Source: Laetiporus sulphureus 93-53 (lineage: Eukaryota; Basidiomycota; Agaricomycetes; Polyporales; Laetiporaceae). From it: a stretch of 64,000 nt of DNA. The position numbers and the translations under genes were made by a program. The notes under the pieces were generated by a model. That model was not told where the DNA came from, did no database searches, and was given only the letters and a program-made list of their open reading frames with translations. This document shows, one piece after another, positions 1-64,000 of this stretch. Within the stretch, counting starts at the first letter, position 1. Every line of letters begins with the position of its first letter. The DNA is taken from assembly GCF_001632365.1 (NCBI RefSeq), contig NW_024468525.1, positions 552,951 through 616,950 on the forward strand. The letters are read 5' to 3'.

Positions 1-673
1 ACCTCGCTACACATCTGGCGGTAAAGGAGAAGACGTGCATAGGCAGAGGCGCTGATGTTGTCGAGTTCAGAAAAGGGGGTATAGTCCATTCTCTCTTCCA
101 GGCTGTGTCTCGCAGCTGCTTTCGCTACGGATGGGAGGTCATGCCGGATCGCGATAGCGTATGTCTCGAGCGAATCAGTGACTGCATATGCCTCGAGTTT
201 GCCCATTATGACATCCGTCACGACGTCTATGTCATACTTCCTGGCAGCGTCCAGGAGCGGCGCGATCTCGTGTAGGTCGATGTCCGGATCGCGGACAGGG
301 TAACATATGCGCAGCAGCTTTTCGAGTGTGTTCTTGTCTTCTGTCATCGGGATGACGGGCAGGCCGTCCCTATATTCATCGCTAGCCGCCTGCAGTCGAG
401 GCCGAGTAAACATGCTCTCGAAGAAGGTGGATGCCTCCGCGATGATCGCTTTCTTCACGCGGAAGTCCACGCCATCTGAGGAACGCAGGATAACGTCTGC
501 AGTGGACTTGTTGAACGGTGCAGGGGCATCAACAGGTGCGGCTGCCGTTGCCAACTCGTCGTCGTGTTCGATGTGATCTATTGTCAATGCGATTGGCCCC
601 TTCCAATGGTCGAATAGTACGTGGGCCACTTACACACTATACTCTCGCCACGAATTCCAAATGTTATGAGCAT
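1..673 (-). CDS. BTB/POZ domain protein, 3' end outside the window
   Basis: The reverse strand is open from about 588 to the window edge. It reads as a BTB/POZ fold: an N-terminal 'STADVILRSSDGVDFRVKK' strand-helix entry, 'EASTFFESMF', a middle 'LLRICYP' helix, then the basidiomycete-type extension with 'LLDAARKYDID' and 'AYAVTDSLETYAIAIR'. In this lineage such proteins are a large family used for dimerisation, often as Cullin-3 adaptors; the partner here is unknown. No ATG lies in the main frame. A 56-nt GTAAGT...TAG intron (about 590-645) joins it in frame to a short exon starting at ATG 673, so I place the start there, but that first exon is weakly supported. The C-terminus lies beyond base 1. 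Confidence 0.75.
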
Positions 674-1049
674 TGTGCCCGGAGCGATGAAGTGAGCAGT
701 CCAGCGAAAAAATATCGTGTGGACGGCGAGTGGACGCGATGACGGCAATGACGTCAGACCCGAATGCAAAGATCTGCCAAGTGACTTTCAGGACCGGCCT
801 CCCCATAGGGATTTTCGGGGGTCCTAGGATGGCGTCGCATGTGGCCACTCAAATTCAAAAAAATCAGTGAGCGCTTAGCGCGCTTAGCCGTAGCCGGCAT
901 CGCCAGGTGGCATGGCAGACCGACGGACATACATGGAGCATAAGGTAAAGTAACTTGAGCATTCAATATTCAGTAATTACCTGCGTGTTATACAACCTTA
1001 CCACTCGACAAGCCGGCCTGAAGTATAGCCCATACATAGATCATACATG

Positions 1050-2383
1050 TCATAGCTTAGCCTTCACCGTGACCTTCGCTGCGCCCGTCTGGAGGACTTC
1101 AGCCGCCTCATTGACCATGTCCTCGATGATGACCTTCGCAGGGAGGACATCCTTGATGAGGCCGGCCACTCGGCCGGACAGGAACGTGATCGCCTTTGCG
1201 TGTTTTTCGGGGTGCTTGCGCATCTCCTCTTCGTGAGGGACGATTCCCTTGGACGTCAGCTCTTTGATCTCCTCCTGTCGGTTGTTATTCCTGATGGCGC
1301 ATAGATCAACGGCTAACTTGTCCCGGCGAAATGAGATAAAACCTACCAGTCCTCGACATAAGGTATCTTGAGGACTCTCAGCGGCCGCCCGCTGTAGATC
1401 AATGTGCGCGTCGTATCGTCAATCCCAGCGCGCACGACCGCCTCCTTGTGCGCTTTCGGTGCGCCCGCCTCCACGCTCGCCACGAAGCGCGTGCCGACCC
1501 ACACGCCCTGCGCGCCCCACATGAGGTTCGCCGCGAGTCCCCGGCCATCGTACACTGCGCCCGCGCCGATGACGTACACCGGCTTGCCCGTGAGCGGCGA
1601 CGTGTGCCCTTTGACCGCGTCCACACATGCTGGGATGAGGATCGAACATGGGACGTCACCCGTGTGTCCGCCGCCCTCACCACCCTGTGCACAGATCAGG
1701 TCGACGCCCTGCTCCAGGGCCCTTGGGACGTGCTTCGGGTGTCCGACCATCTGTCACACATAGCTCGTAGGTGAATGAGGTTGGATGGTCACGGGGAGCA
1801 GCTGGACGCACGTTCATCACTGGGATGCCTGCCGCATGCATCTTCTCAACCACCCATTTCGGAGGCACGCCGACCGCACAGACGAAGAGAGTCGTCTTCT
1901 CCTCGATGATCACGTCGATCAGCTCTGGTAGATGTCCTTTCTGGTAGTCTACCTGCGATTCACCAACTCAGCATCCTGGTGGCCACGATTGTGCAGCTTC
2001 TTACATTCGTCTTGCGAGCGTTTCCGCCGACCTGAGGTATTAACAAATCGACACCGAAGGGTGCATTCTTATCATGCAGGTCGGCTTTGATGGCACGGAT
2101 CTAGATGGGGAGCTCAATAATTTGATCCAGCTGAATTGGGCTCGAGTAGACGTACTTGTTGGCGGAGGAAATTGGGCGTGTAGCCGTGACCTCCGATCAC
2201 TCCCAGGCCCCCTGCATTTGTCACTGCTGCTGCCAGTTCAGGGCCAGCAGCGACGTTCATGCCTTCACGTAGACCACGTCAGCACAGCAGTAGTTTCCGA
2301 TTCTGACGATGAAACGCACCAGCAAGGAGGATGGGATGCTTGATCTTGAACAGCTCCGTAATGGGGGTAGTGATGACGGACAT
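1050..2383 (-). CDS. Nitronate monooxygenase (2-nitropropane dioxygenase family)
   Basis: An FMN-dependent TIM-barrel enzyme that oxidises alkyl nitronates to carbonyl compounds and nitrite, probably cytosolic detoxification of nitro compounds such as 3-nitropropionate. Six exons join in frame across five short GT-AG introns. The start ATG at 2383 gives MSVITTPITELFKIKHPILL, the usual N-terminus of the family. Then follow 'NAGGLGVIGG', 'PFGVDLLIPQVGGNARKTN', 'AVGVPPKWV', 'GVDLICAQGGEGGGHTGD' (flavin phosphate-binding Gly-rich loop and catalytic-His region) and 'WGAQGVWVGTRFVAS'. Length is about 345 residues, normal for the family. The ORF seems broken by stops near 2110 and 1950, but these fall in clean 50-60 nt introns, so the gene is intact. 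It stands alone, with no obvious pathway partner next to it. Confidence 0.93.
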
Positions 2384-2916
2384 GCTGACGAGCTACAGCG
2401 ACGCTGCGGCAGGAAAGTCTGAGAGCACCGCTGAACGATCGCACGCAGCCGCACAAGGCTTTTATGGGGGCAGCGTTCGCAGCGGGAACACATGCATGAC
2501 CATAAATTGTAAGCCAATACTCTGCGTCCGGCTATCGTCCTGGCACCCCGCCGCCCCGGAAACCATGTGATTCGGACCCAAGACAGTGCCGAGATTAAAT
2601 GCACAATCACAGCTTTGCTCTTGAAAGGCATCTGACATGCCACAAGGAAGAGCGACACTCGCACAGCCTAAATTTTTGCATAACTTCGAAGTCTCCAGAT
2701 GATGGAAGCTGCGGTCGGACGGTAGGCGCACATGCTCAGCTGAAAACCGTGGCAAGCGCCTTCGCCACAAGCGTGTCAACCTGTTAACATTCCCACGCCA
2801 CAGACGCGCCGCGGGTTGTTGACGCGCGTCGAGCACATTAATCTCAACAGCAACGATTCCCTACTCCTCCTCATCAAGCTAAATGTGACTAGCGTTGACC
2901 CTATCCACTTTATGTA

Positions 2917-4372
2917 ATGAGGCTACACTGTAGTATCTGTCAAGAGCACCATCCCCTGGAGCTCTTCCGCTTTCTTCCCTGCGGTACGCGATGAATGTAC
3001 ATGTCCGGCTAGCGTTGCAGCTGATTGTTTGCTACCTTTACAGGACACGGGTTCTGCATAGATAGTCTGCAACGCTACACAGCTAGTGAACGAAAACCCT
3101 GCCCCACATGCCGGCAGCCATTTCGGATACGCGACGCACACGCAATCTACATCGAGAGCTTCGACACGGACCCTCATGCACCTCCGACGCAACTTCTCAA
3201 TGAAGAAAGCACCTTGCCGTACACAGACGACGTCCTGCGCCAGGCAAGCTATGCAAGTGACAGGATTGCGCAGATCGACGACACGTGTGGTGCAGAGACT
3301 GTGAAGAGGGCGGCGCAAGAGATTCAAAAGGTGGTCGATGGCGTAGATCGCGACCCTTGTAGCGTGGAGGTAAATGTCTCATGTATACAATGATGAGCCT
3401 CCACTATGAAACTTACATTCCTCGAGACCCTGCTCTCGACACTGGCAGAGTTCTGCAACCGCGTGTCATCCACGTTTTCCACCGTTTCCGTTCAGAAAGA
3501 AGAGATCGCGGCGCTTCGAAAAGATTTGCGTGCAGCAGATGCAGCGAAGAATCGCATGCATCAGGAGAAGGACCAAGCACAGCGACTCGCAAGCCAGGCC
3601 GTCGACACCGCAGATCAGGCAAGGCGCGAAGTGGTCATTCTGAGGGGAGAGAAGGATGCCTTGAAGAAGCGCATTGATGTGCAGGCGCGAGACTTGGGAG
3701 AGCAGCTCGCTGAGAAGACACGCGATCGCACCAATCTATGCGACATGATTGTGGCTCACAAGGAAAAGGTACGTCCTTTGTTAGTACTGCGAGAGCCGCC
3801 CCGACCTAGCCGTCGCTCTAGGAAGCGAAGCAGAAAGCGAAGATCGCAGTCCTCAGGCAGGAGCTTGCAGAGCTCCAGTCGACCCGAAAGCCCAGCCACC
3901 AAGCAACCCCTCGCACGCCGATCCAGTATCCAAAGTCATCATGGCAGAGCTTCGATCGCCTAGACTTTGAAGACGGCGACCTAGTGTGTCTGTTCCTCAC
4001 ATACTAAGAGCTTATGTCTGATTTCTGCACCAGGATGTGCTGGCAGCCTCGCCGTCCCCACAGTCGCTCCAAGTGGTCAGCACATCCTACAACTCCGACT
4101 CCGAGCTCGATTATGGAAACCCCGAACGAGAACCCATCCCAGCGCTCTTCCCCGTACCGACCAACCTGCCAGAGCCTCCCGCGCCTCAGCGGCCCACGTT
4201 CCCTACGGACTGGAGCCTGAGGCCGCCGGAGCGTAGAGGAAAGCGCAAACGAGTCGAGTCGTCGGAGAATCCGTTCGGCAATCCTCCGACGTTTCCGATC
4301 GCGCTGGATGAGAGAGGGAGACCGAAGGGCGCTGTGCAGTTGGGCCCGAGGCAGAAACACAGAGCTGGGTGA
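2917..4372 (+). CDS. RING-finger / coiled-coil protein, copy 1
   Basis: A predicted E3 ubiquitin ligase-like protein. ATG 2917 opens MRLHCSICQEHH; an intron (about 2986-3042) splits the Gly codon of 'PCG|H', and the next exon gives 'HGFCIDSL' and 'CPTCRQPF'. A coiled-coil region follows (from about 3420: 'EEIAALRKDLRAADAAK', 'RREVVILRGEKDALKKR'). The tail is Pro-rich and basic, with 'RRGKRKRVES' as a likely nuclear signal. Introns at about 3370, 3769 and 3984 keep the frame; the stop is at 4372. One oddity: the sixth zinc ligand, normally Cys in 'FCxxC', is Ser here (codon AGT). It is a paralogue of the RING genes at 7511-8524 and 9211-10365, with the same layout and first-intron position. 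The substrate is unknown. Confidence 0.82.
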
Positions 4373-4808
4373 AGCCTTGCTGTTGACAATGGTGGGTGTA
4401 TAGCGATCAATGTCCACAAATGCTTCCGAGTATGATGATGTTAGGTCACTGATTTTGATATGCACTGTATGCCCGTTTGAAATTGACTGAAAGGCTTTAG
4501 ACCAAATCAGTACACTTCGGCTTGAGAAGTAAGACTAGCGGTGACCGTGGGAAGTGGTACAGTGAACGCCCTCCTTCGTCTTCACTCCGCCGTCACCAAG
4601 ACATTCGAACTCGCTAACTTCACGGCTATACATTCTTTTGGATCACCTCGGACACCCATTCTGACCAACGCCGACGAACACTAACGTCCAAACTGCTTAC
4701 GAGATTGAGAATACCAATTGCAAGACGAGCTGATCTACCTACTGCTCACTTCACGATAGTCCGCTGCATGACCTGGCCGTCCCCGGCGACTCTCACGCTG
4801 TCCCCAGA

Positions 4809-6472
4809 ATGTCCTCCTTGAACACATCCGTTATTCCTCCACGGCCGAACTCGCGTCCATCCTCGCGCAACTCCATCGGTCGCTCCGCAAGCCCAGGCAT
4901 CACACTGTCCGATGACAACGGTACGTCTCCTTCACGCGCTCGCTACTCGGCTCTCGTCTCACCGCGCGTCAGTTGCCATACGCACGCAGATATCCACGCT
5001 GAAGCACTCGATTCGCCACCAGCAAGCGCAACTGCACTCGCTCGAAAACGCGCTCTTGCGCGGCCCGCGCCCGCTGCCGCCCGGCATCCTCAGCTCGCCG
5101 CCGCTCTCGCCAGATGAGCTCGACCGGCCGCCGTCGCCGCCGAGGATGCAGAAGCGCAACAGCTTTGATGTGTTGCATGGGCTCGCGGGTCCGGATTCGA
5201 GCCTTCCCCTGCCGCGAAGGGAGGAGCGGCGACGGTCGTTCGGCGAGGAGAGCGGGATACGCGAGGGCATTCCCACCGTCTCCGGGATGCGAGTACCGAG
5301 CCCGACGCGGACACTTAGCCGTACGTTCCATCCGTCGACTCACCGCCACGACGGAGGTTGAATGGCTTCCAGGCATACCCGTCTCCTCAGTAGGTCAGTG
5401 GCGTAATGGCTCATTCAGTCGCATATTTGACGTGATGCTCAGGTAACGCGCGTGCCCTCGCCGAGGAAGGCCAGCGGGACAGTTCACATGCAAGTCTGTC
5501 ACCGAACTACGGCGCGTCCACATCGTCAGTGTCGCCTGCGGCATCGCCAAATCGGCGGTCATCCTTCGCACCGGGGAACACCACCAGAGTCCTTGCGGAC
5601 TTGCAGCTAGGCGTGCTGAACGCAAGGAACGCGCTCGAGAATACAAAGGCGCAGCTGCGGGTCAGTCAACGCCAGGTGAGCCAGCTCACACGACAGACGG
5701 AGGATCTGAAAGAGGTGCGCGAGCGGCTGAGGCTAGAGAACGAGGGGTTGAACAACGTGGTGGCACGGAAAGAGCGCTTGCTGCAGGAGGTACGTGATGG
5801 CATCAGAATTTCAGTGTGATGTCCCTGTAATGGAGCCCGCTAGGTTCTCGAACGCGCACGGAAAGCGGAGGCAGAAGTGATCGAGTTGAAGGCGCAGTTC
5901 AAGCTCGAGACGACCACTTCGAAGAAGTCGCTCCGCGATATGGACACCTCCCTGGCTGAGGCGACAGCGCGCTCGCAGAAGGCCGAGCGAGAGTATGTCA
6001 CGTTGCGTGATTCGATGAAGGGCCTCGTGGAGTCATTTCGAGCGGACACCGAGGGCGTGCGCGAGGAGATGCGGCGGCGGGAGGAGAAGCTCCAGCGAGA
6101 GGCACAGGAGCTGGGCAAGCGGTACGCGAAGCTCGTGGAGGAAGTGCGCAAGGAACGGGAGCAGGGCGGTATGGGCATGGGTGACGTACGGCAGCTGAAA
6201 GAGGAGTACGGGCAAGTCGGGAAGCAACTGGAGGAGAGCTTCCGGGAGGATATCGGCGCGTTGCGCGCGGAGGTGGAGCGGGTGGGGAAGGACAACGATG
6301 AGGCGTGGCAAACTGCGAGGTGCGCCGTTTTGTTCATGCAGGACGAGCCCGCTGCGGTTGGTGCTGATGACGTCTGCGCAGGTCCTTGGCGGAGGAGCTC
6401 GCTCGCCTTCGCCGACTTATGCGAGCGGACGGCGCTTCGACGACACCGGCTGGAACGAGTGTCACCCCTTAA
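4809..6472 (+). CDS. Long coiled-coil protein, possibly She3-like
   Basis: Exons join in frame from ATG 4809: a Ser/Pro-rich head, a 52-nt intron at 4921, a helix 'ISTLKHSIRHQQAQLHSLEN', a Pro-rich stretch with 'ILSSPPLSPDELDRPPSPP', an intron of about 120 nt (from 5321), then over 250 residues of near-continuous heptads (from about 5590, e.g. 'LRVSQRQVSQLTRQTEDLK', 'EVRERLRLENEGLNNVV', 'VERVGKDNDEAWQTAR'). The final intron starts near 6318 and the stop is at 6472. Many basidiomycete proteins with this layout are annotated as She3-like (mRNA-transport adaptor); I recall that label but see no specific She3 motif, so the function is tentative. No membrane segment or signal peptide is visible. 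It lies between two RING/coiled-coil genes. Confidence 0.78.
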
Positions 6473-7510
6473 TTCACCTAGACTGTCTCGGTCACACACG
6501 GTATCGGTCTCCAGCAAGTGGCGTTCAACTCATATCACTCATCTCATCCAACCGCATATCTATTCTTATCATACACTTATACCCTAGGCATGCTCGCCGT
6601 ATTGCAGGTACATAATGACATGGCTCTCATTTCTTGTATCGACTAGACCCATGGGTTTGTCGATGCAGTCTCATCTGACGTCGAATCCTCGGAGGGGCGG
6701 AGGGTTGTAGGCTGTGAAATAGGGTGATCGAGAGCAAGCCTGGTCGCCGGCATTGAACAAGGTACAAAAAAATCGGCTGCAGTGGCAGATAGTGGCGTAT
6801 GGGGGGATCACTCGGGATTATCCGTACCTACTGCGCCACCGCGAGTAGTAGACATGCGAGAGGTGGCGACCCTTCCATCTGGCCGTCGTTAGTGGCGGAG
6901 CAACCATCCGGAGCGAATCGAAGGCAATGTCGAGAGCGTGCGGGTCCGGTGGTATGCTCGGAGAATCTATGTGATCCGCCTTAAGGCCCCGTTGTGGTCT
7001 CGTTCAACGTTCGGAGGTGTGCGGGTAGCTTACCGGTTCACTGGCTTTCTATACGCCGGAGAACACGCCGAGCGGATGATCCGTGCGACTTCTAAGCAGA
7101 ACCAAAATCTGCAGATTGTGCATATGGAGATACCTCAAGTCAGAAGCCCGTCCATCGCTCTTACTTTACGTCATTGAAATGCAGCGAAGAGTTCTGTATA
7201 TGCTGGAAGGGGTATATGATCAACACAGCGCACTACGAATATTTACATGGTAAGCCGTTCACCGCATTAACAGAGCGTGTTAACCAGAAGTCACATAGCG
7301 CAATCTCACAAATATGCTACACCGTTAGTATATACAGTACATTAGGAATAACCTCTTTCGCTGGGAGATGGCACAGGACGGTCACGGAGTGGGGAGGAAG
7401 AAACAGGACAGGATCGGCGAGAGGGAGGACAAGGTAGCGTATGAACGAGAAGTGTCCCGAAAGCACGGTACCGAAAATCCAGTCGTGAGTCAATACATAA
7501 ATAGTCGTGA
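6473..7510. other. Convergent intergenic region, no gene seen
   Basis: About 1 kb between two convergent 3' ends (coiled-coil gene + and RING copy 2 -). Only short ORFs without family resemblance are present. No tRNA, TATA-driven unit or repeat could be supported. Confidence 0.5.
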
Positions 7511-8524
7511 TCACGCCCGAGCTGCAGCAAAGGGCTTGCTCTCGGGAGGGTCTCCGATTGCGAGCCTGGCGAAATCCGGGGACGGGGAGATGTTCGATGA
7601 CGAGTTTGAGCGTGTGCGCTTGAGAGGCGGCTCCTCTGGCTCTTCCCGCTTCCTTTTCTGCACGGAGTGGCACTCCGGACAGTCCGAGCAGTAGCTCTCC
7701 TCGCTTGGACTGGGCGAGGGCAGGCGGAAAGAAGCTTGCGAGGTTGCGCGCGATTGCACACGGGACATTGAAAGAGGCGTCTCGCACATGCTGTCGCAGA
7801 ACTTGGTTTGTGCGTGCATCTGAGGAGGGAACGTCGACAAAGTCCTGCAACGACATGATGAATGACAGTCACGGCGCGCTCGATAGGGATATACTCACTG
7901 AGACTGAGACTCCTCAAAGCTTTTCTTCAGCTCGTGGTATTTTGTTTCCATGGCATCCCTCTCCGCTCTCATCTTTAGAGCACTGTCACGAGTGATCCTC
8001 GCGAGGCCGACGAGGCCTAATGTGGCAGCAGCATGCACGGCAGCGCGCTTTCGCCAAACGACGCAGCATGCCCTCAGGGAGGCGACCTCCGCGCGGAGCC
8101 TGTCGCATTCGGAGCTATCAGAAGAGCTAACTATAGTGCTCTTCGATGAGCTGGGAATGCTGTACTCCAGATGCAGCTTACGGACAGCGGGGGTGACGTG
8201 GTGCTGAAGGTGGTGGGGGACCAACGCAGGGTCCACTTGGGCTGTAGCGTGTGTCAGTTCCCGCAGTCACCTTCGTCGAGGATGATGATGGGTACGCACA
8301 GATGGTATATGGTTGCTTGCACGTTGGGCAGAAGTGGTTATGGGTATAGGGCGTGATACTTCGGACGATCCGGACGATACAGCGGTGGCAAAACACATGC
8401 CCTGCATCCGCGCTCGATCATTGTTGTCTCGATCATCCGGTGGGGGAGAGTGCTTACCACAAGGCAGCGCGGCGGGGTCCTTCAGGACGTCAAGGCAGAT
8501 GATGCAAGTCGGCATGCTGGACAT
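7511..8524 (-). CDS. RING-finger / coiled-coil protein, copy 2
   Basis: ATG 8524 gives MSSMPTCIICLDVLKDPAALPCG. A 56-nt intron splits the Gly codon after 'PC', then 'HVFCHRCIV' and 'CPTCKQPYTI' complete a C3HC4 RING with all eight ligands. A second intron (about 8230-8285) leads to a helical part ('SECDRLRAEVASLRACC', 'ITRDSALKMRAERDAME'). A third intron at 7890-7843 enters a Ser/Pro-rich tail with 'KRKREEPEEPPLKRTRS', a likely bipartite nuclear signal, ending at 7511. Probably a nuclear E3 ligase-like protein; target unknown. It is transcribed divergently from copy 3 (687 bp apart) and is a paralogue of copies 1 and 3. The C-terminal frame choice (KRKR frame) is supported by splice phase. 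Confidence 0.82.
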
Positions 8525-9210
8525 CAACGTTGTTGATACACAGCAGAGGAGGCAGGGTGGTAGTGGTAGGATCTGGTGTAACACATGCACCCCAGCAGCC
8601 AGGATTTATACGAGAGGCCATCACGGAAACGGCAGGGATGAGATACATCCGAAGCGTACCGGTTAGGATCGTACCACAGCGTAGACGGCAGGATGGGCAC
8701 ATCCAGAATCGAGATATGTGCAGGGAACCTCACCGAAAACACCGGAGGGGTGATGAACGAATTTCCCGCCAATGCGCGGCGAAACCAGGATGGAGCATAG
8801 GAGAGATGATAGTATAGCCCGACGTCTAGAGTAGGATGCATTTCAAACCTGTCCACTGCCTTGCAGGGAGCCACATTGACCTGATCCAGGCTTTCTTCCT
8901 GCAAAAGGTAGGTGAGAGAAGGAGACGTCGCACGTTCGCATGATAGATGGGAACTTCGGTTGCTGGGCATGGCGACAACAGCGTGTATCACCCAAGCACA
9001 TCCCCTGTGTTCTCCGTCAAATTGTGGCCAGACCGATGTGGGCCCGAACGAGACAAGTCGAGGTGCACAGCCGGCGCGGTGCCCCGGGCCGTGGCTCGCG
9101 GCTGCTGTCACGGGCACGTGATCGTGGGCGCATTGTGACGCCTCGTGAAGTTGAACAAGGACAGCCACACTCGCGTCTCTAAGGGTTACACCCAGCAAGC
9201 ACACCTCCAG
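8525..9210. promoter_or_regulatory. Shared upstream region of RING copies 2 and 3
   Basis: A 686-bp stretch between two divergently transcribed paralogues, so it must hold both promoters. No clear TATA box is seen. A 261-codon reverse ORF crosses it, but it runs through the first exon of copy 3 on the wrong strand and resembles no protein family, so I take it as chance. Confidence 0.45.
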
Positions 9211-10365
9211 ATGGCTGACGGCTGCTGCAGTATCTGTCTCGACGAACTCAAGGATCCCGTCTCCATCCCCTGCGGTGAGCTTGACAGCGACGAGCAATAG
9301 CACAAGCACTCATGTTCACGCGTCGTAGGGCATCTGCACTGCGAGAAATGTCTCATCGCGCATGTCGAAGCAAATGGTGACGCTATGAAGGCCTTGTGCC
9401 CGACTTGCCGCGCCGAGTTTACAATTGGTATGCGTGCCACCCCCGTTATAATCTGGCTGCTCGCCCTGATATCGCTTGAAGCGAACCCCGACCTTCGTTT
9501 CGTTCCAGCAAAATACCATGAATACATAATTCCAAGTGTTCGACGTATCTTCCTCGACGAGCCCCAATCTGCCACTCAACTCAAGCAAGCAAACGCCCGT
9601 CTCGAAGAACGCGTCAGGGCTCTCGAGCGCGACAAAGCATTGCTGATGGAGCGTTGCGAGTCGTCGATGGCCGCATCTAAGAGACATGCCGAAGGAGAGA
9701 GAGACGCGCGAAGGGCGAGTGAGAAGCTGAAAGGCGACGTTGTGGACTTGCAGCAGAAGTATGAAGAGCTGAAGCTGAAGTACAAGACATTGAAGAGCTC
9801 GTACGTTCTTCTCGGATGTTTAATATCGATTTTGGCTGAGAGAGTACTCAGGCAAGCGGCCAGCAGCTCGAGCCTTGCCTCCAAACGAAACAGAAGCCAA
9901 GCCGGTCTGGATAGCCCGAGCTCGGACAGCGACCCCGTGACATCCCCATCGCGCCGCTACGTACTCGAATGGTTTCAGGGAGAGCAAGCGGTACTTGGGT
10001 CAAAGCGTGACAGCAGGTCTATTACCGAGAGACGCACGACCCGCACCGCAAAGCGACCGCGTGTAACGCTCGGCTCGCCCTTCAAAACACCGGTACAGCA
10101 GACAAACGAATCTGCATCGGGACAAAACGCACCCAATCCCGATTCCCCTGAACGGCTCAGGCCTCGTGTTGGTCCCCGGCCTCGCTATCTGTTTTCAGGC
10201 GCAGGTCACCGCCTTCATAGTGACTTTAACGTTCCTATCTCGTCTAGTCGCAGAGCAGGGCGGTCAAGCTCAGCTATTGACGATCCGTCGGGCTTGCTTG
10301 GTGACCCGAGGATAGACGACCTCGGGAATGGGATTGAGTCGGATCCGACTCTGGCGTATTTCTGA
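9211..10365 (+). CDS. RING-finger / coiled-coil protein, copy 3
   Basis: ATG 9211 opens MADGCCSICLDELKDPVSIPCG. An intron (about 9275-9329) again splits the Gly codon, then 'HLHCEKCLI' and 'CPTCRAEFTI' give a complete C3HC4 RING. A second intron, GTATGC...AG at about 9428-9480, has a length that keeps the frame, so retention would still give an open protein. A long heptad-rich helix follows ('LKQANARLEERVRALERDK', 'VVDLQQKYEELKLKYKTLK'), then a short hydrophobic run ('VLLGCLISILAERVL') and a basic Ser-rich tail with 'RTTRTAKRPRVT'. Same architecture as copies 1 and 2; predicted E3 ubiquitin ligase or scaffold, target unknown. Stop at 10365. Confidence 0.85.
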
Positions 10366-10396
10366 TGGAGAAAGATGTATGAGGATCTACGATTGC

Positions 10397-10404
10397 TATA
10401 AAAA
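10397..10404 (+). promoter_or_regulatory. TATA box
   Basis: A strong TATAAAAA followed by GGGGCGG. It lies 30 bp after the RING copy 3 stop and about 530 bp before the first MFS ATG. It may serve MFS copy 1 with a long or spliced leader. Confidence 0.45.
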
Positions 10405-10931
10405 GGGGCGGCTATCTATTCCGCATCGCTGATGAGTATATACTTACATGTTTCCTACTAGCTGCTCGCATGCTTGCTCGTCTCTATATTGCATGTATAT
10501 ACCCGTGCTTTCCAAAATGCTTTCCCACCGAAGAGCGTCTGCCAGGGGGATTCGTTAGCTCAGCCACAGGCGCGTCGCGTAAGTGTGGCGGAAACTTCGC
10601 GTCGCCGAGTCATCTCGTTCCGGGAGCTGTAAAATACAAATGCCGCAATCTTTCACGAATTGCCTACCGCAACGCTTTTTCCGGCCGTGACAGATTCACT
10701 GCCAGTGAGTGCTTGCTCTATTTGTGACTCTGACTGGAAGCTCTACCGCAGATTTTGACGTTTTCGCTCACGAACTATCTTCGGCGTCTAGATCGTCAAT
10801 GACTCAAATCGAGAGGTGAATCAGACGCAGTGCTTGGCGTATTGGTCACAACTCAACCAACTCTCGTACTTAGTAAAGTAGAGCCAATAGAGGTGGATCT
10901 CGGCCATGCACATCCAGATAGCATCTATGAA

Positions 10932-12698
10932 ATGTCCCGCCTGACGTATGAGGGAGAGGCGAGCACACCCCAGGCGGCGTCATCAGAGGAAACTGTATCC
11001 GTCCCTGGATCCATGGGGTCCGAGACTACCGTGCAGGAGCTGTCACCGATAGATGGTGGCTGGAAGGCTTGGCGGTTTTGTGCGGCTGGGTTCATGCTCG
11101 AGGTCATGACCTGGGGATTCGAATTCAGGTGTGTTCCGGCATTCAAACCGGTGAATGTCTGTTCCTGACGGCTGCTTCAGTTACGGTATCTTTCAAGGTA
11201 TGTCGCGTAAAGCAAAATAAAGAAGGATAGACGTGATCAGCCTTGCAGATTACTACACGTCTAATCCACCATTCCAAAATGAATCCGTCGTATCCATCGC
11301 GGCGGTGGGTACCGCAGCGATAGCAATACAATATGTAGAGGTATATCGCGTTAGCCCTCAATCATGCATATCACATCTCATCCTGATACTCAGACGATCT
11401 TTCTATCTCTGTTCTTCGAGCGCTACCCTGATTATCTCAAAGCAAGTGTATGGGTCGGACTGGCAATTGCGTTCGCTTCTCTTCTCATAGCCAGTTTTTC
11501 AACCAAGGTGAGCGTCCTTACGTTTGCTGAACAAAGATTATAGCATTGATTTGCCTGCTGGAAGCTCTGGCATCTCATCCTCTTGCAGGGAGTATGCTAC
11601 GGGATCAGCGGCGGCCTTCTCTACTTCCCAATCCTGGTTCTCTTACCACAATGGTTTGTCCGTCGACGTGGCCTCGCCACTGGAGTCATCTTCGCTGGAT
11701 CTGGTGTCGGCGGTAAGTATCCGTAGCATTTTTCTGACATGACTGGAAGAGCATTTTATCTGATCTCTTGGTTGTAGGTTTCGCATTCCCCTTCCTCCTG
11801 CAAGCCTTACTGGAAAAATATGGCTTCCGCTGGACATTACGCATCTGGGCGATTGTGACACTTGTGGTCGTCGGCGTGGCAATCCTCGGGTTTACACCTC
11901 GTTTGCCTGTACCGAAGTTCCAGCGCGGCCAGAGACCACGGTTCATTCCCCCGCAGATGCAATTCCTCAAAACCCCTCTATTCTGGGCAATTGTAATATC
12001 GTTTTATATGCCGTCGTGACACATGCACTGACATCACTTGATGAAGAGTGTCACGACGGTTCTACAAGCACTATCCTATTTTTCGGTCTCGCTATACATC
12101 GCCACCTACACCAAAGTGATGTCCACTGCATTCTCCGCGTCCATCGTGCTCGCGCTCTTCAACTCCTCCGGCGTCGTCTTCCAGGTTCTCATCGGCCATT
12201 TGTGCGATCGTCTCCCATATACGTGGATCATGTTCTTCAGCACGCTCGGAAGCGGTCTGTCGGTGTTCCTGCTGTGGGGCTTCGCGCGCACGCTCCCGCT
12301 GGTCTTCGTGTTTGCGATCATTTTTGGTGGCTTGGTGGGTATCCGTCCATACCTCTCCTGACCTGACGCCCTCATTGACTCTTCGTTCCACCTAGATGGG
12401 TGGCTACAACTCTGTGGGACCCATCGCAGCAGCAGACTGTGCGGGCAGCAAGCCGGAACAATCCAGTATCATTTGGGCGCTGTCGTTCGCTCTCAAGGGC
12501 GTCGCGTCCGTGGTCGGGCCACTCGTGTCCGGTGTTCTCTACAGTGTAGGCAAGTCCTCGCCGCATGCGTCCGAGCTGCGCTATGGGGCGTACGGATTCC
12601 AGGCGGTGGAGATATTCGTCGGGGTGTGTGCGGTGGCAACTAGCCTGTCCAGCATTGCGGTCGCGGCTACGAGGGGAAAGGTGCAGGTTCCGCCGTGA
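10932..12698 (+). CDS. MFS transporter, monocarboxylate-transporter (SLC16) type, copy 1
   Basis: A 12-helix major facilitator of the fungal MCT-like family, plasma or organelle membrane, substrate unknown (monocarboxylates or similar organic acids in the family). The MCT signature before TM1 is 'DGGWKAWRF'. Exons join over GT-AG introns, including a 17-nt microexon (11181-11197), giving 'SYGIFQDYYTSNPPF', 'GISGGLLYFPILVLLPQWF', 'RRRGLATGVIFAGSGVGG', 'EKYGFRWTLRIW', 'NSSGVVFQVLIGHLCDR', 'CAGSKPEQSSIIWALSF'. About 440 residues. The ATG used by copies 2 and 3 is GTG here; the next in-frame Met (10932), aligned with a second Met in the other copies, is the likely start. The intron at 11341-11393 has a normal GT donor, unlike copies 2 and 3. 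Confidence 0.9.
11181..11197 (+). other. 17-nt microexon of MFS copy 1
   Basis: Flanked by AG on the left and GTATGT on the right. It encodes the YGIFQ segment and is needed to keep the frame. Same-length exons occur at 13560-13576 and 15892-15908. Confidence 0.75.
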
Positions 12699-13249
12699 CG
12701 GGTGAATGCGTCATGCATTATCGATAAGATGGTTGATTTAGCGTGCCCGGGCCGTCGTGCGGTTTAAGTGGCTTTTCGGCATAGAAGAATAATGAGATGA
12801 TATCGTGATGTTTCATTAATGCATGCGTAGGAGCTAGCTAGCGGCTTCCTGTGTCTGAGTGCTTGACTGTGTCCGGCGAGTACATAATGCTCTCCGAGTT
12901 CTCCGGTAATGGGGCCAAGTATCGGCCTTCAACAGCATCTGTAATTACACACCTGGGTTAGGCTTTCAATTAGCCACAGGCGCGTCGCGCAACCGCGTGA
13001 TGGCTGAATGCGTGCCAGCAGAGTCATCTCTCGCCATGTGCCATCATTTACTACGCTTACCACACAGACTTATTCATCCACTTGTACAAGCCTTCCGAGG
13101 ACGGTTCACTACCTACAATGTATGACTTTCCTGGTGAGAGCAGAATGATGCGAGCTGATGATCTACTATGCTGCAGCGCCAAGGAGGTAGTAACATAATT
13201 GCTAGCAACTCACGAGGATCTCTCGTACTGCAGGAAAGATTATATAGAC
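12699..13249 (+). repeat. Intergenic direct repeat between MFS copies 1 and 2
   Basis: This spacer resembles the one at 15089-15595 along most of its length. Shared blocks include the trailer after the stop ('gatgcgtca.gcattatcg.tag'), 'gcatgcgtaggagc', 'attagccacaggcgcg' and 'taattgctagcaactca' just before the next gene. The 'agccacaggcgcgtcgcg' block also occurs at about 10563, before copy 1. This shows that each transporter was duplicated with its promoter and terminator DNA. Confidence 0.8.
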
Positions 13250-15088
13250 ATGGAGCCCGGACATTCCAAAAAACTCAGTGACTATGAGATGTTTCCTATC
13301 CCTCGCGAGAGAGAGAGACGGCGCCGCCGGGCGAGTGTCAGTGTCAGGCCGCACAACCAGATGAGACGGCATCAGTACGCAGTTCCTCGGTACACGAGAC
13401 TTCGGTGCAAGAGCTGGCTCCAGTAGATGGCGGATGGAAGGCGTGGCGATTTTGCGCAGCCGGTCTTGTACTCGAAGCTATGATATGGGGATTTGGATTC
13501 AGGTATGCGCTATTAAACGCTTTCGCGATGTCCACCGTTCATGCTGATGATCACCATAGTTATGGTATCTTCCAGGGTATGCAATTATCTATCCGTTGGC
13601 GAATCGGGACCACCGTTCTAGAATATTACAGACTATTACACGTCCAATCCGCCTTTTGAGCACGAGTCCGTTGTCTCCATCGCAGCAGTGGGAACCACAG
13701 CAATGGCGATACAGTTCGGGGAGGCAAGTCTCGAAAACTATGGCCGGTTCCATCATTATTGAGCACTACTGCAGACGATTTTCTTATCACTGTTCTTCGA
13801 GCGCTATCCGGACTGGCTAAAGGCAAGCGCCTGGGTTGGCTTGCTGATCGCATTTGCCTCTCTCCTGTTGGCGAGCTTTGCTACTAAGGTGAGGTCATCT
13901 CCTTGTCTTCTCGCTAGACAGAGTTTGAACGATTCGTATCTAGCTATGGCACCTCATTGTCCTACAGGGCATGTGCTTCGGTATTAGCGGAGGCCTCCTC
14001 TACTACCCCGTCATTGTCTGGCTTCCGCAATGGTTCGTTCGCCGGCGCGGCCTTGCCTCAGGCATCATCTTTTCAGGCTCTGGCGTCGGTGGTCAGTCCC
14101 TCAAACATTGTGACGTCTTCATACCGCCATTGATAGAACTCAATCCTGCTGCAGGCTTCGCATTCCCGTTCATGCTGCAAACAATGCTAGAGAAATATGG
14201 GTTCCGTTGGACGTTGCGTATCTGGTCATTCTTCACGCTCGTGACCGTCGGTGTAGCAGTACTCGGGATGACATCCCGTCTGCCCGTGCCCAAATTCCGA
14301 CGTGGGCAGAGGCCACGATTCATCCCTCCGCAGATGCATTTCCTCAGAACACCTATGTTCTGGGCATTTGTGCGTTCATTCTGCTAGCAGGAATAAAATG
14401 TGTACTGATGTATCGTATTTGCGACACAGGGCATCACAACCGCTCTGCAAGCACTCTCGTACAACTCCGTCTCGCTGTACATCGCCACCTACACCAAGGT
14501 CATCTCCACGGCGTTCTCAGCGTCCGTGGTGCTCGCGCTCTTCAACTCCTCCGGCGTCGTCTTCCAGGTGCTCACCGGGCACCTGTGCGACCGGATCCCG
14601 TACACGTGGGTCATGTTCGTTAGCACGTTCGCCGGCGGCCTGTCTGTCTTCCTGCTGTGGGGCTTTGCGCGTACCCTCCCTCTCGTCTTTGTGTTTTCCG
14701 TCGTCTTCGGTGGCCTGGTGAGAACATTCTTCAGCAGCAGCAGCTACCACAGCACAGCTAAATCAATCATTTTTTGCCGATTCAGATGGGTGGCTATAAT
14801 TCTGTGGGGCCTCTCGCGATCGCAGACTGTGCGGGTAGCAAGCCCGAGCAGTCGAGTATCATCTGGGCGCTCTCTTTCGTCTTCAGGGGCATCGCGTCAG
14901 TAGTCGGACCAGTGGTATCCGGTACCCTCTATGATCTGGGGAAAGCATCGCCGCATGCGTCCGAGCTGAGCTATGGGGCGTACGGATTCCAGGCGCTGGA
15001 AATATTCGTCGGGGTCTGTGCGGTGGCGACTAGCCTGTCCAGCATTGTGGTTGCGGCCACGAGGGGGAGGGTGCAGGTTCCGCCGTGA
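13250..15088 (+). pseudogene. MFS transporter MCT type, copy 2, frameshifted near the N-terminus
   Basis: Closest to copy 3. ATG 13250 gives MEPGHSKKLSDYEMFPIP, then a GA dinucleotide run (about 13308-13319) carries two bases more than the open frame allows. The start frame then stops at 13424-13426, before any membrane helix, while the transporter frame resumes with 'SSSVHETSVQELAPVDGGW'. All later exons are open and keep family motifs ('GISGGLLYYPVIVWLPQWF', 'CAGSKPEQSSIIWALSF') to the stop at 15088. The microexon is 13560-13576 and a GC-AG intron is 13724-13774. Removing one GA unit would restore the frame, so this is a very recent lesion, a sequencing error in the repeat, or a repeat-length switch. 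No other in-frame ATG lies upstream of the signature. Confidence 0.8.
13724..13774 (+). other. GC-AG intron in MFS copy 2
   Basis: The donor is G|GCAAGT, the classic GC-donor consensus, and the acceptor is CTGCAG. Splicing restores 'FGE|TIFLSLFFERYPDW'. The matching intron in copy 1 has a GT donor. Confidence 0.8.
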
Positions 15089-15595
15089 CGTGGTGGATGC
15101 GTCACGCATTATCGGTAGGATAGTTGATATGATTTGCCGCCTTCGTGCGGTGTAGTGGCTTTCGGCATAGAGGAATAATGAGACAAGGTGAGGATTGATT
15201 AATGCATGCGTAGGAGCAAGCTAGCGACTTCCTGTTTGTGAGCACTTGACTGTATTCGGCAGTGCGTAATGCTTCCCAAGTTCCACGCGGTAATGGTTCT
15301 TCAATTAGCCACAGGCGCGTGCACAATTGCGTGACGGCTGCACTCGCTATCCACCGTCGATTACAAATGATGTACGTGACGCTTGCTCGCAGACTTATGC
15401 ATCCACTTGCACAGGCCTTTTGAGGACGGATTCTCTCCTGCAACGTATGACTTTTCTGGTGTGAGAGCAGAACGACGCATGCTAACGATCCAGTGATGCT
15501 GCGCCAATCGGATCACATGTGAGTCACAGGAAGTAGTAACGTAATTGCTAGCAACTCATGAAGATCTCTCATATTGCAGGACAGACCCTTTAGAC
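15089..15595 (+). repeat. Intergenic direct repeat between MFS copies 2 and 3
   Basis: The second copy of the MFS spacer repeat (see 12699-13249), with small indels. The end just before the ATG, including a possible 5'-UTR intron acceptor 'tattgcagg', is well kept, which suggests common regulation of copies 2 and 3. Confidence 0.8.
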
Positions 15596-17424
15596 ATGGA
15601 GCCCGGACATTCCATAAAACTCAGCGACTATGAGATGTATCCTATCCCTTGCGAAGGAGAGCCGGCCGAGTCTCAGTCTCAGGCTGCGCAACTAAACCAG
15701 ACGGAATCAGTACTCAGTTCCTCGGTACACGAGACTTCCGTGCAGGAGCTGGCTCCCGTGGATGGCGGATGGAAGGCCTGGCGATTCTGCGCAGCTGGCG
15801 TTGTACTCGAAGCCATGATATGGGGATTTGGGTACAGGTATGAGTCACTGGACATTTCACGATGTTAAGCATTCATGCTGATGATTCACAGCTATGGTAT
15901 CTTCCAAGGTATGTAGGATTCTACGCGCTTGTAGATTGACGCCTCCACTCGAGAATGCGATAGATTATTACACGTCCAATCCACCATTTGAGCACGCGTC
16001 CGTTGTCTCTATCGCGGCAGTAGGAACTACATCAATAGGGATACAATTTGGGGAGGCAAGTCTTAACAGAAATGACCAGTTCCATTGTCATTGAGTACGA
16101 TTGTAGACGATATTTCTTTCACTCTTCTTTGAGCGCTATCCGGACTGGCTAAAGGCAAGCGCCTGGGTTGGCTTGCTGATCGCCTTTGCCTCTCTCCTGT
16201 TGGCGAGCTTTGCTACCGAGGTGAGGTCATGGCTTTATCTTCCGGAGGCTAAATAGAGGCTGAACAATCCGTATATAGCTATGGCACCTCATTCTCCTAC
16301 AGGGTGTGTGCTTCGGCATCAGCGGAGGCCTCATTTACTATCCCATCATTGTCTGGCTTCCGCAATGGTTCGTTCGCCGGCGCGGCCTTGCCTCGGGCAT
16401 CATCTTTTCAGGCTCTGGCGTTGGCGGTCAGTCCATCTTATACCGTATCATCTCCGTTTCGCCATTCATAGCACCCAATCCTGCTACAGGCTTCGCATTC
16501 CCGTTCATGCTGCAAACCATGCTAGAGAAATATGGGTTCCGTTGGACGTTGCGTATCTGGTCATTCTTCACGCTCGTAACCGTCGGTGTAGCAGTGCTCG
16601 GTATGACGCCCCGTCTGCCCGTGCCCAAGTTCCGACGCGGGCAGAGGCCACGATTCATTCCTCCGCAGATGCACTTCCTCAGAAGACCTATGTTCTGGGC
16701 ATTGGTAGATTTCGTTTCACCAACGGGAATGAATTACGTACTGACGTATCGTATCTCACGACATAGGGCATCGCGACCGTTCTGCAGGTCCTCTCGTACA
16801 ACTCCGTCTCACTATACATTGCTACATACACCAAGGTCATCTCCACGGCGTTCGAGGCGTCGGTAGTGCTCGCGCTCTTCAACTCCTCCGGCGTCATCTT
16901 CCAGGTGCTCACCGGGCACCTGTGCGACCGGATCCCGTACACGTGGGTCATGTTCGTTAGCACGTTCGCCGGTGGCCTGTCCGTGTTCCTCCTCTGGGGC
17001 TTTGCGCGTACTCTCCCTCTCGTCTTTGTGTTCTCGGTCGTCTTCGGCGGCTTGGTGAGTACACTTTCCAACAGCAGCAAATATTGCATCACAGCTGAAT
17101 TGATTTTTATGGTGGACTCAGATGAGCGGCTTTAACTCTGTGGAGCTCCTCGCGATCGCAGACTGTGCGGGTAGCAAGCCCGAGCAGTCAAGCATCATCT
17201 GGGCGCTCTGTTTCGTTTTTAGGGGCATTGCGTCAGTAGTCGGACCGCTGGTATCCGGTACCCTGTACGATCTGGGGAAAACATCACCGCATGCGTCCGA
17301 GATGAGCTATGGGGCGTACGGGTTCCAGGCGCTGGAGATATTCGTCGGGGTTTGTGCTGTGGCGACCAGCGTTTCGAGTATTGTTGTGGCGGCTACGAGG
17401 AGCAGAGTGCAGGTCCAGTCGTGA
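15596..17424 (+). CDS. MFS transporter, MCT type, copy 3
   Basis: An intact paralogue of copies 1 and 2. ATG 15596 gives MEPGHSIKLSDYEMYPIP, then the signature 'DGGWKAWRF'. The 17-nt microexon is 15892-15908 and a GC-AG intron is 16056-16106. The remaining exons give 'GISGGLIYYPIIVWLPQWF', 'EKYGFRWTLRIW', 'NSSGVIFQVLTGHLCDR' and 'CAGSKPEQSSIIWALCF', with the stop at 17424. Twelve helices are expected; the substrate is unknown. One change is 'MSGFNSVELLA' where copies 1 and 2 have 'MGGYNSVGP', which may touch the transport path in the C-terminal half. High identity to copy 2, including intron sequence, points to recent tandem duplication. Confidence 0.92.
16056..16106 (+). other. GC-AG intron in MFS copy 3
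   Basis: Donor G|GCAAGT and acceptor TGTAG, 51 nt, same site and length as in copy 2. Splicing gives 'FGE|TIFLSLFFERYPDW'. Confidence 0.8.
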
Positions 17425-17524
17425 TGGGGTATATAGTCATGATATATGGTCGGTAGCATTTCCAACGGTTTTTACGCGAGGGTATGTTACTGATACACGT
17501 AGTTATGGGCTTGGGGTATATGGT

Positions 17525-18253
17525 TCACTTCCCAGGGTTCCCGCCCAGTAATCGGACACCTTCCCCATCCGACACAGCAATGATTTGTGCCCGATTTGTC
17601 TTTGTCAAGGTGTTCACTGCCTTGCGCAAGAGGGTGGTTGGAATGCCTAATAGCGGTGAGGGTACCGGTGGCTCGATGATCTCGTAGAATGTCAGGATAG
17701 TGTTCAGTTGACCGGTTGATGATGCCTGCATGTGTGTGAGGGAAGCCGACATCAACAACGAGAGAATACGTGCGTACCCAGTCATGTAGAACTTCTGCCC
17801 ATTCCTCTGGTTGTCGCCAGTGAAGCAAGACAGTTCGTGTCTGCTTAGCGGGCTCGTACACAGCTCGATTCTTCGTGACCATGTCGGCAAGAATGAGTGA
17901 GAGATGTGATGGCGTGATGCGTCCTGCTCGATACAATTGATAATTCGAGTATGAGCTCGGGTCGCAAAGGTAAGACACTCACGGTTTATCCGTTCATTTC
18001 GCAGAATCTCGTCCCAGTCATTTCCAGCAGTCTCGGCGTCCTCCACACGTATGTAGAACAGCTGGCGATGCCGCGCGTACGAGAGGATCAGTCTGGACCA
18101 CTGTTCAGTGAGGATGGCTTGTGTGGCGACGTTGGGTTGCTGTCTGCGAACTCGTGATTAGGAGCGATCGTAGAGGGCGTGACGCATGGAAGCGAATTCT
18201 GACGTGAAGAAAGGCGGTGCAGAGTGAATGGAAGGTAGCAGATACCCTGCCAT
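17525..18253 (-). CDS. VPS25: ESCRT-II subunit VPS25
   Basis: Vps25 is the winged-helix subunit of ESCRT-II, which recruits ESCRT-III at endosomes for multivesicular body sorting. Four exons join in frame. ATG 18253 starts MAGYLLPSIHSAPPFFT, the family's PPFF-type N-terminus. An intron is followed by 'QQPNVATQAILTEQWSRLI', 'LSYARHRQLFYIRVEDAE' and 'NDWDEILRNERINR'. The third exon gives 'ITPSHLSLILADMVTKNRA' and 'VLLHWRQPEEWAEVLHDW'. The last gives 'LLRKAVNTLTKTNRA' and 'AQIIAVSDGEGVRLL', matching the C-terminal 'AEIITVSDGRGVKFF' type end. Length is about 195 residues, slightly over the human protein, with a short extra tail. Convergent with MFS copy 3, about 100 bp apart. Confidence 0.95.
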
Positions 18254-19328
18254 GGAATCAGTGGTTGAAAGAGTGAGAATGCACATCTATATGCACCTAA
18301 TGGTGTAGTGTGCTTTGAAAGAGCCATAGCTGGAGATACGTGGCCGCGGTATTCGTTATGACTACATGCCAATACAATTCATGTCAATGTTCCGTGTCAG
18401 TTTTCACGCTGCTCGTCGCTGCTTGCCTTGTCTATGCAGATGGGGATGATGAAGATAGCGCTTGTCGGGTAGGATCACTGTATCTGGTCCGCACAGAGCC
18501 ACTGCAGACATGAAGGCATTTGCAAATGTGTGTTTTAGAGTGACCTTTGCATAGTGCCCTAATTATCAAAAACGTATTTAAGTGTAATTTAGTAACATCA
18601 AATAATTGCACAAATGAACGATTGCAAATGCTGATCATATCCCATGTGGTGTGCACTGCGATCATCCAAGAGCTCTCGATCGAGATGCATTTCGATCGCA
18701 TCACCCTCGCCCGCCCTTGCACCATCATCAACTCAGGGCTAAGTACGGCTCATTCTATCTGAGATTCTCATCGGCACCCGCTCAGCTTGAAAAAAAATGA
18801 GAGCCAAAAGACCGGCACACTATGCTAGGAGCCTGCGATCGTGCTAGCCCCCCACAGGTTTTCTATGGCATGAAGCGATATAGATGTGCCCTGGCCGTTG
18901 CTTAATGGGTGACATTGTGCGGAGCTCTGAGGTTCCGGTCTTCTTTGCCATCATTAATTTGTCTATCTGACCAGTCGGTACTGCATACTGAACGCGGATG
19001 CTGGACGTTTTGGAACTGGAAACGGGATGCCATATCCTGAGCACCTTTACCGGAAGAACTGGAACAGCTTGATTGAAAGATATAGCATTGCCTAAGGGTG
19101 CTTGATCACTGTTGATCGTGTACATTGGAGGGGAGGATAAATCATTATCGGATATGCATACGATGAATAAATGGGGTATCGATCACTGGCACACAGGAAG
19201 GCAGCGCTTGTACGAACAACTGATTGATCGGCAACCTGACCATCGCTCTGTTGAGGAACCGTCGTACAGCAGAGGAGTGGGTTGAGTCATCGAAGACAGA
19301 AAACGGTCAGGAAGGAGATATCACAGCA
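18254..19328. other. Intergenic, no gene seen
   Basis: About 1.1 kb between the VPS25 start (-) and the HIRIP3-like stop (-). It should hold the VPS25 promoter. A 93-codon reverse ORF at 18844-19125 has no recognisable feature. An A/T-rich patch lies at about 18550-18640. Confidence 0.5.
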
Positions 19329-21118
19329 TCAATCTTCCTCGCTTTGGTCGCCCAAGAAGGCCATGATGCTCTGTCGAGCGGTAGTCTGACGGGAGATAAG
19401 ATAAAGAATGCAGGCTCAGGCAGGAAAGACTTACCCGAGGTCGTCTCGGAACATCGCCCTCCTCGTCCGAATCATCCGCATCCTCCTGTTGAGCGCGACC
19501 TCTTTTTCGTGCACGCTCCGAGGAACTTGACACCACCGCTTTCTGAAAATTCTGCACGTCCTCTGAGCAGTGCATATGAGCGGGTGAAACAAGCATCGAA
19601 GCAAAACCAGCGGGCAGCGTACCTAGTTCCTTCGCCAACTCCCGCTTCGCCCGGATCGTCTTAGCTTGCTCCATGCTGAAACGGCCGGTCATGCCGAGGT
19701 CGCTGAGGATGGCCTTCAGTCGCTTGATCTGCGCGGACGGCGTGTCGAGGTCCTTGAACTCCTTCGACCAGGCCTTCCGCACGCCGCACGCGACAACAAA
19801 CGACTGGACATCACGTTATCGATGAGTAGATCAAACATCAAGCGGATGTATATGTGAGATATGGACATTGCCACTCGTTGTGAAGACGAGGCATACCTTC
19901 ATGCGTTTGATGGTCTCTTCATCTTTGGATAGTTCCTTTGCGGGCTGCTTGCCCTTCTTTTCCTTTGTTTGCTTCTTTGCCTTCTGAACAGCAGCATATC
20001 AATCAGTACATATACCCACGAGCTGTAAAACGGGAAAACAGCTTACAGATTTCGCCTCCAAGTCCTACAATGCAAAGTTCTGTTAGACGTTTGAGCAAGG
20101 AACCAGATTCACTTATTCACCTCGCCCTTCTTCTTGCGGCTTTGCTTTGGTGGCTCGTCGATGAGAACAGACATCTCAGACTCGCTTTTCTACATTAGAT
20201 AGCCTCAGAAGACGTACGCCCACACTGCAGAGAGTAGCTCACGTAGCCACTGTCGACAAGCTTCACGCTCGTTTCGCCACCTTCCTCCGCCTCGGGAGTC
20301 ACTTCCTTAGATGGTGGTACACTCGCGACTGGCGAAGCATTGAACTCTTCAATGGCCGCCTTATGGCGCTTCTTGGGCGGTTCTGCAGCCGCCTCAGCGT
20401 CGGATTCCTGGGGTGAAGGGTTCAGTCACAGGGTGTGTGTATTCAAAGCCCAGCACATACACCGTTAGAGACTATTTGTTCCGTTTTAGCCTTGCTTTGA
20501 CGTTTTGCCTTTGGCGAGCTACCAGATGGTGCAGCGTCCTCTTCCATATCTTCATCTGACGATGGAACAACGGACTAAAGAACTTGAGAAGCTTTCTGTA
20601 CGAGATATTTGTATACGTACGGAAGACCGCTGTTTCTTTGTAGGTTTCGGAGAACCCGACTTGGCCGCTTTCTTCCTTGCCTTCTTCTCCTTCGGTGCCG
20701 GCTTCGAACGCGGTTTCTTACCCTTCTCGCCATCGCTCATTTTCGATTTGGCTTTTTTGGGTTTCTCCTCTTCACGTTTCACAAATTCATCCTATGAAAA
20801 TGTATATGATAAGAAGCATGCATTGATAGTGCGATCGTGACATACAACGGCGGCTGCAGTGACCTCCTTGACCAGCTTCCTATATTCCTTCTCCTCCAGT
20901 GCACCACTTTCAAGCTCCAGCCTTCTCTCCACCTCTTGACGCAACGTCGAGTTTTTCCAATATCTTCCACATTTCGACGAACATAAGTCCACGATGTTAC
21001 ACCTGGAGTCCTGGACACACGGTAGGACGTACCCCGACTCTAGCTTTCCATCTCGGTCGGCCTCCACGAGGATCTCGCGTACGCATCGGCTGATCGCATC
21101 CTTGTCGGGTTCAGACAT
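19329..21118 (-). CDS. HIRIP3: HIRIP3-like protein with DEK_C-like N-terminus and CHZ-type region
   Basis: A nuclear histone-chaperone-linked protein; animal HIRIP3 binds HIRA and histones. ATG 21118 gives MSEPDKDAISRCVREIL; the N-terminal helical module ('NSTLRQEVERRLELESGAL', 'EEKEYRKLVKEVTAA') matches the start of HIRIP3. The middle is a long acidic/basic low-complexity part ('EKGKKPRSKPAPKEKKARK', 'RQSKAKTEQIVSNG', 'ESDAEAAAEPPKKRHKA') cut by many short introns. The C-terminal conserved domain reads 'CGVRKAWSKEFKDLDTPSA', 'QIKRLKAILSDLGMTGRFS' and 'EQAKTIRAKRELAKEL'. The last exon ends 'TTARQSIMAFLGDQSEED' at 19329. Some middle exon borders are uncertain. It is divergent from RNase H2C, 234 bp apart, so the two may share a promoter. 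Confidence 0.87.
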
Positions 21119-21352
21119 CCTGGCAGCGGTAGACGTGCTGACGCGGACTTTGCAATGGGAAGCACACTGCGGTCTGAGAACGGGCCACTCGCGAGTGTAT
21201 AGACGCATTTGGTTGTGTTTGGACGCGCGTCGCGTCGCGCTTGTCACGTGTGACGCGACGCGTTCGCAACGCGTCCCGGTACCACGTGTGGTCGCGTCTC
21301 CCGGCCCCTTGTCTCACTCACGCTGTTCGCATCCGTCGCTGCAAGTTTCACT
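21119..21352. promoter_or_regulatory. Shared promoter region HIRIP3-like / RNase H2C
   Basis: 234 bp between two divergent start codons of chromatin and genome-maintenance genes. It is GC-rich with repeated ACGCG/CGCGTC words (e.g. 21225-21275), which look like MluI-box-type cell-cycle elements; that reading is inference. Confidence 0.45.
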
Positions 21353-22129
21353 ATGTCCACCAAAACACCTGTTCTCGCCATTGCAGACCCGGAGGGTTCT
21401 CTATCGACATGTACGCCGTACCTCATGCCTTTTCACATCGCGTACTCGGGTCCAGCTCCTGTATCGACATACTTCCGAGTCAAACCCGCATCGACACCCA
21501 CGCATGGGAAACAGGCCAGTGCTGAAGTCCCAAAGACACAAGAAGACGAGTCATCGCAAGCCGTCACCCTCGCCGCCAATTCATCCTCCTCATCACAATC
21601 CACGCTCGTCGCCAGCTCGTCAAGCGCTTCGCTCGATGTCACTTTGCCTGCTGCACGTTCTCAGGATACGATTGTGGCAGGTGATCAGGCGATGACTGAC
21701 GTAGACGCGGAAGTTGAAGAACCGAAGAGATTCATCGCCGCGTTCCGGGGGCGGACTGTTCAGGGCTTGCAAGTGACCCTGCCCGTAGGCTACGGAGGAT
21801 TAGTTTTGCGCACGCCAGATGAAAAACCAAAGAATGACTCGCCCCAGGGGAGAACGGGAGAAAAGAAAAGGAAGGGTGGCATGCGATTGACCCGGCATTC
21901 AGCACGAGCGGTCATTGACGATGATGCCGAAGAGACGCTGGACGATCCAGACACCCCCGTGCGGAGGCTGCAGCCCACCGCGACATTCTCATCATTCGTG
22001 CTCTGGAATCAAGATATTCCGGTAGACGACGGCAGGGATGAGTATCTGCGATCATTGACGGAATGGACGAGACTCGCAGCGGAGGTGCGCGATTCCCTCG
22101 GCGAGTCATCACGTCCGAATTCGGACTGA
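21353..22129 (+). CDS. RNASEH2C: Ribonuclease H2 subunit C
   Basis: A non-catalytic subunit of the RNase H2 trimer, which removes ribonucleotides from DNA and resolves RNA:DNA hybrids in the nucleus. A single exon of 258 residues. It shows the subunit C pattern: 'LMPFHIAYSGPAPVSTYF' near the start (family 'LPCEVAVDGPAPVGRFF'), then 'FIAAFRGRTVQGLQVTLP' with 'GYGGLVLR', and after a charged insert 'ATFSSFVLWNQDIPVD' with 'LTEWTRLAAEV' at the end. A Ser-rich insert of about 60 residues between the first two blocks makes it longer than the human protein. It carries no catalytic residues, as expected. ATG 21353 is the first Met. Confidence 0.95.
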   Translation: MSTKTPVLAIADPEGSLSTCTPYLMPFHIAYSGPAPVSTYFRVKPASTPTHGKQASAEVPKTQEDESSQAVTLAANSSSSSQSTLVASSSSASLDVTLPAARSQDTIVAGDQAMTDVDAEVEEPKRFIAAFRGRTVQGLQVTLPVGYGGLVLRTPDEKPKNDSPQGRTGEKKRKGGMRLTRHSARAVIDDDAEETLDDPDTPVRRLQPTATFSSFVLWNQDIPVDDGRDEYLRSLTEWTRLAAEVRDSLGESSRPNSD

Positions 22130-22562
22130 CATTTTGACAAGATACACCGTTGCGAAGAGGACAGTTGATGGGCGTACGAGGTGCGAGGCACAAGCCCTCC
22201 CCAGGCGGGGAGTGTAGTCCGTTCCCGATGGTCAATCGGTGAAAGCAGTTCAGAGCCGTGTGCATCAATGCTTTTCGTCGTTGCGGAGCTTGGCTTTGAC
22301 GACGTGTACTTGTTGTGTGATGGTTTCGGACAGCCAAAACACGCTACTCTATGTTCGACCCTTTTCAATAAGTTTAAGTGCGCATTATACCTGCCTGCCT
22401 GCAGGGCTGCGCACAGGCGTACATGTTTGTCGCTGTGTCGCGGTTCCTGGAATCTGCACATCAATAAACTCTTGCCTATTGTGGCAAGTCTAGTGTTCAG
22501 CGCCGGCATCAAGCTTGGCGCTCATTAATCATTCGTCGGCAGACTGACGCCGGGCTCATGCG

Positions 22563-22570
22563 AGATAAAA
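22563..22570 (+). promoter_or_regulatory. TATA-like element before the surface-protein gene
   Basis: GATAAAAG, about 215 bp before the ATG at 22787, followed by a C/T-rich tract (about 22595-22645) typical of strongly expressed fungal genes. Confidence 0.45.
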
Positions 22571-22786
22571 GGCAGCCGGCGGCGCGTGCATACACCCTCC
22601 TTCCTCCCCCCGAGACAGGACCATCCACTCCTTGACAAAGTCACTCCTTATTCGCCTCTGGTATCTGGGTCCCGTTTTCCAATACCCTGTGAGTTATTGA
22701 GCTCGATCTCGCAGTGATCATTCGTTCCTCACGCCGTCTTTGTAAAGTCTGAACTCTGTACAATCGCATCCGAAAAAAATTGTACG

Positions 22787-23980
22787 ATGTTTGTATCAGC
22801 CGTCTCTGCTGCAATTCTTGCTATCGCAGCGCTTGTGCGCGCCGATCCGGACCCGACAACGCCCAGCCCCGGTGCCGTATACGATGAAGGCTCTACGTGC
22901 GACGTCGCTTGGATTGCAGATACTTCTGGTGTATGGAAGACCATGAACATCGAGCTCATGACCGGTAACAACTATCAGATGCAGTTGCTCACGAGTACGT
23001 CTCTTTTTGAGTCCTTTATTGATGATCTCACAAACATTCTGTATTTTGAATTGTAGCCATAGCCACCGTGGATGGGACTGACGCCAGTAAAGCCTCATAC
23101 AGTTACCCTTGCCCTGATGTACGTTTCTCCGTACCGCAGGTCGTTTCTCTTCGTTGATTCGAGCTGACATCACACTCTACAGGTTGACCCGAATTCTGCG
23201 ATCTACTTCTATCAGTTTACCTCGCCCGATTCCGCTAATGTCTACTGGACGGGCCGCTTCGCCATCGCGACTGCCGACGGCTCAACGACGCCGCCAACCG
23301 AGAGCACCGTGTATAACGGCGAAACCGTCTACTGGGGCAATGGCGCGCTTGTCGGCTCGTCCGGCACGGGCACCGCCGCGTCGTCAGGCGAGAGTTCTGT
23401 TGCCCCCACCGAGACGGCAACAGCGACGCCAACAGACAGCACCACCTTGTCAACTGTCGTCTCTACGCCTACGAGTATCTCACCGGATTCAGCGACTTCA
23501 TCTGCAAGCTCGACTGTCATCGCGTCGCCGACGTCCGCCACAGAATCCGCGTCGCCGACGTCCGCCACAGAATCCGCGTCGCTGACATCCGCCACAGACT
23601 CCGCGTCGCCGACATCCGCCACAGATTCCGCGTCTTCGTCTGGGCTTGGTATCACCGAGGTCGTGCAGGTTACTTCGTCTGCTACTACTTCGTCTGCTAC
23701 TTCCACCGGGTCTGCGTCGACTATTTCCTCCGATAACGCGTCGAACACTTCTGCGAGCCAAACCCCTGCGACCTCATCTGGGATGTCTTCGGTCTCTCGT
23801 GCGAGCACGGCTGCTCCTGCGACAACCTCTGACGCAAGCAGCGGGACCTCCTCTGCCAACGGGGCGAATTCTTCGTCTGGAAGCAACTCGACTAGCGGTG
23901 CACTGAAAGTGCACGGCCAAGTCCTTCAGGCATCCATCGCGCTCGGCATCGCAGCAGTCACCTTCTTTGTAGCCATGTAA
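22787..23980 (+). CDS. Ser/Thr-rich GPI-anchored surface protein with Kre9/KNH-like domain
   Basis: A predicted cell-wall or plasma-membrane protein. ATG 22787 opens a signal peptide (MFVSAVSAAILAIAALVRA) with cleavage near 'RAD'. A KNH-type beta domain follows ('PDPTTPSPGAVYDEGSTCD', 'IELMTGNNYQMQLL', 'YFYQFTSPDSANVYWTGRF'), typical of the Ser-Thr-rich GPI-anchored family. Two introns (about 22995-23056 and 23121-23182) keep the frame. Residues after about 150 are almost all Ser/Thr/Ala/Pro, including 27-nt tandem repeats, and should be heavily O-mannosylated. The C-terminus is a small-residue GPI site ('NSSSGSNSTSGA') plus a hydrophobic tail ('ASIALGIAAVTFFVAM'). The role is probably wall structure or surface shielding; no enzyme motif is seen. 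Confidence 0.9.
23522..23629 (+). repeat. 27-nt coding tandem repeats (about 4 units)
   Basis: Four consecutive units encode ASPTSATES, ASPTSATES, ASLTSATDS and ASPTSATDS. The first two units are identical in DNA, which points to recent repeat expansion. Confidence 0.85.
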
Positions 23981-25395
23981 CCGCTGCCATCTCCTCTTCC
24001 ACCTCTTGTCTCTGCCGCTGGCCCGAAAATCCCTTCCGGGCTGTCCTGTCTCTACTGTGAAAACCAGCACGGCCATCTCTTTCGCCCGTATATAGTGTAC
24101 ACGCCACATATTGTGCTTTAGTTGCTCTGACCGTAGACGCTGACCCAGACGTGATGTAATGTACTGACTTACTTATTGTTGCACTTTGGCCCGACCGCTT
24201 GTTTGTACGAACCTCGTACGGTCGTGTTGTTTCGGTAATACAAGTAGTGAGTTAGAAGTAAATAAACCGACCAACATCATGATACCCCCACACACCGAGT
24301 CCGCTACGAATTTTCATTTAATAGTTGCGCGTTTGTGACGCGATCGTCCCTGTCTGCCCATCCAGGAAGCTGATATCCTGTTGAGCGTTTTTCACAACGA
24401 ACGCGTTTCCTTTCACTTTCATACGCAAACTTGTCAGTTCTGAAACAAAGGGAAGTGTTTGCAGGTCATGGCACCCAACAACTGCGTCATATGCCCCGAA
24501 ATCCTCTTGGTCTCTTTAAAGTCTGCATCTCGCCGTGGCCCTCATCATGACTGCATAGCCATCAGAGAAGACGGATCATCCGTTGCACCTGGACACACCC
24601 AATGCCTGATCATTTGAACCGCTCAATTGCCTGCAAACACGATTCCCACGTACCTCCTTGTGCCCGCGAGCTAGGCCCAGGACCGCCGACATCGTAGCGC
24701 GCGCCTACTTCGACGGGCGGTCTCCGAGTGAGGAAGTCGCTGGAAAACGTCCATCGAGAGTTTATCTGAAGTCACTCCGGATGCCCGTGCCCGCCGACGG
24801 ATGTTGAAATACGGTCGGGTCTTGGAAGGTGATGTTCATCTGATTACCGCCCGGCGACGAGTGCTGCGACAGTTCTGACGTTATGTCCATGCGACAATAG
24901 TGCGGATAGTCAGTGTAAAGCAGAATGTGATGGCAGAGGACGTCAGGAAGTCCATGCTGATGTGCACGGTTGTTATATGCGGTTCAGTGGGGGAGACATG
25001 GTATCAACGCCACCGACGCGCCGACGCGTTGGGTCACGTGCGAGCGAATTTAGACGCGCGTGACTTGACGCCTTCATCCTCGTCGCCGAGGGCCGAGCCG
25101 CAAGCTCCTGGCTGTCTGCGGTATGCTCATCATGATGGCTTGTTATGCAAAGTAGTGAGATCTCGCTCTCTATCATCAAGATTTCTGGGCGAATCTCACC
25201 GAAGAGCCGAATGTGATTCTCGAAATATTCCGACAGCGATGCAATGGAACTCATTGATTAGCCTACAGACATACGGTATCGTTGCGTACATGAAGCATTT
25301 TGCGCGAGATCCTAACCTAAGATACAACAAGTTTTGGTTCTGCCTGGACTTTGTCACACGGGTCATAACGAAGGTGAGATTTGATACTCCATTCT
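23981..25395. other. Intergenic, no gene seen
   Basis: 1.4 kb between the 3' ends of the surface-protein gene (+) and the 25.4-26.9 kb gene (-). A 176-codon forward ORF (24900-25430) overlaps the end of the reverse gene, lacks family motifs and starts at GTG. I do not call it. Confidence 0.5.
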
Positions 25396-26874
25396 CTAGA
25401 TATCTGATTTCCTGCCTCCCATGGCTCTGAAGAAGCCGCGCACGTTCATTTTCGACGGTGATTTACCACTGTCGTTATGAGCGACTTTCCTTGCCGCCAT
25501 TGAGCGGGTGTCAGACCGTGATGAAACGCGTGGCGGTTCTGATGGGCGCTGATGTGAGTGATGGTGGGGAGGCAGAGGGACGAGCGCAGGCGCAGGCTCG
25601 AATGAACTCTCGAGGAAGTCTTTCCGCATATCGTCCAGCGGGTTTGTCGGGCACTTCGACGCAGAGCTGGGAGTTGCTCGCCGACGGTCCTTGTTCAGTG
25701 CAGAGGCAGGTTCGTCGGGCACGGGGAATATGTCAAGCAGGAACTCGGGCTTGCGGAGATGCGGTGCTGGTCGGCGGTGTCGTGTTGGTAGTGCAAGCGC
25801 CGACATTCCTGGTCTTCGCATTGCGGAGCCGCTCCCGAACACAGCAACGTCGTCTCGCGCGTCCGCATCGTCCTGCATGGCATACCGCGGGTCGAGGTCC
25901 GAGTCATCGCTCGACACGCTCCATCTCCTCTCATCTCGGCCAATGCGCGACGCGCCGGAAGCAGAGCCGAAGCGGACCCAGCCCCCATCGACGTCGCCGT
26001 CGCACTCGTCATCCGCGCCCAACAGATGCGCATACTCCCACTCCTCGTCTTGGTCGCGCCAGACGCCCCCTTGACCATCCCTCCAAGCATCACCGACACC
26101 GACGAGAACGCCGTTCACCATCTGTGCGCCACCGGCGCGCGCCTGGGCTTCTGCGAAGCGTCTAATGTGATCGTCCATCTTGCCTCCATCGGCGAGCTGC
26201 GCGAGCGCGAGCTCCGTGGCGAATGTCGGCGGGCAGTATTTGGCATACTGCGATTTCTTGCTCTTGCTCACGGTGTCCTTCGATTGGGCGCGAGTAGTCG
26301 CGGGCACCTTCGGAATGGATTTCTTCACGAGGGGAACAGGAGCGGGCATGTTGGTGGAATTCGAGCTGGAACGGGTAGATTTCAATGCAGAGAGCGAGCG
26401 GAAGTGCTTGAGACCGCGTCGAGCTGGCTTTTTAGGAGCTTGCGATGCAGGGGTAGATGGATATGCGGCAGAAAAAGGTGTATAGGGGACGGCCACGAAG
26501 ACAGAAGCGTATCCGACTGTGGTGAGATCGTGCTTGAAGTCCTTCGCGGATGGGGTGATACAACTCGCAGATGACCTTTCTAATGAAGTAACTGACGGGC
26601 GGTGCGTGTTGGATATCTGAGATTTCTGTTTTGGCGTGGGCGGTGCTGGAGATCCCGGTTGGACGTTGGCTATCCAGGCAGTGATGGCCGATGTGGTTGG
26701 CGATCGAGAACTACCTGATATGGGCTTGTTCGAGCTAGAGGAAGCCTCGGCAGGTGTAGCAGGAAGAGGCTTTGTGGGGCGTTTCTTCTGCGGTGGTGGG
26801 TGTAGCAGGAAAGAATACTTCGGTGCTGATTGTGTCGTTTCTGTAGCAGGAAATTCGGCAAGGGCAACGGACAT
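25396..26874 (-). CDS. Lineage-specific low-complexity protein
   Basis: A single open exon of about 490 residues from ATG 26874 (MSVALAEFPATETTQS). The frame is open further up, to about 26919, but without ATG. Function not recognised. Most of it is Ser/Pro/basic-rich and disordered, with one denser block near the middle ('KSKKSQYAKYCPPTFATEL', 'ALAQLADGGKMDDHIRRF', 'VNGVLVGVGDAWRDGQGGV', 'WRDQDEEWEYAHLLG') that looks like the conserved core. The acidic/aromatic 'WRDQDEEWEYAHLL' stretch is distinctive. The C-terminus is basic ('SPSKMNVRGFFRAMGGRK'). A decayed copy of this gene with its upstream DNA lies inverted at about 62.05-63.3 kb, where the same core is the best-kept part. No signal peptide or membrane segment. 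Confidence 0.75.
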   Translation of the reverse strand: MSVALAEFPATETTQSAPKYSFLLHPPPQKKRPTKPLPATPAEASSSSNKPISGSSRSPTTSAITAWIANVQPGSPAPPTPKQKSQISNTHRPSVTSLERSSASCITPSAKDFKHDLTTVGYASVFVAVPYTPFSAAYPSTPASQAPKKPARRGLKHFRSLSALKSTRSSSNSTNMPAPVPLVKKSIPKVPATTRAQSKDTVSKSKKSQYAKYCPPTFATELALAQLADGGKMDDHIRRFAEAQARAGGAQMVNGVLVGVGDAWRDGQGGVWRDQDEEWEYAHLLGADDECDGDVDGGWVRFGSASGASRIGRDERRWSVSSDDSDLDPRYAMQDDADARDDVAVFGSGSAMRRPGMSALALPTRHRRPAPHLRKPEFLLDIFPVPDEPASALNKDRRRATPSSASKCPTNPLDDMRKDFLESSFEPAPALVPLPPHHHSHQRPSEPPRVSSRSDTRSMAARKVAHNDSGKSPSKMNVRGFFRAMGGRKSDI

Positions 26875-29800
26875 AGAATTGGGTAGGTGGGTTGGCGTCT
26901 CGAACCAAACTGCTGCCACAACTTCGATCAGTCAAAGCGTCATCAGACAGTTGAGGCGGTGAGTACTCACATGGATTGTGGCTGAACTCTACCACACGGA
27001 TAATCTCAAACGTGTTTCAGGTACGATGATGCCACAAAATGCAAGGTACGCTCGTTCGTTTATTTCACCGGACAGATATTGCAGGCTGAGGGGGGAAGGG
27101 GGACGTTGGCCTTAACAGATGATCGAGAAGCTGCAAACCAGTGGTACTTACACGAACGTGGCCAAGGATAGCTGCAGTTGAACAAAGTACGATCTCTGAC
27201 AAGGCTCCTCTTGTACCGAGTGCGGGACAAAAGCGGGCCACCACGACAATGAACAATAACCATCGTTGGACGAGCACTATAAATGCCTTGCGAGCGCCCC
27301 GCCCCATACGCGCTGCTGGACGAACACAATCAGCCATAATACCGTCGACCGGAACCCTGGGTAGCGCGAAATGTGGCTTCGCTCGCGTTAATAGTGCTCG
27401 CTGAGCTCTGGTTATTGTTTCCGTCTGACATTTAGCAAGCAGTTCCCGGGTCCACCTTGCGAATACAAGGCCTTCCTTTCTCGGAGGAGGCTCACGTGGC
27501 ATAGACGCTCGACAAGACAATAAGCAATGCTGCGCGTCAATGTCGCGTGCCCGCTGCAATGACAATAAAGCCTGCTATCGCTGACTTCTTTGCCTGGCTC
27601 ACTCGTGCCTCCGTCTCCTTCTAGCGGCACTAGCATCGCAGAGCCTACCCACGCAATTGTTGACGTCCTCACCTCGACTCTCTCTAGCCGCAAATCCTCC
27701 GTCTCGAAGCTGCTATCGCTGTGTCTGCGCCTGGTCATGCCACCTCTCCGCCATCTTGATCAACGACAGCCGAAAAGCTCAATTGTGCTGTGGCGACGCC
27801 TCATTGTCGGTGATCTTACTGCTCGTGTCCCGGTGGTCACCGTGATAATGCCGTGTCGACGTACTGATGTCACTGTCGTTGACAGCCCTCGGTTGCCACG
27901 CTTGCGTCTGTACTACCATGTCAAGTTGCAATCCCGCACTGTATGTTCTGTTGTCGACATCCTATTGCATGATGGTGGTTCTGGATTTCGACTTTTCTCT
28001 TCACCAATAGTTATGCCTAGCATGCTCTTAGGAATCCGGCTCCTGACATGCTAAAGCTATTGCACAATTGTCGGAATGATTGGAACACTCATTTGTTCTC
28101 TGTGCAGGTCTTCCCTCGCTTCACGGTGCTTTTGGATCACAACCGTCGATGGTTACTGCAGGCGTACCGATACGTTATACCCGAACTTCTAAATTCAACT
28201 GTCAGTGGCTGTGTAGCATGACTGCATGGTTTTCTCAGCTTGCGTAATCCTGATACACTCCTGCTTTCGTCTCTCGTCGGTCATTCAGCAGACTCGGACA
28301 CTCTTTCCGTACAGGTATGATCAACGGGAGTGATTGAAACGTCTATGCGCTCATGATCGCTTCCGATCCATACGCGTGGCTAATGCGTGCTCGCGATGCT
28401 GTGAACTATTCCAAAACTCTATCTGACCGGCGGCAGCTCAACAACTCTTTGATATTCTAGTGCGCTTTAGTTGGCTCTCCGGTCCGCGATAAGCGGAGCA
28501 ACTGACTTTTGGGTTCCGTAGATTCTTCGGAGAACAGTTGAACGTGTTAACGTGACACATCTGTGGTTGCGTGGATTTCATTGTGCTATAATATGCTCGT
28601 CAATGCCGTTGATCTACGCAGCTCCTTTCGATGACGCCGTTCGTTGGCCTGTAGACCTAATCAGATAAAACGGGATCTAAGCGCGATATTCAGTGAGGCA
28701 CACTTCAGGGTGGGGCTTCTATGATGCAATGCAATATCTGCGTGTACCTGAAGTCTCATCGGAAGGTATAGCACAATTCTAGGTCATCATGCAGCCAGCG
28801 GCGGGCAAAGATGGATGGCCTCCCCAGTACCGATGTCCTGGAGAGGTCGCTGATCATGAATCCCTGTCTACTTCATCTAAGTACAACGCCGGAAATTTTG
28901 TTGGGCTTATGCGGAGCATCACGCAACAATTCTGCGAAGATCATTCACGCTAAGAGTCATGCGGCGGCGGCGAATTTGTTTAAGGGTGGCAGTGGATCTT
29001 GAGATGACACAGAGGTGAGTAACGTTTCTCGCCACTTTTGTTCCCTACCAAGCGAACTAACTCGTTATAAGCTCTGATGTCATCTCAATGCCTAAATACG
29101 TTGCAGTGTATGATAAATGTCATCGATTACTGCCGAGCATACAAGCTATTGCAACCGTGGCGATTATGGCAGGTCCGTGATGTCGGTTTCTCGATGCTAC
29201 CACATTGATGGGGAAAGGAATCTTATGGATATCTTTTGTCCACTGACTGCAAATAGCGCCTATTCTCAAGACGACCAACAGTAAATGAAGTGACCTGCGC
29301 GAGCTGAGGAGCGCGCCGCGATTGTGCATTAGAACCCAGACAACGGGAGTGTAACCTCAGCGAATCACGAGGGAGGTTGGCCTGTTCCCTTCGGCGGCCG
29401 GCTATGGTGGAGTTAAATGAAACCCACATGTGTTCTGTTCCCCCAGGAGGCTAGCACCTAGCGCCCCTCATGTCATCGATGGCTCACGACAGGCTTTCTC
29501 CATGAGTGCGGAGCTGACGAGAGGGTGAGTAAGTTGAACGAAATCGCTCTTCATTTTGGTTCTCTGAAGCTGAGAATGAAGTTATCAGGACATCAGCATC
29601 TATTCAAGGAATGCGAAGACATACCTTCAGTATGACCTTCAGGGGTTCCTCGCTCTGGGGAATGCCCCATGCCCTTTTTCCTCCTTCAGAGCAATGTGGG
29701 GGATCTCTCGTTTATGTAAAACGTACATCATACCGCTCGACGTAGTCGCACGCTCATAGAAAGTTCCAGGCCGGTCCTCGGCGGAATGCCGAGCTCACGA

Positions 29801-31672
29801 ACGCAGGATCCCGTGGCCGTGCTCCAAGGTAGTCGCCGAAAACAGGAAACGAGAACAGGCCTGATCGTTCATTGGCCGTATCCTGCGAAAGGAGCTGGAC
29901 GCGACCAACCCACCCGCCGGAAAAGTCTTTCTCTCCCGATTTGACGAGGATTTTCACGTCTTTCAACTTCATCCTCTTCGCCGGCGATGGCTGGAGCAGA
30001 GCACGGGAAAGAGAATATCAAGCGATAACCGTCCAGTGCCGTTTAGACATGGTGAGCACCACAGCGAGCACGTTGGTCACTTGTGGGTATCGCAGACGAG
30101 TCGGCCCTTTCCATCATGTTATGGTGAATGCATATATGTTCGATTTTTAGAATATTATATCCACAGCTCAGAAGACCGACGGTTCGACATGCTGTCTCTG
30201 GCTTTCTAGGCAACGCAACCGCTGTCGACATCACCTTTTTGAACAATCCCTTCCGAACACCAGTGATGCTTCTTTGAAGGCAACGTGAAGCGAGAAGCCT
30301 CGCTTGCGAAGAATCTCACTACGAGGGACGGACCAGCCTGCGAACGTTGATAGGAGTTAAGCAGCGTGAACCGGGCTCCCTTCGAATATGAAAACCTCAA
30401 GCGCGGGCTCTCACCGCAGGGATTGCTGCGAGAATGGTGAGAATTGAGAAGCCCGAGAAGGTATCATAGCTGGCTGCTTCCTTTTCCATCGGGTTTTTAA
30501 CTTTTTGTAACGTAATCGTATGCTTGACATGCATACTTTGGAGGCCTTCATCTCACGCAATGGGGTTATTCATATGCTGAGTTCCGATGTCAACCGTTCA
30601 CATCGTGTTGACGACATCAACCGATAGCACGATTCTCATATCCTATGAGAAGGGCTTGGCTTCGTGGCCAATTAATTATGCTAAGATGAGAGATATTTTA
30701 GATATCGAATGCCTCCTCGCTATTCATGGGTGCACAACAAATCGGTCCCGATAGTCAGGTCCGCTTGCTAGATAGGAGTTCCAAGTTGTCATTGCGTCTT
30801 CTGCTTGTACGGCTCAAGCACGTTCACCGGTGATTGTTCTTACTAGATCTTAGTAGTGCATATGATCTCGACTTCGAGCCTTTTCGTTCCTACGTTAGTA
30901 AGTAGGGCCACTCGATCTAGGGCTTCCTTCTCAGTCACATGCCAGTAAGATGCCACCTGTCGGCTTCCGTAGCACGCATGATACTAGCAGCATGTCTGAA
31001 CTCATACCTTCCGATGTTCGTGCTACAGTACTGAGATAGCAGGCAAGTGAGGCTAGTCACCGAGAGGCACGTGCTTTGCGCATGTGAGAAATCATGTAGC
31101 TAGAATGAAAAGGCTGTCACCACACTGCTATCAGAATGGATTGATAAGAACGTCTGAAGAATGGTAGTTATGTAGGTCTGAATTCTGAACATCGGCACTT
31201 TCCCATCGTGCTGAAAGGGTCGTATCTGGTAAGTATGGTAGTACCCATGCAATGCCTCATGCTCTGAGTCCGAGCGAGTTTATCATTATAATGCTCAGCC
31301 GAATCGTGTTTAGGACGGGTTCCTTTAATTTGTATGCCTAACCTAGCTAAGAAAATAACCACGTGACCGCGTTTGCGACGTGTTCTCCGATCATTGGTCG
31401 CACTAGCCCTTGCTGTTGCTCGTGGATTATGTCGAACGAAACAAAACGTCAAGAGTGATCTTTTACGAGAAAGGCATAGTTGGCGAATCAAGTTGAATTG
31501 AATTAACGGTGCAGTCTTTGCATAGTGAATCGTGGTGATAGCCAGCTGGAGAGTTGCGGGCGGGCAGACACGTCAGCGTGACATTTGACGCGGCGATCTG
31601 CAAACAACTTTGTCCTTGAACGTTGAACGTTGAACTCTGAACTTTTCTACCACTGCATCAACACCAATCACC
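26875..31672. other. 4.8-kb gene-poor stretch
   Basis: No ORF here resembles a protein family and no chain of exons could be built. The first part (about 26945-27400) is duplicated inverted at about 62050-62400. The rest (27.4-31.6 kb) is stop-rich, with the longest ORF only 154 codons (27590-28054, low similarity to anything known to me). No terminal repeats, tRNA or intact transposase was found. It may hold decayed mobile DNA or non-coding RNA. The last part must contain the promoter of the PDI-like gene. Confidence 0.45.
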
Positions 31673-33104
31673 ATGTACTGGACAGTATTGCCATCTGTGC
31701 TTCTGCCCCTCATTCTAGCCGTATCACCTCCACTGGTAACTGCTGCGTTGTTCCCTACAAATACGCAGGTGAAGATGCTGGACGCGCTGGGTTTCAGGAA
31801 ATCCATGAAGCAGAATGTACGTAAGCTGCTGGAATATTCATCTCTTTGGTTATAGTACTTCGTGGTTACTCAACATCCTTGGTTGTGGAGTATATCGTGT
31901 ACTGACTCGAGTCACTCGATTTCCAGTCAACTTCCGTAGTTGCTTTCGTAGCGCCGTGGTGCGGGGTATGTATGGTCTCTTTTGTTGAAATATTTCGTAA
32001 CGTTAATTTGGCCGTACATTGGCAGCATTGTCAGAGGATGGCACCCGAGTACAGCAAGGCCGCCGAAGCACTCTCACCCATGGTTCCTCTTTATGCTGTA
32101 GATTGCGATCAAGATGCGAATAAACGGCTCTGTTCGGAACAGGGTGTGCAAGGGTTCCCCACAGTCAAGGTCCGGTGGATCTCACATCGCACGTTAGGAA
32201 TATGCTCATGTCTCCACCAGCTGTATCCTCGTGGTGGGAAGTCCCAACCAATCAGCTTTGACAGCGGGAGCCGCACAGCCAACAACTTCTTCTATTGGGC
32301 TTCCCGGAATATTCCACATGGTGTGAAAAGACTTGAGAAAGTGGCAGATATTGCGGATTGGTCCAACAAAGTCAGTTGACTCTACCACTTTGCTTGTATG
32401 CATCATCGAGATGATATTTTCCTATCCACCAAGAATGTCGCAAAACCTCGCGCCCTCCTTTTGACGTCGAACAAGGACATCCCTCTCATGTGGAAGGCCT
32501 TGGGAAACAAATACAAGGATTCGATCACTTTCGCTATTCTATACGACAAAAGTGGAAAGGGCGCGGTGAAACTAGGTGCAGAGGAAACCGCGGATAAGGG
32601 ATCCAAGGTTCTCATATACCCTGCAGGGTCACCGCATTTTGCCCGGTTCGAAGGTCACTGTCGTGCTCACACTCTATATGATCTGATAACTAATCATTCC
32701 ATATAGGCAGTCAGAAATACAAACCACTTGACAAGTACCTCAAAGATGTTGTGGATGGTACAGCTGTCTTCCCTGAAGATCAATCGAAAGACGGAACTCG
32801 GTCAATGTCAGTGCCTTCGACGCCAGAAGGCCAAGAAGTCCTCCGTGCCGCGGGAGCGTCGGCGAGAGATGAAGCCACAGAAAGCTCCCCTGTATCCCCG
32901 AATTCTCCCGTTCCCAACTCCGACACCGAACCGAGCGATAAATTGGAATCTCCCACAGCGTCACCTGAAGATTCTACCATTGTGAGCTTGAACGACATAG
33001 ACGGAATATACGAAGCGAAGCTAGTATCTGCATCGGCGGAAAAAGCTGGTGGAGAATCGGGGAAGAGGAGTGAGGAGGGCAATCATGCCAAGGATGAGCT
33101 GTAG
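31673..33104 (+). CDS. PDI-like ER thioredoxin protein with KDEL tail
   Basis: An ER lumen protein for disulfide formation or isomerisation. ATG 31673 gives a hydrophobic signal peptide ('VLPSVLLPLILAVSPPLVT'), then 'ALFPTNTQVKMLDALGF', a thioredoxin domain with 'VVAFVAPWCGHC' (active site CGHC, split by an intron at about 31969-32025), and 'VPLYAVDCDQDANKRLC' with 'GVQGFPTVK' (cis-Pro loop). A second thioredoxin-like region without CxxC follows ('NVAKPRALLLTSNKDIPLM'). The tail is acidic and Ser/Pro-rich and ends in KDEL at the stop 33104. Layout matches fungal Mpd1/P5-type PDIs with one active domain. The exon at about 32438 joins by a weaker acceptor (CCACCAAG), so that border is less sure. 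Confidence 0.92.
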
Positions 33105-35369
33105 ATTGTATCTTTTTCACCCCTGGATCTGATATCTCTTGTACGTGTACACTATTCCAGTCGGTACCGGATACCCTCACGTGATCTAGGCTAGTAGTTA
33201 CATCGTTAAGATAGGCCGCCCTACATGTCGAATGTTGATTGCCTGAGGACTCAAGCTCAAGTACTCACCGGGCCCCAACAATTTTGGTTATAACGAGCGG
33301 CTCTGGAGATAATGAGTGGTCAATATGTGCTATGTGCAACAGCATCGATGCTGGACGCGGTCGCCGTCTGGAATACAAGATGCTCATGTTTCGATGGAGA
33401 AGCCATCAAGTCTTTTCCATCTACAAATCAAAGTTAATGCGCGGCACGTTGGGATTAGCATCATGTGCGTTACTCATCTCTGTATTAGGGCATTGACGAC
33501 GCTGGCATCGCCAATGTAACTACGTGTGAAACAGGGCATGTCGACGACTTCCAAGGTTGTTGGCAATTTCCTTGGCAGCTACCCTCATTGCGAGAAGACT
33601 GCATCTTTGCGAACAGAGCAATGCCACCCGCTCACCACGATTGGGCCCTGTAAGTCGGCTAAGTCTCGAATGCATGGTTGCTTACTTTTTCCTTTTCCTG
33701 CTCATCGTTTCGATCACCTGATTTCTGCTCCCAGGGTCGGGTTCTTAGAGCATGGTCGACATGGACGAAGACTACGGCAGGTCCAGATGCTCTCTTCTCT
33801 CCCTCATTTGGGGCGTTGAAATGAGTGTTCCGTGTCTTCTATGGGTACCCGTGTGTACTCTGCTCACGGCCTCGGATTGAACCAAAGTTCTGGAAGACAG
33901 GAGTTTAGCATCAGCGGCACGCTTGATCAGGTCGAGAGTGGTGCATTGTACACATGTTTCATGAGTTGGACGATGGACCGTCCTCGACCCGTCGGAAACG
34001 TGTGATACACGGCTCAAGGCTATGCTAAACCTTGAATGTCGCACAGGTCTGGTGCTAGCCTGACCGCGCCGACTACCGACTCGGATTGCACGGGATTTGG
34101 AGCAAAAAACGTTTGCACTACTTTCTCAAAATATCCCCCGAGATGGTGGCATCGTTGGTGGTGAAACATACGAAGACCAGCAGAATTACACTAGACTTTC
34201 AGAATCTGAGCCCGTCTGCCGCACACCAAATCTGTGAACATCGCGGAGCATTGGCATCCACTGGCACTTTTTCTCTGCTCGCTAAAGTGACATACTTTCA
34301 CGGCCTATTTCACGGCGCCCTTCACTGTGACTGCAACGAGCAATGATTTTCCCTGCAGGTTCAGTTGGCCGGCCTGGGGCTTGAACGGTCCCTTCAGAAG
34401 CCGGGTCTCCGTGATCGCTCTTTCTTGGTTTTCGGCGCCTCTTCTTGCCACGACACACGACGTGCCCGGGCGGCCGCTTCGCATTGGAGACCAAGTGCCC
34501 TAGCAATCCGCTCTACGGACAAGTCATCTTCGTACCAAGGATCGATGGTACTTCGATAATTGCCGTAAGATGACAATCTTCCACAGCAACCGCCCTACTC
34601 GAACGTCTACAGGCTCCGCGAGGCTCTAGCAGTGTTTGTTCAAGCATCTCATCGATCTGCTCAGACGGATGGTACTCTTGGGTGATGGCCTGCATGGAAA
34701 GCGAAGGTGCGCGAGCTAATTCTCATTCATGGCTTAATCTTAGATCGCCCACATCGCCTGATCACTGCGTGGTTCGCGGTGACGACCAAATTACTCGCTG
34801 AATATTTGGCCGCGCCGCACTTATCGCCATCTTCGCTTAGGAATGGGGATGCAGTGAAGTTCAACACTTCTCTTATCAGATGTTCTGAGCTGTCACGATG
34901 TGCTCTACTAAGAAGCATCTCAGTGGCGACCCTAACGGTCGAACCGTCATGATCGTGGTTCCTGAGAGCATCTCGCTTTGTCGGTGGATCGTCTGGACTG
35001 TAGAACCGTTGCGCATGGCCGCCGAGCGGAAGCCGACATGGAGTCTGATGCATTGACCAATGATCTGGCACGTCCAATTTCGGAAGTAGAACTATCCCCG
35101 CCTTGTGCAATGTTGATCCGCAATACCCAGGATGCACACCGCAGCTTAACCAAACGCTGAAGTTTGTCGACGTTCTCACTCACTAACCAGCGCGTTCTCT
35201 CGCCCTACGGCGTCTGCCGTTTGGACTTCTCTGACACGGTCGTGGGTGCGCGGCAATAGCTCGTAAATGAAGACTTGGAGTACATCCGCTAGGAGCCCAA
35301 TGCTATATAAGATCTGTTAAGCACTCAAGCTCACCAGCACCTTCCTGTCCTTCCAGTAATCTTTTAAAC
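33105..35369. other. Intergenic, no gene seen
   Basis: About 2.3 kb. Two short reverse ORFs at 34394-34695 could be pieces of a small gene ('ERIARALGLQCEAAARARR'), but there is no family match and no clean splice pair. A 150-codon reverse ORF at 34727-35179 looks like chance. Confidence 0.45.
35304..35311 (+). promoter_or_regulatory. TATA box of the small gene
   Basis: TATATAAG, 66 bp before the ATG at 35370, an ordinary core-promoter distance. Confidence 0.6.
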
Positions 35370-35808
35370 ATGTCTACCAATCCCGGCGGCCAACAGTCCA
35401 AGTTCCGTCTCAACCCAAAGCCCACGTACAGCGAGAGAATGTCTGAGACCCGCAGCGAGATCAGACGAATCATGAGGGACGCTCTACGTGCGTGAATTTT
35501 CTGTGATCGTTTGCAAGCTTGAATAACCCTGTCTAGGTACCATCACACACGATGATGTCGCGACCATGCACTGGCCGACATACTGGAAGGACGTGGTCGC
35601 ACGATACCATGTCATCATTGAAGGGTGGCCCCAGGACGTGCCCTTCAGGAACCTCAGCGACGTCTCCAACCTCGGCAAGTTGGAGCAGCTCTTGACGGGC
35701 TGGCAGAACGGCACCATTTATTTTCGCCGGCTCACCGATGCCGAATTCGCAACCCTGAGTGCGCAGCATGACGCAGCTCTTCAGGAGGGCCAAGGGGACG
35801 GGATTTGA
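35370..35808 (+). CDS. Small basidiomycete protein with a 'GWP' motif
   Basis: Two exons: ATG 35370 gives MSTNPGGQQSKFRLNPKP, and an intron at about 35488-35536 joins to 'THDDVATMHWPTYWKDVVA', 'RYHVIIEGWPQDVPFRNLS' and 'KLEQLLTGWQNGTIYFRRL', with the stop at 35808. About 130 residues. The 'IEGWPxxVPFxNLSDVSNL...LxxGxxxFxRLT' pattern recurs in many agaricomycete proteins of unknown function, often in fast-evolving or transposon-rich places; I recall the motif but no function. No signal peptide or zinc ligands. A good TATA box stands just upstream, so it is likely expressed. Confidence 0.72.
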
Positions 35809-37253
35809 GGACGGATGACCAGAGCGAATGACACAGGGCAGGCTGAGGCGCGGAGATGCTGGTAGCATTGAGGTGTTGGAACAGGATACCCGAATCGGCA
35901 TTGGAGCGGCCGTAATCTATTATCATTTCTATGCATTGGATGTGTTGTCATTTGCAACTGTATTTATTCTGGCTCTGGTGGCAAGTGGCTGAAGGCATTT
36001 GACTATGGTAATGTATCATTAGCATCAAGGTTTGAGCAGATCTATCACCTGGCTTCCGGGCGATCCCTTCTGCATATAAAAATTGTACATCAGGTGTACC
36101 AAGTCTTGAAGTTATCTCCACATTAACCCTTCGACGAATGATCGACGAGAAAACGTCATTAAGCGGACACGCGTACTTTGAAGGCAGTATGGTACTGTTA
36201 TGCGTTCGCGGGCAGCATTCTGTTCATCCAAATTCCTCGATACTCCTGATTGCCATGATCCACTAACGGTACCTTCCATGGATAGTTTCCGTGGTCCAGC
36301 GCGCGCTATATGATTATCAGATAATGCAAGCACCGATCAGCATGCCTGCGTTCATTCAAGCGGCCTGTCAGTAGGCGCACATATACATCTTGAGACCCTT
36401 ACACTTACGCACAGAATTACTTCGCCGACCTCCTGGAGAGCTCTCTCCCCATTCGTGCTTCAGCATACTCGCTCCTCATGTAAGAGACGCCTCCCGAGAT
36501 CACAACGAAGGAGCTTGACAGATGCCTACTGGTCAAGCGTAATCGTTGAAGAGCATATCGGATGTGCCAAGCAGGAGGTGCTCCTGGTAGTTGTAGACGC
36601 GATGTCAATTAGGTAGGAATGGTCTGACGCAGACGGCGACCTAAGTAGCACGGGGCACACAACGCGGCAAGATCACCAATATTACGCTACACAGACATCA
36701 TCGCCTGATGGTTACGAGATTCGGCTCTCACATTGTGCGCTTTTGATTCCGAGATGACCGTTGGAATCCGGATACGTCCGAGAGAGTGAACGCGTTTCCT
36801 GGAGATGTTATCAGATAATCTGCCGTTCTCTCGGCCTCGATGTTCAGGTGGAGGCACCGCGGTGTCTCGGAAGTGAGTGAAACGTCCAACGCACACGGTC
36901 ATGCAAGTATGGCGTAGGCTACTCGACGCAAACAGGACCACAACATTGAGCAGAGCGCGCTCAAATTCTGCACGTTCACATCAATGTCCACGCACGTAGC
37001 AAGACGGACAGGCAAAGTACTCGGGAGAAGTCATTTGCATGGGAAGGCGCGTTCTCCACGCTCAAGGAGGGAAGCTGTCTGACATATGGGCACGCGCCCG
37101 GCATATATAAATAATGAGGTCACGGACAGAAGAGCCGGCAGCTCGTAGATGGCCATGAATTGCCAAAACACTGACGGCGGACTACATGCTGACAATAGTG
37201 GATAAATTGGTGGCACGATTGACACAGCAAAATAGAAACAAGACAGAACTTGT
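35809..37253. other. Convergent intergenic region
   Basis: 1.4 kb between the small gene's stop (+) and the STT3 stop (-). Only short, unrecognisable ORFs; no RNA gene could be supported. Confidence 0.45.
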
Positions 37254-40211
37254 CTAAGCAATAGCTCTCCGCCTCGGCTGCGGTTTTGTCTTCTTCTTCT
37301 TCTTCCCCTCTGAAAAGGCGTTAGCGGCTTTGAGGTCGCGTCCCAAGATATCATCCTTCTTGACTTGGTATATCCGGACCTAGAGAGGGTATATCGACTG
37401 TCAGATTACGAAATGACGTACATATCTGTTTGCAGACTCACAATCCAGTTTTCCGAGGTGAATGCCTCATCTGTGAGAGGGGCATGAGCATCGATAGGAG
37501 ATTCCACCGGATAAGCGTACCTAAATAGTCTAATGTCGGCCCCACCTTTGGCATCTGCTGGCCACGGACGCGGTCCAAAGCTTGATTGCCGCCAAACAGT
37601 TCAGCAAAGCTTACCGCATCTATTCAGTCATGCATCCACAGAAGTCTAAGAGGGCAGCCAACTCACCGGTAGTAAGACATCCTGTACATCAGACTGTTCT
37701 TCATCGTTGGTGATGCTTGGTCGTCGACCCTGTACTCCCCGTTAGCCGTAAAGTAGTTCGGCTCCTGTATTTCGTCCGGCCAAACGCCTTGGGCAATGCG
37801 AACCATCCACAAGAATTTGTTGATGTCGTCTCCAGAATACCCAAGCAGGCCACCGAAGATGACCAGGACATAGTCGACGTCATGCTTTCGCAGGATCGGA
37901 TAGGCGACTTCCTCGCTGCTCGACATTGCCTTCCCTACGGTGGCAATGTGCGCTGGAATATGATGTGTGCGTCATTAAATCGCAGCCAATAGATGACAAA
38001 GACCTACTGTTATTCCATGTATTGTTGTCGACCAAAGTCGGCCGATCAGCCATACCCGCAATCTGATATCCATAATCCCACCAGCTCATGACCACCGCGG
38101 TCTCTGGTGTATTTTGCCTGAGCCAGTAGTATGCCTCACGGAAATCATCGATAATGTGTTGACTACCATCCTGGTTTGTAGTAGCCAAGACGACTGATGG
38201 CGAAGAATATGCAGTCGACGTCACGTACGTGCAGTGAAGCACGAAGAAGAGCAGCATGCCGATAGCATTCAGGATTACAGCACCGCGAGTGTCAAGACCG
38301 AAGATGCCGTGTGGTTTGTTATCTTTCTTAGATGGAGAGGCGACTGCAGTAAGAGTGGAGAGCAGGCCGTCAAGCGGACCGTTCCGATGTACAGGTGGTG
38401 CCTTCTTCGCCTTCTTGCTGGAGGCCGTAGCACTGGCGGAGCCAGCTGAGACGGCAGTAGAGCTGCCGCTGACGCTGTCACCATCGTCGTCGTCTTCCAC
38501 GGCATCCGGCTCTGTGGGATCCAGATAGGTATCTAGCAATGACGAGAACGCAACGGCGGCAGAGACGCAGACCACGGGCGTGAGTGTGAGCATCAGCCGG
38601 ACCATTACGCCGGCAAAGTAGCTGGCAACAACCGCATAGATGATGACGAAGACATGTTCGTCACGCAGCTCACGGAAGCACAGTATAACGCCTGCAGGGA
38701 ACAAGAATATTAGGAGCTGCAGATCCATGAAGAACGAGGGCCAAGCGGTGGGCTGATGCTCCGAGACAGACGCGATGATCGGGATGTACCTGCGATGGTC
38801 AGCGGTGAGCAAAGTACACAGTGAAGGCGGAAGACCAGCTTCACTTCTTAGCATAACCCGTGTCCCACAACGAGTAGAAACGTCCCGTCCACGGCGCGAT
38901 CCACCCCTTGTACGTGAGTCCGATGATCGCCAAGGCTCCGAGTATGCCCATTGCAACGACGGAGGCATAGAGCAGGCTTTGAAACTGCTTTGATGACACA
39001 TGGCTGCGTACCAGCTCAGCGAAAGCGACGATCTGCAGCAGTCCAAAGACACCTGATGATGGTCCGGATGAGCTCCGACGGTGTGTGGTAATTGACAATT
39101 TCGGTAGTACCAACCTAGGGCCGCCATGTGTTCGCTAGTGCGTACCGGTTGGAAGCCCACGAATGGGACTTGCATGCTGGCGAGCGTCCCGATGGCGTAC
39201 CACGAGGAGTATGCTACGTACAGGCGGCTGCTGAAGCGGCCCATGAGGATCAGGGCGAATGCATGGAGGGGGATCATGTTCGTAATAAATGCATATCCGC
39301 CTGCAAACATCCCGTCAGACGTAATGCATTGAAGCGCTGCGGTTCACTTACCCCAGGCCGCCACCATGTAGAAATAGAACAGAGCGGCTAGGGTGCCGAA
39401 AAATGCACTTCCAGTCTTGAGCGCCTTGATCCAGAGGAAGAATGTGAACATCAGGAGGAAGATGGCAATGGCCTCATTGTCATAAGATCCCGCGACGGAT
39501 CGGGAAATATAGCCAGGAACAATACCGATGAAGGCAGCTGCAAGGAGGCCGGCACTTTCGTCCTTCAGTTCCTTGGTAAACCTAGCATCCCTCCGGTCAA
39601 TCTCCATTTCAACCAAGCGCCTGCCCTCAGGAGACGTACATGTATGTGGACCAGGCGGTAAGTGCACTAAACCCTGGTGCGAGTAGCACACAAATGTTCC
39701 GTATGTCCACAGGAAGGTTAAGCGCATGAAGCACGTTGTATATTACGCCACTAGTTGCCATAAGACCGGGATAGATTGTGCCTCCAACAACACGGCCCAA
39801 CGGGTACCATGCCGTGGGGTCAAACCAATTCCAGAATTCCTATCATCCCAAGTGAATAACTTCGTTGACATTGCAGTCAAAGGGCACCCACATAGAATCC
39901 TTGTGATGCTATGACTTTAGTTGCCCGGCTAAACGACGTATTACGTTTGGACACGTTTTACATCCAATACGGAACGCTTACTAGTTAAACCACGGGTCAC
40001 TAGTTTGTCGCGTCAGCTGAGACAATGGCTGTCCTCAATACATGTGGACGTACAATTCGTGTATGACACTCTCAAAATTGACGACAGCGAACAAACGTGA
40101 CGCAATACCCGCAGCAGAGATGAGCGCGAGTGCCACGATTCGCAACAGGGAGGAGGTGTTCGCGACGGTCGTCGGAGACAAATCCGACGCCAGCGAGTAT
40201 GCCATAGGCAT
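37254..40211 (-). CDS. STT3: Oligosaccharyltransferase catalytic subunit STT3
   Basis: The multi-pass ER membrane subunit that transfers the lipid-linked glycan to Asn-X-Ser/Thr. About ten exons. ATG 40211 (or 40205) starts '[11 protein letters not shown]'. After a split codon comes '[19 protein letters not shown]' (first DxD-type metal/substrate motif), '[16 protein letters not shown]', '[16 protein letters not shown]' (second acidic motif), '[17 protein letters not shown]' (external-loop Glu), '[19 protein letters not shown]' (WWDYG acceptor-binding motif) and '[19 protein letters not shown]' (the DK-type region). The C-terminus is a Lys run ('[18 protein letters not shown]'). A Ser/Ala-rich acidic insert ('[12 protein letters not shown]') sits before the WWDYG domain. 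All catalytic motifs are present, so it should be active. Divergent from the SFT1-type SNARE. Confidence 0.95.
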
Positions 40212-40549
40212 GGCTGCTAGTTGACGACGCAGAGAGCGTCGACGGGGGGCAGCAGGATGTGCAGAAAGAGAGACAAGGAAAGGATACAGCAAGCTCAGTG
40301 GGCCCGCAGTCGCGTAGACTTGGCAGACACGTCGCGCGTATGCGGGCTGCTTAGTCATCAGCCTCTACGAATTTTCACGTGACTGGCGTCTGTCTTTAGC
40401 GCCCACGGCCACTTTTGTCACTACCCTGCAACTCCTCCCTTGATACTGTTACAGAAGCTACTCCATTTGAGCCTTTCTGCTATCTGGGCCAGCACGTCCT
40501 ACTCAGGGCACCTCTAATTGACTATACCACTGCAATCTGTTAGGCCGAA
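40212..40549. promoter_or_regulatory. Shared promoter region STT3 / SNARE
   Basis: 338 bp between two divergent secretory-pathway genes. No clear TATA; GC-rich near the STT3 start. Confidence 0.4.
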
Positions 40550-40993
40550 ATGTCTACTTCACGGGACCGAGTTGAGGATACCTATGAGATGCAGAATGAC
40601 CAGAGGCTCGATGAGCTGCATTCTAAGTTACGGTCATTACGCGGAGTATGCTTCATCTCTGTTGACTTCTCCCGCTCAGCTCACTTCAACATCACAGGTC
40701 ACGACAGATATCTATGACGACGTTGAGCGGCAAAACACTACGTTAGACGAGACAGTGAGCCTCAATTTCTCAGATGCATCTCCCGTATAGCTGACAGCCG
40801 TGCATAGCGAAATTCCTTTGCCTCCTTTGGTGCTTCACTGGTGCAATCATCCCGACGTGCCTCACAAGCGTTCGGGATTGGTTCTGGTGGCGTGAAGCAG
40901 TGGCGGACTATCGGCTACTGCATCGCAGCCTTCGTGGCTCTATGGATTTTGTGGAAGGTGTTCCGATGGTTCTGGTGGACGCCAAGTCCATGA
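40550..40993 (+). CDS. SFT1: Bet1/Sft1-type Qc-SNARE
   Basis: A tail-anchored SNARE for ER-Golgi or intra-Golgi fusion. Three exons: MSTSRDRVEDTYEMQ with 'NDQRLDELHSKLRSLRG', an intron at about 40646-40697, then 'VTTDIYDDVERQNTTLDET', a second intron, and 'NSFASFGASLVQSSRRASQ'. The SNARE heptads run from 'LDELHSKL' to 'LVQSSRRA'; the zero-layer Gln fits 'VERQNTTLD'. The C-terminal anchor is 'IGYCIAAFVALWILWKVF'. About 110 residues, the usual size. It could equally be labelled Bet1; the short N-terminus and the sequence around 'YDDVERQN' favour Sft1 in fungal annotation, with moderate confidence in that choice. Confidence 0.9.
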
Positions 40994-41360
40994 GCTGTGC
41001 GCTGAACGTTTCTCTTCTGGATACTGGGTGATATTGGATGCACGTCTGGAACCTAGGACGACGACGAGCAGATATTGTATGGTCGCATAATGTAATTTAT
41101 TGCGTTCACAGGACACGTAGTTTCTCAATTGTATACTAGGAATTGATTGTCAGTCTATATCACAACTGTATATTGTACGGGCGCCACAGTCGCGTGCGGT
41201 GGCCCGAATGGAGATGGTCATTTGCCCACACCGACGCCCGCGGTCGCCACTGCTTTCAACTGCGCAGAGTCCCTACCTAACGCGCACGTTGCACGATTCT
41301 CAATTCGCCACATCTACATTCGTGCAAAGGCACACTCCTTCCACTCAAGCGCAAACAGTC

Positions 41361-42960
41361 ATGTCAGACCGGGATGTATTGCTATCGATGGGGTTCGATC
41401 CCGCCCGTGTCGACTGTGCGTAGCATGTGCACCTATTCGCACTCATCATGTCTTCCAACATCTGTCTAAATACGGAGCACAGGGGCCTTGAAGGCAACCA
41501 ACAACCGAGGTCTCCAACCCGCAATGGACCACATACTCGAGAACGACGGCAAGCCCGTCCCAGATCTCTCCACCGTGTCCACGTCCAGCGCACCCGCTGC
41601 AGGAGCGGGAGGTGCAGAGCATGAAGAAGATGAGGAGGAGCTGGAAGCTTTACAAGCTGTGTACGGGAAGGCGAATATTGCTCCCGCAGTGGACGGCGGC
41701 AGTGCTGGTGCTGAGGCTGAAGCGAAGGTACGCTATCATTCGGCGCGTAGTCCATTCGATTCGATCCGTTTTCTCTTCGTCGTGTGCCATGCCTCTGATG
41801 ATTGATCGTAGAGCATCAAATGCTCAGTCTGCGGCAAGACATTCAAGAACACCGCAGTAGCAAATTACCATGCAGAGAAGAGCGGTCACGACCAGTTCGA
41901 AGAGTCTGCAGAAGAGGTTCGCGCCATTCGTATCCTCGCTCGTAGCGTGTCTAATGCGAGAACGCTTACTGGCTTGTTGCAGATCAAACCGCTCACGGAG
42001 GAAGAGAAGCAGCAGAAGCTCGCAGAGTTGCGCGAGAAGATGGCCGCAAAGCGTGCCGCCAAAGCGAAGGAAGAAGCCCAAGAGAACCTCGCTAACGAAG
42101 CCATCCGCAGGAAAGCTGGCAAGGTTCTTCACACCTCTACCATTCATCCTACCAGAACTTGACATCATCTCATCCAGGACGTGAACGAGCTGCGCGAAGA
42201 GATCAAGGCCAAAGAGCTCATGAAGGAAGCCGAGGCGAAGCGCAGAGGTGCGGACCCAGTTCCCATCCCGAACGCAGCCCACACGGACTCACACCTTCAT
42301 ATACGCACACACGCACAAAACACCCGCCTTTGACTTGCAGAGAAGCTGGAAGACGCGAAGGCACGTGCGGCGATCAAGGCGCAAATCGAAGCCGACAAGA
42401 GGGAGCGAGCGGAGCGCGCTGCCCGGGAGAAGGCTCTGCGCGAGGGCAAGCCCGTACCAGGCAGCTCGGCGCCTGCTGCTGTTCCCGCCCCCGCCCCCGC
42501 CGCTAGCACCGCGCCGAAGACGGCAGGGAAGGACTACCCTGAGACCCGCCTCCAGATACGCATGGCGAGCGGCGGACAGCCGTACACGACCACGCTCCCG
42601 AGCGATGCGAGTGCGTCTATAATCCTCCTGTTCTCACTGGCTGCGCGAAATGACTGACGTGGATGGCCTCACAGCACTCCGCGAAGTGGCCGAGTTCCTC
42701 GCAGCGCAGACACTCTCGGTCGACGTGGAGACCGTCAACTTCACCATGTCCTTCCCAAGGTGCGTCTGACATCGCTTGAGCGCGCGTATGCATGGCGTCG
42801 GTGCTGATCAATGTGTGATCTCTTCAGGAAAACGTTTGCACGCGCCGACTTCTCACGGACCTTGAGAGAGCTTGGCTTGACGCCGTCGGCTGTACGTACG
42901 ATTATTGCAAGCATATGGGTGCATTCTGATCCTCGTTCCTAGGTTTTGATCGCATCATGA
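41361..42960 (+). CDS. UBA - C2H2 finger - UBX protein (UBXN1/SAKS1-like)
   Basis: A predicted p97/Cdc48 cofactor that binds ubiquitin. ATG 41361 starts the UBA-type helix 'MSDRDVLLSMGFDPARV', continued after an intron by 'ATNNRGLQPAMDHILEND'. A C2H2-like finger follows ('CSVCGKTFKNTAVANYHAE', then 'SGHDQF'). Then a long charged helix ('EEEKQQKLAELREKMAAKR', 'KAKELMKEAEAKRR', 'KAQIEADKRERAERAAREK'), a Pro/Ala linker, and a C-terminal UBX domain from about 42530 ('YPETRLQIRMASGGQPYTT', 'LREVAEFLAAQ', 'FTMSFPRKTFARADFSRTL', 'ELGLTPSAVLIAS'). Eight short introns. The 'TMSFPRKTF' loop is the UBX-type FPR-like p97-binding turn. Intact, stop 42960. Confidence 0.92.
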
Positions 42961-43739
42961 TGTGGCCGACGAGATTTCACATACCAAGAGGACTCTATCA
43001 ATAGCATTGAATTGCTGTCATTGCAGATGTACCAATATGGATCTTATACAAGCATGGAGGCACCCGGATACTCCTTGTACTTTGCGGTTCGCACTTTGCG
43101 ATTAAATGTTCTGCACACCTTGCACAGGATGTGACATCATCAGGGATGGCACTCTCGTGGGATAAGATGCCCCTGACTGTTTGCAGATGTTCGCGAAAGC
43201 AAATCAATATGAGCCCAGCTGCAGCCAACCTCATGATTGAGGACTGATTTCAGGTCAGGTTGCATCTGTCGCCCATTGGCTTGCAGTCGAACTAGCCCGA
43301 TCCTTCCTGTGCGGAGAGGACCTGTGAATCACAACATGGGAACAGCATGCCACCCACATACAAGTGTGCACGGCTCAATAAGTATCGTGGCATACTTGAT
43401 CAGACAACTGCAGAGCAGCTGCGACATCGGAATTCGCTTGTCGTACGATACATGTGGACAACAAGTAGGCTGCTCCAATGTCTCCAAAGCATTACTGTCC
43501 CATGATAGCATACAATACAGATAGGGATAGCACAAACCGATCCAAACTCGTCAAGGGATACATATATCGGCTGGTCAGGATATCGGACAATATATGTCAG
43601 GGAGTCAGCAGAAGACATTATCAATCTGAAACGACAATGTCAATAAGCGAAAGGACTGCCATTTACGCGATGATGTGCCCACCTACCTAAGAAGTAATAT
43701 AATAGATACAGCAAGTGTTCGTTAGATGATGAAATCGCG
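42961..43739. other. Convergent intergenic region, no gene seen
   Basis: 780 bp between the UBX gene (+) and the coiled-coil gene (-). Only chance ORFs. Confidence 0.45.
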
Positions 43740-45722
43740 TTATGGAGCAGCCGCAGGCTGGCCAACAGCGTCCCTGGCCTGTGCTTGCACTGGCTGCGAC
43801 GTAAGGCGCGCGGCTTTTACCGGCACTGAATACCGTCTCGGTTTTGGTCTCTCCGCCATCGACCAGTCGAGCCTCCGTCGCTCAGACGTCGTGCCGCGGA
43901 GCGCGTTTGAAAGATCGTCCGGCAGCGGATTCGTGCGCGATCGTGGCTGCAACGACTTGACGCGTCGCGATGCCTGCTGTCGTTCGTGTAGCGTTTGGTA
44001 ATCCATGTCGTCTTTTGATCGATGCATGATGAGTGGGGGTATGATAGTCCGGTCGAATCCAGGTGACGGGATGGTGGGGTTCGGTGATGGGGCAGGCACC
44101 TCTGTAAGTCGGTGAGACAGATGTTCCTACACCTCAAGGGAAGATCAATGGAACCTACCCAGGGTGTTCCTCTTTGGTGCGAATTGCGGAAGAGGAGGGG
44201 GCAGGGTTGGGCTTACAGCTGCAGCCGTCGCCGGCGTTGTCGGCCTCGTTTCTGACAACTCCAGGAACGAGCCGCCCTTGTATCCCACTGTATCTATGTG
44301 AATGATGGGGACCCGCGGGACGCCTTCTGAGCTGGAAGCGGCCCGCCGCACGCTGTGACTCCGGCTCTGCGCTCTGCGCAACGGTCCAGATGGCCGCTCG
44401 CCCGAAGCAGACGGCGTTCGTGCAATCCTCAGGCTCGCCCTCGACGTACGCACGCTTCGTCGGCGTGCGGCTTGCACACGATTCACCCTGTCAGCTACCG
44501 GTGGTGGAGGCTGATTGTACTGCACATTCGCATACGTCGCCTTGCTTGCGACTGCAGTCGCGGTGACTCCAACGACCTGAGCGAGCTGTACGCTGCGCTC
44601 CGTGACGGAATCCCCAACGAGCACGCTCCGTTCTGTGAAGGCGTCGCCCACCACAGCGCTGACATCATCGTACTGCTCGTCTGGATACCCAAAGTCGAAG
44701 TTGTCGAGGTCGTCCATCTCCTGTGCCATCTCCTCCGCGACCTGCCAAGCCTCCTCAAGCTCCTCCTGCAGCTCTGAGATCTTTGATCGAGCCTCCTTCA
44801 GCTCCACAGCGCGCTTCCCGTATGATGCATTGAGTTTCCTGAGCGCCATTGCCAGCGCAGACGCAGTGTGGACATCCTGAATCCGCTGGATCTGTGCGCG
44901 CTGGTCTGAAATCGTGAGCAGAGTTTCCATGAGCCGATCGCAAGCAGCGGTAACCTCGGATAACTGCGTTGTCATATTCGCCAGCGCTTCGCGATCACCT
45001 GCGTCCGTAGAGTCCGCAAATGACAGCACATTCAGCGACTGCAGCAACATCATCCGCCTCTGCATATTAAACCGGTACTGCGCTTGCATTTTCGCCCTAA
45101 GCTGCGATAGCCGTGAGCACACTTGGAACGACGCATATGGAGAAAAATGGGAGCGAACCGATTCTAAGCGCGTGACCTCCTCCGCGATCTCACCCTCTAG
45201 TACATGCAGCGGCATTAGGCGAATGAAGGACTCCTGCGCTGATGCTTTGATGGCAGTCGAAACAATCTCTTGCAGTTGTTTGGACGTAAGACTCCACTGA
45301 GCAGCTTGGAGGGTCATGCCGCGCCACAGGACAGGCGTCGAGTCGAAATTCACGGACGGTGGAAGGATCAACGTCGGAATCTTCCTGATAATCTTCACCG
45401 CTGGGGAGGCAGGGGTGGGGATACGTGCCGGCGGAGGATCTCCTCCTGCAGTTCCATGCCTGAAGTGTGTGCTCGAAGTACTCTGCCGTGATGAGCCAGA
45501 TTCTGATGCAGCATCCTGAGAGGGAGTCCAGGTTGAGACGCGTGGACTCGAATATGCCGGGGTCGCTTCTTCCAACATCGTCTTACCCAAATCGACAGGT
45601 ACAACGGCAGCCTTCTGCGTGGACTTGGGATTGCGGGGGCCCATTGGAGGTGGCGGGCGAGTGCGAACCGTTCCTGTAGTTGGTGATTGGACTGCGGGCG
45701 GCCGCGCTGGAGAGAAATCCAT
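43740..45722 (-). CDS. Coiled-coil protein of unknown function
   Basis: ATG 45722 (MDFSPARPPAVQSPTTG) starts a Pro/Ser-rich head. The fold begins around residue 115 with 'TLILPPSVNFDSTPVLWRG' and 'LTSKQLQEIVSTAIKASAQ', then 'RLMPLHVLEGEIAEEVTRL' and long helices ('ALRKLNASYGKRAVELKEA', 'KISELQEELEEAWQVAEEM'). An acidic patch 'EMDDLDNFDFGYPDEQYDD' and a basic Ser-rich tail follow. An intron at about 44100-44160 joins to the last exon ('VPAPSPNPTIPSPGFDR'), stop 43740; about 645 residues. I do not recognise the family. The layout suggests a cytoskeletal or polarity scaffold, but that is only inference. The nearest neighbour on the same strand is the carotenoid oxygenase. Confidence 0.8.
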
Positions 45723-47040
45723 CGTTGCGTCGAAAACAAGCACGCAGAACCTGAACCAGGAGGAGAATTAGGCGGACATGAGAGTCGGAGGACAAGCCGT
45801 CAAAGCCGTGATGGAAGGACTGATGGACAGACTACATGAGGAGTTAGTGAGAGACGCCCAGTTATCATTCCCGGCGGAAGCGAGCCCCATCACGTAAATG
45901 AGCGGCCAACAATCTTGATCTGCAACGCTTGTGGCATCAACGGTATATGCGGTTGTAGAAAATTAATTGCAGTGCCAGCGAAGTGCAGGAAGAAGTCCAC
46001 TTGGCTCGGAGGAGAGAAACAAGGATCACCATTTTGGTAACCACGTGACCATGTCTTCCCGAGTGCTGTGCCACCAAGACTAAGTTGAGAAGTCAACGCT
46101 GTTGTAAATCGTCCCGTCTCCTGATTACGATTGTCGTCAATACTGCGTTTCGACGAGTCTGGTATCGCGGCGGCCGCGAACGTAGACGATGTGCGCTGCT
46201 GTGCGCCACCAACGGGTCGAGTCGCTGTCGAGCCTCCCCAGTCCCGAACTGACTGGCTGTATCTCGCCAGCGTCCCTCTGCAATAATACTCCAAGCAATT
46301 TTTATTCACATCCTTTCATTCAATATACTTGTCAGAACAGCTCCTAGTGGATACCAGGTTCAAGGATGCCGATTACGCACAAAACTTTGTGTATTCTTCT
46401 CTCATCGAGTGGCTGGAAGGCGAACAAGCATACTACGTGTTTAAAAGGATGGAAACACCCATACCGACTCGGGACGACTCGACAAGTGGTGTCGCGGTCA
46501 ATGACTAGTGACCAGCGGCTGATCAGAGATGTGACGCGCCGCTTTGCAAGTATATATACTGCAGGTAATCTCATCAACGTCCGCGATAATGAGTTCATTA
46601 ATCCAAATAGGCAACGCCAATCCAAGCAGCAGCTTGAAGAATTCAATGCATCGGGCAATACGTACATGACTAAAACTCAAAAGAAAGCCTGAATGCGATA
46701 ACGCCTTCCATCAACGCAAACAGACTCAGACGTTCAAATAAGTTGTTCTTCCTGAGAGGAGGATGGAGTGACGGTTGCCCGCGATCGTTGAGGACGAGAT
46801 CGATGAAAGAGCATAGGTGCGTGGGCCGGAGTTATGCGCGCGCCGTCCGGGATGATCTATCGGTATTTGTAAGTTGTCGATATTCGACAGTACGCAGACA
46901 CTCTGAAGATGACGTGAAAACGCAGTTGTGAGCCTATGGTAGTACAGCTTGACAAAGCAAAGAAACGGAACAACACGTATAATGCTACACACCACCTACC
47001 AAAAACAGACCGGAGCAAAGTAGTAACGAAGTGCTGTGGA
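45723..47040. other. Intergenic, no gene seen
   Basis: 1.3 kb between the oxygenase stop (-) and the coiled-coil gene start (-). A 108-codon forward ORF at 46366-46692 and a 139-codon reverse ORF at 45890-46309 have no family features. Confidence 0.45.
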
Positions 47041-48900
47041 CTACCCACAAAACACACCATGGAACCCGATCGGGAATACCGTGTCCATCTCCGCACGCGC
47101 CACCTCCCGCATCTTCCGTGCGTCCAGGATGACCAGCCGACTCTGCACCGCACGCTCGTCCAACACCACGGTCAGCAGCACGCCATCATCTTCGCCCTCC
47201 TCCCCCGGCGCTGCGCCAGGCCGCGGGACAAAGATCGGCTCGCTCGGCGTGCCATCCGGCACCTCCCAGACCTTCGTGCCTTCACCACCGGCAGCGCCGG
47301 CAGCCATGTCGAGCTTGATGAGCGCATCCGACAGAGTGTGGCGGCCGGGAATGTGCACCTTGTGGATTCCATACGCGAAGCGGTACGGCCGGTTCCGCAC
47401 GCGCGGCGCGACAACAGGCAGCTCGATGTTGCGCTCGATCGGGAAGGTATATTCGACCACCGCGTCTCGCGTGCCGGATTGCGGAGGAGAAGAAAGAGGC
47501 GCGGGTAGCCGGAAGCGCCGCGCACGGGCGTACGTGAATGGGGTAGTGAGCGCGCCGAGGTCGCGCAACGAGGCGTACTTGGTGAGCTCGATGATCGTGT
47601 TATTCGGGTAGACGCTCATGTCGATGACGACGTCGCCTGTGGCCGGATCGTCGAATGCGTTCAGGTGGTGGAAGCAGAAGAAGGGCTGGGTCTGTGAGGA
47701 TGTCAATCGGCTGTCTGGTATTAAGCGAAGCGGACACTCACCTTGTATATCGCGATAACACCGCCGTTCATGCGGTCAATGACGTAGATGAGCGTATCGG
47801 CGGTGGGATCCCAGTCGGTTGTGATGGACTGGGCGAGATTCTTGTTGAGGAGGATCGACATACCGTAGCTATTTATATAATCACAGCGCATTAGCAACCG
47901 AATATCGGCGCAGAATATCTCAAGGCCCGGGGGATGGACAGAATATATATCCAGGAGAAGGTATACAGAACATCTTTCAAGGAAGAAAAAATACAAAATA
48001 TGCTGTATCCCAAGGAAGGGATAAAAGAGAATCTCAAGGAAAAGGCAGAACTTACTGCTTGTAGTAGGCTTGCCAAACGCACAACACGATAAAGCGCTCT
48101 GTAATCGCAAACGAGTGAATGTACGCCGGCGGGGCATCCTTGATCTCTGCCAGGATATCAACTCCGCCGTCATGCCCACGGATACAGAAGACTTTATACG
48201 TCGGGAATCGGCCTGCAAACTTGCAAACAAAATTGTAAAAGTCCCCTGAGACGGCATCCCGACATGCATGTGCGGCAGCCAAGACACCATCCAAACGAGA
48301 ATCGAGCTGACTGTAGGTCACCTGCGCCAACGGGTCTAGTGTCTCAGGATCGAGGAGCTGCAACCTGTCTGAATCCGTCTTTGCGACGAGATATCGCGGT
48401 GTCATGGGCGATTTCGCAGCAGATGGGGAAAGAATCGGCAGACCCTTCGTGACTGCATTCCAGCCAGGCATGTCGGGCGTGAGGGTGACGTTGACGTTCC
48501 GCCCACTGGGTCCTAATGCCCCCGATGCTGCATCCCAGACGGAGAAAAATTTGCGGAAGAGGCTCTGGCATGGGTCACGCTGCTGACCAAAGGAGTACCC
48601 TGGAAATTCGCCAGTGTCAGCGATGTACCGCTCGACATCTTCGGCGCCCTTGCGGGAGCGGTAGGAGACGCGCTGCGTTTCGGAATGGATTTCGAAACGG
48701 TGGTGCATAGCAAGCCCGTCAAACCAGTGGTGAATATCGACGACCTTGGAGGGGTCCGCGGTCCTGGGAATGCGAGTAGTGCCCGGCCCTGTGCGATAGA
48801 GAATACCGCTCAGCCAGGACGGGATCTCACCGTGGACTTTGAGATCGACAGGCTCGCGCTGTTCTGTGGCATTTTCAAAACCAGGAGCACAGCTACTCAT
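47041..48900 (-). CDS. Carotenoid cleavage oxygenase next to a polyketide synthase
   Basis: A non-heme Fe(II) beta-propeller oxygenase that splits conjugated C=C bonds into aldehydes or ketones. Three exons, about 545 residues; ATG 48900 (MSSCAPGFENATEQ). The N-terminal propeller blade is 'GEIPSWLSGILYRTGPGT' with 'VVDIHHWFDGLAMHHRFEI'. All four iron ligands can be placed: His in 'DGVLAAAH', His in 'APPAYIHSFAITERFIVL', the first His of 'FFCFHHLNAFDD', and His in 'PIGFHGVF' at the very end. The first intron (47869-48055) is 187 nt, far longer than others here, and carries an A/T-rich tail. The stop comes only four residues after the last iron His. It lies 472 bp downstream of the PKS on the same strand. 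The substrate may be a carotenoid or, given its neighbour, the PKS polyene. Confidence 0.93.
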
Positions 48901-49372
48901 TATCGAACGAGCGTGAGAGCAGGCTAGACAAAAGTTCAGTGAGCAGAGCCGCGGAAGACACGACGAGATGGAAAGCCGGGCTCGCATAAGAACTCGAAGA
49001 GGTGAACTCGAAGAGGTGATGGCAGTTCGGAACACCTCGGAGGTTCTTAGCGCTGACCATGCTGAGTAGGCTCTCCCTACAACGTCGGCAGCGGTGAAAT
49101 GAATTTCTAAAGGGCATTTGGAACGGGAAACCGGAAATATTGTCCAATCCAAGCGGGGAGATCCCAGAGAGCGGTTAATGCACTATATACGTATGTATGG
49201 CCCTTACATTCGCGGAAGTGGCTCGGAGCCAGTCCGGATATCCGTCCGCATTATCTTGTACAAATCAATTTAAAGGGAACAGCCGTTAAGTAGTTGTGTG
49301 TAATAATACAAGCACATGGCAAAATTGACAGAGCGTAACGGTAAGACGCGCGGCAGCTACCATCCAAAATGA

Positions 49373-52300
49373 CTAACCCAACAGGTCATTTAAGGCCTCG
49401 CCGACACCAGAAACCGGATTCAAGAATCCGAAATGTGTGCCCGGGAACTCGTGCAAGTCCACCTTGTCCGTCCATTTGTCCAAATCAAATGCCTCCGATA
49501 CTCCCTGTGCGTGCGTATTTGTTCTGATGCCATTTCGCGCCTTCATCAGCACTGTGCGCTCGGCCGGCCACACTAACCCATCCAACGCCTCATCTCGTTC
49601 GCGTCGCTCCATTTCCATGCTTTCGCGGATGCCCATGAGCAGATGAGCAACATACGCCTGACAGAATCTCGCGACCCATTTGTTTCCCTTGTGCCTATGC
49701 TCAAAGTGTTCCTCGAACTGCGTGCGGACATCCTCTGCTCCGTCAATCGCTCCACTCGCCGCCATATCCTTCACGACCCGCATAATCTGAAAGCGCATCA
49801 GTATTTGCACGTTCTAAGAGCGTATTACGCTAGCACTCACGTTGTCCGCCATGGTCCCATCCATAATGATCTGACGCGTGTGCTCTCGCATCTCGGGCCG
49901 AAGGAATAGGGTGGGTGCGCCGTCCAACATGATCAGCGTCTCCACCGTCTCTCCGTCAGCGCGCAGCATTTGCGCCATCATGAGTGCCACCGCGGTGCCT
50001 GACGAGAAAAACACATTAGCTACGGAACCCAAAAGAAAATGAAACAATGAAGTTGAGCATCGCACCAAAAGAGAACCCGCCAACACGGTATGGCCCTGTG
50101 CATTGCTTCTGCTTGATCTTCCCTAGGTAGAATGTCGCCAGGCGCTGCAGGGTCCCCGTAAGGGGCGCCTCGGGCGTATCTTGCACTCCATATACAGGCA
50201 CTTGGATCTTCTGTGCAATCTTGCGCAAGACAAGGACACCGCCTCCTGCACCGTGAACGAGGAACACAGGCAAACCGTGTTTCGCATCATTGAGACGGAC
50301 AATCGTCTCATTCATGTCGTCCTCGATAGATGCTCCGTCAGCGGAGGAAGCTTCTTCTCCATGGGGGGTCGATCTTTGGGTCTCCAAGGCAGCCGCCTGC
50401 TCTGATTGCATCAATACTAACTTCTGCACTAAAACACGACAAAGAAGGTTAGACATAGCCCACTTGTGAAGCCACGATGCAGTAAGGCTTACCTGTCGTA
50501 TAGCCGCTGAGCAATTGAAGCTGAGTCACGTCTAGGTTGAACTCTGTTTTGAGGATTACCCTGAGACGCGCAGCGGTGAGAGAGTCAAGGCCATAGCCAG
50601 ATAGAGGAATTGTCTCTTCGATCTCATCCACGTGAAGCGAGAGGACCTTTGCACAGGCTGCTCGTATTGTTCCCTCATGCGATGTGCCCAATGCCATAGG
50701 TCCGTCCATACCTTTGGTAATCAAGTGACGTATGAGCGATTGAGTCCTCGCAGGGGCCAATCCAGCTAGTCGGGCAGAACATATCCCAATTCCTCAGCGT
50801 TGTGAAGAGAGTCAGAGGTGATTTACGTACATTCAAAAAGCATCTTCCAGTCCACTGCAGGAATATATACCGCATTGCGCGGTTTGGTGCCCAGAGACAA
50901 AATTGCGTCGATGCATTGGTGGACTACCTGTCTCGTACTGACACCGAAAGACTTGTACTGAAGTCTCGGTATTCAGCGACTAATCATATTCTCAACGCTA
51001 ACGCGAATTCTGCACATACCTTCTCTAGTGCGGCTTTCTGGGTGCCGGCAGGTCGCGTGCTACGTGCCAGAATGCCAGCATCAAGCTATAGTATAAACTA
51101 CTTAGAAAAGCTGTATGGCTGGAGAACAAGCGCACCTACAATCGGTGGCACAGCTATGGACACCGTGTTTGGAAGTCCAGCTCCGATCATTTCCATCTGA
51201 AACTGTGCAGCCGTATAGTTTGCTTGCCCTGATGCCCTCACGTCAGCGCTTGAATTGGTATGGCTAGTGCAGAATTTTACCTGCAGAGCCACCAAGAGCG
51301 GATATAGTACTCGTAAGCACAAGGAAGTCTAGTGATGCAGGGTCAACCGCCTCCAACATCACCTGCAGTCCCTTCACTTTGACATCATACACTAAAATTC
51401 GGACGGACATCAGTTGAGTTCCACAAGCAAGAGACGAGAAGCTTGCTCAATTTCCAGTCCTCCTCCGCCTTCAGGTTAACAAAGAGCCCATCATGCAACT
51501 TCACGGGAAGAAAGAAGACGCCAGCGACTGGGTGGTTGAGATTAGAAAACAGCTCCTTGGTCTTCTCTGCATCCAGACAGTCCACCGAAGCAATGTCCAC
51601 AGTGACACCGGGGAGTGCACGAAGGTAATCAACCATCCTTTTCTCCCGAATAAGCTCCACATTCTCGAAAGCCTGTTTCATAGCAAGGTACGATGTTAGC
51701 GTAAACCCACAATCCGTTATTTCACACACAACTCGCCTTTGTCCCAGATCTCGAGGTCAGAACAACATGTCTGGCTCCGTTCTCCACCAAACATCTGGCC
51801 ATACTGACGCCGAGCCCTCCGACGCCGCCGATCAGGACGTAAGATGCACGCGGATTGAAAGCGGCTGTCCCAGCGATCACGCCTCCTTTGGTGATCGGGA
51901 GTTCGGGATCAATGCTTTCCAGGCCCAGCAGAATGACGTTATTTGGCGGATCAGAGTGTGATTTTGCAACCGCAATTGAGAACTGGCTGAGATTAAAAAC
52001 CTCCACCGAAGTAAACAATGAATCACGGATAGCAGGAGGAACATCCTCCAAGCGCCGAAGGAGGAATTCATCTTCAACCAGATGAGTCCAGTCAACGGAG
52101 ACGTATCGCTGGCCACGACGAAGCCGGCGAGGCAGATCTCCGATTTGCACGAGGGTGCCACCCGCTGCCATTATCTGCATTGTCTCCATGCCCACGCTCG
52201 GATCGATGTCGAAGCTGACAACAAGATCCACTCCCTTCGGCGCCCACTTGCGTGCAGCCTCGACCCAGCTTTGGTAGTCGCTAGACGCGTACACCGGTCT

Positions 52301-55300
52301 GAGGCTGGAAAAAGATCGTGCGCTGTGAGGATCCGACACGTTTGTCAAGGTGACCAGGACTTCAAAGTTTGTAGCCTTGAGATACGAGTAGGTAGTGGTC
52401 GCAGCGGCCGAGCAGTCGCCAGCGTGCAGAATAACAAGACGCTGTCCGTTCGACGGAAGTGCCTTCATGATCACTGAAGACAAGAAGGCCAGACGCCCGA
52501 CCAACGCCGCAGCAACGGACAGAGACAGATCGTCCGAGATGACAGAGACTTGGGATCGAGGGCAGATGACGACACTCCCGCCGTGTCCAGACACTATGCC
52601 AAATACCCTGTATGTCCGTTGAACTCTGGCTCAGTTTCGCAATCAAAGATTTCCTTACCGTCTTCCGACGAGTTGGCATTCTTGCTTGAGACCTTCCCCG
52701 ACCGCAGTCACGACACCCGAGAATTCTGAACACCCAGCGAATATCGAGGAAATGGACACGAAAGAAACCGCCACTTCGACATCTCCAGGAAGTAGCTCTG
52801 GTGGATACTGTCGCCAAACTTGCGTTTCACTAAATTGGACTGCCTTCGATCCTCGAGGTTCGGTGATAGGGGACATTGGAGTTTCGACAACCCGAGGAAC
52901 ACTCATGGAACCCAATTCATCGATCATCAGCTCTGCATGCACCATCTTGAGAGGGATAAGTCTCTCATGGATGAACTCCTTTTGCCGAGATGAATCCCAT
53001 GAAGGGTGGAACAACACAGTGAAGATCTTCCAAGCGGAATATTCGTGGCAAAGTGTCCGAGACAGTCCCAGCAGGGCGGCATTGCTGGGCCTTGTATCTG
53101 TGTGGAGCCAAAGGGAGTAAGGTTCCGTCGAATCGAGGCTGGACAGGAATGTAACAAGATCAATTTCACCACCGGCATGGAAGTAGCGAACGATAGTGAA
53201 GTCGTCGTATTGGAAGCAAGACGAAATCTTCGATGATTCGTTCATCACGCGTGTCGAGAGAGAGGCTTGCGATATGAAGGCGATATGCCCGACACAATCG
53301 CTGATTGAAGAAAGGAGGATATGATCGTTGTAACCAGCTGATTGCAATGCAGCCGTCCAGTGTGTTAGCGACAGCCAGGAGCGAGTCGGTCCCTGACGTT
53401 CCTCATGGATTCCCACCCACCCATCGAAGCACCCGAAGACGAAGTTCATCCCTAGAGAGGCGGAAGTTAGACAAGTACGAAAGACAATGAATGCACCACC
53501 TTACATTTAGTACCAATCGCAGACGTTGCAAAAGAGTTGCCATCCAATTCGATCGCTGCAAGGTAACCACCGAGGACAAGCATATCCCGAAGGTTGGCAA
53601 GGGTCCCGCGAAGGTCAGAACTACCATGCAGGGCATTCAACGCTACAACAATATCGAAACTCGCGGGCTCGAGTGCTTGCTCTTCAACTGGGATAGTCGG
53701 GTCAAAGACTAGAGAGGTCATCGTCATCCACGGAGATTGCACAGTTGCCTTCTGAGCAAAGAGGATGTCGGTGTCGCTGCAGAAATAGTCGACGTAATAA
53801 CCAGGGCCCAGCGCAGCATCTACGAGTGCCTGGCCGAGAAGCTTCGTGAGACGGCCTTGTCGAGCACCAATCTCCAGGACGCGTATAACACGTTTTCCAG
53901 CGGTGATTGCGGCATTGACGAGGTCCACGAACTGCATCGCAAATTTGTCGAAGATTGAGCCTACGAAAGGTGGACTCTCGTAAGCCTGGTTTATGATATC
54001 ATCCTGCAGGAGCAGCTTCGACGCAGCTTGGGTTGAGGTCAATAGGTCTTAACCCAACTTTAGTAATTTGACTATAGCAGAACTAAAATTGCTTGCCTTT
54101 CTGACTCTCACCGACTCGGTGTGTCAACTGCAAGACATCTTTGAACTGAGTTTCCACAGACACGCCAATGCGAGGTGATACTGGGATATCAGAGCTGGCG
54201 TTGGCAATCAAATTCTTACACCAAGCCAGATAACGTTTGCTGTCAGCGCTCTCCGGGGTAAAGTCCTCCGGGACGCGACTACACAGCGTTCGCTCAGTCA
54301 GTCCTCCTTCCCAACAGAGGAACACACTAACGTCAATGTAGCGCTGGTATACGAGACAGCAAGTTCATCCAGGGTTCTTAAGAGTTCGACAGTGTCTGAT
54401 TCTGGGGTGGGTCCTTCCACGGCGATTAAGCCGCGTAGCTGTGTGGGTGGCAGAGCGTATGGTTGCCAATGTGTTGCGAACCGAGTAGAGGGCAAGAAAT
54501 CTTCTTGTGAGACCCATGTGAAACGGAGTCCTGCGTCCAGCTCGATATAAATTTTGGAGGGATATAACATCGTTACTGACGCTTACCTTCGACCGTGAAC
54601 AGAACAGACCCCTCATCATCCAAGATATATGCATTGACAATCCAATGGTGGGGCGTCCATTCAGCCATCACAGCGTATGCTCGGAATTCAGCAGGCAAGA
54701 CAAGGGGTTCGATGCTTCCGTCATTGCGGAAAGCCCTCTTTAGCGAGTAAGGCAACTGGAGGCAAAGACAAAACGTAAGTCGCCAACATCTTCCGACATG
54801 TGAATTCAAATAGCGAAAGGGACGCACAAAGATGCTTTCGTTCTGACTTCCGTCGTTCAACATTTTATAGACCTATAAGCCAAAAGTCAGCGAAAGGTTG
54901 AACGAAGAGCCACATCACTTGCCAAGGCCCAGCCGAGAGCCGACTTTCATAATGTTGATCAGATACAGAATAGCCCAGCACTTTATAAGACGGCGCACCT
55001 GAAAAACGCCATCTAGAATAGCGGGGTGCAGGTTATAGTCGGTCGCGTTCAGACCGTCAACATGGCCTCGAATCCAGGCGATGGCCTCTGTCTCATTCAT
55101 ACAGACCCTATTGATCCTCATGAACCTAACGTGACATTAGCGATGTAAGAGAGCTATGAGAGTACGACATACTCAGCGCCAAACTGAGCGTAATTCTCGA
55201 GTTGCTTGTACAATTCCTCTCCTGTATTTGTTCGATGACAGCGTTTAGTCACTGCATCGACATCAACATATGTTATGCTGTCAGGACTGAGCTTCGGTAC

Positions 55301-58300
55301 GCCATAACCCAATTTGCCGTGAGAGTGAACAGTGTCGAAGGGAGGTACGCTCCGCCGCACCCACTCCATGTCGCCTCCCATGGTCTGAAGCGCCGTTGAG
55401 GATTTCACGAACCATTCGGCCCCTTCTTTCGAGACTTCCAACGTGATGGGAGGCACGGATTCGTCGAGGATGCAAACAGCCTCAAACCTGCAGTCCCAGA
55501 CTTCGGTCGCCCCAGGAAATTCGAGGCCCATCTCGACGTATACAGAAGCTGGAATCAAATTCTGACACGAAAATAAGGTGCTAAACGATTAATAGAAAAG
55601 ACGGGACCCACAGAACGATCGATGACGTGATGCGACATCCACGGTTCTGGATTATAAGGGCCTACTCTGAGCCGGGTGGAATTGAGTGCCCTGCTAGCAG
55701 GAAGCAGCCACCTGTGATAAGATGCAGGCTGTGCCGCAGCATTCGCCAGTGGCCAGATCTTCTTGTTGAACGGATAGTCAATATCTGGTAATGTCTTCGA
55801 AGGGTATGCGTTGAGCATGGAGAAATCGATCTGCAAAGGGTTTTTGAGAAAAATCAAATACACTGACGCAGAGGCTGCAGTCTTACCGAGTTCACACCGA
55901 ACAGGAGCAAACGCCCGATGGTGTCCAAGATTGCATGCACTTCCGTCTTCGCACTCGCTCCAGCTTTGAGACGACGTGAGGAGGGCGGCCGGTACCCAGT
56001 TCCCACTGAGTCATGGGCGCCCAGACCTTTCATATACTACAGAGATGGTGAGTGTACAAGAAGCTCTGTTATGGATTACGTCGTACCTGAGACAAAACTG
56101 GATGAGGAGACACCTCAACGAACGTCGTCAGATCCCCATAGCGGTCGATGATCTTCGGAATGGCCGTGGAGAACAACACAGGTTGGCGAATATTCTTCCA
56201 TAGATAATCAACTGTATAGGGCTCAGATACGAACTCGGCAGTCACGGTGGACATGGTGGAGATCACTGGAAAGTGATCGCTGGCATGTTCAGAGAAGATG
56301 GCGGCGAGCTCCTTACGATACGCCTCCTCGCAAGGATTGACAAAGGGCGAATGCACGGCTGTGCTTACACGAAGCTTGCGGGCGGTGACGCCGTCAACCC
56401 ATCTATCGATGTAATTCGTCAACGCGTCCAAAAGTTCCTCGGGCCCCGATACGCCGATATCAGATGGACTGTTGAACGCAGCCAAGTGTAATTGCCCAGC
56501 TTTTCCACACTCGGTTCCTGCCAGAGAAAGTGCGGCATCCACATAGTCGCGGACTGCATCGGCGTCACAGCCAGATATGGCGACCATGGATCCTCCAGCG
56601 TTGTCGACTATCCCCAAGGCACGGCCACGCGCGACTGCAACCTTGACGGCCATCTAAACACAGGAACACCAGGAACATCATCCAGTGTACTTTAGAATGA
56701 TATAGATTTGTTTTTTTTTAATTTGAAGAAACACGCACTTCACGAGAGGCAGCACCAGAAGCATATAGAACGGCGGTTTCTCCCAAAGAATGTCCAACAA
56801 GGGCCGTAGGTCGAATACCGAGTGCGGTGAGCAAGTCAAACATCGCGATTTGGAAGAATGCGATGGAGACCGAAATAACCTCCGCAGGCCAAATGAGGCA
56901 GGTCTCGAGCGGTGACGGCTTGACGCTATCCTGCACGAACAACCCAGTCTTGTCCAAGAATGATTCTCCAACATAAGCTGTGTACACTTCGTCACATGCG
57001 AGAACACTCTCGCGGAATACGGGGTATGCAGCCATTAGTTCCCGTCCTTGGCGCCAATGCTGAGGTCCCTGGCCTGAGAAGCAGTACACCAAAGGATTGG
57101 GCCGTTTCCCGACAAGAGCGGGTTCCGGGAACGCGGCCGACTCCAGACTATCAGCGACTGCATATGTACGATATAACATCTGGCGAGCACGACGGCCAAG
57201 GTGCTCGCAGAGAACAGGGATATCAGCATTGTTATGTCGAGCCTTATACTCCCGTGATAGCGTATTGCATGATTTGGGAGTGAGAGCACCTATCGTCAAT
57301 GAGTGGAGATATTATCATATAAACATAGACAATTGACATACCCATGGTAAAAAGAAAGGGGCCCTTCATGGCACCGAAACCAGCAGTAGAACGGACAGGG
57401 CGCTTTTCATGCTCACGTAGAACAGTGTGTCCGCAGGATCCTGATGATGACGTACATGAAGTCTGAGGTTCAGGAGGAAGGAAACAATAGACAAACCTCC
57501 GAAACCGAAACTAGAAATGGATGCAATGAGACCCTGCTCGGGATCCGTTGCCACGAATTCCTCAGTTGCAACAGGGACACGCAAATTATACTTCTCGAAT
57601 TTGATCTTCTCCGAAGGCGTCTTGAAGTACCCGTTGGGCAAGAGCTCCTTGTGGCTCAGCATCAGCACAACCTGCGAAGGATATTTGAATATGGTCAGCC
57701 ACTACAGTTGCGAGGCAGACCTTCGTTAACGAGGTCATGTAGGCACTGGCATCGGCAGTCATCAGTAACCGCAGATAGAATCACAGTGGAATGGCTACTG
57801 TCGCATACCTAATTTCTCCGTGTCCAACATTACTCTTGACAGACCCAATAACAATTTCCCTTCCTTGTCTACCTTCTGAGAACACTTCACCTGCAAGGTT
57901 AGCCTCAAGGGAGTCGCCGACAACGGTTCCGGTCCCGTGCAACTCGACAAAGTCAGCCTGGTGCGGCTGGAGACCAGCATCTTTATATGCGAGACGAATC
58001 GCCTGAGCTTGAGCTTCAGGGTTAGGTGTTGTGAGCGAGCCCATGAGAGAACCGCAAGATGTCAACGCAGTCCCGACGAGCGTCGCATGGATCACGTCAT
58101 TGTCTCTGACGGCGAGGTCATGTCGTTTGATCACCACAGCTCCAGCTACACAGAAACAAGGGATCCCATTAAGTAAACCAAAGGGAACACGCAAACTAAA
58201 CACACCTGAGTCTGCACGAGCATAACCGTTCGCATCATTATCGAAGGACTTGCATATGCCGTCTGGGCTGAGGACGCCAAGCTGACTGAAAGCGACGGTA

Positions 58301-59233
58301 TCCGCTGGAGATGCAATGAGATTCACTCCGGAAACAACGGCCTGATCGCAATCCCCGTTTCTGATTGCCCGTACCGCAAGATGCATCGCAGTGAGAGTGG
58401 ACGAACAGGCTGTGTCTACGATGGTCGAAGGCCCGAGCAAATCGAAGACATAGTTGATCCGATTAGCGGTTATAGAAGAAGACGTTCCAGTCATATAATA
58501 TGCTTTGCGGGCGCAATGAATCCGCGTGAGCAAATCATGCATAGAAAGCACCTGAGATGCCGTACCCCCTGCTTGAGTGACATCTACATCAAACGGACTC
58601 ACTCCACCGGCTGCAAGTGTGGTGTAAAGCAATGCAATGACAAAACTCGAGAGATCGAAACCTACGACAGCCGACAAAAACCCCGGTGTTCGTGGCCCGA
58701 TAGTCTATTCCACTGCGTTGTAGGGCGTTGAATGCTTGATGAAGACTGAAACACAGAGAAAGTCTTAGATTGAACTTGCAAGCATTTCGAGTCTCTTGTA
58801 ACGTACACGACGAATTGGGTGGACATTGCCTGTCCACCTTCCGTTGGAGTGATGCCGAACTCTTGGACGTCTGCAAACTCAAAATCGGGTATGAAGCCGC
58901 CTTTGGTCTGATGATGGGTACAGATAAGATCAATAAAGATGAAGCATATTAGAAAGCTTACGGTGCACGATTTACCAGGCACAGTGCCATGGAAAGCCTC
59001 CGCATTCCAGCGATGCGGTGGCACAGTGATAATGCCGGAACCGCGACGCTTGAGAAACTCATGAAATGTGTCGGTGTCGAGCCCACTCGTTTCCCCGCCA
59101 GGAGCACATAGGGACAAGCCTAACCTCCATGCTATGAGAAAGAGTCAAGCTGGTAATTAGCATGGAACTAGCCTACGATAGCCACTGCAAGGGGGTCGGG
59201 GTTGCTATAGCTGGGCGCCGATCTTGATGCCAT
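49373..59233 (-). CDS. Highly-reducing-type polyketide synthase, KS-AT-DH-MT-ER0-KR-ACP-TE
   Basis: A modular iterative PKS in about 20 exons. ATG 59233 gives MASRSAPSYSNPDPLAVAIV. KS (59.1-57.4 kb): catalytic Cys in DTACSS (58405-58407), HGTGT, KSNVGH. AT (57.3-56.1 kb): 'FSGQGPQHW', Ser in GHSLGE (56787-56789), 'AVHSPFV'. DH (55.9-54.3 kb): 'WMSHHVIDRSNLIPASVY' and 'LHPAILDG' keep the catalytic His and Asp. MT (54.04-53.5 kb): 'VLEIGARQGRLT'. ER-like part (about 53-51.9 kb): 'EFSGVVTAVG' and 'VGRRVFGIV' but no Gly-rich NADPH loop. KR (51.85-51.1 kb): 'GGVGGLG' and 'SALGGSAGQANYTAAQ'. ACP: Ser in GYGLDSL (50581-50583). TE: Ser in GGFSFG (50070-50072), 'MLDGAP', 'GTHFGF'. With KR and DH working and ER dead, each reduced cycle should leave a double bond, so a polyene acid released by TE is predicted. 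Confidence 0.93.
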
Positions 59234-59340
59234 GTGAGTGTAGGACCAGATTAGGATATGTGGTCAGACGCTAGTGTCGATTCTGAACGAATTCCAGCTC
59301 AAGGGAACTCACACACAAGTGGCGATTGCAATAGACGTCG

Positions 59341-59347
59341 TTTTATA
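59341..59347 (-). promoter_or_regulatory. TATA box of the PKS
   Basis: Read on the reverse strand this is TATAAAA, 108 bp before the PKS ATG. It suggests a strongly inducible gene. Confidence 0.55.
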
Positions 59348-60561
59348 CGTGGCACGTACATTTGTTTTTCGCACGAAGACTACTTCAGATGAGCCTCATT
59401 CTGTGGAGCTATATTCAGAAACTACCTTCATACCCTAAGTCGTCTATGCAGATCTTCGCCATTCCGGTCCAGAATGACCTTGGGCATCACAGACATTTCA
59501 CGCAAGTGGAAAATCACGATCGGACTAAGTAGTCGCTTCCCAAGGGCTGCGGACGCTCTCGATCGCCGCGATCGAGGGAGAAAGATAACACCGCAGGCAG
59601 TCCCCACGGCAAATGCTCGGCAAATGTGGCGTGAGAGTGTGACCTATATTTTGAGGTCGAGGACGGCGATCTTTCTGTTAGTGCGCTTTCATCACGGGTG
59701 TAATACATCCTCCTCCCCATCTGCCTATGGGAGTTTAAGGGAGCTCGTGCAAGAGGCAACACATCGGCCAAGTCGGATGGACCCGCATCTGGGAAGGAGC
59801 CTGGGTGTGTCATTTACATTGCTTCTCAGTGTGGGAGTGTGGTCGACGCCACAAGATTAAGCTCTCAGTTAGCTTAATGTGATCCCTCCAAAGCTTTATA
59901 AGACGGATGGAATGCTTGTTAAAGAAAATCGAACAACATGCGTGAACTCTATTACTAACTCTCCGGGTTGGGGAGTCTCTTTACTGAGCGTGAATAATCT
60001 AGGATTCTCTTCGGTTCAAGTAAGACCGCACATTCAACATCGCCGCGTCTTGCTGAGGATTGTACATCAGGTTTGGTTTCTCTTTTTCCCCTTTGGGTTA
60101 CGAATGCAAGACCATACGTTCCTATTTGTTTTGAACAATTCCATTCCCTTCTCGGATCGTATGAAGGTGACCATTATGTGTAATCGGCCACGGGTATTGA
60201 AATCAGCCTCGCCATGAATGTACTTGATTTACCCTTCCCAAGCGTCCTTTCTCGCGAAATATGTCCACCCATTGTACTTTTGAGAAGCGGCGTCCCACAC
60301 CAGTATCGTCGTTATCTGAGAGGGCGGGTGTGAGGCACAGAGAACGAGCGAACGCTAGCGCTGACCCACATTGTGGTCTCCGTCGATATTCTTTTTGAAG
60401 CAGAGATGCATGCTTTATCCGGAGATCTGTATTGTGCGGCGGGAACTCTCAGGACCCATGACATGAGAGTTGCGAAGTATGAGTCTCGTGGGCTATCCAT
60501 CGCTTCATTCATGAGGTGACTCGCAATATTTGTCCGAATAACCGATTGCTGTTTTGTGTCG

Positions 60562-60569
60562 TATATAAG
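60562..60569 (+). promoter_or_regulatory. TATA box of the small orphan gene
   Basis: TATATAAG, 137 bp before the ATG at 60706. A likely 5'-UTR intron (GTGAGT at about 60620 to TTTGCAG at about 60679) lies between. Confidence 0.6.
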
Positions 60570-60705
60570 GAGCGTTGGGCACAGTCGTAAAGTCATCCGC
60601 AGAACCATTGGTTTATAGTGTGAGTGGGTTTCTTTGCGGCTTCAATTCGATATAGCTTGGCTGAGGATTGATTTTGCAGCGACAAGCTACTTCAGTTTTG
60701 TTATC

Positions 60706-61080
60706 ATGGCGCAGATTACACCCGGCTCGGCCAAGGGCACGGTCGAATTCAAGGGGGACGACACAATCACCTCGACCTTCACCATTGACGATGGAACGAC
60801 CTTCACCTACAATGGGTCAATCACCCTTCCTCCTATCTATGCAATCCTACCGTCCGTGTGCGATGCGGTACTCCACTACAAAACCGCAGGTGCCCCCGGT
60901 TCGTACACCTGGACCTCAAAGGAAGGAGTCAATAACAGCATCGAGGTGACTGTAAACGCTAATGACGGGAACACCATCGTGATCAACATGCCGAGGAGCT
61001 CTTTTGTGAAGCGATCCGATCCCAAAGTCACCTTCTTTAATGCCCACGATGCTCCGAGCGGCTCCTTCGCTCTAGTCTAA
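60706..61080 (+). CDS. Small beta-rich orphan protein
   Basis: One exon, 124 residues, from ATG 60706 (MAQITPGSAKGTVEFKG); the frame is open further upstream, but that part looks like leader and a 5'-UTR intron. Not recognised. The sequence alternates hydrophobic and polar/Thr residues ('DTITSTFTIDDGTTFTYNG', 'SITLPPIYAIL', 'GSYTWTSKEGVNNSIEVTV', 'NANDGNTIVINMPRSSF'), as in an all-beta sandwich, with a helical-looking centre ('LPSVCDAVLHY'). It has one Cys and no signal peptide or membrane helix, so it is probably cytosolic. It is driven by a good TATA box and is divergent from the PKS, so it may be co-regulated with the polyketide locus. Confidence 0.75.
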   Translation: MAQITPGSAKGTVEFKGDDTITSTFTIDDGTTFTYNGSITLPPIYAILPSVCDAVLHYKTAGAPGSYTWTSKEGVNNSIEVTVNANDGNTIVINMPRSSFVKRSDPKVTFFNAHDAPSGSFALV

Positions 61081-62049
61081 GGAATGTTCTGGTGCTGTCA
61101 TAGGCTGGTTTGATGCTAATATCCACCTTCATGCAGGCAGCATCCGTCGTAGAATGTGGTGGAGGGCAGAGAAAGGGAGGTCAGGAATGCACTGGGCGAG
61201 AGAAATTGGAGCATCTTGAATCCGAGACACGCGCGTTGGAGTCTGTATAGTACAAGTTGTCATGAGCGGCAGGAACCATGCCTATGAAGTTGCGCTGATA
61301 AGCCATTGTTTGAAACTGATCGCGCTTAAGAAGTCCGACTCGTACCGGATTCAGGAGTATCTGAACAAACCACTGTTAAGAATGATGTTAGCAGTGCGGT
61401 GCAGGGAAATCACATCTACTGTAGAAAGCTTCAAACGCGTCGCAGCGAAGACTAGGAGAGGGCGTGATCGTATCAGGAGGACTGGGCATAAGAACCTTTT
61501 GCAGCTCATAGTCCAAGATTTTCAGCCCTACGCATCCGATTACTTGTATGTCGTCAGGTAGCTCAAAGGTATCTGGCCAGCAGAAAGTCATATCAAGCTA
61601 TGACCATCTTCAAGTACTTTTCAGGCCGCCTGAGGTCGTTCAAAATGTTTGAGCTAGTGAAATATGTGCGTATTATAGGTTTAGCAGGAGAGCGAGATGA
61701 GCAGCGACTTACCGTTCTATGCTTACATTCTGTCGGCCGTGGCCCGCGCGCCTTGCTACGTTATGCGTCGCGGATCGATTGCCTCCCTCTCGATGCCAAC
61801 ATAGCCAGCTCAGCTCTAAACTTCCGATCTCTTCAAATAGGCACGATCGCTTTCTTACAGCCTAAAAAGGTTCGGTGAATCTCCCGTGCTCCGTTCTTAC
61901 GGTAGGAGTACTGCGCTTGAGCGATGCTGGGTGTGATAGAACGTGTGGGCTAGTGCAGAGACTACATGAGTCACGCGAATCCTGCTTGCTGCGTGACCGG
62001 ATGTATACGAGACCACGTTGGCGAAATTGAGAGATGGAGCCGTGATCAA
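61081..62049. other. Intergenic, no gene seen
   Basis: About 1 kb. Short ORFs on both strands at 61262-61591 without a family match. Confidence 0.4.
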
Positions 62050-63300
62050 GCAGCACTTTGCCTAAAGAGCCGATAAGCATGGGCGTTCCGAAACGCATCA
62101 TGGACGACTTGGAGGAGGGCGCTCGCAAGGCATTCATAGTGCTCATCCAGTGATGGCTATTGTTCATGGTCGTGGCAGTCCGCCTTTGTCCCGCAATCGG
62201 TACAACAGGAGCCTTGTCAGAGGTCATACTTTTGGTAATCACGGCTAACCTTGCACATCTGTGTAAGTACCAAGGGTTAGCGGATCCTCGATCATCTGCC
62301 AGCACCAACATCCTCCATCCCAGTCTGTAACATCTGTCTGACGAAATAAATGAACGAGCGTACTCGCAAGTACTCGCCGCCTCAACTGTCTGATGAGACT
62401 GATCGAGGTTGTGGCAGCAATTCGGTTCGAGGCGCCAACGCTCCCACCCTGATCTATGTCCGTTGTCCTTGCCGGATTCCCTGCTACAGAAAAGACACAG
62501 TCAGCATCGGAGTATTCTTTCCTGCTACACCCAGCGTCGCAATACAAAGTCTCTTTCCCCTCTGCCAAAAATCCTCTAGCTCGAGAAGCCCATATGAGGT
62601 AGTTCTCGATCGCTCACCACAGCTGCCATTACTGCCTGGAAAGCCAACGTCCCACCGAGAGCTCCAGCACTGCTCAGGCCAAGACAGAGATATTCCATAT
62701 CCCCGTCAGCTACTTCATTAGAAGGCCGTCTGCGAGTTGTATCAACCCATTCGCGAAAGACTCCCAAGCACGATCTTACCACAGTCAGATACGCTTCTGT
62801 CTTCGTTGCCACCCCCTATACACCTTCTTCTGTCGCACATACCTCTACTCCTGCATCACAAACTCCCTTAAAGCGAGCTCGACGCGGTCTCACGCACTTC
62901 CCCTCGCTCCCCACACTGAAGCCTACCCGTTCCTGCTCGAACTCCACCACTATGCCCACTCCTGTTCTCCTCGTGAAAAGATCTGTCCCGAATGTGCCTG
63001 CCAATTCGCGCTCCCAGTCGAGGGACACTGTGAGCAAGAGCAAGAAATCACAGTATGCCAAATACTGCCCGCCGACATTCGCCACGGAGCTTGCGCTTGC
63101 GCAGCTCGCCGATGGAGGCAAGATGGACAACCACCGTGACATTAGATGCGAAGCCCAGGCGCGCCCCGGTGGCGCACAGATGGTGAACGGTGTCCTCATC
63201 TGTGTCGGCGATGTCTGGCGAGATGGACAAGGGAACGTCTGGCGCGACCAGGACAAGGAGTGGGAGTATGCACATCTGTTGGGGATGGTGATGGAGGCTG
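62050..63300 (+). pseudogene. Decayed inverted copy of the 25.4-26.9 kb gene and its upstream DNA
   Basis: Bases 62050-62400 match, in inverted order, the DNA upstream of the gene at 25396-26874 (about 27400-26945). From about 62400 the coding part follows: 'IEVVAAIRFE' then a stop where the source has 'VWFETP'. After about 62950 the core returns in one frame ('KSKKSQYAKYCPPTFATEL', 'ALAQLADGGKMDNH', 'VNGVLICVGDVWRDGQGNV', 'WRDQDKEWEYAHLLG'). The match fades at about 63300, so the last third of the source gene is missing. Stops, frame changes and scattered substitutions show an old, non-functional copy, although an open frame of 265 codons remains (62952-63749) and runs on into unrelated DNA. 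Confidence 0.8.
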
Positions 63301-63429
63301 GGTCCGCTTCATTTTTGCTTCCCCTAGATGCCGGTGGCTTTGCGGAGCGTCGCGCCACAGACGTGTCACTCCCTGTTTCCATACATCCGCGCGTTATAGT
63401 GACCAGGCCGCTTGTTCAGAACCAGTCAG

Positions 63430-64000
63430 AACCACGCCTTGGCCTTCGCAGATCACCAGAGCTTTTGCCACCGTCGAAGGAGGGGCCAATACTGTCGTTT
63501 ATGGGAACCAGTACCACTAGTATGGCCCCTACAACAAACTCCTCTATACTCTATTCCCTACGGACAGTGATTTCATCGTCTCGCCTAAGTACTTACTGGG
63601 CAACAATGAGGGCAGTGCAGACATCATCGTTTCGTTCGAAATCACCCTTCGTCAGCATCCGGTGCTCATTGTACAGGTCAAGCCTCCCCAACACTTGTTG
63701 CTCAATTCGACGCGGGAGGCAGCCGACAGGCAGATTCGCCTCCGTTTGATCGATTTTTCAGGTGTGTGGCGGCATTGCAGATTGCGCTCTCATGGCCTTA
63801 CGGCCGATATCCTACCTTCAGGGCGTGCGCTCCTTCCTGTCCTCTATGGTATCAGCGCGATAGGGACCAAGCTCTGCTTCTTCGAGTTCGAAAAGGCGTC
63901 GAGGCGCATGATTCCCCGACGCATTTCCGGCGATCCCGAGTTCACAATTGACGTTGCGCCACAGAAGCGGTGGGACAGTGATGTCCTTGAAGCTGACGGA
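63430..64000 (+). pseudogene. Start of a basidiomycete family gene with an in-frame stop, cut by the window edge
   Basis: From 63521 the frame reads 'YGPYNKLLYTLFPTDSDFI', 'PKYLLGNNEGSADIIVSFE', 'ITLRQHPVLIVQVKPPQHL' and 'STREAADRQIRLRLIDFSG'. After an intron of about 70 nt (GTGTGT...TTCAG, about 63752-63821) come 'RALLPVLYGISAIGTKLCF' and 'APQKRWDSDVLEADG', running off the window. This pattern recurs in an expanded agaricomycete family of unknown function that I recall. The upstream frame 'AFATVEGGANTVVYGNQYH' fits the same family, but a TAG codon at 63518-63520 separates the two parts and a 24-nt intron would be too short. So the gene is probably broken, unless a sequence error is present. 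The 'D...FE...VQVK' spacing resembles a PD-(D/E)XK nuclease core with Glu changed to Gln. Confidence 0.6.

Follow-up and report, generated by a model that had tools for sequence, protein, structure and literature searches.

The window analysed here is a stretch of 64,000 nucleotides from Laetiporus sulphureus 93-53, and it carries a polyketide synthase (PKS) gene, PKS1, followed on the same strand by a gene of the carotenoid-oxygenase family, CCO1. The two genes and the regions of PKS1 are located in the window as follows.

49373..59233, minus strand: PKS1, LpaA-type highly reducing PKS gene, about 28 exons
57440..59131 (approximate), minus strand: KS region of PKS1, active-site DTACSS at 58416-58396
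56087..57100 (approximate), minus strand: AT region of PKS1, GHSLGE at 56795
54332..55640 (approximate), minus strand: DH region of PKS1, PF14765 37.9 bits, HHVID at 55632 and HPAILDG at 55028
53505..54047, minus strand: C-methyltransferase region of PKS1, PF08242 27.7 bits, under the cut-off of 30
51900..52760 (approximate), minus strand: ER-like region of PKS1, ADH_zinc_N 16.5 bits, under the cut-off of 31.8
51102..51870 (approximate), minus strand: KR region of PKS1, PF08659 86.3 bits
50464..50765, minus strand: ACP exon of PKS1, PF00550 37.8 bits, GLDSL at 50592
49373..50300 (approximate), minus strand: TE region of PKS1, PF00975 67.4 bits
48901..49372: spacer between the PKS1 stop and the CCO1 ATG, 472 bp
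47041..48900, minus strand: CCO1, carotenoid-oxygenase-family gene, PF03055 343 bits, four His, 540 aa

PKS1 runs on the minus strand from a start ATG at 59233 to a stop at 49373, and CCO1 runs from an ATG at 48900 (with an alternative in-frame ATG at 48987) to a stop at 47041 through three exons (48900-48056, 47868-47742, and 47691-47041). The gene models were made with our own splice-aware script, run without transcripts; the PKS1 model requires a GC-AG splice pair for its first intron, and its reading frame is open across the approximately 28 exons. The step from 49373 to 48900 reproduces the shared strand and the 472-bp distance given in the original prediction, and the pair that it observed is confirmed as real.

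A Pfam domain search of a hand-trimmed 2689-aa model of PKS1 gave the order KS, AT, DH, weak methyltransferase, weak ER, KR, ACP, and TE. Alignment with two paralogues of the same genome, PKS2 and PKS3, showed that the KS, AT, DH, KR, ACP, and TE motifs of PKS1 were intact, the TE motif GGFSFG being split by an intron. So the KR, DH, ACP, and TE that had been called working were recovered with their motifs, which is the kind of evidence that the word "working" stands for here. The domains listed earlier (KR, DH, ER-like, ACP, and TE) were all present, but the list had omitted the weak methyltransferase, in which the SAM motif is altered (LEIGARQGRLT at 53877-53845) and the ribose-binding Asp is kept in the same alignment. 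The ER-like domain was rightly described as lacking a cofactor loop: motif alignment found no GGVG-type loop in the PKS1 ER, and PKS1 has no Lys at the site where active ERs carry Lys and LpaA carries Gly.

LpaA is the enzyme published as making laetiporic acid, a polyene, in L. sulphureus, the chicken-of-the-woods, and PPS1 of the stereaceous fungus BY1 is a polyene synthase 68% identical to it (PMC7473843, available in part). According to the descriptions in that part of the paper, PKS1 shares with LpaA the species, the eight-domain order, and the inactive ER, and it shares with PPS1 the domain order. The polyene-type PKS of the original prediction is therefore the published basidiomycete LpaA/PPS1 type by its KS-AT-DH-MT-ER0-KR-ACP-TE order and inactive ER, with MT and ER matches below the Pfam cut-offs. 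LpaA itself fits PKS2 and PKS3, which are 2729 aa long, have a pair identity of 94.4% (published, 95%), and carry two published LpaA residue positions shifted by three; this match was made through the published description in the same excerpt. PKS1 is a diverged third paralogue, unlike the LpaA-type PKS2 in its altered SAM motif and 57.7% identical to it.

PF03055 covers residues 8-538 of the 540-aa CCO1 model, and its score for CCO2, one of the two other CCO genes found in the genome, is 356 bits. The four iron His ligands reported earlier were located at 211, 262, 332, and 535 of the CCO1 model and are invariant between CCO1 and CCO2. These two are both intact and 65% identical, with dN of 0.28 and dS of about 2.0 over 482 codons (exons 1 and 3), and both are under constraint; CCO3 is decayed. 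The best solved relative of CCO1 and CCO2 is PDB 6vcf, an archaeal carotenoid cleavage dioxygenase (229 bits), whose iron-ligand His align with theirs; we know of no PKS link for 6vcf. In the PDB ranking, carotenoid and retinoid enzymes score from 229 to 70 bits and stilbene cleavers (CAO1, LsdA, NOV1) at most 42 bits, which puts the CCOs far away from the latter. A stilbene cleaver was rejected on this ranking, but the NCBIfam scores of CCO1 are less one-sided (carotenoid-cleaving family 92 bits, lignostilbene dioxygenase 78.6 bits, both far under cut-off). Judged by these matches, CCO1 and CCO2 resemble carotenoid/retinoid enzymes, not stilbene cleavers.

Genome-wide, the pairing goes beyond chance: all three CCO loci found (3/3) adjoin the full-length LpaA-type PKS genes found (3/3), and none of the three truncated KS-AT pieces on contig C42 has a CCO neighbour. 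PKS2 and PKS3 are near-identical copies on contig C18, and two of the three PKS-CCO pairs are a recent inverted duplication, which leaves at most two independent cases. The pair stands in one gene order in the window and in another on C18. A tblastx comparison of the window with C18:400001-480000 found no other common genes outside the pair: of its 119 pieces, none scored above 29.9 bits and all relied on sum statistics. Since the order differs, nothing else is shared, and the divergence is old (dS about 2), the adjacency has outlived rearrangement. The pairing at every CCO locus found, in two arrangements, argues for a shared pathway; a single ancestral pair could also be the source of all of them. 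A divergent MFS gene adjoins CCO2 and CCO3, which fits a transported product. The published list of genes surrounding a related Taiwanofungus PKS (PMC11678574) includes no carotenoid oxygenase, a hint from outside this genome that goes against adjacency in other species.

Exon-wise profile searches of the whole assembly minus approximately 1.3 Mb found no phytoene synthase, desaturase, or lycopene cyclase, in agreement with the earlier statement that the window has no carotenoid biosynthesis gene; such searches can miss genes, and one for DH domains failed to return the DH that lies in the window. In the same exon-wise search of the assembly, PF00494 matched two proteins, one of them squalene synthase, no TIGR02734 match passed its cut-off, and TIGR03462 gave nothing. 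Neither PF00494 match was accepted as phytoene synthase: the one on contig C6 is the squalene synthase (TIGR01559, 401.8 bits), and the one on contig C2 passes no NCBIfam cut-off, has a weak sole PDB match (CrtM, 22.8 bits), and resembles NDUFAF6. One "PSY" is listed in a published L. sulphureus genome (PMC9602373), perhaps the same kind of protein as the C2 match. A CCO as supplier of retinal to opsins was also set aside, because all five opsin-like loci found lack the retinal Lys and have Gly at that position (5/5), which is that of the retinal Lys in bacteriorhodopsin.

We read PKS1 and CCO1 as a make-then-cleave polyene module in which the oxygenase cuts a polyketide polyene and not a carotenoid, a reading that we hold with about even confidence. 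PKS1, as a relative of the laetiporic acid synthase, would make a linear conjugated polyene acid, and CCO1, as a non-haem iron oxygenase, would cut one double bond of this polyketide. The products of the pathway would be a small carbonyl fragment and an omega-oxo polyenoic acid of reduced length. On C18, CCO2 would relate to the adjacent lpaA in the same way. We infer what CCO1 acts on, that it cuts and at which bond, and what it is for; the reasoning is that synthase genes for orange polyene pigments adjoin CCO genes in a genome in which carotenoid-making genes were sought and not found, so that polyenes may well be the substrate of the cutters. The altered SAM motif of PKS1 counts against this reading, as a methyltransferase mutant of LpaA made no product (PMC9893682). 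The original suggestion that the oxygenase trims the polyene is partly supported: the PKS type, the affinity of the CCOs, the carotenoid pathway not being found, and the recurrent pairing all speak in favour, and the cleavage, its products, and the suggested link to wounding stand as predictions. In the literature searched we found no paper describing a PKS-CCO pathway, and the available main text of the LpaA paper contains no word beginning with "oxygenase" (PMC7473843). In the available part of that paper, lpaA alone in Aspergillus yields laetiporic acids, and the known products can thus arise without a cutter. Trimming by the CCO was set aside as the cause of the shorter chains in the native host, because the laetiporic acids there retain the methyl-keto head and the acid.

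It is fairly unlikely, but conceivable, that the CCO cleaves the polyketide polyene as turnover or self-protection, clearing an antifungal pigment from tissue that is ageing or under stress and leaving fragments of no further use. Laetiporic acids do act on Aspergillus protoplasts (PMC7473843, in the available part), and older fruiting bodies are described as strongly discoloured (PMC10093887, available in part), but such a change of colour could arise in other ways. Next to CCO3, the MFS protein has a further match to the TRI12 efflux family (46.8 bits), and a near-copy of it lies beside CCO2, which would suit such a role, but no MFS gene directly adjoins the PKS1-CCO1 pair among the predicted models.

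We consider it improbable that the substrates of the CCO lie elsewhere, for example among plant carotenoids, apocarotenoids, or other compounds derived from wood, and that the adjacency is a functionally meaningless inheritance from a single ancestral neighbourhood. The nearest solved relatives do cleave carotenoids or retinoids, and the inverted duplication keeps the independent cases at two or fewer, but the adjacency has survived rearrangement at dS of about 2, with no other gene found in common, and the stilbene affinity is absent from the PDB ranking.

A CCO fold working as a polyene cis/trans isomerase as in RPE65, and not as a cutter, is very improbable: RPE65 (136 bits) and NinaB (142 bits), both isomerising, are among the nearest solved relatives and laetiporic acids exist as 7-cis and 7-trans forms, but the archaeal cleaving dioxygenase scores far higher, and lpaA alone in Aspergillus already gives a duplicated mass set that its authors interpreted as cis/trans isomers (PMC9893682), so no isomerase is needed. 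Equally hard to credit is the window pair as a fading relic, with PKS1 having lost its polyene synthesis through an impaired methyltransferase: the altered SAM motif, the methyltransferase match under cut-off, and the LpaA methyltransferase point mutant that made no product (PMC9893682) are set against a frame open over about 28 exons, the kept KS, AT, DH, KR, ACP, and TE motifs and ribose-binding Asp, and the constraint on CCO1.

If the make-then-cleave reading is true, the lpaA locus and its paralogue would each come with a cleavage enzyme, a later step that is absent from the literature searched, and a well-studied oxygenase superfamily would be extended to polyketides. More tentatively, and with less confidence than in the module itself, we suggest that a CCO lineage was recruited to polyketide polyenes in mushrooms, so that LpaA-type synthases with their own cutter would lead to apo-polyenes (omega-oxo polyenoic acids) in parallel to apocarotenoids. 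Such modules may supply the genes still missing behind mushroom pigments such as calostomal, boletocrocin, and corticrocin, and may underlie the fading of ageing Laetiporus fruiting bodies. The PKS-CCO pairs offer candidate genes, open to testing, for the polyene aldehydes and diacids of mushrooms, and Aspergillus strains expressing lpaA exist, which makes a direct test feasible.

Among known oxygenases, the fungal CAO1 (PDB 5u8x, 30 bits) and bacterial lignostilbene dioxygenases (42 bits) share the superfamily with CCO1 and CCO2. The fungal torulene- or retinal-forming CAO-2, CarX, and Cco1 share the family with CCO1, a likeness by description, but they operate alongside a carotenoid pathway, and none was found in the L. 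sulphureus assembly. A Taiwanofungus CCO was placed nearest to CAO-2 by its authors (PMC8865532, available in part). The closest chemical parallels come from a limocrocin paper of 2025 (PMC11727611, cited here from its available part), in which oxidative cleavage of a polyene chain is discussed. In basidiomycete genomes its authors found neither lim-like proteins nor any homologue of the bacterial genes; for corticrocin, a member of this mushroom pigment class, the reference dates from 1947. The limocrocin enzymes are bacterial and of other families than PKS1 and CCO1, and the double bonds of the heptaene core lie at 2,4,6... and not shifted as in LpaA products (PMC7473843, in the available part). 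What Streptomyces limocrocin has in common with the mushroom compounds calostomal, boletocrocin, and corticrocin is a polyene chain with acid or aldehyde ends.

The original prediction placed a polyketide synthase (PKS) and an oxygenase on one strand, 472 bp apart, and this tandem arrangement was confirmed by our gene models, which are the output of a custom predictor run without transcripts. The two genes in the window were named PKS1 and CCO1:

Window 59233-49373, minus strand: PKS1, highly reducing PKS, own splice-aware gene model
Window 48900-47041, minus strand: CCO1, carotenoid-oxygenase-family gene, own gene model, 540 residues

CCO1 matched PF03055 with 343 bits over residues 8-538 of 540 (Pfam), and the four His expected as iron ligands were all retained. 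The domain order of PKS1 was KS, AT, DH, MT, ER, KR, ACP, TE (Pfam), with the MT and ER matches under the Pfam cut-offs. Alignment with PKS2 and PKS3, two LpaA-type PKS genes on contig C18, showed that the active-site motifs of KS, AT, DH, KR, ACP and TE were retained. KR, DH, ACP and TE are among the domains first listed for PKS1; the methyltransferase region had been missing from that list. The ER-like domain had been described as having no cofactor loop, and the alignment bore this out: loop and Lys were both absent, as they are in the ER of published polyene synthases. As side observations on the models, intron 1 of PKS1 (window 59173-59131) apparently requires a GC-AG splice pair, and an in-frame ATG at 48987 (48900-48987 stretch) could extend the CCO1 protein; both intact CCO genes have an upstream in-frame ATG that would add a basic N-terminal extension, that of CCO2 (on C18) lying upstream of C18:457906.

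The pairing was found again on C18. Genome searches covered 38.6 Mb in 124 contigs (window at C16:552951-616950), with about 1.3 Mb of the published 39.9-Mb assembly of strain 93-53 (PMC9602373) outside the searched sequence. In this sequence the PF03055 profile and a CCO1 query agreed on three CCO loci (the window, C18:457.9-459.6 kb and C18:416.6-417.8 kb), and a partial-PKS1 query followed by tblastn gave three full-length genes of the PKS1 type, PKS1 included, besides weaker and more distant matches on C1, C8, C14 and C62. A CCO adjoined all three full-length genes and was near none of the three KS-AT pieces on C42:

C18:404878-418400 and C18:454600-472118: PKS, CCO and MFS genes, present as an inverted duplication
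C42:46623-48755, 52922-55038 and 58926-61023: three truncated tandem relatives of PKS1 with KS and AT but none of the later domains

The order is PKS then CCO in the window and CCO then PKS on C18, where the gaps are about 2.5 and 1.7 kb and the copies are 92.5% identical over 10.9 kb of PKS and 77-81% identical in the CCO stretches. CCO3, the other CCO on C18, has lost 476 bp to a deletion, its frame is broken by several indels, and it is a relic. CCO1 and CCO2 are 65% identical (dN 0.28, dS about 2.0; 482 codons, exons 1 and 3), and judging from these sequences they are an old duplication, with dS near saturation and the protein under constraint. No other gene common to the window and C18:400001-480000 was apparent in tblastx of the whole window, because none of the 119 pieces outside the pair exceeded 29.9 bits. 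With 13,774 genes reported for L. sulphureus (PMC9602373), a given gene would adjoin any of three specified genes with a chance of about 6 in 13,774, which serves only as a rough guide. A single ancestral pair could be the source of all pairs, so they do not count as independent draws. An MFS gene lies divergent beside CCO3 and matches MFS_1 and TRI12; a near-copy lies beside CCO2, the family matches coming from the CCO3-side gene only. The window itself has tandem, very similar MFS transporter-like genes at 8969-17424, which were fused by the predictor. Separately, the proteins of window ORFs 25396-26874 (-) and 62456-63749 (+) begin similarly and also resemble each other in internal stretches. 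In tblastx, window 63521-64000 aligned with C42:70758-70279 at 76% over 160 aa; these sequences may belong to a dispersed repeat or gene family.

Two near-identical lpaA genes (95% identical, 2729 aa), encoding the laetiporic acid synthase LpaA, have been reported in L. sulphureus (PMC7473843). PKS2 and PKS3 are 94.4% identical to each other, and one PKS2 model has 2729 aa, with the methyltransferase Asp at 1412 and the ER Gly at 1979, each three below the published D1415 and G1982 of LpaA. Because pair identity, length and residue offsets agree with published LpaA, PKS2 and PKS3 are very probably the lpaA pair, matched on these published values and not on the LpaA sequence. PKS1 is a third paralogue, with 57.7% overall identity to PKS2 (KS 71%, AT 68%, ACP 66%, KR 63%, DH 62.5%, TE 55%, MT 55%, ER 46%). 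Its SAM motif is LEIGARQGRLT, versus LEVGAGTGRFT in PKS2 and PKS3, and the ribose-binding Asp of the methyltransferase is retained; LpaA lost its product when that Asp was mutated (PMC9893682). Since the motif is altered and the LpaA mutant gave no product, PKS1 may make a methylated polyene, an unmethylated polyene or none.

A CCO1+CCO2 profile searched against PDB scored 229 bits with the archaeal carotenoid dioxygenase 6vcf, 142 with NinaB, 136 with RPE65, at most 117 with beta-carotene, apocarotenoid and plant carotenoid oxygenases, and at most 42 with lignostilbene dioxygenases, CAO1 and 5j53 (which we take to be NOV1). The NCBIfam scores were less one-sided (apocarotenoid-cleaving family 92 bits, lignostilbene dioxygenase 78.6), both far under cut-off. 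The absence of carotenoid genes first noted in the window extended to the searched assembly: exon-by-exon profile searches of the 38.6 Mb found no carotenoid pathway, and such searches can miss genes (the DH search omitted the window's own DH). With TIGR02734 there were six short hits, the longest covering 40 positions and all failing the cut-off, and TIGR03462 had no match in the assembly searched. PF00494 gave two loci, one rejected as squalene synthase (TIGR01559, 401.8 bits) and one passing no NCBIfam cut-off, which presumably resembles NDUFAF6. At least five opsin-like loci were found (C26, two on C39, C3, C7), and all five have Gly at what we take to be the retinal-binding Lys position, so no need for retinal was apparent.

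The long conjugated chain documented in L. sulphureus is laetiporic acid, a PKS product. Because the oxygenase gene is kept beside PKS genes and no carotenoid pathway was detected, the simplest reading is that the oxygenase acts on the PKS polyene. A CCO1-type iron oxygenase of the carotenoid/retinoid branch would act on a laetiporic acid-like chain and cleave an internal double bond, releasing a small carbonyl fragment from what becomes an omega-oxo polyenoic acid. LpaA by itself yields laetiporic acids in Aspergillus (PMC7473843), so the oxygenase is unneeded for the known ones; it would act after polyene synthesis, either making shorter products or removing pigment. Cleavage for pigment removal would fit the strong discoloration described for older fruiting bodies (PMC10093887), which could also have other causes. 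Taking both versions together, we consider it fairly probable that a polyketide polyene is cleaved by the oxygenase. The make-then-cleave pathway first proposed, with the cleavage products as pathway products, is our best reading from the sequence, at about an even chance; its suggested link to wounding gained no support from these results.

The expected end groups occur in known mushroom pigments: calostomal has an aldehyde and also an acid end, and corticrocin and the core of boletocrocin are diacids. In basidiomycete genomes, the authors of PMC11727611 found no homologues of the bacterial limocrocin proteins. However, the pigment core treated in that paper has double bonds at 2,4,6..., whereas LpaA shifts its double bonds, which argues against a simple match. 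Another L. sulphureus strain is reported to have four PKSs closest to LpaA (PMC9602373), whose neighbouring genes are not named in the passages on them. Other fungi give a mixed picture. A CCO gene is reported from Taiwanofungus camphoratus, along with a lack of orthologues of phytoene synthase and desaturase (PMC8865532); TgPKS4-like PKSs were confined to Taiwanofungus and L. sulphureus within the comparison of PMC11678574, and TgPKS4 has the domain order of PKS1, so both features co-occur in Taiwanofungus. PKS-CCO adjacency outside L. sulphureus is not supported by these papers, because the published gene list around the Taiwanofungus PKS contains no carotenoid oxygenase, and the L. sulphureus neighbours are called different there (PMC11678574). 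As the original prediction had supposed, a description of a PKS-CCO pathway was not found in the available text of open-licence papers, and the main text of the LpaA paper, as available, has no word beginning with "oxygenase" (PMC7473843). The LpaA-type PKS is already known; its pairing with a CCO was not met with in the literature searched.
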